Part shown: positions 1-64,000 of the stretch, one piece after another | Layout of the letters: each line of letters starts with the position of its first letter | Numbering within the stretch: the first letter of the stretch is position 1 | Assembly (NCBI RefSeq): GCF_025128055.1 | Contig: NZ_JAHLYS010000032.1 | Span: 1-64,000, forward strand | Origin: Synechococcus sp. CS-1329 | GTDB taxonomy: Bacteria; Cyanobacteriota; Cyanobacteriia; PCC-6307; Cyanobiaceae | DNA length: 64,000 nt | Direction: 5' to 3' | Program-made: the position numbers and the translations under genes | Notes under the pieces: model-generated | The model's input: only the letters and a program-made list of their open reading frames with translations | Databases searched by the model: none | What the model was told of the DNA's origin: nothing

Positions 1-41
1 CTCACGATGCAGTCGGGTCTGGGGATCCACGGGGGATTGGA

Positions 42-521
42 TTGGTTTCGCAGCCCCAAGCTCCCATGGCTCCCCGCCCACCCAATGAGCTGAGACCCAT
101 GCTGTTGCAAGGGCTCTCAGAGATGTGTCGGTCAGTCAGCGCTTTGCGTCGTGCTGCCGAAGCATCGTTGCGGGAGTTCACCAGCCTTGCCGAAGGACTG
201 GAACAGGCTGCTTGGAAGCGGGATCACACCATGGAGCAGATCCTCTACATAAGCCCTCAGGTCGAAAACTTGACAGGCTGGTCCCCAGCTGAGCACTTGC
301 AGAATCCTGATCTCTTAGATGGCGCCATCCTTGCTGCGGATCGCGACGTTGTGACTGCGGCGCGCCATGCAGGCGTAGCCGGCTGGTCTGTGACCTACCG
401 GCTAATAAGGCGTGATGGGCAGGAGCGGACTCTCAGGGAGATTGGCAGAATCGTTGAGGAGAACGACGACCACTACTTCGTGGGTACTCTTAGAGATGTA
501 ACGGAGGCCCCCCTGCATTAG
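42..521 (+). CDS. PAS-domain protein, possibly 5'-partial
   Basis: Residues about 60-155 form a single PAS fold of the PAS_3 type: an early 'YISPQVENLTGW' strand-helix, a middle 'YRLIRRDGQERTLRE' strand pair and a closing 'GTLRDVT' strand, the usual pattern of small-molecule or redox sensing modules. Residues about 20-55 are helical and could be a linker. No kinase, GGDEF or other output domain follows, because a stop comes right after the PAS fold. The start used is a TTG preceded by a G-rich Shine-Dalgarno-like stretch; an ATG lies eight codons later at 66. The frame stays open to the left edge of the window, so the gene may begin outside it. The function is unknown beyond sensing, and it could be the separated tail of a larger signalling protein. 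Confidence 0.6.
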   Translation: MVSQPQAPMAPRPPNELRPMLLQGLSEMCRSVSALRRAAEASLREFTSLAEGLEQAAWKRDHTMEQILYISPQVENLTGWSPAEHLQNPDLLDGAILAADRDVVTAARHAGVAGWSVTYRLIRRDGQERTLREIGRIVEENDDHYFVGTLRDVTEAPLH

Positions 522-1107
522 AAAATATCCTGTTGCTCTGGTTAACGAATCCCTATCAAAGATGCCAGTTGGCACAGTACTCTTCCCAGTATTAGGGTTA
601 ACTGGCTAAGGCTTCTGCTCCAGCCGCTCAGCATGCTTGAACTTAAAGCTGATCAGTCTGTTATCAAATAGTTCAGGGTAAGATTGCTTGGTTTTCCCTA
701 CACTATATTCTGCTTTCCTGTGATCTTGAGATTGACCAGTGTTCGCTTTCTTTTTGAGAATAATTGAGAGTTTTTTGAGGTTCAGGGGTATACGCAGGCG
801 CGCAGTGGGCCGCTGTATTCTATCCTGGAAATTCTTGCGTCCGGTGAAACGATCACCATAGTCTCAAGAGTTGCCTTCTCTCGCCGTCTCGACCAGCGCG
901 TAGGAGTCGATCCCCTTACAGCGGAAGCGGCGACATCCAGGGGTGGTGCCATTAACGCCTACTCCCTCAGCAACTCTGAGATGTCTGTATGGTTTTAATC
1001 GGAAAAAATGGGATTGAGCTTTCCAGGGCAATATGCTGCAAATCTGAGCTAATAAGTGTTATTTTTACCCAGCCTTCCTATCCTAAAACTTCGCCTCAGG
1101 TCATCGA
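522..1107. other. A/T-rich intergenic stretch, accessory DNA
   Basis: No complete gene is seen here. The stretch is visibly richer in A/T than its surroundings. It contains a pair of inverted 7-mers (GCCAGTT at about 564 and AACTGGC at about 600) and an open frame at 768-998 that reads like protein but has no good start. It may be a remnant of lost accessory genes between the PAS gene and the glycosyltransferase. Confidence 0.5.
768..998 (+). pseudogene. Possible 3' remnant of an unknown gene
   Basis: An open frame of 76 codons with no ATG near its beginning ends in TAA at 996. Its conceptual product has balanced composition and protein-like segments (SILEILASGETITIV, SRRLDQRVGVDPLTAEAA) ending in SVWF, unlike the arginine/proline-rich shadow frames common in this genome. 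I do not recognise a family. I read it as the C-terminal remainder of a decayed gene, or a small gene with a non-ATG start. Protein-likeness is the only evidence. Confidence 0.3.
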
Positions 1108-2208
1108 GTGTTAATTGGATGGCTGGAGGTCTCGCTGCTGGTGCGCTGGTTTCTGGGCTGGATTTTGGCCCTAAGTCTGCCTTCCCTTCCCGCCTGCATG
1201 CCGCTACGGCAGCGGACGGTGTCAGTGCTGATCCCTGCCCGTAATGAGGCCGCCACCCTGCCCAATCTGTTGGCAGCCCTCACCCGCCAGCTTCTCAGGC
1301 CGGATGAAGTGATCGTGGTCGACGATGACTCAAGCGACGGCACCGCCGCCATCGCCCGGGAGGTAGCCGGCACGCTTGCGATCAAGGTCATCCAGCCACC
1401 TCCCCTTCCCGAAGGTTGGTGCGGCAAGACCTGGGCTCTCCACCACGGTGTGCAGGCCAGCATGGGTGACGTGTTGGTCTTTCTTGACGCCGACACAGAG
1501 CCTGCTCCGCAGTTTCTGCAGCGGCTTCTCGCTCAACACGAGCAGCGAGGGGGGCTGGTTTCTGTACAGCCTTATCACCGAACCGAGAAGCCCTACGAGC
1601 AGCTCTCACTGCTCTTCAGCCTGTTGGGGCTGCTGGCGGTAAGGCTTGGGCCCGGCTGTGGGGTTGCCTTTGGGCCGGCGATGGTGAGCAGTCGGGCCGA
1701 CTATCTGCGGGCTGGCGGCCATGAGGCAGTGGCTGACAAAGTGTTAGAGGATTGGTTCATGGCCCATCGCTACGAACAGGTCGGCCTGCCCGTGAGCGCT
1801 TGGCTTGGCACCAATTCGATCGCTTATCGCATGTATCCCGGCGGGTTGGCCGACTTGGTGGCAGGCTTCGATAAGAACTTTGCGACTGCCGCCGGAGAAG
1901 TGCGCTGGCCCTGGATGCTGGCGGTGCTGTTGTGGCTGTCAGGTCTTTTCTGGGCTGCCTGGTGCCTGCCTGCCGCCTTGCTGGGCTGGCCCCTGGTGGG
2001 GACTCACGCGATCGGCCCGAATGCATTGATTTATGGCGCCTTTGCCTTGCAGTTGCTGTTGCTCAGCCGCAGGGTAGGGCGCTTCCATTGGATCAACTTG
2101 ATCTTTCCGATCCCGGTGCTTTTCTTTCTAGGGGTGTTCATCCTCGCGATCTTTAAGCTCGAGCACGGCCATGTTTACTGGAAGGGGCGGCGCTTCAAAA
2201 CCCGCTAA
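1108..2208 (+). CDS. Family 2 glycosyltransferase, CrtQ-like, membrane-bound
   Basis: A GT-A glycosyltransferase of 366 residues. The nucleotide-sugar site is visible as VSVLIPARNEA (about residues 35-45), VIVVDDDSSDGT and the metal-binding FLDADT near residue 126. The catalytic-half signatures GWCGKTWA, a GGH motif and VLEDW follow, then RMYPGG and KNFA. This order is typical of the carotenoid-associated GT2 proteins (CrtQ/CruC type). Hydrophobic stretches at the N terminus and three at the C terminus (about 265-350) anchor it in the membrane. It probably adds a sugar to a lipid or a xanthophyll such as a myxoxanthophyll-type carotenoid; the acceptor cannot be read from sequence. The start is GTG. 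It stands alone, with accessory DNA on both sides. Confidence 0.75.
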   Translation: MLIGWLEVSLLVRWFLGWILALSLPSLPACMPLRQRTVSVLIPARNEAATLPNLLAALTRQLLRPDEVIVVDDDSSDGTAAIAREVAGTLAIKVIQPPPLPEGWCGKTWALHHGVQASMGDVLVFLDADTEPAPQFLQRLLAQHEQRGGLVSVQPYHRTEKPYEQLSLLFSLLGLLAVRLGPGCGVAFGPAMVSSRADYLRAGGHEAVADKVLEDWFMAHRYEQVGLPVSAWLGTNSIAYRMYPGGLADLVAGFDKNFATAAGEVRWPWMLAVLLWLSGLFWAAWCLPAALLGWPLVGTHAIGPNALIYGAFALQLLLLSRRVGRFHWINLIFPIPVLFFLGVFILAIFKLEHGHVYWKGRRFKTR

Positions 2209-2294
2209 GTGTGCGGGGTTGACGCGACCAGCCCTGTTGGGAGTAATGCTATGGCTCGTTACCAACTACATTCCGCTGGGCCGCGTCCCTTTGC

Positions 2295-2313
2295 GTGGTG
2301 TAAAACCCGAGGC
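2295..2313 (+). repeat. Left terminal inverted repeat of the IS256-family element
   Basis: Nineteen bases starting GTGGTGTAA; they match the complement of 3919-3937 at 15 positions. They lie at the 3' side of the transposase gene. The GTGTAA core followed by a C run is a common terminus in IS256-family elements. Confidence 0.7.
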
Positions 2314-2569
2314 CCGAATACCCTGATCAGAGGGTGAACAGGGTGGAATGACGGACTGTCATTCCGGAGGCACAGATGCACCTCGCTTATCCACCATGAA
2401 TTGGGGCGATTGACTTGTCAAGTCTTTCGCCCAATCGCGGATGTGTTGTGATCTGGAGTAGCTGGCACCAGCCACAGGTTGTTGCCCCGGCCCCCAGGCG
2501 GCGATCAAGGCCGCTGCGCCCTGTGGAGCGCTGCAGCCTCGATCCCCTGGGGCCTGCGTTCTGCCTCTC

Positions 2570-3796
2570 TCAGGCGCTGAGGGTCTGCAGGCTGGGGATG
2601 TCGCCCAGTTCGGGGATGGTCGCCATGCTCTCGGCGGAGAACATGCGACGGCCCTCCAGCTGCCAGTGCTCGTGCTGCTCCAGCAGCACCGCCCCCACCA
2701 GGCGTGTGATCGAGGCGTCGTTGGAGAAGATTCCAACGACGCGAGTGCGGCGTTTGATCTCCTCGTTCACCCGCTCCAGCAGATTGGTGCTCCAGATCTT
2801 GCGCCAGTGGTCCTTGGGGAAGTGGCGGAAGGCCAGCACGTCCTCCTTGGCCTCGTGCATGAGTGCAGTGGCCTTGGAGAAGCGCTCGGCCAGCGAGGCC
2901 GCCAGATCATCCCAGCGCGACTCGATCTCCTCAGCGGTTTCTTGGGCGAACACGCTGCGCAGGGCAGCGGTGACCATGCCCTGGTGGGCTTTGGGAACGC
3001 ACTGCAGCAGGTTGCGCGCAAAGTGGACCCGGCAGCGCTGCCACACGCTGCCCTGCAATTGCCTGCGGATCGCCTTGGTGAGGCCGCTGTGAGCGTCGGA
3101 GATAACCAGCTTGACGCCACTCAGGCCCCGCTCTTTGAGGTGGGCGATGAACTCCGCCCAGAAGGGCTCGCTCTCACTGTCGCCCACCTTGAGGCCCAGC
3201 AACTCCCGGCGGCCGTCCTCGTTCACCCCCATGGCGACGACGACAGCGCGGGAGCATACCTGCTGAGCCTTGCCCAGCCGGCCTTTGAGGTAGGTGGCAT
3301 CCAGGTAGACGTAGGCGTAGCTGTTGCTCTCCAGAGACCGGCCCAGGAATGCCTGCACCTGCTGGTCGATCTCCTGACAGATACGGCTCACCTGGGACTT
3401 GGAGATGCCGCTCTGGGAGCCCAGCGCCGCCACCAGGGCATCCACCTTGCGGGTGGAGACGCCACCGATGTAGGCCTCCATGATCACCGCATACAGGGCC
3501 TGATCGACGCGGCGGCGGGGCTCAAGGATCGAGGGCAGGAAGCTGCCGGCCCGCAGTTTTGGGATCTGCAGCGCGAGATCCCCCACCTGGGTGGTCAGGG
3601 TGCGGGGCCGGTAACCGTTGCGGTGGCCGAGACGCTCTTCCGTGCGCTCGTGCCAGTCCGCACCGAGGAAGGCGGCAAGCTCCAGCTCGATCAGCTGCTG
3701 CAGGCCGCGTGTGGCCAGTTCAGGGATCAGTTCACCTGCACTGCTGCCATCAAGTAGCGGCGCCAGGGAAGACGCGTCAAACTGTTGCTTGGGCAT
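2570..3796 (-). CDS. IS256-family transposase (Mutator-like, DDE)
   Basis: 408 residues, the usual length for the family. It has the typical N-terminal region (RGLQQLIELELAAFLGA, then RLGHRNGYRPRTL), a KSQVSRI helix, the catalytic core with YLDATYLKGR (first Asp), LVISDAHSGL (second Asp), QRCRVHFARNLL, and the C-terminal STNLLERVNEEIKRRTRVVGIF block that carries the catalytic Glu. No stop or frameshift is seen, so it may be active. The start at 3796 (MPKQQF) is preferred; the frame is open for 33 more codons upstream, but those residues read as non-coding. It moves DNA by cut-and-paste or copy-out via a circular intermediate. Confidence 0.92.
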   Translation of the reverse strand: MPKQQFDASSLAPLLDGSSAGELIPELATRGLQQLIELELAAFLGADWHERTEERLGHRNGYRPRTLTTQVGDLALQIPKLRAGSFLPSILEPRRRVDQALYAVIMEAYIGGVSTRKVDALVAALGSQSGISKSQVSRICQEIDQQVQAFLGRSLESNSYAYVYLDATYLKGRLGKAQQVCSRAVVVAMGVNEDGRRELLGLKVGDSESEPFWAEFIAHLKERGLSGVKLVISDAHSGLTKAIRRQLQGSVWQRCRVHFARNLLQCVPKAHQGMVTAALRSVFAQETAEEIESRWDDLAASLAERFSKATALMHEAKEDVLAFRHFPKDHWRKIWSTNLLERVNEEIKRRTRVVGIFSNDASITRLVGAVLLEQHEHWQLEGRRMFSAESMATIPELGDIPSLQTLSA

Positions 3797-3918
3797 GGTT
3801 CGTCTGGTTGAGGTGGTTCTCAAACCAGGGAAACGGGCCTGCCCACCCCTTGCAACGTCAGCCGTGGAGCCGATCGCCTGAGATGCGCGGCCCACCCCGG
3901 CTACGCCGGGGTGGGGAT

Positions 3919-3937
3919 GCCGGGGGAATTACACCAC
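3919..3937 (-). repeat. Right terminal inverted repeat of the IS256-family element
   Basis: On the minus strand it starts GTGGTGTAATT and continues with a run of C. It lies about 120 bases upstream of the transposase start and directly abuts the broken methyltransferase gene. Confidence 0.7.
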
Positions 3938-4127
3938 TGCTGGGGACGCAGGCTCGCTGGCGGCCCCTTCCTCGCACCACGATTCCCTTGGCCACCAGCT
4001 CGGCCTTCACCCCCTCGTAGAGGGCCTCATCCCAGCCCAGCGCGTCACGCAGCGCGGGGTTCTTGGCGGGGCTGCCGGCCGATTCCAGGGCTTCAAGAAA
4101 GTCGTCCAGTTGCTCCTGATCGGGCAT
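3938..4127 (-). pseudogene. hsdM: 5' fragment of a type I restriction methyltransferase gene, cut by the IS element
   Basis: The first 63 codons remain: [14 protein letters not shown], then LRDALGWDEALYEGVKAEL and VVRGRGR. This matches the small winged-helix module that precedes the catalytic domain in many HsdM proteins, where it normally continues GRGRGGSV. Here the frame enters the IS right repeat and the catalytic part, normally several hundred residues, is absent. No matching remainder appears in the 86 bases on the other side of the IS. I infer loss of a restriction-modification locus by IS-adjacent deletion. Family assignment from such a short piece is moderate. Confidence 0.6.
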
Positions 4128-4179
4128 GGAGGAGCAAGATCGTCGACGCTTGGGCGAGTCTGCCTCAACTGTTCTGCCG

Positions 4180-4857
4180 ATGCCGCTCCCGTCCCCGGCC
4201 GATCCCGCCCAGCTGCGCCGTAACTACCGCCAGGCGGCCCTGCGGCGCTCTGATCTGGCAGCCGATCCGCTGGAGCAGTTCCGCCACTGGTTCGATCAGG
4301 CCGTGGCGGCAGAGCTGAGCGAGCCCAACGCCATGGTGCTGGGCACCAGCAATGGCCGCCGTCCCAGCGCCCGCACCGTGCTGCTCAAGGCCTTCGATGC
4401 CCGGGGTTTCGTCTTCTTCACCCACTACCAGAGCCGCAAGGCCAGCGAGATCGCCACCCACCCCCAGGTGAGCCTGCTCTTTCCCTGGTATGGGCTGGAG
4501 CGCCAGGTGATGGTCCTGGGGCGGGCGGAGCGGATCAGCGCCGCCGAATCGCTGGCCTACTTCCTCTCGCGCCCCATCGGCAGCCGCCTGGGGGCCTGGG
4601 TGTCGCAGCAGAGTGCCGTGATCGGCTCGCGCTCGATCCTCGAAGCGCAGTGGCAGGCGATGCAGCGCCGCTTCGCCGGCGGTGAGGTGCCGCTGCCACC
4701 GGCCTGGGGCGGCTTCCGGGTGGTGCCGGCGGAATTCGAGTTCTGGCAGGGCCGCGAGAATCGCCTGCACGATCGCTTCCGTTACCGGCCCGGCGGTGAA
4801 GCTGCCGGGGGTAGTGCCGAGGCCCCAGGCTGGAGCATCGAGCGGCTGGCGCCCTGA
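4180..4857 (+). CDS. pdxH: Pyridoxamine/pyridoxine 5'-phosphate oxidase
   Basis: FMN-dependent enzyme that oxidises pyridoxamine or pyridoxine phosphate to pyridoxal phosphate, the last salvage step for vitamin B6. 225 residues, normal for the family. Visible signatures are [21 protein letters not shown] (FMN phosphate binding), [16 protein letters not shown], the split-barrel [12 protein letters not shown], and the C-terminal [20 protein letters not shown] dimer and substrate motif followed by ERLAP. The start at 4180 (MPLPSPADP) agrees with family length; an ATG at 4126 would add 18 residues and overlap the broken hsdM start. It is probably transcribed alone and reads toward the rhodanese gene 26 bases downstream. 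Confidence 0.95.
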
Positions 4858-4883
4858 CCCTGACCCCACAACATAGCAGAACG

Positions 4884-5372
4884 ATGAACAAGCTTGCCAA
4901 GGATCGCTTCGGTGCTCATCAGCTCTGGGCTTCGATCGCCTCAACCCTCGCTGGCCTCACGCTGGCGGCCTGCATCCTGCTGGGCCTCGGCTTCCTGCCG
5001 GTGGCAGGGGCCGCCGCTGCAGCCTCAGTGCAGACGGCCGTGGCTGACTACCTCGTGTCCATGCCGGGGGACTACTACGCGATCGGCTCTGTAGCCGCCC
5101 TGAAGGACCTGATCGCCAGCCAGAATCCCCTTCTGATTGATGTGCGCAGCCCGAAGGAGTATCAGCAGGGCCACATCCCGGCCGCCATCAACCTCCCCCT
5201 CAACACACTTGAGCAACACCTCAAGACCCTTTCAACCGAGCAGGACATCGTTGTCTATTGCTCGACCGGCTACAGGTCAGCCATGGCCGTGATGGCCCTG
5301 CGGCTGCAGGGATTCGAGCATGTCAAGGGCTTCCCGCCAGGCTTTGCCGGCTGGACAGCGGCGCAGCGCTGA
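4884..5372 (+). CDS. Exported single-domain rhodanese
   Basis: 162 residues. A hydrophobic segment at about 18-45 ending AGAAAAAS looks like a signal peptide or an N-terminal anchor. The rhodanese fold follows (about 65-160): LLIDVRSPKEYQQGHIPAAINLPL, the active-site loop VVYCSTGYRS with Cys126, and GFPPGFAGW at the end. It would transfer sulfane sulfur in the periplasm or thylakoid lumen. It sits beside a sulfide-oxidation cluster and meets an unknown exported protein tail to tail (3 bases apart), so a role in handling extracytoplasmic persulfide or thiosulfate is likely but inferred. Confidence 0.85.
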   Translation: MNKLAKDRFGAHQLWASIASTLAGLTLAACILLGLGFLPVAGAAAAASVQTAVADYLVSMPGDYYAIGSVAALKDLIASQNPLLIDVRSPKEYQQGHIPAAINLPLNTLEQHLKTLSTEQDIVVYCSTGYRSAMAVMALRLQGFEHVKGFPPGFAGWTAAQR

Positions 5373-5375
5373 AGC

Positions 5376-5882
5376 TCAGGCCTGGTCGCTGCGGGGCTGA
5401 GCCATGCCCAGGGCATGCAGCTCCATCACCTGCTCGGGCCTGAGATCGAAGTCCAGAACCCCCTTGCTGCTGGCGATGGACAGGTGCAGGGGCAGGGCCT
5501 CGCTGGGCCTTGGCAGCAGGGCATCGAGATCAAACTGGGCCGATGCGCCCGGAACAGGTTTGCCATCCCTGGGCACCAGCTCCTCACTGCGATTGGGCAA
5601 CGACCACTCCTGACCCATCGAATCGCTCAGCAGCAGATCAGCCCCGTGATCGAGGCTCAAGTCGGCCTCCAGGGCGTTCAGGCGGATGCGCTGACCGGAG
5701 GGGTACTCCGGGAAGGGCTGCTCGAAAACCTGGGCGTTGAGGCGATGGCCGGCCCGATCACCGAGCGACCAGGGGTCTGCCGCCAAGGCCGGTGCGGCGG
5801 CCAGCAGGAACGCCAGCAGCAGCGGCAGCGCCCCAAGCAGGGATCGCCTCAGAAGCGCCGGAGGAGACTGATGGGATGACAT
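5376..5882 (-). CDS. Exported protein of unknown function beside sulfide genes
   Basis: 168 residues from the ATG at 5882 (MSSHQSPPALLRR); 14 further residues are possible upstream. A clear signal peptide (RRSLLGALPLLLAFLLAAAPALA, cleavage after ALA near residue 35) is followed by a soluble domain of about 130 residues containing DPWSLGDRAGHRL and a beta-rich stretch, with no cysteine anywhere. I do not recognise a family. It is transcribed divergently from the sulfide:quinone oxidoreductase gene, with about 195 bases between them, and converges on the exported rhodanese. Genomic position suggests a periplasmic accessory for sulfur chemistry or for electron transfer, but nothing in the sequence proves it. 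Confidence 0.65.
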   Translation of the reverse strand: MSSHQSPPALLRRSLLGALPLLLAFLLAAAPALAADPWSLGDRAGHRLNAQVFEQPFPEYPSGQRIRLNALEADLSLDHGADLLLSDSMGQEWSLPNRSEELVPRDGKPVPGASAQFDLDALLPRPSEALPLHLSIASSKGVLDFDLRPEQVMELHALGMAQPRSDQA

Positions 5883-6077
5883 GGCTAAATTGGCATTATG
5901 TCTTTTCAATACTAACGTGTCCATACGGCCATGGGGCGGGACGCGCCCGCTCTGACCGGATCCGCTGAGGTTGCTCGGCCTATTGGCCTATGGGTTTTCA
6001 CGCATCAACAAATGTCGTGTTCGCTACCGAGCAGCGGCCAACAGACCCAGAGTGGGCTCTGAGACTGCGGGGGAGAG

Positions 6078-7370
6078 ATGGGCGCAGACGCCTCCAGCGC
6101 AAGACATCACCAGGTGCTGATCGTGGGCGGAGGCTCCGCGGGGCTCACCGTGGCCGCCCAGCTGCTGCGGGCTCGCCCGGGCCTGGATGTGGCGATCCTC
6201 GAGCCCTCCAGCGTGCATGAGTACCAATCCGGCTGGATTCCGGCCGGCGCCGGGCTGCTGCCGATCGAGCAGACCCACCGCCCCGAGGCCAGCGTGATCC
6301 CGGCAGGCGCCCGCTGGATCCAGGACAGCGCCGCCCGCTTCGATCCAGCGGCCCAGCGGCTGATCACCGCCGCCGGTGACCAGCTCAGCTACGACGCGCT
6401 GGTGGTGGCCATGGGGCTCCAGCTCAACTGGAGCCGGATCAAGGGCCTGCCGGAGGCGCTCGGCAGCCACGGCATCGTCAGCAACTATTCCCATGCCCAC
6501 ATCGCCGCCACCTGGGCAGCGATCCGCGGCTTTCAAGGGGGGACCGCCCTGTTCACCCATCCCGCCACGCCGATCAAATGTGGCGGCGCGCCTCAGAAGG
6601 TGATGTACCTCGCCGACGACATCTTCCAGGCCACCAGCGGCGTGGGCGTGAACACCCGGGTGATCTTCTGCACCGCCATGGCTCAGCTCTATCCGGTCAA
6701 GGCCTACAACGCCACGGTCAAGCGCGTCGCGTCGCGCCGGGGGATCGAAACTCGGCTGCTCCACAACCTGATCGAGGTGCGCCCCGAGGAGCAGGTGGCG
6801 GTGTTTGAGGTCAGCGCCGAAGGTCAGCCGCCTCACACCGAGGAGATCCCCTTCGACCTGCTGCACGTGGTGCCGCCGATGGCAGCACCGGACGTGGTGG
6901 CCCGCAGCCCCCTGGCGATTGAGGGTCAGGGCGGCTGGGTGGAGGTGAACAAGCTCACCTGCCAGCACAAGCGTTTCGCTGATGTGTTCGCCCTCGGGGA
7001 TGTGAGTTCTCTGCCCACCTCCAAAAGCCTGGCCGCCGTGCGTGGCCAGGCGCCGGTGCTAGTGGCCAACCTGCTGGCGAAGTTGGATGGACAACCGCTG
7101 CTGTCCCGCTACGACGGCTACACGGCCTGCCCGCTGATCACCGGCTTCGGCAGCGTGGTGATGGCGGAGTTCGACTACGACCTCAAGCCGGTCAGCTCAT
7201 TCCTGGTGGATCCCACCAAGGAGCGCTGGAGCATGTGGCTGGTGGAAACCCGTGTGTTCCCCTGGATCTACTGGCACCGGGTGCTCAAGGGGCGGTTGCA
7301 CGAAGCGCCCGCACTGAAACCGTTCGCGCCGCTGGTGCGCTGGCTGGGGCTGGCGCTCAGGCAGGAGTGA
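6078..7370 (+). CDS. sqr: Sulfide:quinone oxidoreductase, SQOR-like type II
   Basis: FAD flavoprotein that oxidises sulfide to a sulfane sulfur (persulfide or polysulfide) and passes electrons to the plastoquinone pool. 430 residues. The first FAD Rossmann motif LIVGGGSAGL is at residues 14-23, the redox cysteines are Cys168 in PIKCGGAPQK and Cys351 in YTACPLITGFG, and the second FAD site is ADVFALGDVSSLPTSK. The PIKCGGAPQK context is that of the mitochondrial-type enzyme. C-terminal aromatic and hydrophobic residues (WIYWHRVLKG) probably attach it to the membrane. It heads the run with the persulfide dioxygenase 82 bases downstream. It is probably regulated by the ArsR protein encoded at 11078-11422. 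Confidence 0.93.
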   Translation: MGADASSARHHQVLIVGGGSAGLTVAAQLLRARPGLDVAILEPSSVHEYQSGWIPAGAGLLPIEQTHRPEASVIPAGARWIQDSAARFDPAAQRLITAAGDQLSYDALVVAMGLQLNWSRIKGLPEALGSHGIVSNYSHAHIAATWAAIRGFQGGTALFTHPATPIKCGGAPQKVMYLADDIFQATSGVGVNTRVIFCTAMAQLYPVKAYNATVKRVASRRGIETRLLHNLIEVRPEEQVAVFEVSAEGQPPHTEEIPFDLLHVVPPMAAPDVVARSPLAIEGQGGWVEVNKLTCQHKRFADVFALGDVSSLPTSKSLAAVRGQAPVLVANLLAKLDGQPLLSRYDGYTACPLITGFGSVVMAEFDYDLKPVSSFLVDPTKERWSMWLVETRVFPWIYWHRVLKGRLHEAPALKPFAPLVRWLGLALRQE

Positions 7371-7418
7371 TCAGGCCCGCGCCCGGCCTGATCACCCGTT
7401 GCCGATCCTCCCTATGCG

Positions 7419-7432
7419 GCTATGCTCATAGC
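7419..7432. promoter_or_regulatory. 14-bp palindrome upstream of the persulfide dioxygenase gene
   Basis: A perfect palindrome with 6-base arms (GCTATG, CATAGC) and a 2-base centre, ending 20 bases before the ATG of the dioxygenase gene in the sqr gap. Position and symmetry suit an operator for a dimeric repressor such as the clustered ArsR protein, but the same exact motif was not seen in front of sqr or of the repressor gene itself. The assignment is an inference. Confidence 0.3.
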
Positions 7433-7452
7433 AGTTATCGATCGAGGCCCCC

Positions 7453-8580
7453 ATGGTCGTCGCTCCTGCCAGTTCCTTCTGCCTCGCCGCCGCCGCCGGC
7501 GGAGCGCCGCTGCTCTTCCGCCAGCTCTTCGATGCCGACACCGGCACCTTCACCTACCTGATCGCCGAGGTGAGCAGCGGCCAGGCCCTGCTGATCGATT
7601 CGGTCTATGAGCAGCACGAGCGTGATCTCGCCCTGATCCAGGAACTGGGCCTCCAGCTGGTGGCCTGCCTCGACACCCACGCCCACGCCGACCACGTCAC
7701 CGGCAGCTGGCTGATGCATGCCGCCAGCGGCAGTGCCATCGCCCTGGCCGCCAGCGTCGGCGCCGAGAACGTGACCCTGCCCCTGCGGCACGGCGATCGG
7801 GTGGACTTCGGCGGCCGGGCGCTGGAGGTGCGCGCCACCCCCGGCCACACCGATGGCTGCCTCACCTTTGTGCTCGACGACCACAGCCTCGCCTTCAGCG
7901 GTGATGCCCTGCTGGTGCGGGGCTGCGGCCGCTGCGACTTCCAGCAGGGCAATGCCCGGACCCTCTACCACTCGATCACCGAGCAGATCCTGTCGCTGCC
8001 CGAGGGCTGCCTGCTCTATCCCGGCCACGACTACACCGGCCGCAGCGTCACCTCCGTGACCGAAGAGAAGGCCTACAACGCCCGCCTCGGCGGCCGCGCC
8101 ATCGAACGCGATTTCGTGATCTACATGCAGACCATGAAGCTGCCCCACCCCCACCGGATCGCCGAGGCCCTGCCGGCCAACATGCGCAGCGGCAAGCCCC
8201 GGGAGGGCGATGGCCATGGGGGGGCGGCCTGGGCACCCACCCGCCGCAGCTACGCCGGTCTGCCGGAGCTGGCCCCGGCCTGGGTGGCCGCCCACCGCGA
8301 GGAGATCAACCTGGTGGATGTGCGCTCGCCCCAGGAGTTTCAGGGACCCGATGGCCACATCCCCGGCAGCCTGCTGATTCCGCTGCCCGAGCTGGAGCAG
8401 CGGGCCGGCGAGATCCCATCAGACAGGCCCACCGTGGTGCTCTGCCATTCGGGCAGCCGCTCAGCCCTGGCCACCCAGCAACTGCTGCGGGCGGGTCACC
8501 GGCAGGTGGCCAACCTCCACGGCGGGCTGCTGAGCTGGCAGGCCGCCGGATATCCCCTGGTCAGCGTCACCCCCCTCTGA
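7453..8580 (+). CDS. Persulfide dioxygenase-rhodanese fusion
   Basis: 375 residues in two domains. Residues about 20-255 form an ETHE1-type metallo-beta-lactamase fold: THAHADH at 75-81, GHTDG at 131-135 (His132), SGDALL (Asp151) and YPGHDY supply the mononuclear iron ligands. Such enzymes oxidise glutathione persulfide to sulfite. Residues about 265-375 form a rhodanese domain with NLVDVRSPQEF and the loop LCHSGSRS (Cys331), able to move sulfur between sulfite, thiosulfate and persulfide. Fusing the two joins consecutive steps after sulfide:quinone oxidoreductase. The next gene begins 3 bases after the stop, so it belongs to the same transcript. Confidence 0.92.
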   Translation: MVVAPASSFCLAAAAGGAPLLFRQLFDADTGTFTYLIAEVSSGQALLIDSVYEQHERDLALIQELGLQLVACLDTHAHADHVTGSWLMHAASGSAIALAASVGAENVTLPLRHGDRVDFGGRALEVRATPGHTDGCLTFVLDDHSLAFSGDALLVRGCGRCDFQQGNARTLYHSITEQILSLPEGCLLYPGHDYTGRSVTSVTEEKAYNARLGGRAIERDFVIYMQTMKLPHPHRIAEALPANMRSGKPREGDGHGGAAWAPTRRSYAGLPELAPAWVAAHREEINLVDVRSPQEFQGPDGHIPGSLLIPLPELEQRAGEIPSDRPTVVLCHSGSRSALATQQLLRAGHRQVANLHGGLLSWQAAGYPLVSVTPL

Positions 8581-8583
8581 GCC

Positions 8584-9147
8584 ATGACATCCACCACCAA
8601 CACCGGCCCCAGCAACACCAGCCTCACCAGTGCCGGCCTCAGCCTCAGCCCTGAGCAACTCGCCGCCGAAATCGAGAGCGGCCGCATCAGCGTCATCGAT
8701 GTGCGGGAGCCGATGGAATACGTGGGCGGCCACATTGCCGGCAGCCACAACATTCCCCTCTCCCGCCTGGGCAGCAGCAGCCTCCCCGAGGGGCCCCTGG
8801 TGCTGGTCTGCCAGAGCGGCAACCGCAGCGAGCGGGGCCTGGCCACCCTGCTGCGTGGAGGCCACCCCCATCCCCTCGCCGACCTCGAAGGCGGCATGGG
8901 CGCCTGGCAGCAGGCGGGCCTGCCGATGAAGCGCCGCCAGGGCGCCCCCCTGCCGCTGATGCGTCAGGTGCAGATCGCCGCCGGCAGCCTGGTGCTGCTC
9001 GGGGTCTTCCTCAGCCAAACCGTGGCCCCGGGCTGGATCTGGCTGGCCGGCTTCGTGGGGGCCGGCCTCACCTTTGCCGGTGTCAGTGGCTTCTGCGGCA
9101 TGGCCCGCCTCCTGGCGGTGATGCCCTGGAACCGGGTGCGGGCGTGA
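8584..9147 (+). CDS. Membrane-anchored rhodanese (YgaP-like, rhodanese plus DUF2892)
   Basis: 187 residues. The rhodanese domain spans about 22-115 with SVIDVREPMEYVGGHI and the loop LVCQSGNRSERG (Cys76). The C-terminal 70 residues contain two hydrophobic helices separated by a short turn (AAGSLVLLGVFLSQ and WIWLAGFVGAGLTFAGVSGFCGMARLL), the DUF2892 arrangement of YgaP. It probably receives sulfane sulfur at the cytoplasmic membrane face. It overlaps the following exporter gene by 4 bases, and co-translation with it suggests functional coupling. Confidence 0.9.
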   Translation: MTSTTNTGPSNTSLTSAGLSLSPEQLAAEIESGRISVIDVREPMEYVGGHIAGSHNIPLSRLGSSSLPEGPLVLVCQSGNRSERGLATLLRGGHPHPLADLEGGMGAWQQAGLPMKRRQGAPLPLMRQVQIAAGSLVLLGVFLSQTVAPGWIWLAGFVGAGLTFAGVSGFCGMARLLAVMPWNRVRA

Positions 9148-9995
9148 TCATCGGCCTCAGCCTCGGCACGGCGGTGCTGCTGCTGGTCGGCGGTCTCCTG
9201 ATCGGCGCTCTGCTGGCGGTGCTGGGGGCCGGTGGCTCGATCCTGCTGTTGCCCCTGCTGGTGAGCGGAGCGGGTCTGCCCACCCGCGAGGCCGTGCCGC
9301 TCTCTCTGCTGGTGGTGACCCTGCTGGCCCTGGGCAATGTGGGGCCCTACGTCCGCCGGGGCCAGGTGGCCCTGCGACCGGCGCTGATCCTGGGGGTGCC
9401 GGCCCTGGCGGGCGCCTGGGTGGGCGGCAGCCTGGTGAAGGCCGATCTGATCCCTGAGGCGATGCAGCTGGGGGTGTTCACCGTGGCGGCCCTGGTGGCC
9501 TCCTGGCTGCTGACGCGGCCGCCGCAGCCGGCCCAGAGCCACCAGGCTCAGCCCAGCCCAAAGCCGGCTGGATCGCCCCAGGCCCTCGCAGCCCAGGGGG
9601 TGCTGGTGGGCCTGCTCACCGGCATTGCCGGCGTGGGCGGCGGCTTTGCGATCGTGCCCGCCCTGGTGCTGCTGGCCGGCCTGCCGATGCACCTGGCCAG
9701 CGGCACCAGCCTGCTGCTGATCAGCACCAACAGCCTGGTGGCCCTGCTGGCGCTGGGCCACTGGCCCGCCGCCAGCCTCGAGTTGATGCTGCCCCTGGTG
9801 GCCGGCGGCGCGGCCGGTGCCGTGCTGGGTCAGCGGCTGGCCCCCCACCTGAGCGAACGCCACCTGCGGCGCGGCTTCGCCGGCCTGCTGATCGGCTCGG
9901 CGCTGCTCACCGGCTTCGAGGGTCTGCGGCGCCAGCACCCAACCCCCATCAACCAGCACTCACCCCGTCCCCTGAGCAGCGAGCAGCAGCAATGA
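9144..9995 (+). CDS. TauE/SafE-family sulfite or organosulfur exporter
   Basis: 283 residues, mostly hydrophobic, with about eight membrane helices in two related halves, each opening with a glycine-rich motif (GALLAVLGAGGSILLLPLL near 14-32 and VGLLTGIAGVGGGFAIVPAL near 154-173). This is the TauE/SafE pattern of exporters for sulfite, sulfonates or thiosulfate. The start is a GTG overlapping the previous stop. In this context it plausibly removes sulfite or thiosulfate made by the dioxygenase-rhodanese fusion. The central loop (about 130-150) is rich in Pro, Gln and Ala. Confidence 0.88.
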   Translation: MIIGLSLGTAVLLLVGGLLIGALLAVLGAGGSILLLPLLVSGAGLPTREAVPLSLLVVTLLALGNVGPYVRRGQVALRPALILGVPALAGAWVGGSLVKADLIPEAMQLGVFTVAALVASWLLTRPPQPAQSHQAQPSPKPAGSPQALAAQGVLVGLLTGIAGVGGGFAIVPALVLLAGLPMHLASGTSLLLISTNSLVALLALGHWPAASLELMLPLVAGGAAGAVLGQRLAPHLSERHLRRGFAGLLIGSALLTGFEGLRRQHPTPINQHSPRPLSSEQQQ

Positions 9996-10438
9996 GCCAA
10001 CGCAGCTTCCAGTTCCGGCTGCACAGCAGCCACGCCGATCCCGACCGCGCCACCGGGGCCCTGGTGGTGGAGTTCCTGGCTGAATCAGGCCAGTGGCAGC
10101 CCCAGCATCCCAGCCTCAGCACGCCGGGGTTCCGGCTCTACCTGCTGTCGTTGCTGCTCTGTCAGCACACCTATCTGGTGGCCAATGCTCTGGAGCGCTC
10201 CATTCCTCTCCAGCGGGTGGAGGGATCCTTCACCGTGCTCACCAGCACTGAGTGGATCATCGAGCAGCTCGAGGGCACCTTCGTGATGCACCTGGATCCG
10301 GCCGCAGCGGTGGCCGAGCGCTCGCGGGCCGACGCGGACGCCATCGCGTTCATCAGCGAGCGGATGAAGCTCTGTCCGGTGTCACGCAACCTGCCGGCCA
10401 CGGTGATCAAAACGATCGGTCTGCGCCTGGGCGCCTGA
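9992..10438 (+). CDS. OsmC/Ohr-family thiol protein
   Basis: 148 residues. Two conserved cysteines are visible: Cys57 in LLLCQHTYLVANALER on the central helix and Cys128 in RMKLCPVSRNLP, the CPVS motif of the OsmC fold. These proteins reduce organic peroxides, and some act on persulfides or polysulfides. Its start overlaps the exporter stop (ATGA), so it is the last gene of the sqr-dioxygenase-rhodanese-exporter run. A role in clearing reactive sulfur species is inferred from that position. Confidence 0.75.
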   Translation: MSQRSFQFRLHSSHADPDRATGALVVEFLAESGQWQPQHPSLSTPGFRLYLLSLLLCQHTYLVANALERSIPLQRVEGSFTVLTSTEWIIEQLEGTFVMHLDPAAAVAERSRADADAIAFISERMKLCPVSRNLPATVIKTIGLRLGA

Positions 10439-10441
10439 GCC

Positions 10442-11005
10442 TCAGAGCGGCTCTGGATCGCTGGGGCCGCGGCGCCAGTCGAGCCAGATCAGGTGGGGCA
10501 CGATCGCCGACGTCACCCTGCGGTAGGCGGGGTAATCGGAGTGGGCGGCGCAGAGGCGCACCTCCTCGCGGCGGGCCTTGCCGCCCAGCACCAGCGCCAG
10601 GGCCAGCAGCAGGGCCAGGTGCAGCAGGCTGCCCCGCGCCAGGGCCACCCCCAGGGAGCAGATCAGCAGCGATTGATAGAGAGGGTGACGGCAGCGGCCG
10701 TAGGCCCCGGCCGTCACCAGGGGCGCACCGGGCATGGGCTCAGGCAGGGGGCTGAGGCTGCCGCCCAGGTTGAGCGCGCCCTGGCCGGCCAGCAGCAGAC
10801 CGGCGGCGAAGAGGCTCAGGCCCAGCACCCGACACAGGGGCGGCCAGCTGAGACCAAAAGCGGCGGGACTGGGGAAGGCCGGCAGCAGATGGGCGCTGAT
10901 CAGGACCATCTGGGCCATCAGCCACCATTCGCCATGGCGGTTGTCGAGCAGACCAGCCCAGCTGAAACCCCAGGCCTGAAGGCGTTGCGGCAACGACCTG
11001 TCCAT
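10442..11005 (-). CDS. Isoprenylcysteine carboxyl-methyltransferase-family membrane protein
   Basis: 187 residues from the ATG at 11005; an upstream in-frame start would add 12. Four to five hydrophobic helices are followed by the family signature TAGAYGRCRHPLYQS (about 125-139) and a later cluster with EEVRLCAAHSDYPAYRR, the S-adenosylmethionine-binding half of ICMT/PEMT-like proteins. The substrate is unknown, and bacterial members act on varied thiol or lipid substrates. It converges tail to tail on the OsmC gene and follows the ArsR gene on the same strand with a 72-base gap. Confidence 0.75.
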   Translation of the reverse strand: MDRSLPQRLQAWGFSWAGLLDNRHGEWWLMAQMVLISAHLLPAFPSPAAFGLSWPPLCRVLGLSLFAAGLLLAGQGALNLGGSLSPLPEPMPGAPLVTAGAYGRCRHPLYQSLLICSLGVALARGSLLHLALLLALALVLGGKARREEVRLCAAHSDYPAYRRVTSAIVPHLIWLDWRRGPSDPEPL

Positions 11006-11077
11006 GGGCTGCGGTGCGATGGATGGGCCCAGTCTGGCCACGGCAGAGCACGGCGACCGCCGACCACGATCAGCGGC

Positions 11078-11422
11078 TCAGGCGGCCTGCAGCTGCAGAA
11101 GCTGGGCTTCGAGCCGCTGCCTCAGGCGCCCCTGCACCAGGGTGCAGAGCTCCTCCACCAGCTCGTCATCGGCGGTGTAGATCAGGCGGGAGCCTTCGCG
11201 CTGGCAGTGCACCAGACCGGCCCGCTGCAGCTGCCCCAGCTGGCGGCTGATGTGCGACTGGCTGAACCCGGTGGCCTGAATCAGGCTGGTGACATCAAGG
11301 GGCTCCGAGCGCAGCAGGCAGAGCAGCTGCAACCGGGCCGGTTCGCTCAGCAGCCGGAAGAAGCGACTGATTTCCTCCATCAGCTCAGGGCTAGGCCTGG
11401 CCCCATCTGCGGAAGCGCCCAT
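11078..11422 (-). CDS. ArsR-family repressor, SqrR/BigR-like candidate
   Basis: 114 residues. A winged helix-turn-helix is clear: RFFRLLSEPARLQLLCLL, the recognition segment GFSQSHISRQLGQL and the wing VHCQREGSRLIYT. Three cysteines are present (Cys35, Cys73, Cys93). In the related sulfide sensors SqrR and BigR, a cysteine on helix 2 and one on the last helix form a tetrasulfide link on meeting persulfide and release DNA. Cys35 and Cys93 sit in comparable places, so a persulfide-sensing repressor is likely. It lies at the end of the sulfide module with a leader containing an A/T-rich patch (about 11430-11455). Confidence 0.8.
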   Translation of the reverse strand: MGASADGARPSPELMEEISRFFRLLSEPARLQLLCLLRSEPLDVTSLIQATGFSQSHISRQLGQLQRAGLVHCQREGSRLIYTADDELVEELCTLVQGRLRQRLEAQLLQLQAA

Positions 11423-11491
11423 GTCAGACCTTGAACAATCCTGTAATTATGCCGCCTCACGCATGACCCTGGGGCGGCCCTGGCGGCGGGC

Positions 11492-13627
11492 TCAGAGCAG
11501 TGGGGCGCCCGAGCTGCGGCGGATCGCCACCACGGCCGGGCGGGGGCTGCGGCCGGGCACGCCCGAGGGCCAGTTCGAGCCCAGCGGCACCCAGCGCCGC
11601 TGCTCGAAGGCCTGGCCCCTGCGGTCACGCAGGGGGATGGTCTGCCATTCACCGGCCTGATCAGAACGGGTGCCGTTGCTCTCGCCGGGATGCTGCACCG
11701 CCAGGAACAGGCTGGTTTCGGCGGCATCGAAGCAGGGGCCGGTGAGCTCACACTCCATCGGCCCAGTGGCGAAGCAGTAGGCCCCACCCGCCCCGGGCCC
11801 CTGGCTGGGCAGCACCCAGCAGGAGTTGTTGCCGAACAGGTTGAGATCAGAGCTGCCGCCGCCCCGGTCGGTCACCATCCAGACGTTGCCGGAGCGATCG
11901 ACGGCGAGGTTGTCGGGACCGGAGAAACCCAGGCCTCCCTGCCAGGGGGCGCCGCCGCTGGCCAGCATCCGCCAGCGAAAACCGCCGGCCCTGGCTGGGC
12001 CTTGGTCGCTCAGGCGCATGATCCAGCCGTGGGGCCAGCGGCTTTCGCCGTTGGGGCCATGAAAGATCGCCGGATCGGACCGCCCGCCGCCATCGGAGCC
12101 AGCGGCGGTGAAGGCCACCAGCAGATCCCCACTGCTGGGATCGATCACCGTGTCCTCCGGCCTGGCGGCGGCAGTGGCACCCACGGCATTGGCGGCCAGG
12201 TGGGCGTCGATCAGGATCGCGCCGAGTCGCTCCTCGCCCGCGCCGGGATAGAGGTCAGCGAGGGTGCTGTAGCGCTGGCGGTAGGCCTCCACCGCCTCGT
12301 CGCTGGCGAGGGCCTCAGCGCCGGCCTGACTGCGGTCGCTGTGGGGCACCAGGGTGGGTTGCTGCAGGCCAAAAGCCGCGTAGTGGCTGGGCCGTTGCGG
12401 GTTCAGCCGAGTGCTGGGATCGAGCGGGATCCAGCGGCCGCTGCCATCGGGCTCGAAGCGGGCCACCTCCAGGCGACCGGCCTCCAGCAGCACTGAATTG
12501 GCCGGATCGGTCGGATCCGTGATCCGCCCCTCACTGACGAAGCGGTAGAGGTGTCCGCCATGGCGATCGCAGCCGGAGTACACCAGCAGCGGCTCGCCGG
12601 CCCGGGCCGCCACCGCCACGGCCTCATGGCGATAGCGACCCAGCCAGCTGTGCTTGATCGCCGGTCGCTGGGGCTGACGCGGATCGATCTCCACCATCCA
12701 GCCGTACTTGTTGCCCGCCAGGGCAAAGGCATTGCCGAGACCATCGAGCCTGCGGCCATCGCAGCGCAGGGGCAGCGCGGCCGGCGCCGGCGAGGAGCCA
12801 TCGGCATAAACCGCCTCCACCACCTGGCTCTGGACGTTTTCCTCAGCCGAGAGCACCGTTCCCCAGGGGGTCTCGCCGCCGGCGCAGTTGGCGAAGGTGC
12901 CGATCACCCGGTCCCCGAGGCCATCGTTGCTGCCGAGACGCACTGGATTGCGGAACACGGCGGCCGCCGGACCGCTCACCCGCAGGCGCCTGGCGGGATC
13001 GTCGAGGCCTTCGAGGCCGCTGAGGCGTCGATCGAAGCGCCCCCGAAGCCGACGCCACTGCCCCGAGGGCTCCTGGCGCAGCTCGATCACACCGATGCCC
13101 TGATCACGCAGGGCGGCGCCGGCCACGGCGCGGGCCAGGGCCCGCAGGGGATCAGCGGCCTCGAGGGCCGTGACATCCACCACACCGGAGCGGGGCCTGA
13201 TGGCTTCGATCAGCTCATCCCAGGGCAGCGTTTCGCCGGTGGCCTCGCTGTAACCCTCGCTCCAGGGCCTGGGGCTGATGTACTCGAAGTTGACCGTGAG
13301 CAGGGCCCTGCCCTCACCCAGATCCGTGAAAGAAAGGTGATCGTTGTTGTAGCCGAAGCGGCCATCGGCCAGCGGCTCTCCCCAGACCGCCAGCAGATCA
13401 AACCGGTACCCCGGAGGCAGCACCAAGCGATCGAGCACGGACACTCGCCGTTGCGCGCGCTGTTGTTCAGCGGCACTCAGGCCATCCCCGGGCAGCGGCA
13501 GGGGCACCGGCACAGGGATGAAGGGTGCACTGGCTGATCGCAGCGGCAGGGCCTTCAGGGGCAGCCCCGAAGCAAGCGCCACCGACCCCCCAAGACCGAA
13601 GAGGGCAAAGAGATCGCGGCGGTGCAT
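11492..13627 (-). CDS. phoX: PhoX-family alkaline phosphatase (Tat exported)
   Basis: 711 residues, the usual PhoX length. The N terminus has a twin-arginine start (HRRDLFALFGLGG) and a hydrophobic stretch. The DUF839/PhoX fold follows, with PPGYRFDLLAVWGEPLADGRFGYNNDHLSF, LLTVNFEYISP, GGETPWGTVLSAEENV, HEAVAVAARAGEPLLVYSGCDRHGGHLYRFVS and late GPDNLAVDRSGNVWMVTD. PhoX enzymes use calcium and iron to release phosphate from organic phosphates in the periplasm or outside the cell and are induced by phosphate starvation. No Pho box was identified in the 25-base gap upstream; a Nif11-like gene precedes it on the same strand, so the two may share a transcript. Confidence 0.9.
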   Translation of the reverse strand: MHRRDLFALFGLGGSVALASGLPLKALPLRSASAPFIPVPVPLPLPGDGLSAAEQQRAQRRVSVLDRLVLPPGYRFDLLAVWGEPLADGRFGYNNDHLSFTDLGEGRALLTVNFEYISPRPWSEGYSEATGETLPWDELIEAIRPRSGVVDVTALEAADPLRALARAVAGAALRDQGIGVIELRQEPSGQWRRLRGRFDRRLSGLEGLDDPARRLRVSGPAAAVFRNPVRLGSNDGLGDRVIGTFANCAGGETPWGTVLSAEENVQSQVVEAVYADGSSPAPAALPLRCDGRRLDGLGNAFALAGNKYGWMVEIDPRQPQRPAIKHSWLGRYRHEAVAVAARAGEPLLVYSGCDRHGGHLYRFVSEGRITDPTDPANSVLLEAGRLEVARFEPDGSGRWIPLDPSTRLNPQRPSHYAAFGLQQPTLVPHSDRSQAGAEALASDEAVEAYRQRYSTLADLYPGAGEERLGAILIDAHLAANAVGATAAARPEDTVIDPSSGDLLVAFTAAGSDGGGRSDPAIFHGPNGESRWPHGWIMRLSDQGPARAGGFRWRMLASGGAPWQGGLGFSGPDNLAVDRSGNVWMVTDRGGGSSDLNLFGNNSCWVLPSQGPGAGGAYCFATGPMECELTGPCFDAAETSLFLAVQHPGESNGTRSDQAGEWQTIPLRDRRGQAFEQRRWVPLGSNWPSGVPGRSPRPAVVAIRRSSGAPLL

Positions 13628-13651
13628 TGTTCAGAGCAGCCCCGCCGGAGA

Positions 13652-13906
13652 TTAGCCGCGCCAGGCGGGCAGGCCGTGGCGACCGCGGTTGCGCCAGAGG
13701 GCTTCAGCGCTCACCTGCAGACCATGGCGGCGCGCCAGGCTGGCGGCGGCCTGGGTGGAGCCGGTGCGCTTCAGCGCCTGGGCGAAGGAAGGATCACGGC
13801 TGGCCAGGTCCTGCAGGGCATGGAGCGCATCCATCGCCCCCTGAACCGTTCCTGATGCGACCGTCATGGTGACGGCCCCGGCGGCAATCATGGAGGTGGC
13901 ATTCAT
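13652..13906 (-). CDS. Small Nif11-like protein with C-terminal WRG
   Basis: 84 residues. After a small-residue-rich start, residues about 28-70 follow the Nif11-like pattern (ALQDLASRDPSFAQAL, then QAAASLARRHGLQVSAEAL), and the protein ends NRGRHGLPAWRG. A Nif11-like leader followed by a short WRG tail is a recurrent picocyanobacterial small-protein form; some Nif11 proteins are precursors of modified peptides and others have unknown roles. No modification enzyme or transporter lies nearby. It is 24 bases upstream of phoX on the same strand. The true start is uncertain, with Met codons at 1, 6, 14 and 25. Confidence 0.6.
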   Translation of the reverse strand: MNATSMIAAGAVTMTVASGTVQGAMDALHALQDLASRDPSFAQALKRTGSTQAAASLARRHGLQVSAEALWRNRGRHGLPAWRG

Positions 13907-14230
13907 GGTGGTGACCTGAATCTGAAACTGCCTAAAGCCTAACCAGAAAGGAATGCAATCTGCGCAGTATTTATACCTAAAATCAGGAGAAAGTGCGGCG
14001 CCTCGGGCAGCATCGACCCAAGGCCACAGACCTGAATCAAGCCATCGCCCTCTCGGCTTGATTCAGGCAAATCTGACGAGCCAGATTTTCCACTTAAACA
14101 TTAATCGAAACCATTGTGATCATCTCCTGAAAGCCTCATTTCTTGACCTCTCACCACGCCGAAACCACGGCCTGCTGGCCGCTGCCCCAGGGATGCAGCA
14201 AACTGGATCTCACTGGATCAGACCGCCGCG
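13907..14230. other. Intergenic stretch between divergent genes, with a strong stem-loop
   Basis: No gene is seen. The stretch is A/T-richer than its flanks and separates the Nif11-like gene (minus) from the membrane protein gene (plus). It presumably holds both promoters; no convincing -35/-10 pair was identified. A 13-bp perfect inverted repeat is listed separately. Confidence 0.5.
14031..14067. repeat. Perfect 13-bp inverted repeat, 11-base loop
   Basis: Arms CCTGAATCAAGCC (14031-14043) and its exact complement (14055-14067). No T run follows on either strand, so it is not a typical intrinsic terminator. It lies about 125 bases upstream of the Nif11-like start and about 165 upstream of the next plus-strand gene. 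It could be a regulatory RNA element or an operator. Confidence 0.6.
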
Positions 14231-14752
14231 ATGACCCGCGAACGCGACCCCTTCCGCATTCCCCGCGCCGGCTGGGAAGCCGCTCCCTTGGCGGGGCTGG
14301 CCTCGATCGACCTCAACCAGAACGGTGGGGCCTTCACGGGCCGTGAGTTCTTCTCCGAATCCACCGTGGGTGGGGTGGTCTGTTTTGCGGCCTACCAGGC
14401 GCTGCTCACGGCCCTGCGCACCGAAGCCCTGCGCAAGCGCGGCGAACTGGACCGGGCCACCCAGGTGCGGCTGGTGCTCAGCACCAGCCTGGAATCCGCC
14501 AAGACCGGCGTGGCTGTGGGCGCCGTGCTCTCCGTAGTGCTGCTGGTGTTCCCCTGGCTGACGCTGCCCCTGTCCGTGCTGGGGGTGGTGGGCAGCGCCA
14601 AGGCCTCCCTCGATCTCTTCCATGCCTTCTGGGATGGCCTCGACGACGAGCAGAAACTGGCGGTCACCGTGGCCGCCCACGAAGCCGGCGTGAACCTGAG
14701 CGCCTTCTTCCGCAACGACGGCGAGGGACTGGGCCGCTCGGCGCTGGGCTGA
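14231..14752 (+). CDS. Conserved-looking membrane protein of unknown function
   Basis: 173 residues. An N-terminal soluble part (about 1-95) with a helical RTEALRKRGELDRATQVRL segment is followed by a hydrophobic hairpin (about 97-125, VAVGAVLSVVLLVFPWLTLPLSVLGVVG) and a C-terminal helical tail with FHAFWDGLDDEQK. I do not recognise a family. It is oriented with the antiporter gene 55 bases downstream and may be co-transcribed with it. Its balanced composition and G/C-third-position use support a real gene. Confidence 0.65.
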   Translation: MTRERDPFRIPRAGWEAAPLAGLASIDLNQNGGAFTGREFFSESTVGGVVCFAAYQALLTALRTEALRKRGELDRATQVRLVLSTSLESAKTGVAVGAVLSVVLLVFPWLTLPLSVLGVVGSAKASLDLFHAFWDGLDDEQKLAVTVAAHEAGVNLSAFFRNDGEGLGRSALG

Positions 14753-14807
14753 GCCGCTCAGGGCTGGGCCATCCTCGTAGGGGCTCTGTTCTGCCGGGAG
14801 ACCGATC

Positions 14808-16538
14808 GTGTCGATCAACGCCGCTGTGCTGCTGGCCGGCGTGCTCCTGTTGCTGGGCATCGCCTCAAGCAAGTTCTCGGCCCGGCTCGGGGTGCCGGTG
14901 CTGGTGTTGTTTCTCAGCGTGGGGATGCTGGCGGGATCGGAGGGCCTGGGCCGCATCTCCTTTGGCAGCTATGGCCTGGCCAGCAGCATCGGCAGCGTGG
15001 CCCTGGCCCTGATCCTCTTCGACGGCGGCCTGCGCACATCGATGGAGGCGGTGCGCCTGGTCTGGCGTCCAGCCCTGGCGCTCTCCACGATCGGCGTGCT
15101 GCTCACCTCACTGCTCACGGGACTGGCGGCGGCCTGGGTGCTGCAGATGCCCCTGCTGCAGGGCTTGCTGCTGGGCAGCATCGTTGGCTCAACCGATGCT
15201 GCGGCCGTGTTTTCGGTGCTGCGCACCAGCGGCCTCAAGTTGCCGGAGCGGCTCACGGCCACCCTCGAGGTGGAGAGCGGCTCGAACGATCCCATGGCGA
15301 TCTTCCTCACGCTCAGCTTGATCGGTGTGATCACGGGCACCACCGAGTCAGCCCAGGAGATGGCGCTGCTGCTGCTGATGCAGATCGGTATCGGCGGCCT
15401 GGTGGGGGTCGGTGTGGGCCGGCTGGCCCCCTGGGCTGTGAACCGGATCAACCTCGACTACCCCGGCCTCTATCCGCTGCTGGTTCTCGCCTTTGGCCTG
15501 GTGGCCTTTGGCCTGGTGGCCTTTGGTCTGGCGGCGGTGCTGGGGGGCAGTGGCTTTCTGGCGGTGTACATCGCCGGCATCGTGCTGGGCAGCAGTTCGA
15601 TCGTGTTTCGTCGTGGGATCTTCTCCTTCCACGACGCCACCGCCTGGCTGGGCCAGATCGTGCTGTTCGTGATGCTCGGGCTGCTGAGTTTTCCCAGCCG
15701 GCTGCTGGCGGTGGCGGGCCAGGGGTTGTTGATCGCCCTGGTGCTGATCGTGGTGGCGCGACCGATGGCGGTGGCCCTGACGACACTGCCCTTTCACTTT
15801 CGCCGGCGCGAACTCACCTTTCTCTCCTGGGTGGGCCTCAAGGGCGCCGTACCGATCACCCTGGCCATCTTCCCACTGCTGGCCGGAGTTCCACAGAGCC
15901 AGCTGATCTTCGATGCCGTGTTTTTTGTGGTGCTGATTTCAGCGATCAGCCAGGGCTGGTCACTGCCGCTGGTGGCCCGCTGGCTGCACATCGGCCGCCC
16001 GGCGGATCCCACTCCGGCGCTGTCGATGGAAATCAACGCCCTGCGTCAGATCGACGGCGAAGTCGTCGACTACACCCTCAAGGCCAAGGCCCAGGTGGCG
16101 GGCCGGCAGCTGCGCGACCTGGCCCTGCCTGACGGCGTGCTGGTCACGTTGATCCTGCGCGGCAAGCACGTGGTGATGCCGAAAGGGAGCACAGCGCTGG
16201 AACCTGGCGACCATGTGTTTGTGGCAATGCGAACCAGTCTTCAGCCCTTGATCGATCGGCTGTTCGATCCCGACCCAGAGCCGCCCTCGCTGCCGGCGAA
16301 TCTGCTGCTGGCGTTTAACGCGACCATCAGCGTGGAGCAGCTGCACCAGTTTTTCGGCTTACCCCTGCCAGGGGAAAGCGGCCCGTCCACCACCAGGCAG
16401 AGCCTCGGCTCCCTCCTGGCCGATGCCGCCCCCTCCCGAGAGGTTCACGTGGGCGCCTTTGACATCCAGGCCGGAGACGATGACGACCATGTGAACGTGC
16501 GCTGTCACACCGAGTGGGCAGCCCTGAAACCCGGCTGA
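14808..16538 (+). CDS. K+/H+ or Na+/H+ antiporter, NhaP2-like (CPA1) with TrkA-C domain
   Basis: 576 residues from a GTG start. The first 390 form a CPA1 antiporter with about twelve helices; the motifs GSIVGSTDAAAVFSVL and LEVESGSNDPMA carry the conserved Asp pair for cation/proton exchange, and LTFLSWVGLKGAVPITLAIFP closes the transport half. Residues about 405-480 resemble a TrkA-C/RCK-C regulatory domain (EVVDYTLKAKAQVAGRQLRDLALPDG). A third C-terminal part of about 95 residues may be a further regulatory module. Residues 228-242 contain a 15-bp tandem DNA repeat (AFGLV AFGLV AFGLA). It likely exports K+ or Na+ for pH and osmotic balance. Confidence 0.88.
   Translation: MSINAAVLLAGVLLLLGIASSKFSARLGVPVLVLFLSVGMLAGSEGLGRISFGSYGLASSIGSVALALILFDGGLRTSMEAVRLVWRPALALSTIGVLLTSLLTGLAAAWVLQMPLLQGLLLGSIVGSTDAAAVFSVLRTSGLKLPERLTATLEVESGSNDPMAIFLTLSLIGVITGTTESAQEMALLLLMQIGIGGLVGVGVGRLAPWAVNRINLDYPGLYPLLVLAFGLVAFGLVAFGLAAVLGGSGFLAVYIAGIVLGSSSIVFRRGIFSFHDATAWLGQIVLFVMLGLLSFPSRLLAVAGQGLLIALVLIVVARPMAVALTTLPFHFRRRELTFLSWVGLKGAVPITLAIFPLLAGVPQSQLIFDAVFFVVLISAISQGWSLPLVARWLHIGRPADPTPALSMEINALRQIDGEVVDYTLKAKAQVAGRQLRDLALPDGVLVTLILRGKHVVMPKGSTALEPGDHVFVAMRTSLQPLIDRLFDPDPEPPSLPANLLLAFNATISVEQLHQFFGLPLPGESGPSTTRQSLGSLLADAAPSREVHVGAFDIQAGDDDDHVNVRCHTEWAALKPG
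15489..15533 (+). repeat. 15-bp in-frame tandem repeat inside the antiporter gene
   Basis: Two exact copies of a 15-bp unit and a third with two changes, encoding AFGLV-AFGLV-AFGLA inside a membrane helix. Unit length keeps the frame, so copy-number change would lengthen or shorten the helix by five residues. Confidence 0.8.
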
Positions 16539-16553
16539 TGCGGGGGTTGGGGA

Positions 16554-17615
16554 TCAGCCCTGAGGCGATTGTGGCGGCGGCAGCTCGCAGCTCTTCTTCG
16601 GCCAGGCCGCCACGAACCGCTCCACCACCAGGCTGGCCTGGGCAGGCTGACCGGGCTCCAGCGACGGCCGGGTGGTGATCAGGCCCTCCACGCCCACCAG
16701 CATCGGTTCACCGGGTTGGCGCCGGGTTCTGAGGTACTGGGCTTCCAAGGCCTTGTAGTCAGCCTCCATCGCCACCGGCAGCCGCTGACCGGTGAGGCAG
16801 AGGCTGATGGAGGCTGAGTCGGCCAGATAGGTGAACAGGCCATTGAGGAAGAGGCGGGGCTCAATCGGCTCGGGCTGACTCAGGCGCGTGATCCGGTCGT
16901 TGTGGTTCGAGCGGATCGGCTCACCCTTGAGATCCAGTTTGCGCAGCGCTCTGCCCCCATCCACCACCTGCAGGAACACCGGCGCCTCGCGTCCACCGCG
17001 CAGCACCAGGCGGCCACTGCCGCGCTCCAGCCTCCAGAGGCCGATGTCGTCGAAGCGGTTGGGTTCCGCCTGGTTCAGATCGGTGAGCCGCAGCTGGTAG
17101 CGGGAGCCGGAGAGCAGATCGAGCTGCCAGCGGATCGGTCCGCCCGCACCGGGCAGATCACCCCGATAGCTGGCGGGCAGTGAGAAGCCGGCGGGCAGCG
17201 AGCTGAGGCGAGGGGCCGGAACGGCCACGAGCTGGAGCTGCAGAGGACCGGTGCTGCCGGCACCGGTGAGCACCGGCACCATCTGATCCGTCGTGAACAG
17301 CAACCGGCCCTGATGGTGGATGGTGGCCCTCACGGTGTAGCGGCGTCCGGGCCGAATGGCGGCATCGTCATAGGTGAGAGCAAAGGGCAGGGGCACCTGT
17401 CCCGCAGGCGACACGACCGTGCGAGCCAGCACCTCAGCGGCGGCATCGGCACGCGACACGTCCTGCAGTTCCACCTTGAGGCTGGCGCCAGCCGGCAGGG
17501 CAATACGTTCGCGATAGCTCGCCGTGCCCTCGATCACTCCGGCCTGGGCCGAAGCCCATGGCCACCAGCCGAGCGGCACCAGAGCCAGCGCCATCACCAC
17601 CTTGGACCATCCCAT
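16554..17615 (-). CDS. Exported YbaY-like plus NlpE-like two-domain protein
   Basis: 353 residues. The start MGWSKVVMALALVPLGWWPWASAQA at 17615 gives a signal peptide with cleavage after AQA; the open frame upstream runs into the tRNA-Ser gene and is not coding. Residues about 28-120 match the YbaY/pilotin-like domain (GTASYRERIALPAGASLKVELQDVS, and RRYTVRATI). Residues about 165-345 resemble the N-terminal domain of NlpE (GRLVLRGGRE, LFLNGLFTYLADSASISLCLTGQRLPVAME, GEPMLVGVEGLI, ending in a conserved Cys). There is no lipobox Cys, so it is probably soluble in the periplasm. The role is likely envelope stress or adhesion sensing, by family only. Confidence 0.75.
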   Translation of the reverse strand: MGWSKVVMALALVPLGWWPWASAQAGVIEGTASYRERIALPAGASLKVELQDVSRADAAAEVLARTVVSPAGQVPLPFALTYDDAAIRPGRRYTVRATIHHQGRLLFTTDQMVPVLTGAGSTGPLQLQLVAVPAPRLSSLPAGFSLPASYRGDLPGAGGPIRWQLDLLSGSRYQLRLTDLNQAEPNRFDDIGLWRLERGSGRLVLRGGREAPVFLQVVDGGRALRKLDLKGEPIRSNHNDRITRLSQPEPIEPRLFLNGLFTYLADSASISLCLTGQRLPVAMEADYKALEAQYLRTRRQPGEPMLVGVEGLITTRPSLEPGQPAQASLVVERFVAAWPKKSCELPPPQSPQG

Positions 17616-17777
17616 CGGGACCCCCTCAACGACCGGTCTCGACCCATGCTGACAGCCGTAGAAGCAGCGACGAATCAACCCGTCAGCAGGGCCGTGGATC
17701 TTCAGCTGTAGTCCGTAGCGATCCAGAGCTCCAGCAAGGCCGGGATCAGCCTGGGCTCTCCGGGGATGTGCCAGAAA

Positions 17778-17862
17778 CGGAGAGGGTGGGATTCGAACCC
17801 ACGGAAGGTTTCCCTTCAAACGATTTCGAGTCGTTCGCTTTCGACCACTCAGCCACCTCTCC
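17778..17862 (-). tRNA. trnS-CGA: tRNA-Ser (anticodon CGA)
   Basis: An 85-base cloverleaf on the minus strand: acceptor GGAGAGG pairing with CCTCTCC, D arm TGGCTGAGTGG, anticodon stem AACGA/TCGTT with loop CTCGAAA (anticodon CGA, reading UCG), a long variable arm typical of serine tRNAs, and T arm GGTTCGAATCC. The discriminator is G, as required for seryl-tRNA synthetase. CCA is not encoded. Confidence 0.96.
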
Positions 17863-18263
17863 AGGGTCAACCACCGGTGCCCGCGGACATCGAGGGTTCA
17901 GCCAACCGCCACTTTACGGAGCCGCCGGTCGGGGCCGAAGCCTGGAGACCCGAAGATCTCAGCGGCCAGACGATCAGCGTCGATATGGGCGGGACGAGTG
18001 ACGGTTGCAGGTGGACGTGGAGATGACACCCGCGTCCCAACGGTCGGGCAAGCGAACAAAGGCCCGGCAGAAGCCAGCCACAGCATGACGGGAAATCTTC
18101 ATGAATCGTTATTGCAAGGACATGCCCAGTGACGATAGGCCAATCCGCAGGGCGAAGACGTGAAAAACGCAAACGGACAATCACCCAGATTCCCTATCTG
18201 AACGCGTGACTAGCCTTGACTCAGAGAGGTGCCGGTACAGATGCCACGAACTTTCACCCAAAC
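17863..18263. other. Gene-free stretch 5' of tRNA-Ser
   Basis: No supportable gene. The part nearest the tRNA must contain its promoter on the minus strand. The rest becomes A/T-richer toward the small exported protein gene. Short open frames here read as arginine-, cysteine- or proline-rich translations without recognisable domains. Confidence 0.5.
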
Positions 18264-18518
18264 ATGTCGATTGCCTCGCTGATGGCGCTGGCCGTCATGC
18301 GCTTCACCATGCTGATTCCATTGACTGGCCCAGCCATGGCCATCACACCTCTTCCTCACCCCATCGCATTCGCCACCATGTCAAGCAAAATGGACGCCGC
18401 CTCCAAAGACGCAGAAGGCAAGGCCAAGCAGGTTCAAGCTTCTGCCATGAACACAGCAGAGAGCTTGAAGAAAGGCGCACAATCGGTCGCCAAGGATATT
18501 CGTGATGCCGCCGGATAG
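18264..18518 (+). CDS. Small exported protein with LEA/CsbD-like helical tail
   Basis: 84 residues from the ATG at 18264. Residues 1-26 (SLMALAVMRFTMLIPLTGPAMA) look like a signal peptide. The mature part (about 27-84) is Lys/Ala/Asp/Ser-rich with heptad-like spacing (SSKMDAASKDAEGKAKQVQASA, SLKKGAQSVAKDIRDAAG), as in LEA-like or CsbD-like stress proteins. I do not claim a family. A more A/T-rich codon use than its neighbours places it with the adjacent accessory block. Frames can be extended 16 codons upstream, but the chosen start puts the signal peptide at the N terminus. Confidence 0.5.
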   Translation: MSIASLMALAVMRFTMLIPLTGPAMAITPLPHPIAFATMSSKMDAASKDAEGKAKQVQASAMNTAESLKKGAQSVAKDIRDAAG

Positions 18519-18640
18519 GTGGCAGATGATCTCAGCTGAATCACATTCCTCCAACCCTCCTGCTGATCAGTACACTGAGTGCTATCTTGGTACGCATGAT
18601 CAGCGGGCGTCGACTCTGATCATTCGATGAATCTGATCCC

Positions 18641-19042
18641 ATGAGTCCATACTTCGTTGTTGACACAGAGAAATCGTTCGAGCAGGCAAGCAACGATCTT
18701 CAAGTCGCTGTAGCAGCCCATGGGTTCGGCGTTCTGACGGTGCTTGATCTTGGCGAGAGCCTGCGAAGCAAGGGCATCAACTTCTCCGATAACTGTCGAG
18801 TCTTTGAGGTCTGCAACCCGAAGCAAGCCGCCAAGGTGCTGATGACCGACATGAAGCTGACTATGGCCCTGCCCTGCCGGATCTCCGTCTATACCGAGGC
18901 TGGCCAGACCCGGATCGGCATGATCCGGCCCGAGGGCATGTTGCTCAACCTCTCCTCGGAACCAGACCTGGCGGAGGTGGCACGGGAGGTCGAATCCTCC
19001 GCCACAGCCATCATCCAGGCAGCAGCGTCCCACAGCACCTGA
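18641..19042 (+). CDS. DUF302-domain protein
   Basis: 133 residues matching the DUF302 fold: a two-strand start (YFVVDTEKSFEQASNDLQVAVAAHGFGVLTVLDLGESL), then CRVFEVCNPKQAAKVL, a DMKLTMALPCRISVYTEAGQTRIGMIRP strand group and a helical end. Residues VEVCNP and ALPCRI carry the conserved cysteines. The molecular function is unknown; in bacteria such genes are often near transporters or sulfur/metal-stress genes. It is 42 bases upstream of the proton ATPase gene with a hairpin at the junction, so the two are probably one transcription unit. Confidence 0.85.
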   Translation: MSPYFVVDTEKSFEQASNDLQVAVAAHGFGVLTVLDLGESLRSKGINFSDNCRVFEVCNPKQAAKVLMTDMKLTMALPCRISVYTEAGQTRIGMIRPEGMLLNLSSEPDLAEVAREVESSATAIIQAAASHST

Positions 19043-19065
19043 GGATGCTGTGGGACGCTGCTGCC
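19018..19065 (+). promoter_or_regulatory. Perfect 20-bp hairpin spanning the DUF302 stop codon
   Basis: Arms 19018-19037 and 19046-19065 are exact complements, separated by an 8-base loop that contains the DUF302 stop codon. The left arm is coding (QAAASHS). No T run follows, so it may slow or stabilise the mRNA rather than end it; a partial terminator or attenuator before the ATPase is possible. The ATPase ribosome-binding site lies 12 bases after the stem. Confidence 0.8.
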
Positions 19066-19084
19066 GTAGCCCCAGGGAAGGACC

Positions 19085-21553
19085 ATGAATCCAGCAGATC
19101 AACGCCCTGGGCTGAATGGGATATTGGACGATCTGAACATTCAGCAACTGCAGGACAAGCTGAAGTCTTCAGCGGAAGGGCTCAGCCAGAGTGAGGCTGT
19201 GCGGCGCTTGACAGAGTATGGCAGAAACGAGCTTGCCGACAAGAAGACGAATCAGATTCTGAAGTTTTTTACCTATTTCTGGGGTCCAATTCCCTGGATG
19301 ATTGAAGCAGCCGTAATTCTTTCTGCGCTGGCCCAGCATTGGCCCGACTTCGCCATCATCCTGGTGCTGCTGCTTGCCAACGCCGTGGTTGGTTTCTGGG
19401 AAGAGCACCAGGCTGGCAATGCCATCGCTGCACTGAAAGCCAAGCTAGCCATGAAGGCACAGGTCAAACGCGATGGCCAGTGGACCACTGTGGAGTCACG
19501 CGAACTGGTGCCCGGCGACGTGATCCATGTCCGCCTCGGTGACATCGTGCCGGCGGATGCGCGGCTGCTGGATGGTGATCCGCTGCAAGTGGATCAGTCG
19601 GCCCTGACGGGTGAATCGTTGCCGGCCACGCGCCGATGCGGTGAAGCACTGTTCTCGGGATCGATCATTCGCCGGGGTGAGATCGATGCGATGGTCTATG
19701 CCACAGGCGCGAACACGTTCTTCGGCAAAACAGCGGAGTTGGTGCAGGTTGCTCACAGCGTCAGCCATTTCCAACAAGCCGTTCTGAAGATCGGAAATGT
19801 GCTGATCCTCCTGGCGCTTGCGTTAGTCACGGTGATCATTGCCGTGGCGCTGCTGCGCGGCGACCCCCTGCTCACCACTCTTCAGTTTGCCCTGGTGTTG
19901 ACCGTTGCCGCGATTCCCGTGGCGATGCCCACGGTGCTCTCAGTGACCATGGCTGTGGGGGCACGCCAGTTGACGAGAAAAGGGGCCATCGTGACGCGGT
20001 TGGCGGCGATCGAGGAATTGGCTGGAGTGGATGTGCTCTGCTCGGACAAAACCGGCACACTGACCCAAAACACTCTGACACTTGGCGATCCCTTCAGCGT
20101 GGATTCATCGGGCGATGACAGTGGTCAGGGTCGGGTGATCTTTGCTGCAGCCCTGGCGTCGCGAGCTGACAACAAGGATCCGATCGACCGGGCTGTGCTT
20201 GACGGCCTGAGTGATGGCCAGAGCCTTGATGGCTACCAAGTGGTTCATTTCCAGCCCTTTGACCCGGTGCATAAGCGAACCGAAGCCACCGTCAGGGGAC
20301 TGGACGGACTGGACTTCAAGGTCACTAAGGGTGCTCCGCAAGTGATTGTGGCGTTGTCGGCCAATGGTGCCCAGGTGAAGACCGCCGTCGAGAGCGCGAT
20401 CAACGGGTTTGCTGCCCGGGGCTTTCGCTCCCTGGGAGTGGCCCGCATGGATGCAGAAGACCACTGGCAGTTTCTTGGTGTCTTGCCCCTGTTTGATCCT
20501 CCCCGCGAGGAAGCCAAAACGACCATCGCAACAGCTCGCGAGATGGGCGTGAAGGTCAAGATGGTGACAGGTGATCAATTACCGATCGCTCAGGAAACAG
20601 CCAAGAAACTGGGGATGGGCTCTTTGATCCTCGATGCCAGTGGCTTCGGGACCACGACGACCCAGCCGTCGGAGCTGTTGGCGGAGTCCATCGAGAAGGC
20701 GGATGGCTTTGCCCAGGTGTTTCCTGAGCACAAGTATCAGATTGTGGATGTCCTCCAGCGGCACGGCCACATCGTCGGCATGACCGGGGATGGGGTCAAT
20801 GATGCTCCAGCGCTGAAAAAGGCAGACTGCGGCATCGCCGTTGCGGAGGCAACGGATGCGGCGCGTAGCGCGGCCTCCATCGTCTTGATGGAGCCGGGTC
20901 TATCCGTGATCATTCATGCGATCAAGACAAGTCGCAAAATCTTCCAACGAATGAACAGCTATGCGATCTATCGCATAGCTGAAACGCTGCGCGTCTTACT
21001 GTTCATGGCAGGGTCGATTCTGGCCTTCAACTTCTACCCGGTGACAGCGGCCATGATCGTGATGCTGGCGCTGCTCAATGATGGCGCCATCCTATCAATC
21101 GCTTATGACAATGTGCATTATAACAACGAACCAGAGCGCTGGAACATGCGTGTCGTAATGGGAGTTGCCGGCGTACTGGGCGTCATCGGAGTTATCTCAG
21201 CATTTGGCTTGTTTCTTCTCGGAGAACGCATCTTCCAGCTGGACCGCTCTCATATTCAGACATTGATGTATCTGAAGCTCTCCGTGGCAGGCCATCTGAC
21301 CATCTTCCTGACACGGACCCGTGGGCCCTTCTGGTCGATACGGCCATCACGGGTTCTGCTGTTGGCGGTCTGCGGAACGCAACTGCTGGCGACCTTGATC
21401 GCGGTCTACGGGTGGTTCATGCCCCCGCTGGGATGGGGTTGGGCCCTATTTGTCTGGGGTTATGCCCTGGCCTGGTTCCTGATCAACGACCGACTGAAAG
21501 TCTTGACCTACTGGATCCTGCAGCCGAAGCGAGCCGATGGCGGGAATCCCTAG
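19085..21553 (+). CDS. P3A-type plasma-membrane proton-exporting ATPase
   Basis: 822 residues, typical of archaeal and bacterial P3A pumps. Order: cation-ATPase N domain (LSQSEAVRRLTEYGRNEL), actuator loop with ALTGESLPATR, phosphorylation site VLCSDKTGTLTQNT (Asp is phosphorylated), nucleotide-binding KVTKGAPQVI, hinge MVTGDQLPIAQETA and MTGDGVNDAPALKKADCGIAVAEATDAA, then several C-terminal helices. The short C terminus lacks the long regulatory tail of plant enzymes. It would export H+ using ATP, helping pH homeostasis. Codon use is less G/C-biased than in neighbours, which fits lateral acquisition together with the DUF302 gene. Its stop overlaps that of comEC by 4 bases. Confidence 0.92.
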   Translation: MNPADQRPGLNGILDDLNIQQLQDKLKSSAEGLSQSEAVRRLTEYGRNELADKKTNQILKFFTYFWGPIPWMIEAAVILSALAQHWPDFAIILVLLLANAVVGFWEEHQAGNAIAALKAKLAMKAQVKRDGQWTTVESRELVPGDVIHVRLGDIVPADARLLDGDPLQVDQSALTGESLPATRRCGEALFSGSIIRRGEIDAMVYATGANTFFGKTAELVQVAHSVSHFQQAVLKIGNVLILLALALVTVIIAVALLRGDPLLTTLQFALVLTVAAIPVAMPTVLSVTMAVGARQLTRKGAIVTRLAAIEELAGVDVLCSDKTGTLTQNTLTLGDPFSVDSSGDDSGQGRVIFAAALASRADNKDPIDRAVLDGLSDGQSLDGYQVVHFQPFDPVHKRTEATVRGLDGLDFKVTKGAPQVIVALSANGAQVKTAVESAINGFAARGFRSLGVARMDAEDHWQFLGVLPLFDPPREEAKTTIATAREMGVKVKMVTGDQLPIAQETAKKLGMGSLILDASGFGTTTTQPSELLAESIEKADGFAQVFPEHKYQIVDVLQRHGHIVGMTGDGVNDAPALKKADCGIAVAEATDAARSAASIVLMEPGLSVIIHAIKTSRKIFQRMNSYAIYRIAETLRVLLFMAGSILAFNFYPVTAAMIVMLALLNDGAILSIAYDNVHYNNEPERWNMRVVMGVAGVLGVIGVISAFGLFLLGERIFQLDRSHIQTLMYLKLSVAGHLTIFLTRTRGPFWSIRPSRVLLLAVCGTQLLATLIAVYGWFMPPLGWGWALFVWGYALAWFLINDRLKVLTYWILQPKRADGGNP

Positions 21554-23622
21554 CCGGCAGCCCCCTGCAGCGAACCATTGGTACCGCTGGCGCTCCAGCC
21601 CGGGGGCAACCCGGGGGGTGGACCACCGCTGAGCCACACCCGCCGGGGCGCAGAAGCCTTGAGGATCTCCTGCTGCCGGCGGCTGGGGGAGAAGCCCAGC
21701 CAGATCCCCCCCACCGGTTCACGGTGGGTTGGGCCCTGGTGGCTCCAGGCCTCAAGCGACTGGGGGTCGGGCAGCAGCCACCAGCGGTGGCGGCCGATGC
21801 CGAGGGCCAGGGCCTGGCTGTCGCCGCTGAGGGGAGCAAGGCTGAGGCCGGGGCTTTCCAGGCGCTGGCCCGGCTGCAGGCTGCTCCGGCCATCGCTGCT
21901 GGAAACCAGCAAGGAAGTCTGGGCGCTCCAGCAGGCCGGATCATCCGGGGCGACCGGATCGAGCAGGGTGATCCAGTCGTAACGCTCCAGGCCCAGGCCG
22001 CTCGCGAGCCTGCGGGCATCGGAGCAGCTGAGGCCATCGCCCTTGCCACTGACCAGCCCACCGCGGCCCCCGTGGCGAGCCACCAGCAGATCGCCGCTCC
22101 AGCGGTGCACCAGCAGCAGCGCATCGCCGCTCAGCAGGGCCAGGTGCAGGGCCAGCACCAGCGCCAGCCCCGCCGCCCCCAGCCGCCGCGGCCAGGCCCC
22201 CGTGCCCGGCAACAACCAGGGCAGCAGCGAGAGACCGAAGAGCAGCACCAGCAGAGGGACGGGCCGCCCCAGCTGCCACTGGGCCATGGGCAGGGCCGCG
22301 ATGGTGCGGGTGATCGCCAGCAGCAGACCGCTCAGGGGCAGCAGCGGCCAGGCCAGCAGGGGCACCAGCGGCGGCAGCAGCACCGTCGAGAGGGCCAGCG
22401 CCATGGCACCGAGGGTGAGCGGGCTGAGCAGCGGCGCCACCAGCAGATTGGCCGGCACCGCATAGAGGGGCACGATGCCGAAGTGGTGCAACTGCAGCGG
22501 CAGGGTCCAGAGCGAGGCGGCCACCGGCACCGCCAGCCCCGCCGCCGCCCAGCCCGGCAAACGCCCCGCCAGGGTCGACTCCAGGGGGCGGGCGGTGAGG
22601 ATCAGCCCGGCGGTGGCCGCCACCGAGAGCTGGAAGCCCACGTCCTGGAGCCACCAGGGCTGCACCAGCAGCATCAGCAACACGCTCAGCAGCAGCACCC
22701 CCAGGGGCCGGCTGCGGCCACCGCTCTCCAGCACCGCGAAGGCCACGCCACCCATCAGCACCGCCCGCACCACCGAGGGCTGGGGGCCCGCCAGCAGCAG
22801 GAACAGCAGCATCGCCCCCAGGGCCAGGCCGCAGCGGGGCAGTCGCGGCAGCCGCCGCCCCAGGGCCATCACGGCACCGAGCAGCACCGAGAGGTGGAAG
22901 CCGGAGGCGGCCAGGGCATGGGAGAGCCCGGCGGCGCGGAAGCTGGCGCCCACATCCGCCGGCAGGGGCACCACGGCACTGCCGAGCACGAGGGCCGCCA
23001 GGATTCCTCCCCGGCGCTCGCCGCCCTGCTGGATCAGGCTGGCGGCCATGCGGCGGCGCAGGTCGGCGATGGGGGTGGCCGGGCGCGCCAGCACCGTCAG
23101 GTCGGTGCTGGCCGCCAGGCGCAGCTGGCTCCAGATGCCGCGGCGGGCCAGCCGCTCCGCCGCACCACTCAGCAGCGGATGGGGCCCTGTGGCCGGCCGC
23201 CGCAGGGTTCCGCGGGCCTCCACCAGCCAGCCCTGGCGCAGGGGCGGGCAGGGCTCCATCAACAGCTCCGTGGTGCCGCCCGCCGTGCGCAGGGGCACCG
23301 AGCAGCCCCCCGCATCGCCGCGCAGGCGGGGATCACGGCTGAGCTCACCGCGCAGCACCAGCTCCTGCCCGCCCGCGCCCTGCAGCTGCCGCACCGGATC
23401 CAGGGGGCCAGGCTGGGGCTGACGCCAGAGCGCCCAGAGCAGCAGCGACGGGGCGATCAGCAGCAGCGTCAGCGCCGGCAGCGGCCGTGCCCCCAGCCGC
23501 CGTGCCCGCCACCAGCCGGCGGCGCCCAGCAGCAGCAGCAGAGCCAGGCGGGGCGCGGCGGCCAGGGGCACGGTGCCCAGGGCCAGCCCCGCCAGGGCCA
23601 ACGACACCACCAGAAAGGGCAT
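21550..23622 (-). CDS. comEC: DNA uptake channel protein ComEC/Rec2
   Basis: 690 residues. An N-terminal membrane segment is followed by the DUF4131-like extracytoplasmic domain (VLRGELSRDPRLRGD). The competence domain has about ten helices and the motif SHALAASGFHLSVLLGA, with LLLAGPQPSVVRAVLMGG and WLQDVGFQLSVAATAGLIL. The C-terminal third (about 480-690) is the beta-lactamase-like portion, here with GDALLLVHRWSGDLLV, but the classic metal-binding HxHxDH motif is not seen. ComEC carries single-stranded DNA across the cytoplasmic membrane during transformation. With the pilin and pseudopilin genes at 34.7-40.7 kb it suggests that natural competence may be present. Confidence 0.9.
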   Translation of the reverse strand: MPFLVVSLALAGLALGTVPLAAAPRLALLLLLGAAGWWRARRLGARPLPALTLLLIAPSLLLWALWRQPQPGPLDPVRQLQGAGGQELVLRGELSRDPRLRGDAGGCSVPLRTAGGTTELLMEPCPPLRQGWLVEARGTLRRPATGPHPLLSGAAERLARRGIWSQLRLAASTDLTVLARPATPIADLRRRMAASLIQQGGERRGGILAALVLGSAVVPLPADVGASFRAAGLSHALAASGFHLSVLLGAVMALGRRLPRLPRCGLALGAMLLFLLLAGPQPSVVRAVLMGGVAFAVLESGGRSRPLGVLLLSVLLMLLVQPWWLQDVGFQLSVAATAGLILTARPLESTLAGRLPGWAAAGLAVPVAASLWTLPLQLHHFGIVPLYAVPANLLVAPLLSPLTLGAMALALSTVLLPPLVPLLAWPLLPLSGLLLAITRTIAALPMAQWQLGRPVPLLVLLFGLSLLPWLLPGTGAWPRRLGAAGLALVLALHLALLSGDALLLVHRWSGDLLVARHGGRGGLVSGKGDGLSCSDARRLASGLGLERYDWITLLDPVAPDDPACWSAQTSLLVSSSDGRSSLQPGQRLESPGLSLAPLSGDSQALALGIGRHRWWLLPDPQSLEAWSHQGPTHREPVGGIWLGFSPSRRQQEILKASAPRRVWLSGGPPPGLPPGWSASGTNGSLQGAAG

Positions 23623-23672
23623 GGAACCACCACCAACCCCGCCAGGGTTCCCCCCTCAGGGGCCCCTGGTCG

Positions 23673-23852
23673 TCAGCCGGGCAGGTGGAGCATCAGCTCA
23701 CAGAGCTGGGGGCTGGGCAACTCCTGACCCAGCAAAGGCGCCATCAGGGCCGCCAGCGGCCGCAGCCGGCAGGGCCAGATCGCCCGTTCGGTGAGCCGGC
23801 CCGCCTGGAAGCTGCCGGCGATCAACACCGCCGCCAGCAGGGTGCGTTTCAC
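23673..23852 (-). CDS. 59-residue protein translationally coupled to glyQ
   Basis: A small gene with a GTG start overlapping the glyQ stop (GTGA) and a stop 50 bases before comEC. Product: a signal-like or single membrane helix ([17 protein letters not shown]), then [23 protein letters not shown] and a tail with two further hydrophobic residues and one Cys ([11 protein letters not shown]). The 4-base overlap, the regular codon use and the conserved-looking signal segment support coding. I do not recognise it. It is probably a small membrane or exported peptide made in step with the synthetase subunit. Confidence 0.55.
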
Positions 23853-24727
23853 CCGAGGGGCGCCGCCAGCAGGGGAAAGCCCAGGGCGCGGCGCTCCTCC
23901 AGCCAGGCCTCAGCCACCTGCCGCGCCAGATGGCGGATGCGGCCGATGGTGGCGGTGCGCTCGGTCACGGAGATCACGCCGCGGGCCTCCAGCAGATTGA
24001 AGGTGTGGCTGCACTTGAGCACGTAATCGAGGGCCGGCGCCGGCAGGCCCGCCTGCACCAGATCAGCGGCTTCCGCTTCGTAGAGGGCGAAGAGCTGCTG
24101 CAGGCGCTCCGGGTTGGAGGCCTCGAAGTTGTAGGTGCAGTGGCCCTTCTCGGAGGCCAGCCAGAGATCGCCGTAGCTGCGCTCGCCGTTCCAGCTCAGG
24201 TCCCAGATGCTCTCCACGTCCTGGAGATACATGGCCAGGCGCTCGAGGCCGTAGGTGATCTCGATCGACACCGGCCGGCAGTCGAGGCCGCCGCACTGCT
24301 GGAAATAGGTGAACTGGGTGACCTCCATGCCGTCGAGCCACACCTCCCAGCCCACCCCCCAGGCGCCGAGGGTGGGCGATTCCCAGTTGTCTTCGACGAA
24401 ACGGATGTCGTGATCACGCTGGCGGATGCCCAGGGCTTCGAGCGAGGCCAGGTAGGTCTCCTGAATGCCGTCGGGAGAGGGCTTGATCAGCACCTGGTAC
24501 TGGAAGTAGTGCTGGGCGCGGTTGGGGTTGTCGCCGTAGCGGCCGTCGCTGGGGCGGCGGCAGGGTTCGGGATAGGCCACGGCCCAGGGCTCGGGGCCGA
24601 TCGCCCGCAGCACCGTGTGCGGACTCATCGTGCCGGCGCCCTTTTCGGTGTCGTAGGGCTGCAGCAGCAGGCAGCCCTGGTGAGCCCAGAAGCTGTTCAA
24701 GGTGGCGATGATGTCCTGAAAATGCAT
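23849..24727 (-). CDS. glyQ: Glycine-tRNA ligase alpha subunit
   Basis: 292 residues. Start [19 protein letters not shown] is the highly conserved GlyQ beginning, followed by [36 protein letters not shown]-like [27 protein letters not shown] and [25 protein letters not shown], all class II synthetase signatures of the alpha2beta2 glycyl enzyme. It needs GlyS (beta), not in this window. The open frame continues upstream to about 25030, but that part overlaps menG and is not coding. It lies 79 bases from menG in the same direction and may be co-transcribed. Confidence 0.97.
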
Positions 24728-24806
24728 GGGGGAGGAGGAGTCGCCACCGTCGGCGGGCATTCTCCCGTGTGGCAGTTCCAGCTGACGGCGCCGTGGGCCA
24801 CTGCCC

Positions 24807-25520
24807 TCAGGCCAGCAGCTGCAGCAGACCCATCTGGCCGACGGCCAGTGTCCGGTGGCGCGCCCAGCCGAAGCCCGCCCGGCGCGCCAGCTGCTCCTGC
24901 TCGGCGCCGGTGGGGAAGCGCTCCAAGCTGGCTTCCAGATAGGCGTATTGCTCGGGCAGATCGAACAGTCGGGCGGTGGGCACCACCAGCCGGCGCAGGT
25001 AGAGGCGCTGGAAGGACGCAGCCAGCGCACCGGCCGGAGCGCTGGGGTCGGGGCGGTTGAAATCCAGCACCGCCGCCCGGCCGCCGGGGCGCAGCAGGCG
25101 GTGCAACTCCCTCAGCCCCTCAGCCGGATCAGCCAGGTTGCGCAGCCCGTAGGCCATCACCGCCGCATCGAACGACTGGGACGGCAGCCCGGTGGAAAGG
25201 GCATCCCCCTGGCGCCACTGCAGCGGCAGCCAGGGCTGGCGGGCGGCGCGGGCCGCCGCCACCTGCAGGGGAGCCGCGGCGGCATCGAGGCCGAGCACCT
25301 GGCCGCCGGGTCGCACCTTTGCAGCCAGCACCAGGGCCAGATCACCGGTGCCGCAGCAGAGATCGATCAGGCGCTGGCCCGGCCGGGGCCGCAACCACAG
25401 GACCGCCTGGCGCTTCCAGAGGCGGTGCAGGCCGAAGGAGAGCCAGTCGTTGAGCTGGTCGTAGCGGGGGGCGATGGCCTCGAACAGCTCACGCACCGCC
25501 TGGGGATCACCGGGCTTCAA
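24807..25520 (-). CDS. menG: Demethylphylloquinone/ubiquinone C-methyltransferase
   Basis: 237 residues. UbiE/MenG signatures: [29 protein letters not shown] motif [14 protein letters not shown], acidic motif [40 protein letters not shown] (motifs post-I/III) and [18 protein letters not shown] near the end. In cyanobacteria the enzyme methylates demethylphylloquinone, the last step toward vitamin K1 used as secondary acceptor in photosystem I. It is the first of a minus-strand run with glyQ, the 59-residue gene and comEC. Confidence 0.93.
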
Positions 25521-25544
25521 CGGCGGGAAGGGAGCGGGGAACGC

Positions 25545-25934
25545 TCAGGACAATCGCAGGTCGGGGCAGCGAGTGGGATCCACCAGACAATCGAGGGAGC
25601 CCTCCCAGGGCAGGTTGATCGCATCGAGGCTCACGCCCGGTTCCTCGATCGGCTGGGGCAACCAGAGGGCGCGGCTGGCGATGCGATTGGGGCCGGTGAG
25701 GGTGAGCACCATCACGGTGGCCAGGCCCACGGCAGCGGAGCAGACCATGCAGCCGGCCAGCATCAACGAGAACTCGCGGCGGTCGTTGGCGGCCTGCATC
25801 AGCTGCAGGGCCCAGGCCACCAGCGCCACCACGAAAACCACCATCAACAGGCCAAGGGCAGTGGAGAGAGGCGGCTGCAGGGCCGGCACGGCGGGGGAGA
25901 GCGGTGGGAAGCCCGATGAAGGCCTGGCAATCAA
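25545..25934 (-). CDS. Small membrane protein of unknown function
   Basis: 129 residues from the first ATG; later starts are possible. Two hydrophobic helices are visible (about 25-45 LGLLMVVFVVALVAWALQL and 57-80 LMLAGCMVCSAAVGLATVMVLTL), then a 45-residue tail with two Cys (LDCLVDPTRCPDL) that would lie on one side of the membrane. I do not recognise a family. It lies 25 bases upstream of menG on the same strand and about 70 from hisF, so a shared transcript is possible. Confidence 0.55.
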   Translation of the reverse strand: MIARPSSGFPPLSPAVPALQPPLSTALGLLMVVFVVALVAWALQLMQAANDRREFSLMLAGCMVCSAAVGLATVMVLTLTGPNRIASRALWLPQPIEEPGVSLDAINLPWEGSLDCLVDPTRCPDLRLS

Positions 25935-26004
25935 TGTAACGAGCCGTTGCGAACTGTCGCGATCAGGGGCCGGCCCCAGGCAACCATCGGCCTGCCAGCA
26001 ACCC

Positions 26005-26793
26005 TCAGGCCGCGAGCAACGATTCAGCCTCCAGGGGCCGCAGCTCCAGGCCCCGCGCCAGCAGATCCGCCTTGATGGCCTGCACCGTCAGCACACCGTC
26101 GTGGAGCAGGGAGGCCAGCAGCGCCGCTGAAGCCTGGCCCTGGCCGAGGGCGGCGGCGATGTGGTCGATGCTGCCGGCACCGCCGGAGGCGATCACGGGC
26201 ACCTCCACCGCCTCGGCCACGGCGCGGGTGAGCTCCAGGTCGTAGCCGGCCTGGGTGCCGTCGCCATCCATGGAGGTGAGCAGGATCTCGCCGCAACCGA
26301 GGGCCACCGCCTGCTTGGCCCAGGCCACGGCATCGAGGCCGGTGTTCTGGCGGCCTCCTTTGACGAACACGTCCCAGCCGGAACCATCGGCGCGGCGGCG
26401 GGCGTCGATGGCCACGACGATGCACTGGCAGCCGAAGCGGCGGGCACCCTCACCGATCAGCTCCGGCCGCGCCACCGCCGAAGAGTTGAGGCTCACCTTG
26501 TCGGCACCGGCCCGCAGCAGCTCGGTGACACCCTCCACGGCACTGATGCCGCCGCCCACGGTGAAGGGGATGGTGACGGCCTCGGCGGTGCGACGCACCA
26601 GGTGCACCAGGGTGCCGCGCCCCTGGTGGCTGGCGGCGATGTCGAGGAAGACCAGCTCATCGGCGCCGGCGGCGTCGTAGCGGCAGGCGAGCTCCACGGG
26701 ATCACCGGCATCACGCAGGCCAACGAAATTGACCCCCTTGACCACCCGGCCGTCGGCCACGTCGAGGCAGGGAATGATGCGCCTGGCCACCAT
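26005..26793 (-). CDS. hisF: Imidazole glycerol phosphate synthase cyclase subunit
   Basis: 262 residues, a (beta/alpha)8 barrel. Catalytic Asp near residue 11 ([15 protein letters not shown]) and another near 130 (IVVAIDARR), [11 protein letters not shown] and [21 protein letters not shown] are all HisF hallmarks. It joins HisH-derived ammonia to the ring-forming step of histidine synthesis and releases AICAR. The ATG is 46 bases from the divergent petP start, so both promoters overlap in that short gap. Confidence 0.97.
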
Positions 26794-26838
26794 GGTCTCG
26801 CTGTTAAGGTTGCGCTACCCGATCCAGTCGCGCCGGTC

Positions 26839-27072
26839 ATGTCCCAGGCTGCCACCTCAGGCCCCTCGAGCGCCGTAACGATCGGTTCGAAGGTGCGGAT
26901 CACGCGGGTGCGTGATCAGATTCCAGCTGAACTGGTCGAAACGCTGCAGAGCGATGCCATCGGCACCGTTCGCGACTTCAAGATGACCGACGGCAGCGGC
27001 ATCGGTGTGGTGGTGGAACTGGCGAACGGCAGCACCGGCTGGTTCTTCGACGACGAAATCGCCGCAGTCTGA
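26839..27072 (+). CDS. petP: Cytochrome b6f-associated small protein PetP (DUF2862)
   Basis: 77 residues, with conserved VTIGSKVRITRVRDQIPAELVETL, GTVRDFKMTDGSGIGVVVEL and GWFFDDEI, the DUF2862 family. PetP is a small soluble subunit found on the cytochrome b6f complex and is thought to tune linear electron flow. The fold is SH3-like. The gene is 2 bases upstream of chlG with the same orientation. Confidence 0.85.
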   Translation: MSQAATSGPSSAVTIGSKVRITRVRDQIPAELVETLQSDAIGTVRDFKMTDGSGIGVVVELANGSTGWFFDDEIAAV

Positions 27073-27074
27073 AT

Positions 27075-28058
27075 TTGAGCGACGCTCCCGACCCCAGCAC
27101 CAGCGGCGGCGGCGCCCGTCAGCTGCTTGGCATGAAGGGTGCCAGCGGCACCTCCTCCATCTGGAAGCTGCGCCTGCAGCTGATGAAGCCTGTCACCTGG
27201 ATCCCTCTGATCTGGGGCGTGATCTGCGGGGCTGCGGCGTCCGGCAACTTCCAATGGACCCTGCCCCAGGTGGGCGCCTCACTGGCCTGCATGGTGATGA
27301 GTGGTCCGCTGCTGGCCGGCTACACCCAGACCATCAACGACTACTACGACCGCGAGATCGACGCGATCAACGAGCCGTATCGACCGATCCCCTCCGGTGC
27401 CATCTCCCTGCCCCAGGTGAAGGTGCAGATCTGGGTGCTGCTGATCGCCGGCCTGGCGGTGGCCTGGGGGCTCGACCTCTGGGCGGGCCACAGCACACCG
27501 GTGCTGCTGCTGCTGGCCCTGGGGGGGTCGTTCGTGAGCTTCATCTATTCAGCACCGCCGCTGAAGCTGAAGCAGAACGGCTGGCTGGGCAACTACGCCC
27601 TCGGCGCCAGCTACATCGCCCTGCCCTGGTGGGCCGGTCAGGCCCTGTTCGGCCAGCTCACCTGGATCACCGCCCTGCTCACCCTGGCCTACAGCCTGGC
27701 GGGCCTGGGCATCGCCGTGGTCAATGATTTCAAGAGCGTGGAAGGCGATCGGGCCCTGGGGCTGCAGAGCCTGCCGGTGGTGTTCGGGATCCAGAGAGCC
27801 AGCTGGATCAGTGCCGGCATGATCGACCTGTTTCAGCTGGCGATGGTGGCCGTGCTGATCGCCATCGGCCAGAACTTCGCGGCGGTGCTGCTGGTGCTGC
27901 TGATCATTCCCCAGATCACCTTCCAGGACATCTGGCTGCTGCGCGATCCGGTGGCCTTTGATGTGAAGTACCAAGCGAGTGCTCAGCCCTTCCTGGTGCT
28001 GGGCATGCTGGTCACGGCGCTGGCGATCGGTCACAGCAGCCTGACCGTGGGCATGTGA
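27075..28058 (+). CDS. chlG: Chlorophyll synthase
   Basis: 327 residues from a TTG start at 27075. UbiA-type prenyltransferase that joins geranylgeranyl or phytyl diphosphate to chlorophyllide. Visible: WKLRLQLMKPVTWIPLIWG, the first Asp-rich motif NDYYDREIDAINEPYRPIPSGAI and the second, NDFKSVEGDRALGLQSLP, with about eight membrane helices and YSAPPLKLKQNGWLGNYALG between them. It acts in the thylakoid membrane. The two-base gap to petP implies translation from one mRNA. Confidence 0.97.
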   Translation: MSDAPDPSTSGGGARQLLGMKGASGTSSIWKLRLQLMKPVTWIPLIWGVICGAAASGNFQWTLPQVGASLACMVMSGPLLAGYTQTINDYYDREIDAINEPYRPIPSGAISLPQVKVQIWVLLIAGLAVAWGLDLWAGHSTPVLLLLALGGSFVSFIYSAPPLKLKQNGWLGNYALGASYIALPWWAGQALFGQLTWITALLTLAYSLAGLGIAVVNDFKSVEGDRALGLQSLPVVFGIQRASWISAGMIDLFQLAMVAVLIAIGQNFAAVLLVLLIIPQITFQDIWLLRDPVAFDVKYQASAQPFLVLGMLVTALAIGHSSLTVGM

Positions 28059-28065
28059 GGGCGCT

Positions 28066-30240
28066 GTGAGCAAACGCCGGCTGCGGTTGCTGCTGGTCGT
28101 GGGCGTCGCCCTGGCCGCGGGAGGGGGAGCAGCCCTTGGAGTCAACACCCTGGTGAAGGGGGTGGACAGCCTGCTGCCGGATGCCCGCCGGATCACCACC
28201 TTCAACCGACCAGGCACGGTGACGATCCTCTCCGCCGACGGGGAAGTGCTCCAGAAGCTGGGCCCGGCCACCCGCGAAAAAGTGGCAAGCGGCGAGATGC
28301 CGGAGCTGGTGAAAGAGGCCTTCGTGGCCGCCGAAGACCGCCGCTTCTATCAGCACAGCGGCGTGGATCCCACCGGCATCGCCCGGGCCATGGTGCGCAA
28401 CCTCAGCCGGGGCTCGGTGGAGGAGGGGGCGAGCACGATCACCCAGCAGCTGGCGCGCACGGTGTTCCTCAGCCAGGACCGCACGCTGATCCGCAAACTC
28501 AAGGAAGCGGCCCTGGCCGGAAAGCTCGAGCGCCAGCTGAGCAAGCAGCAGATCCTTGAGCAATACCTCAATTACGTGTACCTGGGCTCCAGCGCCTACG
28601 GCGTGGCCGATGCCGCCTGGATCTACTTCTCCAAGACCCCTGACCAGCTGACCGTGCCGGAAGCGGCTCTGATCGCAGGGTTGCCGCCGGCCCCTTCGGT
28701 CTATTCACCGCTGGTGAACCCGGAGCTGGCGCTGCAGCGGCGCGGCATCGTGCTGGAGCGCATGGCCCAGGCCGGGTTCATCGATTCCGGGGAGCTGGCT
28801 GACGCCAAGGCCTCGCCGCTGCAGCTCAAACCCGCCCTGCCGAAGTTCTGGAACAGCCGCGCTCCCTACTTCACCGGTTGGGTGGCGCAGGAGCTACCGA
28901 AGGTGCTGAGCGCGGAGCAGCTGGAAGTGGGTGGTCTGACGATCCGCAGCAGCCTCAATCAGGCCTGGCAGGACGAGGGCCAGAAGGTGATCGCCGCCAG
29001 CGCCTCCGGCGGGCTGGAGGGGGCCCTGGTGACGGTGGAGCCTGGCACCGGTCTGGTGCGGACGATGGTCGGCGGCAAGGACTACAGCAAGAGCCAGTTC
29101 AACCGCGCCACCCAGGCCCTGCGCTCCCCCGGCTCCACCTTCAAGCTTTTTGTCTATCTGGCCGCCCTGAAGGCCGGCATGAAGCCAGAAGACACAGTCC
29201 TGGATGCCAAGCGCTGCTTCGCGGGCTACTGCCCCAAAAACTTTGGTGATCGCTACCTGGGGCGGGTGTCGCTGGCCACAGCCCTGCAGAACTCGCTCAA
29301 CATCGTGGCGGTGAGCCTGCTGCAGCAGGTGGGCTTCGACAAGGTGATCGCCATGGCCCGCAGCCTGGGGATCACGCGGGAGCTGGGGCGCTTCTACCCC
29401 ATGGCCCTCGGCGCCTACGAGCAGACGGTGCTGGACATGACCACGGCCTATGCGGGGGTGATCAACCGCGGGGTGTTTGTACCGGCCACGCCATTCGAGG
29501 AGATCAGCGGGCCGAATGGCGAGCTGCTCTGGAGCCGGCGTGTGGATGGAGACAAGGGTCGTCGCGTGGTGGACAGTGCCATCGCCGATGCCATGGTCTG
29601 GATGCTGCAGCGGGTGGTGAGCGGCGGCACCGGCGGTGCCGCCTCCCTGGCCAACCGGCCGGTGGCAGGGAAAACGGGCACCTCGGAGGGGGCACGGGAC
29701 CTCTGGTTCATCGGCGGCATTCCCCAGCTCACCACCGGCGTCTGGCTGGGTTACGACAACAACCGCAAAACCGGCAGCGACAGCGGTGCCGCCGCCGCCG
29801 CCTGGGGGCGCTACATGGCGGTGGTGGTGAAGGATCTGCCGGTGCGTCAGTTCCCGCCCAAACCGGTTCTCACCGGCACCTTCAAGCCCACCAAGCAGGC
29901 CAACACCACCGTTCAACCAGGGCGACCGAGCACCCTCCCCAACCCTGGCGAAGACCGCAACCGGCCGGAGCCATCGCAGGAGCCGCCCCCGAGCGATCGC
30001 GGACAGGATCTGCCTCCGCTGCCCGATCTGCCCGATCTGCCCGATCTGCCCGATCTGCCGCCCCCAAGCGCTCCTCCCCGTGGCGGTGGCAGCCGCCCTG
30101 AGCCTCCCCCGCGCCGGCCGGCTCCCCCCCAACCGGCACGAGCCCCGGTGGCGCCTCCACCACAGGTGAATCCCTCGTTCCCGGTGGCCCCGCCGCCTCT
30201 GACTCCCCCACCACCGGTGGCACCGCCGCCCGTTCCCTGA
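28066..30240 (+). CDS. Class A penicillin-binding protein (transglycosylase-transpeptidase)
   Basis: 724 residues from GTG. A membrane anchor (about 5-25) is followed by the GT51 domain (AAEDRRFYQHSGVD, GASTITQQLARTVF, LEQYLNYVYLG) and the transpeptidase domain with SPGSTFKLF (catalytic Ser in STFK), NSLNIVAV (SxN) and KTGTSEG (KTG). It polymerises and crosslinks peptidoglycan. The last 120 residues are Pro-rich, with a short LPD tandem repeat encoded by a 9-bp unit, and end in PPPVAPPPVP. It follows chlG by 7 bases; coupling to a chlorophyll gene is unusual but is probably only positional. Confidence 0.95.
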   Translation: MSKRRLRLLLVVGVALAAGGGAALGVNTLVKGVDSLLPDARRITTFNRPGTVTILSADGEVLQKLGPATREKVASGEMPELVKEAFVAAEDRRFYQHSGVDPTGIARAMVRNLSRGSVEEGASTITQQLARTVFLSQDRTLIRKLKEAALAGKLERQLSKQQILEQYLNYVYLGSSAYGVADAAWIYFSKTPDQLTVPEAALIAGLPPAPSVYSPLVNPELALQRRGIVLERMAQAGFIDSGELADAKASPLQLKPALPKFWNSRAPYFTGWVAQELPKVLSAEQLEVGGLTIRSSLNQAWQDEGQKVIAASASGGLEGALVTVEPGTGLVRTMVGGKDYSKSQFNRATQALRSPGSTFKLFVYLAALKAGMKPEDTVLDAKRCFAGYCPKNFGDRYLGRVSLATALQNSLNIVAVSLLQQVGFDKVIAMARSLGITRELGRFYPMALGAYEQTVLDMTTAYAGVINRGVFVPATPFEEISGPNGELLWSRRVDGDKGRRVVDSAIADAMVWMLQRVVSGGTGGAASLANRPVAGKTGTSEGARDLWFIGGIPQLTTGVWLGYDNNRKTGSDSGAAAAAWGRYMAVVVKDLPVRQFPPKPVLTGTFKPTKQANTTVQPGRPSTLPNPGEDRNRPEPSQEPPPSDRGQDLPPLPDLPDLPDLPDLPPPSAPPRGGGSRPEPPPRRPAPPQPARAPVAPPPQVNPSFPVAPPPLTPPPPVAPPPVP
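30019..30059 (+). repeat. 9-bp tandem repeat in the penicillin-binding protein gene
   Basis: Four exact copies of CTGCCCGAT plus a partial fifth encode LPD repeats in the Pro-rich tail. Because the unit is a multiple of three, changes in copy number keep the frame. Confidence 0.9.
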
Positions 30241-30261
30241 GCCGCGCGGTTCCCGCCAGGG

Positions 30262-31644
30262 TCAGGTGGGGGCTTGCAGCACCGCCGCATAGAAGCCATC
30301 ACCGCTGTGGGCGGCCGGCCAGTGCTGCTGCTGCGATAACAACCGCCAGCCCGGATGCTGCGCCAGAACAGCCGCGATCAGGGCGCTGTTCTCGCTGGGG
30401 TGCACGGTGCAGGTGGCATACACCAGGCGGCCACCTGGGGCCAGCAGCGGCAGCATCGCCTCCAGCAGGGAGCGCTGCAGGGCCACCAGCTCCGTGATGC
30501 TGGACGGGTTGATGCGCCAGCGGGCATCGGGGTGGCGGGCCAGGGTGCCAAGGCCCGAGCAGGGGGCATCCAGCAGGATGCGATCAAAGGGCGGGCCAGC
30601 GGTGGCGCCGGCGAGGGCGCCAGGGATAGCGGCATCGGCGGTGAGGGGCTCGATGGCCTGCAGCCCCAGGCGCTGGGCGTTGTCGCGCAGACGGCGCAGG
30701 CGGCCTTCGGAGCGATCCACCGCCAGCACGCTGCCGGCATCCCCGATCAGCTCCGCCAGATGGGTGCTCTTGCCACCGGGGGCGGCACAGGCATCGAGCA
30801 GGCGCTCGCCGGGCTGGGGATCGAGCAGGGGGGCGATCGATTGGGCGGTGCGGTCCTGCACGCTCCAGTGACCTTCGGCGTAGCCGGGCAGGGCGCGCAG
30901 ATCACCGCTGCGGCCGGTGAGGCTGAGGGCCCAGGGCAGGTCCGGCAGCGCTGTGGCGCTGATGCCGGCGGCGGCGAGGGCCTCGATCACCCCCTCGCGG
31001 CTGGCGCGCAGGCGGTTCACGCGCAGATCCAGGGCGGGGGGCTGGTTGGCCGCCACAGCAAAGGCCTCGGCCCCCTCCTGGGGCAGCCACTCCAGCAGGC
31101 CGGCGGCCAGCCAGGCGGGCAGGGAGCCGCGCAGGGCCAGTGAGGCGACGGGATCGACGGGCAGCGGCAGCGGCTCCCAGGGGGCGGCGCCCGCCGCCAG
31201 GGGTTGGCGGCGCCGCAGGCAGGCCCGCAGCAGGCCATTGACCACCGGCGCCAGGCGGGCGAGACCATCGCGCTTGGCGATTTCAACGGTGGTGCTCACC
31301 GCCGCCGAGGGGGGCACCCGGGCGGTGAACAGCAGCTGGTAAAGGCCGAGGTGCAGCAGCCAGCGGAGCGGCGGCGGCTGGCGCTCGGCGCTCACCTTGC
31401 CTAGGGCATCGATCCAGCCATCCAGCAGGGCCCGCTGGCGGATGGCGCCGCAGGCCAGCTCCGTGGCCAGGCCGCGATCGGCGGCGGCCAGGGGGGAGCG
31501 GCGCAGCTCCCGCTCCAGGGCCAGGTCGGTGTAGGCGCCGGCGGCCACGGCCTGCAGCACCCGCCAGGCCACGCGCCGGGCGTCGAGTCCGATGGCGGCG
31601 GGATCTGGAGACGGCGGGGCGGGGGCAGCTGAGGTGGCGCTCAA
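30262..31644 (-). CDS. rsmB: 16S rRNA (cytosine-967-C5)-methyltransferase
   Basis: 460 residues. An NusB-like N-terminal domain (ARRVAWRVLQAVAAGAYTDLALERELR, WLLHLGLYQLLFT) is followed by a SAM methyltransferase domain with LLDACAAPGGKSTHLAEL, VLAVDRSEGRLRRLRDNAQRLGL, FDRILLDAPCSGLGTL and the catalytic ATCTVHPSENSALI. The family methylates C967 of 16S rRNA. It begins at TTG, overlapping by 4 bases (TTGA) the stop of the alkyltransferase-like gene, so the two are co-translated. Confidence 0.95.
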   Translation of the reverse strand: MSATSAAPAPPSPDPAAIGLDARRVAWRVLQAVAAGAYTDLALERELRRSPLAAADRGLATELACGAIRQRALLDGWIDALGKVSAERQPPPLRWLLHLGLYQLLFTARVPPSAAVSTTVEIAKRDGLARLAPVVNGLLRACLRRRQPLAAGAAPWEPLPLPVDPVASLALRGSLPAWLAAGLLEWLPQEGAEAFAVAANQPPALDLRVNRLRASREGVIEALAAAGISATALPDLPWALSLTGRSGDLRALPGYAEGHWSVQDRTAQSIAPLLDPQPGERLLDACAAPGGKSTHLAELIGDAGSVLAVDRSEGRLRRLRDNAQRLGLQAIEPLTADAAIPGALAGATAGPPFDRILLDAPCSGLGTLARHPDARWRINPSSITELVALQRSLLEAMLPLLAPGGRLVYATCTVHPSENSALIAAVLAQHPGWRLLSQQQHWPAAHSGDGFYAAVLQAPT

Positions 31645-31979
31645 ACGGCGAGGGGCGGCGGCCTCCAGAGATAGCGCCGCAGGGGCAGACGGCCCTGTTC
31701 ATCCACAGGAATGCCTTCGTTGATCAGCAGCTCCCGCTGCATCCAGTCGCTGCCTTGGCGGGAGAGGCTGAGGCTGATGCAGCCGCGGGCATTGACGATC
31801 CGGTGCCAGGGCACCTCAGAGGGCAGCGACAGGCGGCGCAGGGCCCAACCCACCTGGCGGGCGCAGCCGTAGGCACCGATCCACTCGGCGATCTGGCCGT
31901 AGGTGGCGAGCCGGCCGGCGGGCACCAGGGCCACGGCCGCCCACACCCGCTGATCAAAGCCCGGGGAGTCATCAACCAT
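31641..31979 (-). CDS. Alkyltransferase-like protein (ATL), MGMT family without catalytic Cys
   Basis: 112 residues from the ATG at 31979. It matches the DNA-binding domain of O6-alkylguanine-DNA alkyltransferases: VPAGRLATYGQIAEWIGAYGCARQVGWALRR and SEVPWHRIVNARGCIS. The active PCHR motif of true transferases is PWHR here (Trp58 in place of Cys), the hallmark of ATL proteins, which cannot remove alkyl groups. Known ATLs flag O6-alkylguanine for nucleotide excision repair. An upstream start adding 14 residues is possible. Confidence 0.9.
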   Translation of the reverse strand: MVDDSPGFDQRVWAAVALVPAGRLATYGQIAEWIGAYGCARQVGWALRRLSLPSEVPWHRIVNARGCISLSLSRQGSDWMQRELLINEGIPVDEQGRLPLRRYLWRPPPLAV

Positions 31980-32108
31980 GACAAGGGCTGACCGGGATGA
32001 GCGACGGGAAGATCCTGTCATCAGCGACGGCGGGCGGGCGCTTGGTGCGCACGGCCAGCGGCCATAGAACGGAATCCAAGCGTTCTCCAGCCCCCACGAG
32101 TCACCACG

Positions 32109-33209
32109 ATGCAGAGCAACAGCAGGATCCGCCGCAGCGCCTGGGGGCTGCAGTTGGGGGCCGCCGGTCTGGCCTTCGCGCTCTCGGGCTGCGGCCTGAT
32201 GCGTGCCACCGCCGAGGTGCCGGCGGCGCGGGCGGCAGCGGCCTCACGGCCTGCAGCCGCCGCAAAAGCCCCCCCAGCGGCGGGGATTGAAGCCAGCAGC
32301 TGTGCCACGGGCCGCCAGAGCGCCGAGGAGGTGTTCCGCTCGGCCCGGGAGGGCGTGGCGGTGGTGTCGAGCGGCAACAGCCTGGGCAGTGCCTTCGTGG
32401 TGGCCCAACAGGACGGCATGACCTACCTGGCCACCAATGCCCATGTGGTGGGCGGCAGCGAGGTGATGCGACTCAAGTGGGTGGATGGCAGCAGCGACCG
32501 GGCGCGGGTGGTGGCGCGCGGATCGGGCAAGGCGCCCACCAGCGACCTGGCCCTGCTGGCGGTGGAGGGCCAGCGCGGCAAGGTGCTGCGCCTGCGTGAT
32601 CAGACCTCGGCGGTGGGCCAGGAGGTGTTCGTGATCGGCGCCCCGAAGGGGCTGGAATTCAGCCTCAGCCGTGGGGTGGTGAGCAGCCTGCGCGGCAATG
32701 AGCAGATCCTGCAGATCGATGCGGCGGTGAACCCGGGCAATTCCGGCGGCCCGGTGCTGGATGCGGGCAACTGTGTGGCGGGCATCGCCACCTTCAAATA
32801 CGGCGACAGCGAGGGGCTGAACTTCGCGGTGTCGTCGAAGGTGGTGCGCGAGTTCCTGGCGCAGCTGCCCACTGGCGGCAGCACAACGCGCCAGCCTGAG
32901 ACCGCCAGCAACGACGACACCCTGTGCCTGTTCCGCGCCTCCGGCGGCGAAGAGGAGCAGATCCCCTGCCGCATCAGCCGGGTGAGCGCCCGCAACGGCG
33001 GCACCCTCTACGACCTGGCCTGGGCCGATGGCTCCCGCAACGCCTATGCCTTCTTCCGTGATGGGCGGGTGGCGATCCGCGCCAACGACGGCAGCGGCCG
33101 GGCCCAAAGCGACGAGGGCACCTTCCGCCGCCTCCAGGGTGGTGTGGCGGTGCGCGGCAGTGGCGACAGCCTCGCCTTCATTCCCGGGTTGGATCCGGTG
33201 CTGAACTGA
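32109..33209 (+). CDS. Lipoprotein trypsin-like serine protease (S1C)
   Basis: 366 residues. A lipoprotein signal (GLQLGAAGLAFALSGCG, Cys28 lipobox) and an Ala/Pro-rich linker lead into a trypsin fold (about 75-265) with the triad His in LATNAHVVGG, Asp in SDLALLAV and Ser in AAVNPGNSGGPVLD, as in the Deg/Htr family but without PDZ domains. The final 100 residues (CLFRASGGEEEQIPCRISRV) form a small beta-rich domain with a Cys pair. It probably degrades or processes envelope proteins in the periplasm. Confidence 0.87.
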   Translation: MQSNSRIRRSAWGLQLGAAGLAFALSGCGLMRATAEVPAARAAAASRPAAAAKAPPAAGIEASSCATGRQSAEEVFRSAREGVAVVSSGNSLGSAFVVAQQDGMTYLATNAHVVGGSEVMRLKWVDGSSDRARVVARGSGKAPTSDLALLAVEGQRGKVLRLRDQTSAVGQEVFVIGAPKGLEFSLSRGVVSSLRGNEQILQIDAAVNPGNSGGPVLDAGNCVAGIATFKYGDSEGLNFAVSSKVVREFLAQLPTGGSTTRQPETASNDDTLCLFRASGGEEEQIPCRISRVSARNGGTLYDLAWADGSRNAYAFFRDGRVAIRANDGSGRAQSDEGTFRRLQGGVAVRGSGDSLAFIPGLDPVLN

Positions 33210-33233
33210 GCGCAGTCAGTCTGCGCTGTGCCC

Positions 33234-33923
33234 ATGCCCCTGCTGCCCCGCCGCTTCGAGCGGATCCGCGCCGTGCTCGACCGGCGCATGGCCGATCTCA
33301 CCGTGGTGCTGGAGGCGGTGGACAAGCCCCACAACCTCTCGGCGATCCTGCGCAGCTGCGATGCGGTGGGGGTGCTGGAGGCCCATGTGGTGAGCCTGAA
33401 GGGCCGGCCGCGCACGTTCAACAGCACCGCCCAGGGCAGCCAGAAGTGGGTGCCCCTGCGCCCGCACGAACGGGTGGAGGAGGTGCTGGGGCAACTGAAG
33501 CAGCAGGGCTTCCGCCTCTACGGCACCCAGCTGGGCACCAACGCCGTGGACTACCGCCAGTGCGACTTCCGTGGCCCCACGGCCTTCCTGCTGGGGGCGG
33601 AGAAGTGGGGCCTGAGCGAAGCCGCGGCGGCGATGGTGGATCAGCCGCTGTTCATCCCCACCGGCGGCATGGTGCAGTCGCTGAATGTGTCAGTGGCGGC
33701 GGCGGTGCTGCTGTTCGAAGCGCTGCGGCAGCGCCAGGCGGCGGGCCTGGTGCCCGAGGCCGGCGAAGGGCTGCCGCCTGGGGCGCGCCAGGATCTGCTG
33801 TTCGAGTGGGCCTACCCCCAGGTGGCGGAGTGGTGCCGGCGCCAGGGGCGCCCCTACCCCCCGCTCACGCCAGATGGTGAGATCAGCGAGCAGCTGCCCC
33901 GCACCCTGAAGCTGCGCCACTGA
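33234..33923 (+). CDS. trmH: tRNA (guanosine-18-2'-O)-methyltransferase
   Basis: 229 residues from the ATG at 33234, with a GTG two codons earlier also possible. SpoU/TrmH signatures: the early LEAVDKPHNLSAILRSCDAVGV, AFLLGAEKWGLSEAA, and the C-terminal FIPTGGMVQSLNVSVAAAVLLFEALRQR. The trefoil-knot SAM site makes 2'-O-methylguanosine at position 18 in tRNA. The C-terminal extension (LLFEWAYPQVAEWCRRQGRPYPP) matches TrmH rather than TrmL. Confidence 0.94.
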   Translation: MPLLPRRFERIRAVLDRRMADLTVVLEAVDKPHNLSAILRSCDAVGVLEAHVVSLKGRPRTFNSTAQGSQKWVPLRPHERVEEVLGQLKQQGFRLYGTQLGTNAVDYRQCDFRGPTAFLLGAEKWGLSEAAAAMVDQPLFIPTGGMVQSLNVSVAAAVLLFEALRQRQAAGLVPEAGEGLPPGARQDLLFEWAYPQVAEWCRRQGRPYPPLTPDGEISEQLPRTLKLRH

Positions 33924-33951
33924 CGTTGATCCTGCGCAGCCTGGGGACAGA

Positions 33952-34230
33952 TCAGAGGAACGGGATCAGCACGTCGTTGTGATCGGGCGGTGGTGGGGCC
34001 GCCTGACCGCTGTGGGCCCTGGGCAGCCACAGGGCCACGGCCACACCGACGATCTCCAGCAGCAGCGGCCGCGCCACAAACAGAACCACCGCCAGGGCAC
34101 CGAGGGCGAGCAGACGCTCCAGCAAGCCGATGACGTCGTCGCCGTTGGCCGTGCCCAGCAACCAGAGCAGCGCCGAGGCGGCCAGCAGGCCGAGGGTGAC
34201 CCAGAGGGGCATCAACACAGTGGCCAACAC
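33952..34230 (-). CDS. Small membrane protein of unknown function
   Basis: 92 residues with three hydrophobic segments (about 5-25 LMPLWVTLGLLAASALLWLL, 39-57 and 58-72) and a Pro-rich tail, PPPPDHNDVLIPFL. I do not recognise a family. It converges on trmH, 28 bases apart. Confidence 0.5.
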   Translation of the reverse strand: MLATVLMPLWVTLGLLAASALLWLLGTANGDDVIGLLERLLALGALAVVLFVARPLLLEIVGVAVALWLPRAHSGQAAPPPPDHNDVLIPFL

Positions 34231-34681
34231 ATCGCTGTTTTACTCGGCTGCAGCCGCCCATGTCTGTCGATGCTGAGCGCAGGCCGGCCCAATCGCCGCT
34301 GGAGCGCACTTTGCCCTGGGACCTGGACGTAGCTGAGGCCGCCCTCAACGCCAGGGCACAACGAGCCTGGGGCAACCAGGAGGCCATGAACGGGAGACAA
34401 CAAGCCACAAGCCCCTGCCAGAGGACTGGTTTTCCTGAAGAAAAGCTGAGAAGTAGCCAATAACTTGCCGTAAGAGTCATGAAAGTCTTGATCAATCCGC
34501 CATCGATTTCAGGAAGCGGCTCTTCTCCCCCGCCAGGCGCCAGCAGCCCAACCGATGGCCCTGAGCGGAGTTGGCCATCAAGCCCACGGCCTGGATTCGC
34601 TCAGGCCATCAGTGGCATCCCGATGGCCCAGGCCCCTCGAGGTGGGGAACTCTGATCGGCGTCCCCTTGAGACCTGCCACC
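34231..34681. other. 450-bp gap upstream of the pilin gene
   Basis: Six-frame readings give only short composition-biased frames, so I support no gene. The right part is less G/C-rich and probably holds the pilin promoter, including a TTGCCG...TAAGAG-like stretch near 34465-34480 that I do not claim. No structured RNA was recognised. Confidence 0.4.
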
Positions 34682-35125
34682 ATGCGCACCCACACGAGCC
34701 TCGCCGTTCTCCGTCAACTCCAGCAACGCCGGGCCAGTTCCAACCCGCTCACCAAGGGATTCACCCTGGTGGAGCTGATGATTGTGGTGGCCGTCATCGG
34801 CATTCTCTCCGCTGCGGCTCTGCCGCAATATCTGCAGGCCCGCAATGCGGCCCAGGCCGGTGCGGCCATCGGTGAAGCCCTTGGCCTCGCCAAGGAATGC
34901 GCGACGTTTGCCGCCTCTGACATCGGCGGAGCTCCCACAGCGCCGACCACTGGCCCCGTGCAGAATCCAACCCCCTGTACTACCGATGCAGGCGGCACCT
35001 ACACCGCCACCTGGACAGAAGGTCCAGTCGGTGTTCGCTGTCTCACGCAAACTTCAAACGCAGGGAACAAAACAGCCACGATCACGATCGATGGCAATGG
35101 CTCCATGAGCTGTGCCCTGTCCTGA
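34682..35125 (+). CDS. Type IV prepilin (PilA-like)
   Basis: 147 residues. A 26-residue leader ends in NPLTKG, and the prepilin peptidase site is KG|FTLVELMIVVAVIGILSAAALP, with Phe at +1 and Glu at +5, then the long helix (ALPQYLQARNAAQAGAAIGEALGLAKECATFA). The globular part (about 80-147) has four Cys and Thr/Asn-rich loops. It would form fibre subunits for motility, adhesion or DNA uptake. The start was placed at 34682 rather than at an upstream in-frame ATG, since the leader then has a normal length. Confidence 0.9.
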   Translation: MRTHTSLAVLRQLQQRRASSNPLTKGFTLVELMIVVAVIGILSAAALPQYLQARNAAQAGAAIGEALGLAKECATFAASDIGGAPTAPTTGPVQNPTPCTTDAGGTYTATWTEGPVGVRCLTQTSNAGNKTATITIDGNGSMSCALS

Positions 35126-35141
35126 TTCGATCACGTCAGCA

Positions 35142-36023
35142 TCACGTTCCCCGCCCTCCATCCCCCCCGCTCACCCAGGCCTCCAGGCCCTCGCCGAGGA
35201 ACGAGAGACCGAGCACCAGCACGAACATCGCCAGGCCGGGGTAGAGGGCGGTCCACCAGATGCCGGTGGGCAGAGCGGTGAGGGCCTGCTGGAGATCACC
35301 ACCCCACTCGGGAATGGTTTCCGGCAGGCCGAGGCCCAGAAACCCCAGACCGCCCAGCACCAGCACCGCATCGGCGGCGTTGAGGGTGAGCAGCACCGGC
35401 ACCGAGGTGATCACGTTGCGGAACAGATAGCGGCGCAGGATCCAGACCGGACCGGCCCCCAGGGTGCGGGCGGCCTCCACGTAGAGCTCGGCCTTCACCT
35501 GGGCCGTCTGGTTGCGCACCACACGGAAATACTGCGGGATATAGACCACGCACAGGGCGGCGGCCGCATTGGGCAGGCCCCGGCCCAGCAGGAAGGCCAG
35601 CACCACTGAGAGCAGCAGCACCGGCAGGGTGTAGAGCGTGTCCATCAGCAGCACCAGCACCCGGTCGAACCAGCCGCCCAGGTAACCGCTGAGCATCCCC
35701 AGGGGCACACCGATCACCAGGGCCACCACCAGCGCCAGCAGCACCACCTGCAGGGCCACGGCGGCACCGGAGAGCGTGCGCACGCAGACGTCGCGACCGA
35801 GCCGGTCGGTGCCGCACCAGTGCTGCAGCGACGGGGTGGCATAGATGGGATTGTCGAGGCCGGCATTGGGATCCGCCAGCACCCCCAGGTGGATCATCAG
35901 CGGCGTCAGCAGCGCGATCAGCCCGTAGATCAGCACGATCACCAGGCCCCAGCGGGCCATCCGGCCGGAGAGATCGCGCGGCCGCCAGCGGCGCAGCAGA
36001 GCGGTGCTCGGCGGGGTGGTCAT
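35142..36023 (-). CDS. ABC transporter permease, peptide/nickel type (DppC-like)
   Basis: 293 residues from MTTPPSTALL. An N-terminal OppC_N-like helix (MARWGLVIVLIYGLIALLTPLM) is followed by HWCGTDRLGRDVCVRTLSGAAVAL and five to six helices, with the EAA loop YVEAARTLGAGPVWILRRYLFRNVI that docks the ATPase. Permeases of this class carry dipeptides, oligopeptides or nickel. No partner genes lie nearby, so the partner subunits are probably elsewhere. It converges on the pilin gene. The frame is open a further 128 codons upstream, but those residues read as non-coding. Confidence 0.88.
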   Translation of the reverse strand: MTTPPSTALLRRWRPRDLSGRMARWGLVIVLIYGLIALLTPLMIHLGVLADPNAGLDNPIYATPSLQHWCGTDRLGRDVCVRTLSGAAVALQVVLLALVVALVIGVPLGMLSGYLGGWFDRVLVLLMDTLYTLPVLLLSVVLAFLLGRGLPNAAAALCVVYIPQYFRVVRNQTAQVKAELYVEAARTLGAGPVWILRRYLFRNVITSVPVLLTLNAADAVLVLGGLGFLGLGLPETIPEWGGDLQQALTALPTGIWWTALYPGLAMFVLVLGLSFLGEGLEAWVSGGDGGRGT

Positions 36024-36211
36024 CGGGCAACGGTCCGGGGCAGGGCCAGTCTGGGGCAGGGGCAGGAGGCTGACCCCTGATGCTCTGCGGCCGAGCACCA
36101 GCGGAGCGGAGAGGAGCCTGGCCAGGGCCTCAACAGTGGTGATCCTGTCGTCTGCCGGCCTGTTGCCGGCCCCTGGCCAGCAGATGAAGCTCTCAATCGC
36201 CAGCGTGAGGG

Positions 36212-36988
36212 ATGACGGCCAGGCTGCGATCGAAGCCCAGAGCTGTGCTGTGTTCAGGCATTCTGGAATCGGCCCAAGGAAGTTCCATATCCCACCAGCA
36301 GCGGGTGCTGATCGTTGACGACGACCCCGAGCAGCGCCGGTTTCTCGCCGCTGAACTGGCCGTGGAGAGCTATGCGGTGGAGGCGGTGGGCACGGGCCAG
36401 CAGGCACTGATCCGCCTGCGCGAAGCCCGCTGGGATCTGGTGCTGCTCGACTGGACCCTGCCCGATTTCAGCGGTGTGGAGGTGTGCCGGCGCTTGAGGG
36501 CCACGGAGATCACCACGCCGGTGCTGATGCTCACAGCCCGAGATGCGGTGACCGAGCGGGTGGAAGCCCTCGATGCCGGGGCCGACGACTACCTCACCAA
36601 ACCCTTTTCGATCGAGGAGCTGCTGGCGCGGGTGCGGGCCCGGCTGCGTCGCAGTGGATCCAGCAACGGCGACGAGACGGTGCTGAGCTTCGCTGACCTG
36701 CAGGTGAACATGGCCAGCCATGAAGTAAGCCGTGGCGGAGAAGAGATCCAGCTCACGGTGAGGGAGTACGGCCTGCTGCTGGCCCTGCTCAGAGAACCCA
36801 ACAGGGTGCAGGAACGCCAGACGTTGCTGCACAACGTCTGGGGTGAGCACTTCGTGGGCGATGCCAACCTGCTCGATGTCTACATTCGCTATCTGCGTAA
36901 GAAGATCGAACGCCCCGGGTTGCCTACCTTGATCCAGACCGTACGCGGCGTGGGCTTCATCCTCAAAGCGGGGGAATCGAAGACCTGA
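36212..36988 (+). CDS. OmpR-family response regulator
   Basis: 258 residues from the first ATG. The receiver domain (about 31-150) has the acidic pocket VLIVDDDPEQ, the phosphoacceptor Asp80 in LLDWTLPDFSG, MLTARDA and Lys130 in LTKPF. The winged-helix DNA-binding domain follows (LSFADLQVNMASHEV, LTVREYGLLLALL, LLHNVWGEHFVGDANLLDVYIRYLRKKIE, IQTVRGVGFIL). The N-terminal extension of about 30 residues is long for the family, so a later start, perhaps GTG at 36245, is possible. It overlaps the histidine kinase gene tail to tail by 26 bases. Confidence 0.93.
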   Translation: MTARLRSKPRAVLCSGILESAQGSSISHQQRVLIVDDDPEQRRFLAAELAVESYAVEAVGTGQQALIRLREARWDLVLLDWTLPDFSGVEVCRRLRATEITTPVLMLTARDAVTERVEALDAGADDYLTKPFSIEELLARVRARLRRSGSSNGDETVLSFADLQVNMASHEVSRGGEEIQLTVREYGLLLALLREPNRVQERQTLLHNVWGEHFVGDANLLDVYIRYLRKKIERPGLPTLIQTVRGVGFILKAGESKT

Positions 36989-38384
36989 GCCCTACCCGCT
37001 CCAGCACCAGCTGAAAATCAGCACCGCCGCCTGGAGCGGAGGCCACCCGCACATCACCGCCCATGCGCCGCATCAGCAAGCGCACCATCGCCAGGCCGAT
37101 GCCGCTCCCACTGGTGTCGGCCTGGGAGGTTCCGCGCACAAAGCGCTCAAAGATACGCTCCTGTTCCGCCAGCGGCACCCCTGGCCCGTTGTCGCGCACA
37201 TGCAGAACCACCTCAGTAGCACCAGCTGAGCTGTAGAGCTCAATGGGGGACCCTTTGGGCGTGTATTTGAGAGCATTTTCCACCAGGTTGGTCAGACACT
37301 GCTGAAGGCGCTCCCCATCGCCCAGACCCCAGGGCGGCGAACCTTCCTGGGGCAAGCGCAGCCGCAGACGATCGGGGGCCAGAGGCTGAAGCCTTTCGAA
37401 AGCCACGAGCAGGGCATCATCGAGATCGAGGGGATCCCGGCCCAGCCGCAGGCGGCCGGCCTCCTCCCGGGCAATGTCCAGCAACTCACTGACCATCCGT
37501 CCCATCCGTTCGGCCTCCCTGGTGATGCCCTGCACTGCTTTATTGGCAGCGCATGCACCGGATTGGCGTTTCAAGCTCTGGGAGTAGCCACTGATCAAGG
37601 TGATCGGCGTGCGCAATTCGTGGGCCACTCCATCCACAAAAGTTTGCTGGCGCCCGCGGGCAGCCGCCAGACGATCCAGCAAGGCATTGAAGGAGGCCAC
37701 GATCATCTCAATCTCCGGCGGCTGGTTCTGGATCGACAGACGCATCTGCTCGAGGCTCTCGGAGTCGATCTGACCCAGTTCGGTACAGAGCCGAGTCAGC
37801 GGGCGCAGCGTCCACCGAAACAACAGCCAGAGTGCGCCTGTGGTGAGAAGGCAGGCCGCAGAAGCATGCGCCAGCAGCAGCAGAAACAGCAGACGACGGC
37901 GCTCCACATCGCTGCTGATGTCCTCAACGACCCGCAACACAGCTGGCCTGCCAGAGAAGTTGATCTGCTTGCTGCTGCAGAGATAACGTCGCTCTGCTAT
38001 CGCGAACCCCACCAGATGATCGTCACCGACACAGCGGCGCTCGACGGTGGCCACCAGCTGGGGAAATGGCACCGGTAGCGGCAGCGCGCCGCTCAGGCGA
38101 GGTTGGCGGTAGGGGCGGCCTGGCTCCAGCTCCAGCCACAACAATCGGCCTGGGGAGAGGATCTGATCCAGTTTGGAGTGGAACTCAGTGGGAGTGGCAC
38201 TGGAGGAACGGGCCAGCAGCTCCCGAACCACCAGATCCGTGGCCTGGCGATGACGTCTGGCGCGGGAGAGATCGAGCAGATTCTGATTCGCCAGGATCAG
38301 CAACCCGAACCCGGCGAGTACGGCCAGCAGGCTGTAGGGCCGGAGGCGGCGATACAACGACAGGCAAGCCAACGCTGGCTTCAT
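36963..38384 (-). CDS. Sensor histidine kinase
   Basis: 473 residues from MKPALACLSL. A membrane helix at about 20-37 and another at about 170-195 bracket a sensor domain of about 130 residues with three Cys. A HAMP-like region follows, then the H-box DGVAHELRTPITLISG, N-box NLVENALKYTPKG, and G boxes DNGPGVPLAEQERIFERF and GSGIGLAMVRLLM. It is presumably the partner of the regulator encoded opposite, though tail-to-tail overlap is a rare arrangement for a pair. The signal is unknown. Confidence 0.92.
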   Translation of the reverse strand: MKPALACLSLYRRLRPYSLLAVLAGFGLLILANQNLLDLSRARRHRQATDLVVRELLARSSSATPTEFHSKLDQILSPGRLLWLELEPGRPYRQPRLSGALPLPVPFPQLVATVERRCVGDDHLVGFAIAERRYLCSSKQINFSGRPAVLRVVEDISSDVERRRLLFLLLLAHASAACLLTTGALWLLFRWTLRPLTRLCTELGQIDSESLEQMRLSIQNQPPEIEMIVASFNALLDRLAAARGRQQTFVDGVAHELRTPITLISGYSQSLKRQSGACAANKAVQGITREAERMGRMVSELLDIAREEAGRLRLGRDPLDLDDALLVAFERLQPLAPDRLRLRLPQEGSPPWGLGDGERLQQCLTNLVENALKYTPKGSPIELYSSAGATEVVLHVRDNGPGVPLAEQERIFERFVRGTSQADTSGSGIGLAMVRLLMRRMGGDVRVASAPGGGADFQLVLERVGLRSSIPPL

Positions 38385-38556
38385 CGGCTCAGAAACCGCA
38401 TCAATGCTCCAGCCAATCCGTCCATCACCCAACCGAGAACCATTGTGCCGCCAACAGGCCAGTGTGGGGTCATGGCCGGGCCGGGGATTGCATCCCTTGA
38501 GTTCAGTGACCCAGCAGCTGTCGTCCTCGTCAGCTGAGCGGCCAGATCCCCTTCAT

Positions 38557-39216
38557 TCAGCCCGCCCCGGCAACCCCTTCACTGCTCACCCACTGCAGCG
38601 GGCCGCCGCCAGCGCTGAAGCTCTGCACCAGGCGCAGGCTCACCAGCTGGGTCGCCGGATCCAGGCAGGCGGAGAACGGTGCGCTCTCGGACCTGTTCAA
38701 CACCCTGGCAGCGCTCAAACCGCCGCAGGTGGCCCAGGTGGGGGGCTTGGCGGCCAGGCCATCGAGCACCACATGGCTCTGGGCGTTGGTGCCGGGGTTG
38801 ACGCGTCCCTCCAGTCCATAGGCAGGTCCGCAGCGCGCCAGCACCTGGCCGCGCCAGATCCCGCTCGGGGCGGCCCCAACCGAATAGGTGATCAGCCCGT
38901 CACCCCTCCTGATCTGCAGCACCACCTTGCGGCTGGACACTCCACAGCTCACGGCGAGGGGCGTGGCGGCATCCACCACCTCGCTGGCCCCCTCCAGATC
39001 AGCCCGGATCAGCGCCAGGGCCCGCCGCTGGTGGGCACGCTCCCGCACCAGCCGAGAGAAGTTCTGTGCCGAGCGGCCCTCCCCCAGCAGCGCCTGCACC
39101 ACCACACCGCACACCATCAGGCCCAGACCCATGGCCACCAGCAGCTCCACCAGGCCAAAGCCAGCGCTGGCCAGGCGGCCCCTGGTCTGGACTTTGAGGA
39201 TCGGTGCTGTCTTCAT
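38557..39216 (-). CDS. PilW-like minor prepilin
   Basis: 219 residues from MKTAPILKVQ. The leader ends SAG|FGLVELLVAMGLGLMVCGVVVQALL, with Glu at +5. A helical stalk and a Cys-containing globular domain follow (CGVSSRK, LARCGPAY, TCGGLS, ACLDP). Size and leader fit a PilW-type minor pilin. It is last of four pseudopilin-like genes in a minus-strand operon, 22 bases after the FimT-like gene. Together they probably prime type IV pili, needed for motility or DNA uptake. Confidence 0.8.
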   Translation of the reverse strand: MKTAPILKVQTRGRLASAGFGLVELLVAMGLGLMVCGVVVQALLGEGRSAQNFSRLVRERAHQRRALALIRADLEGASEVVDAATPLAVSCGVSSRKVVLQIRRGDGLITYSVGAAPSGIWRGQVLARCGPAYGLEGRVNPGTNAQSHVVLDGLAAKPPTWATCGGLSAARVLNRSESAPFSACLDPATQLVSLRLVQSFSAGGGPLQWVSSEGVAGAG

Positions 39217-39238
39217 CACGTTGGTGGCCTGCTCGGGC

Positions 39239-39775
39239 TCAGAGGGTCGGATCAGGGCGGCAGGCGGCGCTGTCGGGGTGGCCCCCGGGCGCGCCGCCAT
39301 AGCGGCCGAGGCGCACCACCCCCAGCGGCGGGGCCATCACCAGACAGCGACGCAGCTCGGTGCCAGCGCTGCTGAGCACCACCGTGCCGCCATCCAGCAC
39401 CAGACCATTGCTGCTGAAGCGCAGGGTGTCGGGCAGGTTGTGGCTCAGCTGGATCGAGCCGTTCTCCACCCCTTCAGCCAAGGGCAGCGCCGCCCGCTCA
39501 CAGCCGGCCAGCGAGCCCTTCAACGGCTCCTGCCATCCGGCGGGCGCCAGGCTCAGGCCACAGGGCCGGCCCAGTCGCTCCGCCGCGGCACGGCCCCGCT
39601 CCAGGCCCAGCACCAGCCGCCGAGTGGCCACCTCCAGCCGCTGTCTGGCCATCGACTCGGCACCCACCTGGACCGCCAGGCCCGCAAGCAGCAACAGCAC
39701 CGACACCCCCACCAGCAGCTCGGTGAGCGAAGAGCCCTGGGAGGACTCGCGGGGCCTGGCGAGGGAGCGGATCAC
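39239..39775 (-). CDS. GspH/FimT-like minor pseudopilin
   Basis: 178 residues from the GTG at 39775, which overlaps the preceding stop (GTGA). Leader MIRSLARPRESSQGS then SLTELLVGVSVLLLLAGLAVQVGAESMA; cleavage would be after Gly or Ser before SLTELL, with Glu at +4/+5. A GspH/FimT-type beta-rich domain follows (GRAAAERLGRPCGLSLAPAGW, and RCLVMAPPLGVVRLGRYG). The open frame upstream of 39775 is not coding. Second to last of the minor-pilin operon. Confidence 0.72.
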   Translation of the reverse strand: MIRSLARPRESSQGSSLTELLVGVSVLLLLAGLAVQVGAESMARQRLEVATRRLVLGLERGRAAAERLGRPCGLSLAPAGWQEPLKGSLAGCERAALPLAEGVENGSIQLSHNLPDTLRFSSNGLVLDGGTVVLSSAGTELRRCLVMAPPLGVVRLGRYGGAPGGHPDSAACRPDPTL

Positions 39776-40227
39776 GGTCGGCACAGCCCATGGGCCGCCG
39801 GGGCGAACAGCCGCCGGCGCTCGATCCCCTCCCCTGAAGCTGTCAACCAGAGGGCGGGAGGGTCTTCTGCGCTGGCGGCCTCCGAAACCGCCTCCAGGGC
39901 AGGGGCCGGGGGAAGAGCCGTGGCCAGGCTCACCTCCTGCGGCAACGGCGAGCGGGCGATGGCCAACTGCTCGTCCATCCATGCCAGCGCCTCGTCGCAG
40001 CTCATCGGTACCTCCGCTCCCGCGTCCCCTGCCGCCTTCACCTGGGCGGCGGCCGCCAGCCGCAGAGCCCGCTCCCGCTGCAGCAGTTCCAGGTCGATGC
40101 GGTGCAACGCCTCCTGGCGCTGCTCAGCGCGCTGGTTCCAGCTGAGGGCCGATCCCCACAGCTGCGCCGAGGAATTCGCCGCCAGGGCGAACACCAGCGT
40201 CGACATCAGCACTTCCGCCAGTGTCAT
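39772..40227 (-). CDS. PilV-like minor pseudopilin with very short leader
   Basis: 151 residues. The sequence opens MTLAEVLMSTLVFALAANSSAQLW, the hydrophobic pilin helix with Glu at position 5, but no Gly-containing leader precedes it; the only upstream in-frame residues are PARDRP. This suggests either a leaderless form or a start further upstream in the overlapping gene. The rest is helical with a small Cys pair (MSCDEALAW, HGLCRP). ATGA overlap with the upstream gene. Confidence 0.6.
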   Translation of the reverse strand: MTLAEVLMSTLVFALAANSSAQLWGSALSWNQRAEQRQEALHRIDLELLQRERALRLAAAAQVKAAGDAGAEVPMSCDEALAWMDEQLAIARSPLPQEVSLATALPPAPALEAVSEAASAEDPPALWLTASGEGIERRRLFAPAAHGLCRP

Positions 40228-40727
40228 CGGCCGATCCCGCGCAGGCCCACCACACGCAGGGGCCAGGGGGCAGCGCCGGCCACGTCAAGGGCAAACAGCC
40301 GTTGCACCTTGCCTTGGCTCAGTTCCAGCCGCAGTTCACCCGGGCGGGCGGCCGCGCCCGGCACCCCAGGCGTCCAGGACACCAGCCGCCAGGCGGCCGC
40401 ATCCACCTGCCCGCTCAGCACAGGCGCCGCGCTCAGGCCTGGCGCACACCCCCCAGCGGCCGACTCCCAGAGCTCGGAAGCCAGCGGCAACAGGCAGGCA
40501 TGGGAGCCACTGAGCCTTGCAGCCACCTGCTCCGCCGCCGAAGCCAGAGCATCATCCAGCCGGCGCTGCTCCAGCTCCGCCGCCGCCAGCCGACTGCCCT
40601 GCAGCGCCATCGTCTGCACCGAGAGCGCGCTCAGCAGCAGCACCAGGGACACGCCAAACGACAGTGGCAGCAGAAACCCGGCTTCAGCGCCTCGGCTGGG
40701 CACAGGCAGAACACGTGGCAGCGCCAT
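40224..40727 (-). CDS. PilX-like minor pilin
   Basis: 167 residues from MALPRVLPVPS; the first gene of the operon. The leader ends GAEAG, followed by FLLPLSFGVSLVLLLSALSVQTMA, a PilX-type start with a polar or Pro-containing beginning rather than the FTLIE motif. Helical and then mixed sequence follow, with Cys at CLLPLASE and GGCAPG. It would cap or initiate pili together with the three genes that follow. An ATG six codons earlier exists. Confidence 0.68.
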   Translation of the reverse strand: MALPRVLPVPSRGAEAGFLLPLSFGVSLVLLLSALSVQTMALQGSRLAAAELEQRRLDDALASAAEQVAARLSGSHACLLPLASELWESAAGGCAPGLSAAPVLSGQVDAAAWRLVSWTPGVPGAAARPGELRLELSQGKVQRLFALDVAGAAPWPLRVVGLRGIGR

Positions 40728-40911
40728 CGGCGGCCTCCTTTGCAATCACGCCCCCAGGGTTCCCAGCCAGCGAGGGGTCGGCCTTCCCTTGAGCGGAAGC
40801 GGCCCGCGAGCTTCAACAACCGTTGCAGATGCAGCCTCTGGAGCCAGAACCAGCAGACCCCCCCAGCACCTGAGAGAGTGGCCGTCAACCCACACCCGGG
40901 CCGAATCGGGC

Positions 40912-41106
40912 ATGCGCACCACCCTCAACCTCGACGACGATCTGCTCGCTCAGGCCGGAGAACTCAGCGGCATCAAGGAGCGCAGCCGGCTGATCCGCGA
41001 GGCTCTACAGGCGCTGATCGAGCGGGAACGCTCCCGCCGGGTGGTCAGCATGGGAAGCTCCGAACCCCAGCTCGGACCGGCCCCCCGCCACCGCCAGCCC
41101 TACTGA
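40912..41106 (+). CDS. vapB: Orphan VapB-family antitoxin
   Basis: 64 residues. Ribbon-helix-helix start [39 protein letters not shown], then the toxin-wrapping tail [14 protein letters not shown]. This is the DUF2191/VapB pattern. No PIN-domain VapC toxin follows: the stop overlaps the LepA stop on the other strand by 7 bases. It could be an orphan whose toxin was lost or lies elsewhere. Confidence 0.8.
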
Positions 41107-42908
41107 TTCAGCTTGAGCACGGCCATGAAGGCTTCCTGGGGCACGTCCACCTTGCCCATGGCCTTCATGCGCTTCTTGCCCTTGGCCTGCTTTTTGAGCA
41201 GCTTCTTCTTGCGGGAGATATCACCGCCGTAGCACTTGGCGAGCACATCCTTGCGGATAGCGCTGATGCTTTCGCTGGCGATGATGCGGCTGCCGATCGA
41301 GGCCTGGATCGGAATCTTGAACTGCTGCCTGGGGATCAATTCCTTGAGCTTCTCCACCAGGCCCTTACCGACGTTGTAGGCCTTGTCGCGGTGCACGATC
41401 GTGGTGAGCGGATCGGCTTTTTCGCTGTTGATCAGCACATCCAGGCGCACCAGTTCGTTGCGGCGGTAGCCGATCAGGCTGTACTCCATCGAGGCGTAGC
41501 CTTTGGTGCGGCTCTTCATCTGATCGAAGAAATCCGTCACCACTTCCGCCAGAGGCATCTCGTAGTGCAGCGTTACCCGATCGGTGGTGATGAACTTCAT
41601 GTCAATGAACTCCCCGCGCCGCTCCTGGCACAGCTCCATCAGGGCACCATTGTAGGTGTTGGGGGTATAAATCTCCAGCTTTACATAGGGCTCTTCGATT
41701 GATTCGCGCTTCTGCGGATCCGGCAGCGTGGCTGGATTATCCACCATCTCCGTGCTGCCATCGACCATGTTCACCCGGTAGATCACCGAGGGGGCGGTCA
41801 CGATCAGATCGAGATCGTATTCACGCTCCAGCCGCTCCTGCACGATCTCCATGTGCAGCAGGCCCAGGAAGCCGCAGCGGAAGCCGAAACCCATGGCGCT
41901 GCTGGTTTCCGGCTCGTATTTGAGGGCCGCATCGGAGAGCTTGAGCTTGTCGAGGGCATCGCGCAGATCGGGATACTGATCGGCATCGGTGGGGAACAGC
42001 CCGCAGAACACCATCGGCTTGGCCTCGGTGTAGCCCGGCAGGGGCTCACTCACCGGATCGGCCATCAGCGTGACCGTGTCGCCCACCCGCGCATCGGCCA
42101 CGGCCTTGATCGAGGCGGAGAAATAGCCCACCTCACCGGCATGGAGGCTGTCCACCTGGCGCTGATCCGGCGCCATCACCCCCACTTCATCGAGCTCGTA
42201 GCTGGTCTTGCTGGCCATCAGCAGCACTTTGTCTTTGCGCGCCACCCGGCCGCTGATCACCCGGAAATAGACGATCACGCCCCGGTAGGGGTCGTAGTAC
42301 GAGTCGAAGATCAGGGCGCGCAGCTGCTCGGCCACCCGATCCGGCGGCGGCGGCACCCGCTCCACGATCGCCTCGAGGATTTCGGGGATGCCCAGGCCAG
42401 TCTTGGCGGAGCAATCGATCGCCTTGGAGGTGTCGAGCCCGATGATCGCCTCGATCTCCTCCTTGATGCGCTCGGGATCAGCGCCGGGCAGATCGATCTT
42501 GTTGAGCACCGGAATGATCTCCAGATCATTCTCCAGAGCCAGATACACATTCGCCAGCGTCTGCGCCTCCACCCCCTGGCTGGCATCCACCACCAGCAGC
42601 GCCCCCTCACAGGCCTGCAGGCTGCGGCTCACCTCATAGGAGAAGTCCACATGACCTGGGGTGTCGATCAGGTTGAGGATGTAGGTCTCGCCGTCGGCCG
42701 CGGTGTACTCCATCCGCGCGGCCTGGAGCTTGATCGTGATCCCCCGCTCCCGCTCCAGCTCCATGTTGTCGAGGAACTGGGCCTGCATGTCGCGCACCGC
42801 GACCGTTCCGGTGTCCTGCAGCAGCCGGTCCGCCAGGGTCGACTTGCCGTGGTCGATGTGGGCAATGATGCAGAAATTACGGATCCGCTGAACGGGAACG
42901 TCGGTCAT
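41100..42908 (-). CDS. lepA: Elongation factor 4 (LepA)
   Basis: 602 residues, normal for EF4. GTPase motifs: AHIDHGKST (P-loop), the effector [16 protein letters not shown] and NKIDLPGAD (specificity). The unique C-terminal domain contains [34 protein letters not shown]-like sequence ([20 protein letters not shown]). It is a ribosome-dependent GTPase that helps translation at low temperature or high ionic strength. The start [11 protein letters not shown] at 42908 is preferred over one four codons upstream. Confidence 0.97.
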
Positions 42909-43033
42909 GGTCCCGTTCAAAGGGCAATCTTCAGAGCCAATCCTAGGGAAGGAGCGGTGGAACCTCGCCAGCGACGAGGCAGCCTTCCAGCCCGGTTCCT
43001 AAGCTCAGCCCAGACCCCGAACGCCGCTGAGCC

Positions 43034-43333
43034 ATGACCACCGACACCGTCAGCCCGGACACCAGCACCACCGCCAGTGCCGAAGCCGCCGTCAACGATC
43101 CCCGCGCCCTCACCGTCGAGAATGTGGAGCGCGTGCTCGATGAGCTCCGTCCTTATCTGATGGCCGATGGCGGCAACGTCGAGATCGTCGAGATCGATGG
43201 CCCCACCGTGAAGGTGCGCCTGCAGGGCGCCTGCGGCAGCTGCCCCAGCAGCACCATGACCCTGAAGATGGGCATCGAGCGTAAGCTGCGTGAGGCGATC
43301 CCCGAGGTCAACGAAGTGGTGCAGGTGCTCTGA
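43034..43333 (+). CDS. nfu: Nfu-type iron-sulfur scaffold protein
   Basis: 99 residues. The Nfu C-terminal domain is seen as [29 protein letters not shown], then [28 protein letters not shown]; the CxxC (CGSC) binds a 4Fe-4S cluster. Single-domain Nfu of this kind is the essential cyanobacterial carrier (NfuA/SufU-like) that supplies clusters to photosystem I. It reads divergently from lepA across a 126-base gap. Confidence 0.94.
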
Positions 43334-43398
43334 GGCCCTCCCAGGCGGCCTACTCCAGCACCGGCCCGTAGGCTTCACCTGCCTTTGCTTCTGTTGCC

Positions 43399-44691
43399 GT
43401 GCTGGATCAGCGCCTGCTGCGCGACAACCCCGAGCTGATCGTCGAGCAGCTCGGGCGTCGGGGCATGACGCTCGATCTCACGGCCCTGCAGCTGATCGCC
43501 CGCCAGGAGCGTGATCTTGAGCAGCAACGCAGTGATCTGCAGGCCGAGGGCAACCGCATCGGCCGCCAGGTGGGCGAGCTGATCCGTGGCGGCGCAGCGC
43601 CCCACAGCCCCGAGGTGCAGGCCCTGCGCGATCGGGGCAACACCGTCAAGCAGCAGGTGGCAGTGCTGGAGGAGGAGGAGAAAGCCCTCGAGGCCCGCCT
43701 GCGCGATCAGCTGCTGGCCTTCCCCAACCTGCCCTCGCCCCACTGCCCCGATGGGGCCGGCGAAGCGCAGAACGTGGAGCGGCGCCGCTGGGGCACACCG
43801 CGCCAACCTCTGGCAGGCGAAGCCCCCCTCGAAGAGCACTGGCAGATCGCCGAACGCCTCGGCCTGATCGACAGCGAGCGCTCGGTGCGCATCGCCCAGA
43901 GCCGCTTCGTCACCCTGCTCGGAGCGGGTGCCCGCCTGGAGCGGGCCCTGATCAGCTTCATGCTCGATCAGCACGCCAGCCGTGGCTACCGCGAGGTGCT
44001 GCCGCCGATCCTGGTGAACAGCGCCAGCCTCACCGCCTCCGGCCAGCTGCCCAAATTCGCCGAGGAGAGCTTTCGCTGCGCCGACGACGACCTCTGGCTC
44101 ACCCCCACCGCGGAGGTGCCGATCACCTCGTTCCACCGCGACGAGATTCTTGCGGCCGAGCAACTGCCGCTCAAGTACGCCGCCTACACCCCCTGCTTCC
44201 GCCGCGAGGCCGGCTCCTACGGCCGCGACACCCGCGGCCTGATCCGCCTGCACCAGTTCAACAAAGTCGAGTTGTACTGGTTCTGCCATCCGGAGGAGTC
44301 CGAAGCAGCCCACGCCCAGCTCACCGCCGACGCCGAAGCGGTGCTGCAGGCCCTCGACCTGCCCTACCGGGTGCTGGATCTCTGCACCGGTGACCTCGGC
44401 TTCTCCGCCGCCCGCACCTTTGATCTGGAGGTGTGGCTGCCTGGCGCCGGGGCGTACCGCGAGATCTCCAGCTGCAGCACCTGCTCTGAGTTCCAGGCCC
44501 GGCGCGCCTCGATCCGCTTCAAGGACGGCAAGAAAACCCGCCTGCTGCACACCCTCAACGGCAGTGGCCTGGCGGTGGGGCGCACCATGGCCGCCCTGCT
44601 GGAAACAGGCCAGCACGCCGATGGCAGCGTGCGCCTGCCCCCGGCCCTGGTGCCCTACATGGGCTGCGATCGCCTGCTGCCGGAAGCCTGA
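43399..44691 (+). CDS. serS: Serine-tRNA ligase
   Basis: 430 residues from a GTG start (MLDQRLLRDNPE). A long N-terminal coiled-coil arm (about 30-100, with QERDLEQQRSDLQAEGNRIGRQVGEL) binds the long variable arm of tRNA-Ser. The class II motifs follow: motif 2 TPCFRREAGSYGRDTRGLIRLHQFNKVELY, TAEVPIT and motif 3 SGLAVGRTMAALLE. tRNA-Ser (CGA) at 17778-17862 is one substrate. Confidence 0.97.
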   Translation: MLDQRLLRDNPELIVEQLGRRGMTLDLTALQLIARQERDLEQQRSDLQAEGNRIGRQVGELIRGGAAPHSPEVQALRDRGNTVKQQVAVLEEEEKALEARLRDQLLAFPNLPSPHCPDGAGEAQNVERRRWGTPRQPLAGEAPLEEHWQIAERLGLIDSERSVRIAQSRFVTLLGAGARLERALISFMLDQHASRGYREVLPPILVNSASLTASGQLPKFAEESFRCADDDLWLTPTAEVPITSFHRDEILAAEQLPLKYAAYTPCFRREAGSYGRDTRGLIRLHQFNKVELYWFCHPEESEAAHAQLTADAEAVLQALDLPYRVLDLCTGDLGFSAARTFDLEVWLPGAGAYREISSCSTCSEFQARRASIRFKDGKKTRLLHTLNGSGLAVGRTMAALLETGQHADGSVRLPPALVPYMGCDRLLPEA

Positions 44692-44748
44692 AGGGAACGC
44701 CCCAGGTCTGAAACCCCCAGAATGGCTGTCTTGCGCAACACAGCCTGA

Positions 44749-45837
44749 ATGGGCGTTCTCACAGCACTGGCGATTCTGGCGGGCCTGATCGTGGTGCATG
44801 AAGCCGGCCATTTCTTTGCCGCCACCTGGCAGGGCATCCGCGTCAGCGGCTTCTCGATCGGCTTCGGTCCGGCCCTGCTGCAGCGGCAGCGCCGCGGCGT
44901 GCAGTTCGCCCTGCGGGCCATCCCTCTGGGCGGCTACGTCGCCTTCCCCGACGACGAGGACGACAGCGAGATCCCCAGCGATGATCCCGACCTGCTGCGC
45001 AACCGCCCCCTGCCCCAGCGGGCCTTGGTGATCGCCGCCGGCGTGATCGCCAACCTGCTGCTGGCCTGGGTCGTGCTCTTCGGCCAGGGGGTGATGGTGG
45101 GCGTACCCGCCGGCTTCAGTGCCACCCCTGGTGTGCTGGTGGCGGCGGTGCAGCCGGGCCAGCCCGCGGCCGCCTCGGGTCTGATGGCCGGAGATCGCAT
45201 CCTCAGCCTGGGCGGTGTGGCCGTGGGTGGTGGCTCCAAGGCCGTGGTCGATCTGGTGGCCGACATCCAGGGGGCCCCCGAGCGCACCCTGCAGATCGAA
45301 GCGGTGCGCGCCGGTGAAACCGTCAGCCTGCGGCTCACCCCCAGCGATCGCGATGGCATCGGCCGCATCGGCGCCCAGCTCCAGCCCAACGGCAGCGAGG
45401 TGTTCCGCCCCGCCAAGGGTCCGCTGGAGCTGATCGGCCAGACCAACCGCGTCTTCGTGCAGCTGATCCGCCGCACGGTCGATGGCTTCGTGGCTCTAGT
45501 CACCCACTTCGGTGAAACCGCTCCGCAGGTGTCGGGCCCGGTGAAGATCGTCGAGATGGGCGCCAGCCTGGCCCGCCAGGGCGGCGGCAGCCTGTTTGTG
45601 TTCGCCGCGCTGATTTCGATCAACCTGGCGGTGCTCAACGCCCTGCCCCTGCCCCTGCTCGATGGCGGTCAGTTCGCCCTGCTGCTGCTGGAGGGCCTGC
45701 GCGGCAAGCCCCTGCCCGATCGGCTGCAGATGGCCTTCATGCAGTCGGGCTTCCTGCTGCTGGTGGGACTGAGCGTGGTGCTGATCGTCAAGGACACCAG
45801 CCAGCTCTCGGTGGTGCAGCAACTGCTCGGCCGCTGA
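44749..45837 (+). CDS. rseP: Site-2 protease RseP-like membrane metalloprotease
   Basis: 362 residues. Zinc site HEAGH at residues 17-21 (LIVVHEAGHFFAA), and the second metal motif NALPLPLLDGGQFALLL near residue 305 with Asp. A PDZ domain spans about 130-190 (VAAVQPGQPAAASGLMAGDRILSLGG). It cleaves membrane-spanning anti-sigma factors or signal-peptide remnants within the membrane. The start is the first ATG. The nth gene starts 1 base after the stop. Confidence 0.95.
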   Translation: MGVLTALAILAGLIVVHEAGHFFAATWQGIRVSGFSIGFGPALLQRQRRGVQFALRAIPLGGYVAFPDDEDDSEIPSDDPDLLRNRPLPQRALVIAAGVIANLLLAWVVLFGQGVMVGVPAGFSATPGVLVAAVQPGQPAAASGLMAGDRILSLGGVAVGGGSKAVVDLVADIQGAPERTLQIEAVRAGETVSLRLTPSDRDGIGRIGAQLQPNGSEVFRPAKGPLELIGQTNRVFVQLIRRTVDGFVALVTHFGETAPQVSGPVKIVEMGASLARQGGGSLFVFAALISINLAVLNALPLPLLDGGQFALLLLEGLRGKPLPDRLQMAFMQSGFLLLVGLSVVLIVKDTSQLSVVQQLLGR

Positions 45838-45838
45838 G

Positions 45839-46525
45839 GTGCCCCGCTTTGCCACGGCCCGGCAGCGGGCGCCGCTGATCCAGGAGCGCCTGGCGCTCCA
45901 CTACCCCCACGCCACCTGCTCCCTCGATTGGCGCACGCCCTGGGAGCTGCTGGTGGCCACCATGCTCTCGGCCCAGTGCACCGACGAGAGGGTGAACCTG
46001 GTCACCCCGGCCCTGTTCGAGCGCTTCGCCGATGCTGCCGCCGCGGCTGCGGTGAGCTCCAGCGAGGTGGAGCCCTACGTGAAGTCCACCGGCTTCTTTC
46101 GCAACAAGGCCAAGAACATCGTGGCCGCCTCCCAGCTGCTGATGGAGCGCCATGGCGGTGCGGTGCCGGCCTCGATGGAGGAGTTGCTGGAGCTGCCGGG
46201 GGTGGCGCGCAAGACCGCCAACGTGGTGCTGGCCCATGCCTTCGGCATCAATGCCGGTTTCACCGTCGACACCCACGTGCGGCGGCTGAGCAACCGGCTC
46301 GGGCTCACGCGCCAGAGCGAACCGCCACGGATCGAGCCCGATCTGATGAAGCTCTTCCCCCAGCCGGAATGGGAGAACCTCTCGATCCGGCTGATCTTCC
46401 ATGGCCGCGCCGTCTGCAACGCCCGCAAGCCCCTCTGCGCCGGCTGCCCCCTCGCCGATCTCTGCCCCAGCCACCCCGACCACGGCCCCAGCGGCCGCAG
46501 GGTTCAGCAGCAGGCCACGCGCTAG
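45839..46525 (+). CDS. nth: Endonuclease III (DNA glycosylase/AP lyase)
   Basis: 228 residues from a GTG at 45839. The helix-hairpin-helix LPGVARKTANVVLAHAFG carries the catalytic Lys, followed by VDTHVRRLSNRLGL with the catalytic Asp, and a 4Fe-4S loop CNARKPLCAGCPLADLCPS with four Cys. It removes oxidised pyrimidines and nicks the abasic site. Two to three bases separate it from rseP, so translation is probably coupled. Confidence 0.96.
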   Translation: MPRFATARQRAPLIQERLALHYPHATCSLDWRTPWELLVATMLSAQCTDERVNLVTPALFERFADAAAAAAVSSSEVEPYVKSTGFFRNKAKNIVAASQLLMERHGGAVPASMEELLELPGVARKTANVVLAHAFGINAGFTVDTHVRRLSNRLGLTRQSEPPRIEPDLMKLFPQPEWENLSIRLIFHGRAVCNARKPLCAGCPLADLCPSHPDHGPSGRRVQQQATR

Positions 46526-46559
46526 GCTCGGCCTCCACTGAACGAATTGCAGCAGCCGC

Positions 46560-46862
46560 ATGGCGAAGAAGTCGATGATTGCGCGCGACGTCAAGCGCAA
46601 GAAAATTGTGGAACGCTTCGCCGTCAAGCGCGCCGAGCTGAAGGCTTCGTTCGAGGCCGCCGCTGATCCGATGCAGCGCCTGGAGATCCACCGCAAGATC
46701 CAGAACCTGCCCCGCAACAGCGCCCCCAACCGGGTGCGCAACCGCTGCTGGGCCACCGGCAAACCCCGCGGTTACTACCGCGATTTCGGTCTCTGCCGCA
46801 ACCAGCTGCGCGAGCGCGCCCACAAGGGTCTGCTGCCCGGCGTGGTCAAGTCAAGCTGGTAA
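46560..46862 (+). CDS. rpsN: 30S ribosomal protein S14
   Basis: 100 residues. [28 protein letters not shown] and [51 protein letters not shown] are the S14 (zinc-free form) signatures; residues include no CxxC pair, as expected of the 100-residue form. It assembles in the 30S head. It is followed by an intrinsic terminator. Confidence 0.98.
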
Positions 46863-46916
46863 GCGGCTTCAGGCCCTGGCTGCGCATCAGCGGCGGGCCG
46901 CCAATCAAGGGCGTGA

Positions 46917-46941
46917 GGGTGGCCAGGTGCCACCCTTTTTT
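46917..46941 (+). terminator. Intrinsic terminator after rpsN
   Basis: A 7-bp stem (GGGTGGC with GCCACCC), a 5-base loop and then six T. It stands 55 bases after the rpsN stop and separates it from pnp. Confidence 0.9.
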
Positions 46942-47008
46942 GCGCCGTCAGGCCCTCGCGGGCCCGAATGCGAGAATGGGACGTGAATAAAAACGGACAT
47001 AAGACGAC

Positions 47009-49132
47009 GTGCCAGCAAAGATTCAGACGGTCTCCTTCGATGGTCGGGAGATCCGGCTGACCACGGGCTTGTATGCCCCCCAGGCCGGGGGTTCTGTGTT
47101 GATCGAATGCGGGGACACCGCCGTGCTGGTCACGGCCACCCGCGCCAAGGGCCGCGAAGGGATCGATTTTCTCCCACTCACCTGTGACTACGAAGAGCGC
47201 CTCTACGCCGCCGGCCGCATCCCCGGCAGCTTCTTCCGCCGTGAAGGCCGCCCCCCCGAGCGGGCGATCCTCACCACCCGCCTGATCGATCGGCCCCTGC
47301 GGCCCCTCTTCCCCTCCTGGCTGCGCGACGACCTGCAGGTGGTCGCCACCACCCTCTCGCTTGATGAGCGGGTCCCGCCCGATGTGCTGGCGGTCACCGG
47401 CGCTTCAATCGCCACCCTGCTGGCGAAAATCCCCTTCAACGGCCCCATGGCCGCCGTGCGCGTCGGCCTGCTCGGCGACGACTTCGTGCTCAACCCCAGC
47501 TACCGCGAGATCGAGCGCAGCGAGCTGGATCTGATCGTGGCCGGCACCCCCTCCGGTGTGGTGATGGTGGAAGCGGGCGCCAACCAGCTGCCCGAACAAG
47601 ACGTGATCGAGGCGATCGACTTCGGCTACGAAGCCGTGGGTGAATTGATCAAGGCCCAGCAGACCCTGCTGGCCGAACTCGGCATCGAGCAGGTGTTCCC
47701 CGAAGCCCAGGTCCAGGACCCCGCCCTGCCGGCGTTCCTGGAGCAGGAATGCGGCGCCGGCATCGGTGAGGTGCTCAAACAGTTCAGCCTCACCAAGGCC
47801 GAGCGCGACGCCCAGCTTGATGGCATCAAGGCGGGCGTGGCCCAGAAGATCGCCGGCCTCTCCGACGACGATCCGATCCGCGTGGCCGCTGCGGGCAAGG
47901 CCCTCGGCAACACCTACAAGGGCATCACCAAGAAGCTGATGCGCGCCCAGATCCTCAGCGAGGGCAAGCGGGTGGATGGCCGCAACCTCGATGAGGTGCG
48001 TCCGATCAGCGCCGCCGTGGGTGTGCTGCCCAAGCGGGTCCACGGCTCGGGCCTGTTCCAGCGCGGGCTCACCCAGGTGCTCTCCACCGCCACCCTCGGC
48101 ACCCCCAGCGATGCCCAGGAGATGGACGACCTCAACCCCATGGGTGAGAAGACCTACCTGCACCACTACAACTTCCCGCCCTATTCGGTGGGCGAAACCC
48201 GGCCGATGCGCTCCCCCGGCCGCCGCGAGGTGGGCCACGGCGCCCTGGCCGAGCGGGCGATCATGCCCGTGCTTCCCCCCAAGGAGAGCTTTCCCTACGT
48301 GCTGCGGGTGGTCTCGGAGTGCCTCAGCTCCAACGGCTCCACCTCCATGGGCTCGGTCTGCGGCAGCACCCTCGCCCTGATGGATGCCGGCGTGCCCCTC
48401 AAGGCGCCCGTGAGCGGCGCCGCCATGGGCCTGATCAAGGAGGGCGATGAGGTGCGCATCCTCACCGACATCCAGGGCATCGAGGATTTCCTCGGCGACA
48501 TGGACTTCAAGGTGGCTGGCACCGAGAAGGGCATCACCGCCCTGCAGATGGACATGAAGATCAGCGGTCTGGCGGTGAGCACCATCGCTGAGGCCGTCAA
48601 CCAGGCCCGCCCGGCCCGGCTGCACATCCTCGAGAAGATGCTCGAAGCGATCGCCAAGCCCCGCGATGTGCTCTCCCCCCATGCCCCTCGCCTGCTCAGC
48701 TTCCGCATCGACCCGGAACTGATCGGCACCGTGATCGGCCCCGGCGGCCGCACGATCAAGGGCATCACCGAGCGCACCAACACCAAGATCGACATCGAAG
48801 ACGGTGGCATCGTCACGATCGCCAGCCACGACGGCGCCGCCGCCGAGGAAGCCCAGCGGATCATCGAGGGGCTCACCCGTCGCGTCAGCGAAGGGGAGAT
48901 GTTCAACGGCTCCGTCACGCGGATCATCCCGATCGGTGCCTTCGTGGAGATCCTCCCGGGCAAGGAAGGCATGATCCATATCTCCCAGCTCTCCGAAGCA
49001 CGGGTGGAGAAAGTGGAAGATGTGATCAAGGTGGGCGATGCCGTCACCGTGCGGGTGCGCGAAATCGACAACCGCGGCCGCATCAACCTCACCCTCCGCG
49101 GTGTGGCCCAGGAAGCTGTGCCGGTGGCTTGA
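47009..49132 (+). CDS. pnp: Polyribonucleotide nucleotidyltransferase
   Basis: 707 residues from GTG at 47009. Two RNase PH-like domains: residues about 10-215 with [43 protein letters not shown]-type sequence and about 320-550 with [19 protein letters not shown] and [13 protein letters not shown]. Then come a KH domain ([14 protein letters not shown]) and an S1 domain ([28 protein letters not shown]). It degrades RNA by phosphorolysis and can add tails. No 3'-rich RNase III leader hairpin was recognised upstream. Confidence 0.98.
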
Positions 49133-49215
49133 TCGAGCCCCCGATCTCAACTGTCAGCTCTCTGATCAGCCTGGCCTGATCAAACCCCAGAGCTTCTGAT
49201 CACTGAAGACCTCTC

Positions 49216-49249
49216 AACCGCTTTCACCCCAGGGTGGAGGCGGTTTTTT
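49216..49249 (+). terminator. Intrinsic terminator after pnp
   Basis: Outer stem AACCGC with GCGGTT and an inner CACC/GGTG pairing, then a T-rich tail from 49244. It lies 84 bases after the pnp stop. Read on the minus strand, it is preceded by A and followed by AGAGG, so it acts mainly on the plus strand. Confidence 0.85.
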
Positions 49250-49272
49250 CTGGATCTCCGCCAGCCCCCGGA

Positions 49273-50208
49273 TCAGAGCGCGAAGCCTGGATCGATTCGC
49301 GCCATGGCGGCGGCGGCCCGCTCACACAGTTCGGCATGGGCCAGGCCATGGCTGGCGATCAGACAACCGGCCTGCAGTCCGTCGCCGTTGTTGTAGCTGA
49401 GGGGGCGGCCATCGGCGTGGCTGAAGGCCCCGCCCGCCGCCCGCAGCACCGCCTCCGGCGCCGCCATGTCCCAATCCTTGGGGGCACTGCGGCCCGAGAG
49501 GGAGAGGTAAAGGTCGGTTTCGCCGCGCAGGATCGTGGCCACCTTGCAGCCCACGCTGCCCACCGCCAGCGACGATCCCAGCCCCAGAGCCCCCACCAGC
49601 TGCTCCAGCCGCTGGTCGCGGTGGTTGCGGCTGGCCACCAGCACCAGCTCCGCCGGCGCGCGGCGCCCGCTCAGCTGGGGCGCAAAACGCTCGCCGGCCG
49701 GATTCTCCCGCCAGGCGCCCCCGATCAAGTCCTCAGCCGCAGGCCCCACCAGACCGAACCAGAGCTCCTGCTTCTCCGGCAACAGCACCACCCCGAGCAC
49801 CGGCTGGCCCCTGTGAACCAAAGCCAGATGCACCGCGTACTCACCGGTGCCCTGGAGGAAATCCTTGGTGCCATCGAGCGGATCGAGGATCCAGAGCCAG
49901 TCGGCCTCCAGGGGCACGCCGGCGCTGAGCTGCTCCTTGGCGGTCTCCTCGCTGAGCAGGGTCCAGGGGGCGTCGGGGAAGGCCCCAGCGAGGCCCTCCA
50001 GCAGGTGCTGGTTCACCGCCAGATCAGCCGCCGTCACCGGTCCCTCGCCACCCTCATCGACGCTCAGGGCGGCCCCATAGCCGAAGGGAGGCTGCTCGCC
50101 GCGGGCATAGGCCCTCAGAATCGCCGCCGACTCCCAGCACAGGCGCCGCAACAGCGCCAGCAGCTCCTCGAGATCCAGGTCGGCTGGCAGGCAGGGGGAC
50201 GCCATCAT
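49273..50208 (-). CDS. cysQ: 3'(2'),5'-bisphosphate nucleotidase, CysQ family
   Basis: 311 residues from the ATG at 50208, with a second ATG one codon later. Inositol monophosphatase fold with metal sites EE in LLSEET and DPLDGTKDF (WILDPLDGTKDF), and WDMAAPEAVLRAAGG. It clears PAP from sulfate assimilation. The start is head-to-head with rsmI and overlaps its start by 2 bases, which leaves almost no room for separate leaders. The open frame upstream runs through rsmI and is not used. Confidence 0.92.
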   Translation of the reverse strand: MMASPCLPADLDLEELLALLRRLCWESAAILRAYARGEQPPFGYGAALSVDEGGEGPVTAADLAVNQHLLEGLAGAFPDAPWTLLSEETAKEQLSAGVPLEADWLWILDPLDGTKDFLQGTGEYAVHLALVHRGQPVLGVVLLPEKQELWFGLVGPAAEDLIGGAWRENPAGERFAPQLSGRRAPAELVLVASRNHRDQRLEQLVGALGLGSSLAVGSVGCKVATILRGETDLYLSLSGRSAPKDWDMAAPEAVLRAAGGAFSHADGRPLSYNNGDGLQAGCLIASHGLAHAELCERAAAAMARIDPGFAL

Positions 50209-51091
50209 GGGCAGGGCCAGGGTCGAGCAGAGCCTCATTGTGGAGCAAGCCAGCGAACCCGCCGCCGGGGTGCTGTATCTGGTGGGAACACCGATCGGCA
50301 ACCTGGGCGATCTCTCCCCCCGGGCCCGGCGGGTGCTGGAGGGAGTGGATCGCATCGCCTGCGAGGACACCCGCCACAGCGGCCAGCTGCTGGCCGGCCT
50401 GGGCATCCGCAGCCGTCTGCTCAGCTTTCACCAGCACAACCAGACCGCCCGCATCCCGGAACTGCTCGCGGCCCTGGCGGCGGGCGAAAGCCTGGCGGTG
50501 ATCAGCGACGCGGGCCTGCCGGGCATCTCCGACCCCGGCGAGGCGCTGGTGGCGGCCGCCCGCGCCGGCGACCATCCAGTGATCTGCGTGCCCGGCCCCT
50601 GCGCCGTGACCACAGCCCTGGTGAGCAGCGGTCTGCCCTGTGGTCGCTTCTGCTTCGAGGGGTTCCTGCCGGCCAAGGCCAGCCTGCGCCGCCAGCGGCT
50701 GCAGGAGCTGGCCACCGAGGAGCGCACCCTGGTGCTCTTCGAGGCCCCCCACCGGCTGATCGAGCTGCTCGACGACCTGCTCACCACCCTCGGTGAGCGG
50801 CCGCTGCAGGTGATGCGGGAGCTGACCAAACGCCATGAGCAGCAGATCGGCCCCAGCGTGGGCGCCGCCCTGGAGCACTTCCGGCGGGTGCCGCCCCGGG
50901 GGGAGTTCACCCTGGTGCTCGGCGGGGCCACACCGGAGCAGGCCCCCCTGCGCAGTGACGCTGATCTGACCGTGGAACTGCGCCAGAAGGTGGCCTCAGG
51001 TCTGAGCGCCAGTGATGCGGCCCGCCAGCTGGCGGCCGAGACCGGCCTCTCCCGCCGCAGCCTCTACGCCCTGCTGCACCAGGCGGAGTGA
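50207..51091 (+). CDS. rsmI: 16S rRNA (cytidine-1402-2'-O)-methyltransferase
   Basis: 294 residues. Tetrapyrrole-methylase fold: LYLVGTPIGNLGDLSPRA, CEDTRHSGQLL, SDAGLPGISDPG and CVPGPCAVTTAL, then EFTLVLGG. The C-terminal 40 residues (SASDAARQLAAETGLSRRSLYALLHQ) form a small helix-turn-helix-like extension. It methylates C1402 of 16S rRNA. The ATG at 50207 has a G-rich ribosome site (AGGGGG) 8-9 bases upstream; a GTG at 50240 is an alternative. Confidence 0.95.
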   Translation: MGRARVEQSLIVEQASEPAAGVLYLVGTPIGNLGDLSPRARRVLEGVDRIACEDTRHSGQLLAGLGIRSRLLSFHQHNQTARIPELLAALAAGESLAVISDAGLPGISDPGEALVAAARAGDHPVICVPGPCAVTTALVSSGLPCGRFCFEGFLPAKASLRRQRLQELATEERTLVLFEAPHRLIELLDDLLTTLGERPLQVMRELTKRHEQQIGPSVGAALEHFRRVPPRGEFTLVLGGATPEQAPLRSDADLTVELRQKVASGLSASDAARQLAAETGLSRRSLYALLHQAE

Positions 51092-51155
51092 GGGCCGCCC
51101 GCGCTGGATGGGCCATGCTGAGGGCTGAGCTGCTCCACTCCCCTCCGCCTTGGCC

Positions 51156-51380
51156 ATGCTGCTGCGCCTGCGCCTGTTGCTCACCAGCTTCGGCGGCGGC
51201 CTGCTGCTGCTGGTGATCCTCTGCCTCGGTGCCCAGAACCTGGAGGATCGTCCCAGCCTGCGGCTGGGCTTCGGCCGCAGTGCGCCCCTGCCCAGCGGCT
51301 TCCTGGTGGGGCTGGCCCTGGCGGCGGGGGTGATCAGCGGCGGCAGCGCCACGGCTCTGCTGCTGCCCCGCCGGGACTGA
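51156..51380 (+). CDS. Small two-helix membrane protein of unknown function
   Basis: 74 residues. Two hydrophobic segments (LLLTSFGGGLLLLVILCLGAQN and FLVGLALAAGVISGGSATALLL) are joined by a polar loop. The arrangement resembles LapA-like small membrane proteins. An in-frame TTG two codons earlier is also possible. It converges on a regulator-like gene, 9 bases apart. Confidence 0.6.
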   Translation: MLLRLRLLLTSFGGGLLLLVILCLGAQNLEDRPSLRLGFGRSAPLPSGFLVGLALAAGVISGGSATALLLPRRD

Positions 51381-51389
51381 CCGGCGGGA

Positions 51390-52265
51390 TCAGCCGCCGG
51401 GGAGGGCGTAGAGCGCCCCCTCCAGCACCACGCGGGTGATGCCCTGGCCCACCAGATAGGTGGCGGTGCGCTGGATCACCTGGCTGTCGGGCATCTTGAT
51501 CACCCGCTGGGTGCGGCCGCACTGGCGCTTGGCCTGACGCGGATTGGCGAACACCACCAGGGCCTGACGCGCCTGCTCATCGTCGGGGAGGGCACCGAGT
51601 TCGGGGAAATCACTCAGGGGCCTGGCCTGCAGCTCCACCGTCTTATCCACCAGCATGTAGAGGCTGGCGGGCAGGGGAGCGCTCTCCAGCGGCTGACAGA
51701 CCACCGCCGAGCGCTCCTGGAGCCCCGCCGCCGCAGCGCTGAAGTGGGCACCCGCCACCACGGGCACCATCGTGAAGACATTGCCCTCAGCGTCGGTGTC
51801 ATCACCGTCATCACCGTCGTCGCCTTCACCGTCGTCGCTGTCGCTGTCGTCGCCGAAGTCATCGGCGTCATCAATCGCCAGCACACCGGGGCCGGAGCCG
51901 TCCTCGTCGCTGTCGGCATCGAGCTCGCTGACCGCCTCGAGATTGAGATTGAGATCGAGATCGCCGGCGGGACTGGCCGCAGAGGCGGATTCGGGTTGGG
52001 GATCGGCCGGGCCGGGATCTGATGCCGGTGGTGCGAGTGCGGCCGCAAGGGCCACCTCCAGGGGGGCTTCCAGCTGAGCCACGGGGCGGCCGCGCTCCTT
52101 CTTGAGCTGCTCGTAAAGCTCGGGGTCGAGGGCGACTTTCACCACCCGCGTCACCGTGTTGGGGCTGCAGCCATAGCTGTCAGCGAGGGCCGCGCTGGAT
52201 TCACCGGCCCGCCACCGCTGCACCAGCTCCTGTTTCTGGGCATCACTGAGCCGGGAGGCCACCAT
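51390..52265 (-). CDS. Helix-turn-helix protein with an acidic linker
   Basis: 291 residues from MVASRLSDAQKQEL. The N-terminal resolvase/homeodomain-like helix-turn-helix spans about 3-45 (DAQKQELVQRWRAGESSAALADSYGCSPNTVTRVVKVAL). A middle stretch (about 85-165) is low-complexity, very Asp/Ser/Glu-rich, with DDGDDGDD runs. The C-terminal half (about 170-291) is an ordered domain of unknown type (LQERSAVVCQPLESAPLPASLYMLVDKTVEL, and CGRTQRVIKMPDSQVIQRTATYLV). It is probably a DNA-binding regulator or architectural protein; the binding target is unknown. Confidence 0.7.
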   Translation of the reverse strand: MVASRLSDAQKQELVQRWRAGESSAALADSYGCSPNTVTRVVKVALDPELYEQLKKERGRPVAQLEAPLEVALAAALAPPASDPGPADPQPESASAASPAGDLDLNLNLEAVSELDADSDEDGSGPGVLAIDDADDFGDDSDSDDGEGDDGDDGDDTDAEGNVFTMVPVVAGAHFSAAAAGLQERSAVVCQPLESAPLPASLYMLVDKTVELQARPLSDFPELGALPDDEQARQALVVFANPRQAKRQCGRTQRVIKMPDSQVIQRTATYLVGQGITRVVLEGALYALPGG

Positions 52266-52305
52266 GGAACAAGTCGCGCAGCGGACCAATCTAGGCTGAT
52301 GCGAT

Positions 52306-52379
52306 GGGCCGTTAGCTCAGCTGGATAGAGCATGCGACTTCTAATCGCACGGTCGCTGGTTCGAATCCAGCACGGCCCG
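52306..52379 (+). tRNA. trnR-UCU: tRNA-Arg (anticodon TCT)
   Basis: A 74-base cloverleaf: acceptor GGGCCGT with ACGGCCC, D arm GCTCAGCTGGATAGAGC, anticodon stem TGCGA/TCGCA with loop CTTCTAA (anticodon TCT, reading AGA/AGG), T arm CTGGTTCGAATCCAG, discriminator G. CCA is not encoded. Confidence 0.97.
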
Positions 52380-52392
52380 TTCCCCCATCCCC

Positions 52393-52414
52393 GGCTGCTG
52401 GTGCGCCAGCAGCC
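52393..52414. repeat. 9-bp hairpin after tRNA-Arg
   Basis: Arms GGCTGCTGG and CCAGCAGCC with a 4-base loop, 13 bases after the tRNA. No T run follows. It may help end or process the tRNA transcript. Confidence 0.5.
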
Positions 52415-52521
52415 CCACCAGCATTCCCTGACTGGAGCCTTATTCGGTAGCAGAAGCGCCGCCCGCTCTGGTGATTTGCCAACAGCGTTGATAAATCTTT
52501 TAACTCCGAGTGGCCCATTCC

Positions 52522-53010
52522 ATGGCCCTGACACGACGCGTCGAACTGGTGCCGCTGGAGCGCACCGCCTCAGGCAATGCCCTCTTCAGCCTCGCCCAGC
52601 CCAGCGACGAAACCCTGATCGCTGATCTTGCCCCCCATCAGCCCGCCTCGATCTTCTGCCACCGCCGCCAGACCGACCAACTCATCCTGCTGCGCGGTTC
52701 GCTCGAACTGGTGGTGCTGGAGGACGGCCGGCTGCTGCGCATCCCCCTGCGCGAAGACGAACCAATGCTGGTGCGCATCCCTCCCGGCGTTCCCCACGGG
52801 GCGATCAACACCAGCCGCCACTACGCCACGGTGGTGAATGCCGTGTTGCGCCATGGCCCCCCTGACCCCCGCGATTACAAGCCGCGGCCCCTGCCCCACA
52901 GCCTGAGGGCCCAGTGGCAGGAGCTCATGGGCGAGCCCGCTCCAGCAGGTCCTCCGCGGCCGGCAGACGCAGACGATCGGCCCAGCCACAGCGCTCCAGG
53001 CCGCGGATGA
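52522..53010 (+). CDS. Cupin-fold protein
   Basis: 162 residues from the ATG at 52522. A single cupin barrel (about 40-130): SIFCHRRQTDQLILLRGSLELVVL, IPLREDEPMLVRIPPGVPHGAINTSRHYATVVNAV. The His/Glu pattern PGVPHGA fits one metal ligand set, but other ligands are not certain. The C-terminal 35 residues are Pro/Ala/Asp-rich and overlap the 3' end of the desaturase gene by 86 bases; they may be unstructured. The substrate is unknown. The promoter lies between tRNA-Arg and this gene. Confidence 0.65.
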   Translation: MALTRRVELVPLERTASGNALFSLAQPSDETLIADLAPHQPASIFCHRRQTDQLILLRGSLELVVLEDGRLLRIPLREDEPMLVRIPPGVPHGAINTSRHYATVVNAVLRHGPPDPRDYKPRPLPHSLRAQWQELMGEPAPAGPPRPADADDRPSHSAPGRG

Positions 53011-53803
53011 AGAGATAGGTGGGGTCGGGCAACCGGCGCAGGCGCCCCCCGCGCACGCTGTAGCCCTGCCGCACCGACCACTGGAAGGCGTGGTGCAGGT
53101 TATGCCAGCCCTCGCCGAGGGTGATCAGCGCCACCCAGCCGTTGTTGCGGCTCATGTCGTCGGTGAGGAACGGCCGCTCACCGGAGAGGTGGGCCACGGA
53201 ATTCACCGTGGCCACCCCGTGGAAAAGCAGGGTGGTGCTGAGGAAGAAGGCCGCCAGCCACTCCAGACCACCCAGCGCATACGACAGGCCGCCCAGGGCC
53301 ACCAGCGGCAGGAAATGCAGCCGATCGATCAGGCGCATCACCGGATCGGCCTCCACATCGGCGGGCAGCCGCTCGGGGAAAAACGACGGCACCAGCAGCC
53401 AGCCCACCTGCGAGTGCCAGAACCCGCTCAGGCCCGACCGGGGCGCCAGGGGGGAGTGGGGGTCAAGGCCGGTGTCGACATGGCGGTGGTGGGCCAGGTG
53501 GTGGGCCTTCCACCAGCTCGGACCCATCTGCCCCGACGAAGCCCCCACCAATGAGCCGATCCAGTGCACCGCCCTGGGGGCCCTGTAGCTGCCATGAGTG
53601 ATCAGGCGGTGATAGATCGCGGTGGTGGCCAGCATCCGGATCAGGTAGAGGGCCAGAGCCCAACCGGCGGCCGCCAGGCTCAGCCCGGTGACCAGCAGCA
53701 GCAGGCAACCGATGTGCGACACCAGGATGAAGACCGGACCCAGCGAGTAGAGAAATCGAGTGAGACCGGTGTTCAGGGCGAAGCTCTGTGAAGAGAAGTT
53801 CAC
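52925..53803 (-). CDS. Acyl-lipid or acyl-CoA delta-9-type fatty acid desaturase
   Basis: 292 residues from GTG at 53803. The three histidine boxes that bind the di-iron centre are seen: HRLITH (65-70), HHLAHH (101-106) and HNLHH (near 255). Hydrophobic pairs lie on either side. The family inserts the first double bond in membrane fatty acids (DesC-like), needed for membrane fluidity in cold. Its open frame upstream is antisense to hoxE and not used. It is divergent to hoxE, with starts 66 bases apart. Its last 86 bases overlap the cupin gene tail. Confidence 0.9.
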   Translation of the reverse strand: MNFSSQSFALNTGLTRFLYSLGPVFILVSHIGCLLLLVTGLSLAAAGWALALYLIRMLATTAIYHRLITHGSYRAPRAVHWIGSLVGASSGQMGPSWWKAHHLAHHRHVDTGLDPHSPLAPRSGLSGFWHSQVGWLLVPSFFPERLPADVEADPVMRLIDRLHFLPLVALGGLSYALGGLEWLAAFFLSTTLLFHGVATVNSVAHLSGERPFLTDDMSRNNGWVALITLGEGWHNLHHAFQWSVRQGYSVRGGRLRRLPDPTYLFIRGLERCGWADRLRLPAAEDLLERARP

Positions 53804-53869
53804 GTTAGGTGCTGGTCCTGGGGGGGCGAGCCCGCCCTTCCTAGTCTTGAAGTCTGGGTTCGGGTCCCC

Positions 53870-54340
53870 ATGGCCACCGCCAGTGCCCCCTTTGCGGCCC
53901 TCGAGCCCCTGCTGCGGCGTCACCACGGCCGCGCCGATGCCCTGATCGAGGTGCTCCACGGCGCCCAGCAGTGCTACGGCCACCTCAGCGATCCGCTGCT
54001 GCGTCACGTGGCGGCGCGTCTGCAGCTGCCCCTCAGCCGGGTGAAGGGAACCGCCAGCTTTTACCACCTCTTCCGCTTCCAGCCGCCGGCCCGCCACCGC
54101 TGCGTGGTCTGCACCGGTACCGCCTGCCAGATCCAAGGGGCCCCGGCCCTGGTCGCCGCCATGGAGGAGGGCCTGGGGCTGAAGCTGGGCGCCAGGCGCG
54201 GGGATGGCTGGGCGAGCCTCTCGGAGGTGCGCTGCCTGGGCACCTGCAGCGACGCGCCCCTGGTGCAGATCGATGACAGCATCGGCCGCCAGCAGACCGT
54301 CGCCGGCCTGCGCCGCTGGCTGCAGGAGCTGGAGCCATGA
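53870..54340 (+). CDS. hoxE: Bidirectional hydrogenase subunit HoxE
   Basis: 156 residues, similar to NuoE. A helical N-terminal part (CYGHLSDPLLRHVAARLQLPLSRVKGTASFYHLF) is followed by a 2Fe-2S thioredoxin-like domain with Cys in VCTGTACQIQG and RCLGTCSDAP (C-x4-C and C-x3-C). It is part of the diaphorase module that exchanges electrons between the NiFe hydrogenase and NAD(P)H or ferredoxin/flavodoxin. It is first in the hox operon; hoxF starts inside its stop (ATGA). Confidence 0.95.
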   Translation: MATASAPFAALEPLLRRHHGRADALIEVLHGAQQCYGHLSDPLLRHVAARLQLPLSRVKGTASFYHLFRFQPPARHRCVVCTGTACQIQGAPALVAAMEEGLGLKLGARRGDGWASLSEVRCLGTCSDAPLVQIDDSIGRQQTVAGLRRWLQELEP

Positions 54341-55917
54341 CCGGCCTGCGCTGCTGCGCTTCAGCGGGCTGCCTGGCCCGAGGCTCCGGCGCCTTGATGG
54401 GGGTCCTCGAAACGGCCATCTCCAGAGGCGAACTGGGGGACCAGATCCAGCTGCGACCGGTGGGCTGCCTGGGCCCCTGCAGCCAGGGCCCCCTGCTTGC
54501 CCTCGATCCCGATGGCGATCTCTATGCCGGTGTGGACCCGCAGGACGCCGAAACCCTGGTGGCCGCTCTGGCCCGGCGGCTGCATCAGAGCTCTGACCAG
54601 GCGACGCCCCTGGAGTGGGCCCCCGCCAGAGGCGAGCGCCTGGATCTCAGAGCGCCGTTCTTCCAGCGGCAACGGCGAATCGTGCTGGAGCACTGCGGTC
54701 TGATCGATCCCACCGACCTGGAGCAGGCGATCGCCGTGGGGGCCTACGGCCAGCTGGAGCGGGTGCTGCAGAGCTGGAGCCCGGAGCAGGTGGTGACGGA
54801 ACTGCAGCGCAGCGGCCTGCGCGGCCGTGGCGGCGCCGGCTATCCCACCGGTCTGAAATGGGCCACCGTGGCCCGCATGCCCGGGGCCCGCAAGGTGGTG
54901 GTCTGCAACGCCGATGAAGGCGATCCCGGCGCCTTCATGGACCGCGCCGTGCTGGAAGGCGATCCCCATCGGGTGCTGGAGGGAATGGCGATCGCCGCTT
55001 ATGCGGTGGGGGCCGACCACGGGTTCATCTACATCCGCGCCGAATACGAGCTGGCGATCGAGAGGCTGCGCCTGGCGATCGAGCAGGCCGTAGACCGGGG
55101 CCGGCTCGGGGCGGCGCTGTTCGGCACGGGTTTCGGCTTCACGCTGGAGCTGCGGGTGGGGGCCGGCGCCTATGTCTGCGGCGAGGAAACGGCACTGATC
55201 GCCTCGATCGAGGGCAAACGTGGCACGCCGCGCCCCAGGCCCCCCTATCCCGCTGAGCTCGGCGTGGGCGGGAGACCCACCCTGATCAACAACGTCGAGA
55301 CCTTCGCCAACGTGGCGCCGATCCTGCGGGAAGGCGCCGACTGGTTCGCCGCCATCGGCACCGCCGGCAGCAGCGGCACCAAGGTGTTCAGCCTCACCGG
55401 CCACGTGCGCCGCGGCGGCCTGGTGGAAGTGCCGATGGGCACCAGCCTGGCCACGGTCGTGCTGGAGATGGGCGAGGGCAGCCCGCACGGCTCCGCCGTC
55501 AAAGCGGTGCAGACCGGCGGACCGTCCGGGGGCTGCGTGCCGGCCGATCGGCTCGACACCCGACTCGACTACGAAAGCCTCCAGTCCCTGGGCACGATCA
55601 TGGGTTCCGGCGGCATGGTGGTGCTGGATCAGAACACCGACATGGTGGCTCTGGCCGCCTATTTCATGGCCTTCTGCCGTGAGGAGTCGTGCGGCAAGTG
55701 CGTGCCGTGCCGCGCCGGCACCGTGCAGCTCCACGGGCTGCTGGAGAAGATCCTGGCTGGCCAAGCCAGCCAGGCCGACCTCGATCAGCTCGAAACCCTC
55801 GGGGCGATGGTGATGGACACCAGCCTCTGCGGCCTGGGCCAGAGCGCTCCCAAGCCGATGCTGAGCACCCTGCGCTACTTCCGTGGCGACTACCTCGCCC
55901 GGCTGGGGGCGCCATGA
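54337..55917 (+). CDS. hoxF: Bidirectional hydrogenase diaphorase subunit HoxF
   Basis: 526 residues. N-terminal thioredoxin-like 2Fe-2S half (CCASAGCLARGSG, VGCLGPCSQGPLL), then the NuoF fold: GLRGRGGAGYPTGLKW (NADH-binding loop), VCNADEGDPGAFMDR (FMN), YVCGEETALIASIEGKRGTPRPRPPYPAELG and the 4Fe-4S site EESCGKCVPCRAGT with a fourth Cys at SLCGLGQ. It oxidises or reduces NAD(P)H. It overlaps hoxE and hoxU by 4 bases each, indicating stoichiometric synthesis. Confidence 0.97.
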   Translation: MTGLRCCASAGCLARGSGALMGVLETAISRGELGDQIQLRPVGCLGPCSQGPLLALDPDGDLYAGVDPQDAETLVAALARRLHQSSDQATPLEWAPARGERLDLRAPFFQRQRRIVLEHCGLIDPTDLEQAIAVGAYGQLERVLQSWSPEQVVTELQRSGLRGRGGAGYPTGLKWATVARMPGARKVVVCNADEGDPGAFMDRAVLEGDPHRVLEGMAIAAYAVGADHGFIYIRAEYELAIERLRLAIEQAVDRGRLGAALFGTGFGFTLELRVGAGAYVCGEETALIASIEGKRGTPRPRPPYPAELGVGGRPTLINNVETFANVAPILREGADWFAAIGTAGSSGTKVFSLTGHVRRGGLVEVPMGTSLATVVLEMGEGSPHGSAVKAVQTGGPSGGCVPADRLDTRLDYESLQSLGTIMGSGGMVVLDQNTDMVALAAYFMAFCREESCGKCVPCRAGTVQLHGLLEKILAGQASQADLDQLETLGAMVMDTSLCGLGQSAPKPMLSTLRYFRGDYLARLGAP

Positions 55918-56630
55918 GCGTGCGCACCCTGCGCATCGACGGCCGCGACGTGGCCAGCGCCGATGGCGCCACGGTGCTGGAGGCCGCGCGCGTCGCCGGC
56001 GTGGCCATCCCCACCCTCTGCCACCTGGAGGGGCTCTCGCCCGTGGCCGCCTGCCGCCTCTGCCTGGTGGAGATCGAGGGCAGCCCCAAACTCCAGCCGG
56101 CCTGCATCACCCCGGTGAGCGAGGGCCTGGTGGTGCACACCGCCACTCCCCGCCTCAGGGAGATCCGGCGGACCGTGATCGAGCTGCTGTTCACCGAGGG
56201 CAACCATGTCTGCTCGGTCTGCGTAGCCAACGGCCATTGCGAACTGCAGGACCGCGCCGTGGAAGTGGGCATGGACCACGCCCGCCTGCCCTACCGCTTC
56301 CCTGATCGCCCCGTCGACCTCTCCCACCCGCGCTTCGGGCTCGACCACAACCGCTGCATCCTCTGCAGCCGCTGCGTGCGCGTCTGCGACGAGGTGGAGG
56401 GAGCCCACGTCTGGGACGTGGCCTGGCGGGGGGAGCACTGCCGGATCATCGCCGGACTCGATCAGCCCTGGGGCTCCGTGGATGCCTGCACCGACTGCGG
56501 CAAGTGCGTCATGGTCTGCCCCACCGGCGCCCTGTTCCACAAGGGCGACAGCGAGGGGGAGAAGCACGAGGATCCCAGCCGGCTGGCGGCCCTGCAGAGG
56601 GCCCGCCATGCCCGCCAGGAGGCCCCATGA
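55914..56630 (+). CDS. hoxU: Bidirectional hydrogenase subunit HoxU
   Basis: 238 residues. N-terminal 2Fe-2S domain (IPTLCHLEGLSPVAACRLCLVE, Cys, then PACITPV), a NuoG-like H-Cx3-C region (FTEGNHVCSVCVANGHCELQ) and a two-cluster ferredoxin-type region (NRCILCSRCVRVCDE and DACTDCGKCVMVCPTGALF). It carries electrons between HoxF and HoxY. The start is placed at 55914, inside the hoxF stop. Confidence 0.96.
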   Translation: MSVRTLRIDGRDVASADGATVLEAARVAGVAIPTLCHLEGLSPVAACRLCLVEIEGSPKLQPACITPVSEGLVVHTATPRLREIRRTVIELLFTEGNHVCSVCVANGHCELQDRAVEVGMDHARLPYRFPDRPVDLSHPRFGLDHNRCILCSRCVRVCDEVEGAHVWDVAWRGEHCRIIAGLDQPWGSVDACTDCGKCVMVCPTGALFHKGDSEGEKHEDPSRLAALQRARHARQEAP

Positions 56631-57193
56631 GCCAACCCGCGAAGCTGCCGAAGCTGCGTCTGGCCACGGTCTGGCTGGCGGGTTGCTCCGGCTGCCACAT
56701 GTCGTTCCTGGATCTCGACGAGTGGCTGATCGAGCTGGCGCCGCGCATCGAGATGGTCTTCTCGCCGATCGCCTCCGACACCAAGACCTACCCCGAAGAC
56801 GTGGATGTGGCCCTGGTGGAGGGGGGCGTGGGCAACAGCGACAACCTGGCCCTGATCCACCAGGTGCGCCAGCGCACCCGCCTGCTGGTGTCCTTCGGCG
56901 ACTGCGCCATCACCGCCAACGTGCCGGGCCTGCGCAACCCGCTCGCAGGTCCGGCCGCCGTACTGGATCGCTCCTACCTGGAGCTGGCCGACGGCAGCGC
57001 CCAGTGGCCCCACGCTCCGGGCCTGGTGCCCGAGCTGCTGGAGCGGGTGCTGCCGGTGCACGAGCTGGTGCCGGTGGATCTGTTTCTGCCGGGTTGCCCC
57101 CCGCCGGCCGAGCGCATCCGCGCCGTGCTGGAGGCCCTGCTGCGGGGCGAGCAGCCGCTGATGGAGGGGGCGGAGATGATCCGCTTCGGCTGA
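56627..57193 (+). CDS. hoxY: NiFe hydrogenase small subunit HoxY
   Basis: 188 residues. Short small subunit with one proximal 4Fe-4S site: WLAGCSGCHMSFLD (first two Cys), VSFGDCAIT (Cys) and LPGCPPPAERI (Cys). The family lacks the long Tat leader, so the enzyme stays in the cytoplasm. It overlaps hoxU by 4 bases (ATGA). Confidence 0.96.
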   Translation: MSQPAKLPKLRLATVWLAGCSGCHMSFLDLDEWLIELAPRIEMVFSPIASDTKTYPEDVDVALVEGGVGNSDNLALIHQVRQRTRLLVSFGDCAITANVPGLRNPLAGPAAVLDRSYLELADGSAQWPHAPGLVPELLERVLPVHELVPVDLFLPGCPPPAERIRAVLEALLRGEQPLMEGAEMIRFG

Positions 57194-57196
57194 ACC

Positions 57197-58675
57197 ATGA
57201 CCCGCACGATCCTGATCGATCCGGTCACCCGCATCGAAGGCCACGCCAAGATCTCCATCCACCTCGATGCCGGCGGCGCTGTGACCGGCGCCCACTTCCA
57301 TGTGGGTGAATTCCGCGGCTTCGAGGCCTTTTGCGTCGGGCGGCCCTTCAGCGAGATGGCCGCGATCACGGCGCGCATCTGTGGCATCTGCCCGGTGAGC
57401 CACCTGCTGGCCGCGGCCAAGACCGGCGACCAGCTGCTGGTGGTCACGATTCCGCCGGCGGCGGAGCGGCTGCGGAGGCTGATGAACCTGGCCCAGATCA
57501 TCCAGTCGCACGCGCTCTCCTTCTTTCACCTCAGCAGCCCCGATTTCCTGCTGGGCTGGGACAGCGACCCGGCCCAGCACAATGTCTTCGGGCTGATCGC
57601 CGCCAATCCCGAGCTGGCCCGCGGCGGCATCCGTCTGCGCCAGTTCGGCCAGGCGGTGATCGAGCGGCTGGGGGGGCGCAAGATCCATCCGGCCTGGGCG
57701 GTGCCCGGAGGCGTGCGCAGCCCGCTGCAGCCCGATGACCGCGACTGGATCCGCTCACGCCTGAGCGAGGCCGTCGCCACCACCCGCGGCGCCCTCGATC
57801 TGTTCAAACGCCTGCTGGATGGGCCGCTGGCGGCGGAAGCCTCTGTGTTCGGCGACTTTCCCTCCCTGTTCATGGGGCTGGTGGGGCCGGATGGCCTGTG
57901 GGAGCATTACGGCGGCCGCCTGCGCCTGATCGACAGCACAGGCGCACTGGTGACGGCCGAGCTGCCGGCCGATGGTCTCAGCGCCGAGCAGCTGGGCGGC
58001 CTGCTGGCCGAAGCGGTGGACCCCTCCACCTACCTGAAGTTCCCCTATTACAAACCGCTGGGCCCTGAAGCGGGCAGCTACCGGGTGGGGCCGCTGGCCC
58101 GCCTCAACGTCTGCGAGCGCATCGGCCACGAGCAGGCCGACCGGGAGCTGCTGGAGCTGCGCCAGCGCGGCGGCCGGGTGGTCACCAGCTCATTTCTGTA
58201 TCACCAGGCCCGGCTGATCGAGATCCTCGCCGCCCTCGAAGCGATCGAAGCCCTGCTCGACGATCCCGCCCTGTGCGACCCCCATGTGCGCGCCCACGCC
58301 GGGGTGAATGCCCGCGAAGCGGTGGGCGTGAGCGAAGCGCCGCGCGGCACGCTTTTTCACCACTACCGCGTCGATTCAGACGGCCTGATCGAAGCGGTGA
58401 ACCTGATCATCGCCACCGGCCAGAACAACCGGGCGATGAACCGCACGATCACCCAGATCGCCCGCCACTTCATCCAGGCGGGTCCTGCCGAAGGCAGGGG
58501 CGCCGCAGCCGATCTGCCGGAGATCAGCGAGGGTCTGCTCAACCGGGTGGAGGCGGGCATCCGCTGCTTCGATCCCTGCCTGTCGTGCTCCACCCATGCC
58601 GCCGGCCAGATGCCCTTGCATGTGCAGTTGATCGGCCCTGAGGGGGAGCTGCTGCGCGAGCGCTGGCGGGATTGA
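57197..58675 (+). CDS. hoxH: NiFe hydrogenase large subunit HoxH
   Basis: 492 residues. Contains the two CxxC motifs that bind the NiFe centre: [10 protein letters not shown] near residue 63 and [10 protein letters not shown] near the C terminus. The ending after the SCSTH motif (about 25 residues, [10 protein letters not shown] to RWRD) is the extension removed by HoxW. It reversibly splits or forms H2. Start 3 bases after the hoxY stop, with hoxW overlapping the end (TTGA). Confidence 0.97.
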
Positions 58676-59166
58676 GCCCTTCAGCGCGGCAGCGGCGGCA
58701 GCGGCACCTCGATCTGCTGATCGGCTGGGGCAACAGCCTCAGGCAGGACGACGGAGTGGGCCTCGCCATTGCCGAGCAGGTGCAGGGTTGGGGCCGGCCA
58801 GGGCTCAAAGTGCTGGCCATCCCCCAGCTCACGCCGGAGCTGGCACCACAGCTGGCGGCCGCGGACAGGGTCCTGTTCGTGGACGCGGTCCTGGCACCGG
58901 CCTGCCCGTCCCCAGGCTGGCGGCTGGAGCCGCTGGACACCTCAACGCAGGCCGTCAGGGCTGCTGGCGCCGGGCCTCTGAGCCACCACGCCAGCCCCGG
59001 CGCCCTGCTGCAGCTGAGCGGCTGCCTCTACGGCCGCACTCCTCCCGCCTGGCAGCTGCTGGTGCGCGCCCACTGCTGTGAGCTGGGGACGGAGCTCAGT
59101 GCCGCCACTGCCGCCCTGCTGCCCGAGGTGCTGGTGGCGGTGGGGCTCTGGTGCGGTGATGCATGA
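58672..59166 (+). CDS. hoxW: Hydrogenase maturation protease HoxW
   Basis: 164 residues from TTG at 58672. The HycI/HoxW signature [13 protein letters not shown] (Asp ligand to nickel), VLFVDAVL and the later SHHASPGAL His are in place. It clips the C-terminal extension of HoxH after nickel insertion. The translation start overlaps the hoxH stop. Confidence 0.9.
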
Positions 59167-59500
59167 GCTGGCGCTGATGCAGGAGCTGCAGCGCATCGCC
59201 CTGGAGGCGGCGGCGGCCGAGGGAGCCCAGCGGATTCACAGCCTGCGGCTGCGGCTGGGGCGGCTCTGCGGAGTGGACCCGGACGCCCTGCGCTTCGCCT
59301 TTGAGGTGGTGATGGCCGATGAAGTGGCCGCAGGCGCCCGCCTGGAGCTGGAGTTGGTGCCCACCCTCTGCAGATGCGGGCCCTGCGGGGCGCCATTTGA
59401 ACCGGAGGATGTGATCCTGGCCTGCCCGCGCTGCGGCTCCCTGGCGGCAGAGGTGCTGGCGGGGCGGGAACTGGAGCTGATCGCGCTGGAGGTGTCGTGA
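59159..59500 (+). CDS. hypA: Hydrogenase nickel-insertion protein HypA
   Basis: 113 residues. [14 protein letters not shown] carries the nickel ligand His2 (MHE), followed by the zinc domain with LCRCGPCGAPFEP and CPRCGS. It hands nickel to HoxH with HypB. It overlaps hoxW by 8 bases. The next plus-strand genes of this set (hypB, hypF) come only after the inverted insert of 59.6-61.2 kb. Confidence 0.93.
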   Translation: MHELALMQELQRIALEAAAAEGAQRIHSLRLRLGRLCGVDPDALRFAFEVVMADEVAAGARLELELVPTLCRCGPCGAPFEPEDVILACPRCGSLAAEVLAGRELELIALEVS

Positions 59501-59614
59501 TGGCAACGTTCCCAGCCATGAGGCAGTGCAGCTGGCGACTGGAGCCTGAGGGCACAGATTCAGTTTCTGTTCCCCCGCTGATTCTGCACTTTCAAGGGAC
59601 TGCAACCAAGCACG

Positions 59615-60370
59615 TCAGGACTTCAGCCAGGCCCAAGCTTCGCCCTCAGCTTCTTCGTCATAAAAACGAATGGCGATTAGCAGTAGTGAACCAACTACCC
59701 CAAACATCTGCTTCATCCAGGCTGGTGCACCCACGACGGCGTATCGCCGTACGTGGGTGATCGCCGAGAGTTTCACCGAAAGCAGTGAGCTGTCCGTCAG
59801 GATTACTGGATCAAAACCAGCAAAGTTCTTGATTCTTGCGAACAGATCAATCGTTTCATTGCGCTCAAATGCAGCCTCAAGCAAGGGAACCACCGCCTCG
59901 ACATCTCGCTCCATGAGGGTGCCATCGATCTCGTAGGCAATCAGAGCGGGACGACCCGTGTCGATGAACTTCAAGCTGGGTTGTGGAGCGGGCTTGGGCG
60001 CGGGTAGCTCCGAGGCGAAGGCAAGAGCCTGGTCGTAGTTCTCTGGGGCGAATGCCTTGATCTCGATCATGGGCATCGCCGTGCGCACCATCGTGGCTAT
60101 GGCAAGCATGAATTGCTTCTCTGAAATGAAGGCCACACGTGACACCTGGCTCAACCTCCTCAGCTGAGCCAACTCGAACTTTGCATCCTCAATCATTGCC
60201 GGGCCTGTGATATCAGCCCAAGAGCTCATGTCCACGACAAGATTGACGCGGTCATTGTCCAGGACTTTCTGCTCGAACGCCCCAGCCAGGACTTTTATAT
60301 CGTTCTGCTCCACCGTTCCCGCAAGGCGCATTGCCAGAACGTGCTGAGGGCTGGCTTCAATGGTGATCAT
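59615..60370 (-). CDS. Tandem SpoIIAA-like (STAS-type) protein
   Basis: 251 residues in two related halves (about 1-118 and 125-251) with the SpoIIAA-like fold: alternating strands and helices, e.g. LAGTVEQNDIKVLAGAFEQKV / NLVVDMSSWADITGPAMIEDAKFELAQL / SRVAFISEKQFM, and LIAYEIDGTLMERDVEAVVPLLEAAFERNETIDLFARIKNF / LSVKLSAITHVRRYAVVGAPAWMKQMF. The family (DUF3478/SpoIIAA-like) often binds small lipids or acts in stress signalling, with no proven enzyme role. It breaks the hyp gene order, is on the opposite strand and is A/T-richer than both neighbours, which suggests insertion. Confidence 0.8.
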   Translation of the reverse strand: MITIEASPQHVLAMRLAGTVEQNDIKVLAGAFEQKVLDNDRVNLVVDMSSWADITGPAMIEDAKFELAQLRRLSQVSRVAFISEKQFMLAIATMVRTAMPMIEIKAFAPENYDQALAFASELPAPKPAPQPSLKFIDTGRPALIAYEIDGTLMERDVEAVVPLLEAAFERNETIDLFARIKNFAGFDPVILTDSSLLSVKLSAITHVRRYAVVGAPAWMKQMFGVVGSLLLIAIRFYDEEAEGEAWAWLKS

Positions 60371-60662
60371 TTTCTGCTCTCCGCATCATTGTGATTATGT
60401 CGAGCAACAACAGTGAACCAAGCGATGGATCGGCGCTGTGCCTACCGCTCCGCTGACGCGAACCTGACTACCCCATCAGGCGGCTTCAGCGGAGCTTACT
60501 ACCATGAAAGCATAGATTCGTGCTCAGTGGCCGCAACAGTTCAAGATTCGATAGAGCGATACGAACTGAGATGAATTGGCGCGGTCACCAGCACAAAAAA
60601 GACGTACTCAATCAGTGAGTTCGACCTCGCATCACTGCGGATGAACAACAACGGGCTGGGGA
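60371..60662. other. A/T-richer gap between the two inserted minus-strand genes
   Basis: No gene is seen. It must contain the promoter of the SpoIIAA-like gene, on the minus strand. Base composition changes back to G/C-rich near 60660. No terminal repeats or target duplication that would define an insertion were recognised. Confidence 0.45.
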
Positions 60663-61193
60663 TCAGCTGCTGCTGCGGAAATGGCGTCGAATCTGGCCCG
60701 GCCAGTCGCGCGGCTGATCGCCAGACCGCTGGCGCAGGCTGAACATCGAGCGGGCCAGGGGACGGCCACCCCTGGCCAGCACCGCCGCCAGGTGAGCGAG
60801 CACCGCGGCGCCGATCACCAGCCAGGCCAGCAGGTGCAGGCCATAGGCCAGATGCTGGAGCTGGCCCTGCCGCAGCCAGTCTTCCTGCATCAACTTGCCT
60901 GTGCCGACGGCCAGCCCCAGCGCCAGCAGGGCAGCGGCGTTGGCTGGCTGGCGCAATCGACGCACACCAAGGCTGAGGCTGTAGAGGCCAAACAGCAGCG
61001 CCAGGGGCCACAGCGCCACGCCGAGGCTGCCGTGCAGATCAATCCAGTCACCGCCCAGCTCGAACGGCAGCCGCCCCCAGCGGCCGTCATAGCGGCTGTA
61101 CACCACCAGACCACTGCCCCAGCAGGCCAGCACCAGCAGGGCCGTGATGCCGTGCAGGCCGCGCAGCAGTGAAGGTTGATAGGGCCGGGCCAT
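60663..61193 (-). CDS. Cytochrome b561-like membrane protein
   Basis: 176 residues from MARPYQPSLLRGLHG; an upstream in-frame start exists. Four hydrophobic helices; the His residues are in helix-like settings (RGLHGITALLVL, DLHGSLGVALW, HLAYGLHLLAWLV, AVLAHLAAVL), as in bis-heme b561/CybB-type proteins. It would pass electrons between a quinone or cytochrome and a partner. It reads away from hypB, with starts 90 bases apart. Presence next to hydrogenase genes invites a redox link with HoxYH, unproven. Confidence 0.72.
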   Translation of the reverse strand: MARPYQPSLLRGLHGITALLVLACWGSGLVVYSRYDGRWGRLPFELGGDWIDLHGSLGVALWPLALLFGLYSLSLGVRRLRQPANAAALLALGLAVGTGKLMQEDWLRQGQLQHLAYGLHLLAWLVIGAAVLAHLAAVLARGGRPLARSMFSLRQRSGDQPRDWPGQIRRHFRSSS

Positions 61194-61282
61194 GGCCGTG
61201 GGAGCAACGACGGAGTCACAATGCACCCCCATCCAAGGGCGTCCTGCGTCTCCAGACTGGAGGCAACGCCACCGGCAGCGCC

Positions 61283-61969
61283 ATGTGCTCCCACTGCTCC
61301 TGCGGTCAGCCCAGCCGCACCCTCCAGCTGCACCACAACCTGCTGGAGCGCAACGACGGCCATGCCGGGCGCAACCGGGAGCGCTTCGCCGCCGCCGGGC
61401 TGCTGGTGGTGAACGTGCTCTCGGGGCCCGGCGCCGGCAAGACCGCCCTTCTGGAGCGCCTCGCCCGCCAGTGGGTCCATGGCCCGGTGGGGGTGATCGT
61501 GGGTGATCTGGCCACCGACAACGACGCCCGCCGCCTGCGCTCCGCCGGCGCCCGCGCCATTCAGATCCAGACCGGTGACCTCTGCCATCTGGAGGCCTCG
61601 CTGGTGGATCGAGCCTTCGATCAGCTCGACACCACGGCCATGCAGCTGCTGCTGATCGAGAACGTCGGCAATCTGGTCTGCCCCACTGCCTTCGACCTGG
61701 GCGAACGCCTCCGCCTGGTGCTGCTCTCGGTCACCGAAGGCGAGGACAAGCCGCTCAAGTACCCGGCCCTGTTCCAGTCGGCCGATGGGGTGGTGATCAA
61801 CAAAATTGACCTGGCTGAAGCCGTGGGCTTCGATCGCCCCCAGGCCCTGGCGGCCATTGCCGGGGTGGCGCCCCAGGCGAGGATTTTTGAACTCTCGGCC
61901 CGCAGCGGCGAGGGGATGGAGCCATTGCTGCACTGGCTGAGCCACCAGCGCCAGCGGACGCCGGTGTGA
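61283..61969 (+). CDS. hypB: Hydrogenase nickel chaperone/GTPase HypB
   Basis: 228 residues from MCSHCSCG. The first residues form the C2-xx-C5-x-C7 nickel site known from E. coli HypB. The G-domain has SGPGAGKT (P-loop), VGDLATDNDARRL, GDLCHLEASLV, ENVGNLVCP and NKIDLAEAVG. No His-rich tail for nickel storage is present. It uses GTP to help put nickel into HoxH. It overlaps hypF (GTGA). Confidence 0.95.
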   Translation: MCSHCSCGQPSRTLQLHHNLLERNDGHAGRNRERFAAAGLLVVNVLSGPGAGKTALLERLARQWVHGPVGVIVGDLATDNDARRLRSAGARAIQIQTGDLCHLEASLVDRAFDQLDTTAMQLLLIENVGNLVCPTAFDLGERLRLVLLSVTEGEDKPLKYPALFQSADGVVINKIDLAEAVGFDRPQALAAIAGVAPQARIFELSARSGEGMEPLLHWLSHQRQRTPV

Positions 61970-64000
61970 TCCGCCGCCAGCGGCTGGAGATCGAGGGGCT
62001 GGTGCAGGGGGTGGGCTTCCGGCCCCTGGTGGCACGGCTGGCACGGGAGCTGGACCTCTCCGGCCAGGTCTGCAACACCGGCGCCGGGGTGCGGCTGGAG
62101 CTGCAGGGCCCCGCTGAGGCCCTCGGCACCCTGCTGCAACGGCTGCAACAGCAGCTGCCCCCCCAGGGCCGCATCGACCGGATCAGCCGCCAGGAGCTGG
62201 CCCTAGAGCAAGGGGCGGCGGGCTTCACCATTCAGCCGGCTCCGGCGCCGGAGCCGGCTGGCAAGGGTGATCCAGTCCCGGTGCGCTGGGCGCTGATCCA
62301 ACCGGATCTGGCCCCCTGTGCCGCCTGCCGCGCCGAGCTGCGCGACCCCAGCGACCGCCGCTGTGGCTACCCCTTCATCAGCTGCGTGAACTGCGGCCCG
62401 CGCTACAGCCTGCTGGGGGCGCTGCCCTTCGAGCGGCAGAACACCAGTCTGGCGGCCTTCCCGCTCTGCTCCGCCTGCCAGGGCGACTACGACGATCCAG
62501 CCAATCGCCGCTGCCACGGCCAGACCATCGCCTGCCCCCGCTGCGGACCGCGGCTGCGCTGGTGGGCCAGGGGCGGCCTCGAGACCCTCAGCGATCCCCG
62601 TGAGCCAGACCCAAGGCGACTCAGCCCCTGCCTGCGGGCGGCGGCGGCGGCGCTGATGGCGGATCAGATCCTTGCCCTCAAGGGCGTCGGTGGCTTCCAG
62701 CTGCTGGCGCGGGCCCGCTCAAAGGCGGCGGTGACGGAGCTGCGGCGGCGCAAGGACCGCCCCGAGAAGCCCCTGGCGCTGATGGTCCCGGGCCTGGCCT
62801 GGGTGCGGCACCACTGCCAGCTGAGTCCGGCGGAAGCCCAGCTGCTGGGATCAGCCGCCGCACCGATCCTGCTGCTGCGCCGCCGAGGGCAGGGGGGAGT
62901 GTGCAGCGCCGTGGCCCCGGCCAACCCCTGGCTAGGGGTGATGCTGCCCAGCAGTCCCCTGCACCTGCTGCTGCTGGAGCTAGTGGGTGAACCCCTCGTG
63001 GCCACCAGCGGCAACCGCAGCGGGAACCCGCTCTGCCACGACGACAGCACCGCCCTGCGCGAACTGGCGGACCTGGCCGATGGCCTCCTACTGCACGACA
63101 GAGCGATCCTCAACCCCGTGGATGACTCCATCGCCCAGGTGGTCTGCGGCGAGCCGATGCTGCTGCGCCACGCCCGTGGCTACGCCCCCAGCGCCGTGGA
63201 GCTGCCGGCCCCCGCCACGGCGGTGGCCATGGGCGGCCAGCTCAAGGGGTCCCTGGCCATCGGCTGGGGCCGGCGGGCCCTGCTCGGCCCCCATCTCGGT
63301 GATCTCAGCACCGAGGCGGGCGAGCGCCACTACCGCCGCAGCCTGGAGGCCGCCCTCGGGCGCCACCGGCTGGATCCCGCCAGCTACGCCGTGGATCTGC
63401 ACCCCGGCTACCGCTCCCAGCAGATCGGCCTGGAGCTGGCTGCGGCCGGCGGTCACGCCGCGCCGCTGGGGGTGCAGCACCACCACGCCCACCTGCTGGC
63501 CTGCCTGGCGGAGCACGGGCTGACACCACCCCAGGTGGGGGCCGCCTGGGACGGGGCCGGCCAGGGCAGCGACGGCACGGTCTGGGGCGGCGAAGTGCTG
63601 CGCCTGGAGCAGGCCGGCTTCAGCGTGGTGGCGCGGCTGCGGCCCTTTCCCCTGCCGGGGGCGGAGCGGGCGATGCGCGAGCCGCGGCGGGCGGCCCTGG
63701 GTCTGCTCTTCGCCGCCGGGGGAGCGGCGGGCCTGGATCAGGCAGCGGGACTGGCGCCGCTGGAGGCCTTCACGGCCGAGCAGCGACTGGTGCTCACGCG
63801 CCTGCTGGAGCGAGGCCTGCAGAGTCCGTGGTGCTCCAGCATCGGTCGCCTGTTCGATGCCGTGGCCTCCCTGCTGGGCCTGCAGCAGCGCTGCAGCTTC
63901 GAAGGCCAGGCGGCCCTGGCCCTCGAGGCCGCCGCCAGCCAGGCCGCCGAGCGCTCCACGGCCCCCAGGCCCTATGTCCTGCCCCTGCTGGACGGAGGGC
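61966..64000 (+). CDS. hypF: Carbamoyltransferase HypF (partial, runs off the right edge)
   Basis: The first 678 codons from GTG at 61966. Order: acylphosphatase-like domain (GLVQGVGFRPLVARLARE), the zinc-finger pair (CAACRAELRDPSDRRCGYPFISCVNCG and CSACQGDYDDPANRRCHG), the YrdC-like domain (KGVGGFQLLARARSKAAVTELRRRKDRPEKPLALMV, ATSGNRSGNPLC) and the start of the Kae1-like domain (GGQLKGSLAIGWGRRALLGPHLGDL, then VGAAWDGAGQGSDGTVWGGEVL). It makes the cyanide ligand precursor from carbamoyl phosphate. No frame break is seen. Confidence 0.95.
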   Translation, partial: MIRRQRLEIEGLVQGVGFRPLVARLARELDLSGQVCNTGAGVRLELQGPAEALGTLLQRLQQQLPPQGRIDRISRQELALEQGAAGFTIQPAPAPEPAGKGDPVPVRWALIQPDLAPCAACRAELRDPSDRRCGYPFISCVNCGPRYSLLGALPFERQNTSLAAFPLCSACQGDYDDPANRRCHGQTIACPRCGPRLRWWARGGLETLSDPREPDPRRLSPCLRAAAAALMADQILALKGVGGFQLLARARSKAAVTELRRRKDRPEKPLALMVPGLAWVRHHCQLSPAEAQLLGSAAAPILLLRRRGQGGVCSAVAPANPWLGVMLPSSPLHLLLLELVGEPLVATSGNRSGNPLCHDDSTALRELADLADGLLLHDRAILNPVDDSIAQVVCGEPMLLRHARGYAPSAVELPAPATAVAMGGQLKGSLAIGWGRRALLGPHLGDLSTEAGERHYRRSLEAALGRHRLDPASYAVDLHPGYRSQQIGLELAAAGGHAAPLGVQHHHAHLLACLAEHGLTPPQVGAAWDGAGQGSDGTVWGGEVLRLEQAGFSVVARLRPFPLPGAERAMREPRRAALGLLFAAGGAAGLDQAAGLAPLEAFTAEQRLVLTRLLERGLQSPWCSSIGRLFDAVASLLGLQQRCSFEGQAALALEAAASQAAERSTAPRPYVLPLLDGG

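Follow-up and report, generated by a model that had tools for sequence, protein, structure and literature searches.

In 2016, Grim and Dick (PMC5061849) left two questions: how do cyanobacteria turn on sulfide oxidation, and why is sqr so often found beside arsR and low-oxygen psbA genes? The pathway itself is already known: in PCC 7002, sulfide:quinone oxidoreductase (SQR) and persulfide dioxygenase (PDO) oxidize sulfide to sulfite and thiosulfate (PMC7042703). The new part is its control. Here we consider 64,000 nucleotides of DNA from Synechococcus sp. CS-1329 (the window). An earlier sequence-only reading had described positions 4884–11422 as a sulfide module of seven genes with its own exporter and sensor. 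Is this module under a single regulator, and if so, which one?

The seven genes do lie together, as had been claimed: all are present as open reading frames, and each matches its family. On the plus strand, they encode a single-domain rhodanese with an N-terminal hydrophobic segment, which suggests that it is exported or membrane-anchored (4884..5372; Pfam Rhodanese, 1.4e-21); SQR (6078..7370); PDO, with Lactamase_B and Rhodanese domains from Pfam (7453..8580); a YgaP-like rhodanese with a two-helix membrane anchor (8584..9147; Rhodanese and YgaP-like_TM); a TauE/SafE family transporter (9144..9995; Pfam TauE, 1.8e-42); and an OsmC-like protein (9992..10438). The ArsR-family repressor is on the minus strand (11078..11422). 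Four plus-strand genes were said to touch or overlap, and these are pdo, ygaP, tauE, and osmC, with gaps of +3, -4, and -4 bp. The interval also holds two minus-strand genes that had gone unmentioned. One encodes a DUF3122 protein with an N-terminal hydrophobic segment (5376..5924; Pfam DUF3122, 2.4e-6). It is a recurrent neighbor of sqr or D1' psbA, and a structure search with it returned nothing from the PDB below E = 0.001. The other encodes a membrane protein similar to PEMT or isoprenylcysteine methyltransferase (10442..11041; Pfam PEMT, 2.3e-6); it is a conserved neighbor here and is syntenic in five members of the genus. The clustering of these genes is not chance, because the same neighbors recur in tens of genomes from the family.

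The sequences of the enzymes point to a sulfide pathway. The closest solved protein to SQR is human SQOR (E about 1e-105), and it is more distant from flavocytochrome c (1e-18) and from the 3hyv-type SQR (1e-8). Its redox cysteines, C168 and C351, align with those of human SQOR (KC-GGAPQ and CPLITG) and are invariant in 8 homologs. By sequence, it is a type II SQR with predicted sulfide:quinone activity. For PDO, the closest solved protein is BpPRF (E = 1e-116 over 351 residues), and the N-terminal domain is the metallo-beta-lactamase and the C-terminal domain is the rhodanese. The metal site (THAHADH, H132, and D151) and the rhodanese loop CHSGSRS are invariant. The exported rhodanese has the active-site loop CSTGYR, which is kept in its relatives. 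In G007:C25 and G112, too, such a rhodanese gene is linked to sqr. TauE scores far above the Pfam gathering threshold (146 vs. 32.6 bits), and export of sulfite or thiosulfate is our guess from its family.

The OsmC-like protein falls under the gathering score for Pfam OsmC (15.9 vs. 27.5 bits). In a structure search with its AF2 model (pLDDT 78), OsmC/Ohr-like entries occupy ranks 1–14 of the matches, and the best VIA match is to 1ml8 (Z 9.9, rmsd 2.3, 94 residues). Two cysteines, Cys57 in the long central helix (residues 47–68) and Cys128 ahead of the C-terminal helix, are invariant in three homologs. This is moderate evidence, from a match with part coverage and an alignment of three sequences, that the protein has an OsmC fold. 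In 39 of 59 family copies, its gene follows pdo.

What ties these genes together is an inverted repeat, with core ATG-N10-CAT, that lies upstream of sqr, pdo, and arsR. The candidate ArsR operators are at 5988..6010 (+) in the sqr promoter (CTATGGGTTTTCACGCATCAACA), at 7413..7434 (+) in the pdo promoter (TATGCGGCTATGCTCATAGCAG), and at 11444..11466 (-), where the site may be autoregulatory (TCATGCGTGAGGCGGCATAATTA). The pdo site corresponds to the family's arsR–pdo footprint, as the element is present in all 43 of the family's arsR–pdo intergenic regions (43/43). Its PWM score is 37.6, as compared to 12.4 for the next best site in the window and a maximum of 14.8 in shuffled sequence. With this first matrix, derived from pdo sites, neither sqr nor arsR had an upstream site. 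Aligning 17 sqr promoters exposed the sqr form of the operator and, after that, the site at arsR. A point against the model is that the sqr operator of the window differs in one half-site (ATGGGT instead of ATGCGT). With a matrix built from the promoters of 14 relatives, the sqr site scores 27.3; the next best score in the 64 kb is 13.8 and the maximum of 100 shuffles is 18.4. The arsR-promoter site is the second-best match of this sqr model in the 64 kb, and at this locus it is retained in six genomes whose flanking sequences mostly differ.

All three promoters in the window carry the site, as compared to 0.03 expected, and none of 5000 shuffles had all three. The 2.58-Mb genome has three copies of TATG-N10-CATA. 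Most matches to the operator precede sulfur, DUF3122, or cyd genes. Upstream of the D1' psbA gene on contig C47, the search gave only a weak match (C47:8326, near DUF3122), which we do not count as a site. The homologs of ArsR are divergent from pdo in 52 genomes of the family. Because of this arrangement and the shared operator, ArsR is likely an autoregulated repressor of sqr and of the pdo operon.

Would this ArsR sense persulfide, as had been suggested? It scores above the cut-off for NCBIfam HTH_metalloreg and has three cysteines (Cys35, Cys73, and Cys93), of which one is in the HTH and one is in the last helix. In SqrR, BigR, and YgaV, the last helix carries the second sensor cysteine close to its end, at a distance of about 66 residues from the first (PMC12423496). 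Within the RLxLLC segment, Cys35 aligns with C31 of YgaV, the first of the two sensor cysteines, while C98 of YgaV aligns with a residue that is not cysteine. Instead, C93, eight residues before the missing position, is conserved, which gives a spacing of 58 (C35 to C93). We therefore rejected a SqrR/BigR-type sensor, given the missing second cysteine in the alignment to E. coli YgaV. ArsR is also far below the SqrR/BigR cut-off (NF040642; 39.9 vs. 155 bits). RexT, an H2O2-sensing ArsR from cyanobacteria, uses the vicinal pair Cys40-Cys41 (PMC8960804); this pair is absent here, where the single Cys35 is preceded by leucine. Persulfide sensing by the known mechanism is thus unsupported, and persulfide-controlled expression is unproven.

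Comparison with the loci of relatives shows a mosaic origin. In other genomes, a convergent arsR lies between sqr and pdo, and sqr genes of the window's type (as judged from a tree) have an adjacent convergent arsR in 10 of 17 cases. The sqr here resembles one ancestral locus, and pdo–arsR resembles another. The paralog of arsR that adjoins sqr in relatives is absent from the locus in the window. We considered that arsR had moved out of the gap between sqr and pdo, and rejected this, as the comparison indicates that the present arsR is native to its locus. The genome encodes a second, unlinked sqr on contig C21, which is of a distinct type whose promoters do not have the operator: in five genus-mates, the operator is absent from the promoters of this core paralog. 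The C21 gene may carry housekeeping sulfide oxidation. A search for cydA in this genome found no match, so it is likely absent.

The sequence-only reading had also proposed a single co-transcribed run that includes sqr. The 82-bp gap between sqr and pdo, which was absent from that reading, includes a perfect 11-bp inverted repeat over the stop codon of sqr (7367..7395, +; RNA fold z of -2.1), which is likely a terminator or attenuator hairpin. Just beyond it is a candidate pdo promoter, TTGCCG-16-TATGCT (7399..7426, +), whose -10 lies within the operator. Because the hairpin and the pdo promoter and operator separate sqr from pdo, the layout is one of two transcription units, sqr and pdo-ygaP-tauE-osmC, with the same operator. 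That all five genes are instead transcribed from the sqr promoter, with the hairpin being neutral, seems rather doubtful. The two genes are on the same strand and close together, and the hairpin does not have a T run (a rule based on T runs calls no terminator there). But this reading does not fit with the perfect hairpin, with the conserved promoter–operator right upstream of pdo, or with the convergent arsR that separates the two genes in other genomes.

Other explanations concern the signal, the regulator, and the role of the module. ArsR might primarily sense arsenite, another metalloid, or a metal, with sqr and pdo being induced by arsenite and sulfide oxidation being linked to arsenic. 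Such a role was argued for Synechocystis SuoR. In published work, cyanobacterial sqr-arsR was tied to arsenite (PMC5061849, PMC11304991). Membership in the ArsR/SmtB family and the locations of the cysteines in the HTH and the last helix fit with this proposal. Yet no arsenic transporter, reductase, or methylase is found among the neighbors in the window or in the relatives' modules with listed ORFs, and the operator's preference for sulfur, DUF3122, and cyd genes also makes arsenite sensing unlikely. Alternatively, since the binding of ArsR is predicted, and the element is also found between cydA and DUF3122 in G003, the repeat could belong to another regulator, for instance one that responds to low oxygen or to redox state, with ArsR controlling something else. 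We consider this very unlikely: the site also precedes the arsR genes at both loci, and ArsR is the only regulator found linked to these genes in tens of genomes. Finally, the module might serve anoxygenic photosynthesis, with a gain of electrons, rather than detoxification. PCC 7002 is reported to be capable of this (PMC12466478). In several relatives, sqr adjoins the low-oxygen D1' psbA, but in this genome D1' psbA is on another contig, and PDO needs O2. Also, type II SQR is usually linked to detoxification, so this role for the module seems improbable. Whether the module exploits sulfide or detoxifies it cannot be told from sequence.

The best explanation, and probably the correct one, is an ArsR-regulated module for sulfide detoxification, in two units under one operator. 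The original interpretation as a sulfide module is partly supported: it gains one operator common to the promoters of sqr, pdo, and arsR, and loses the single run with sqr and the known mechanism of persulfide sensing. SQR would oxidize H2S at the membrane, with electrons going to plastoquinone and a low-molecular-weight thiol accepting the sulfane sulfur. PDO would use O2 to convert the persulfide to sulfite. Its rhodanese domain, along with the YgaP-like and exported rhodaneses, would move sulfane sulfur and could form thiosulfate, and TauE would export the product. The OsmC-fold protein might be a thiol-dependent peroxidase or a persulfide-handling enzyme. Without a signal, ArsR would sit on the operator, over the -10 of pdo and upstream of sqr and arsR, and repress sqr, the pdo operon, and its own gene. 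A thiol-reactive signal, most likely sulfane sulfur, would release it. In PCC 7002, polysulfide induces pdo, rhod, and tauE, while sqr itself was down-regulated by polysulfide in a 2025 study (PMC12466478); therefore, sqr and pdo are not necessarily induced together.

We consider the case evenly balanced for a broader claim: that this is a new sulfide regulon of picocyanobacteria, in which an autoregulated ArsR, whose thiols (Cys35 and Cys93) are arranged differently from those of SqrR/BigR, acts via ATG-N10-CAT on sqr and pdo-ygaP-tauE-osmC, and in relatives on DUF3122 and possibly cytochrome bd, and that the regulated set here was re-assembled from two ancestral loci. A short conserved operator, and an ArsR that does not have the usual persulfide-sensing dithiol, make the question of Grim and Dick directly testable in picocyanobacteria.

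How does this system compare to known ones? Like PCC 7002 (PMC7042703, PMC12466478), the organism is a cyanobacterium with SQR and PDO, and a predicted conversion of sulfide to sulfite or thiosulfate; the differences are that it is a picocyanobacterium, that arsR is linked to the module, that an operator is shared, and that an OsmC-fold protein is encoded. The tauE and arsR genes adjoin many type II sqr genes (PMC11304991), and clusters with arsR, sqr, and tauE from elsewhere in the cyanobacteria (PMC5061849, PMC11304991; L042, L060, L061, L065, and L066) share type II sqr, pdo, ygaP, tauE, and arsR with the window. However, their ArsR proteins are only 33–35% identical to this one and have C-x3-C in the last helix, and we found no convincing copy of the operator in those five loci. 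Some of these clusters are near D1' psbA and cyd. The repressors SqrR, BigR, YgaV, and HlyU have the same ArsR fold and first sensor cysteine, and they also control rhodanese, PDO, or SQR genes, but the ArsR here has the conserved C93 instead of their second sensor cysteine. BpPRF from Burkholderia phytofirmans has the same two-domain PDO–rhodanese architecture, in the same order, in a different organism and operon. The cst operon of S. aureus (CstR-TauE-CstA-CstB-SQR) has the same biochemical inventory of SQR, PDO-rhodanese, rhodanese, and TauE; its regulator is a CsoR-family protein, unlike the ArsR described here.

All of the genes that the sequence-only reading listed for the sulfide module (4884-11422) are present in the window. 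On the plus strand, a rhodanese (4884-5372) and a sulfide:quinone oxidoreductase (SQR, 6078-7370) each have a gene of their own, with a minus-strand DUF3122 gene (5376-5924) between them. The plus-strand genes that were described as touching or overlapping do so: these encode the persulfide dioxygenase-rhodanese fusion (PDO, 7453-8580), YgaP (8584-9147), TauE (9144-9995), and the OsmC-like protein (9992-10438). A PEMT-like gene and arsR follow, both on the minus strand, and then phoX. The closest solved protein to SQR is human SQOR, and both redox cysteines are retained. PDO is closest to the PDO-rhodanese of Burkholderia phytofirmans (BpPRF), which it matches over its full length, and it retains the metal-site and rhodanese residues. 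The OsmC-like protein does not reach the Pfam cut-off; the top match of its predicted model (3 sequences, pLDDT 78) is to OsmC/Ohr structures (Z 9.9, rmsd 2.3, 94 residues).

The window's contig (C31) belongs to a 2.58-Mb genome, and the nearest named relatives returned were Cyanobium/Synechococcus (very close records may have been left out). The same genome encodes a second type II SQR on another contig (C21), with 65% identity to the window's SQR. SQRs of the C21 kind are present in 9/9 genus members searched, and the window type in 4/9. Because both SQRs lie within one picocyanobacterial clade, nested in the cyanobacterial type II clade, there is no sign of a recent transfer from other phyla.

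At the window's chromosomal site (pdxH ... pdo-ygaP-tauE ...), sqr is missing from six relatives' loci (G007:C22, G006, G003:C5, G001, G002, and G008, as genome:contig), and in the first five of these, PEMT and arsR come next, as in the window. DNA similarity to the sqr-less loci covers pdxH (4.2-4.86 kb) and resumes at 7412-7413; the part that resembles the sqr loci (G007:C25, G004, and G003:C17) spans 6077/6105-7373. The window's SQR is 84-89% identical to those from these three sqr loci, versus only 73-77% for PDO and 62-64% for OsmC, while the C22-type genes are 89-93% identical to the window's PDO and OsmC. In the PDO tree, the window groups with the sqr-less loci, outside a well-supported clade that holds G007:C25 and G003:C17; in the SQR tree, it joins these sqr loci. 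Given the identities and the discordant trees, the window's sqr and pdo differ in history. The locus is a mosaic: sqr may have been gained at this site, or the sister loci may have lost it. At the equivalent locus, G007:C22 (L180:3855-5173, 7582-7707) and G006 (L181) have broken remnants of D1' psbA, a Tll0287-like gene, and a rhodanese gene, which suggests that a sulfide/low-oxygen island is decaying in these sister strains. The window also encodes a Mutator-family transposase (2570-3895), and a 93% identical copy (L027:10642-11952) lies ~2 kb away from pdo in the module of G004, where that gene is truncated.

Of 300 genomes of the family, 52 have arsR directly upstream of pdo and divergent from it, mostly with a gap of 100-275 bp, and an OsmC gene is downstream of pdo in 39/59 cases. 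A convergent arsR lies 12-58 bp downstream of 10 of the 17 intact window-type sqr genes, and in most cases with a downstream pdo on that contig, pdo begins ~500 bp past sqr. These counts indicate a standard layout of sqr> <arsR pdo>ygaP>tauE>osmC>.

A candidate ArsR operator, with core ATG-N10-CAT, precedes sqr, pdo, and arsR. A form of TATGCGgcTATggTCATAgcAG is upstream of pdo in 43 arsR-pdo intergenic regions. The window's pdo-type operator (7413-7434) scores 37.6, versus 12.4 for the next best in 64 kb and 14.8 for the best of 20 shuffles. A putative -10 box (TATGCT, 7421-7426) lies inside it, as would be expected for repression. The aligned window-type sqr promoters (n=17; G106 is degenerate) contain TATGCGT-N4-ACGCATnAA, with the same geometry, and the five core (C21-type) sqr promoters that we aligned lack the operator. 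A matrix built from the sqr promoters of 14 relatives gives its top match in the window at 5988-6010 (27.3, versus 18.4 for the best of 100 shuffles); next comes 11447, upstream of arsR. Six genomes conserve this arsR site (TCATGCGTGAnnCGGCATAAT) at the window locus, while most of its flanking sequence differs. The strict site is in all three window promoters (0.03 expected; 0/5000 shuffles), and TATG-N10-CATA occurs at three places genome-wide. One of those is a perfect palindrome within a P-type ATPase gene (20960-20977, TATGCGAT-CT-ATCGCATA). Among the relatives, G003 has a strong pdo-type copy (25.7; L028:1876-1897) flanked by a DUF3122 gene and the cytochrome bd gene cydA, and G007 has a weaker copy (10.4; L050:12008) upstream of cydA, so the regulon of relatives may also include cytochrome bd.

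The end of sqr, stop codon included, runs into a perfect 11-bp hairpin (7367-7395), and the pdo promoter-operator comes after it, so sqr and pdo are probably separate transcription units under one candidate repressor. Read-through from sqr into pdo could still occur, as the hairpin has no T run. Polysulfide has opposite effects on these genes in PCC 7002, inducing pdo, rhod, and tauE and lowering sqr (PMC12466478), which warns that the window's two units may differ in response.

Earlier papers (PMC7042703, PMC5061849, PMC11304991) already describe the pathway, the arsR-sqr-tauE neighbourhood, and the location of sqr near low-oxygen psbA. We saw psbA copies with the low-oxygen D1' signature (Ala80, Leu158, Ala286) near sqr at L026:11049-12128 (G007), L027:74-1153 (G004), L038:5543 (G031), and L088:11555 (Oscillatoria HE19RPO); in G007 and G004, DUF4079 and a Tll0287-like haem protein come next. 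In the window's genome, the D1' psbA set, with the same signature, is on a different contig (C47:6010-7086). DUF3122 proteins recur (the window, L026, L028, L038, L049, L052), with sqr, cyd genes, and D1' psbA as neighbours; the fold predicted for DUF3122 is mostly beta and matched no PDB entry at E < 0.001. Bidirectional [NiFe] hydrogenase-like genes (HoxF-, Y-, and H-like, and a likely maturation protease) lie ~45 kb from the module (54337-59166).

The window's ArsR has three cysteines (Cys35, Cys73, and Cys93), each conserved in orthologues. Cys35 aligns with Cys31 of E. coli YgaV, its first persulfide-sensing cysteine. No cysteine aligns with the second (Cys98), and Cys93 is about two helical turns short of that position. 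Sulfane-sulfur sensing by this ArsR is plausible, and arsenite is a rival candidate for the signal. We found no report of this cysteine arrangement or of the operator in the literature searched, which covered few subscription journals. If the protein does sense sulfane sulfur, its cysteine pair must differ from that of the known sensors: theirs are 66 residues apart (Cys50/Cys116; PMC12423496), versus 58 here. In distant cyanobacteria, the ArsRs linked to sqr also have cysteines at the Cys35 and Cys93 positions, plus an extra one four residues on. RexT, the H2O2-sensing cyanobacterial ArsR, has a vicinal cysteine pair, whereas the window's ArsR does not.
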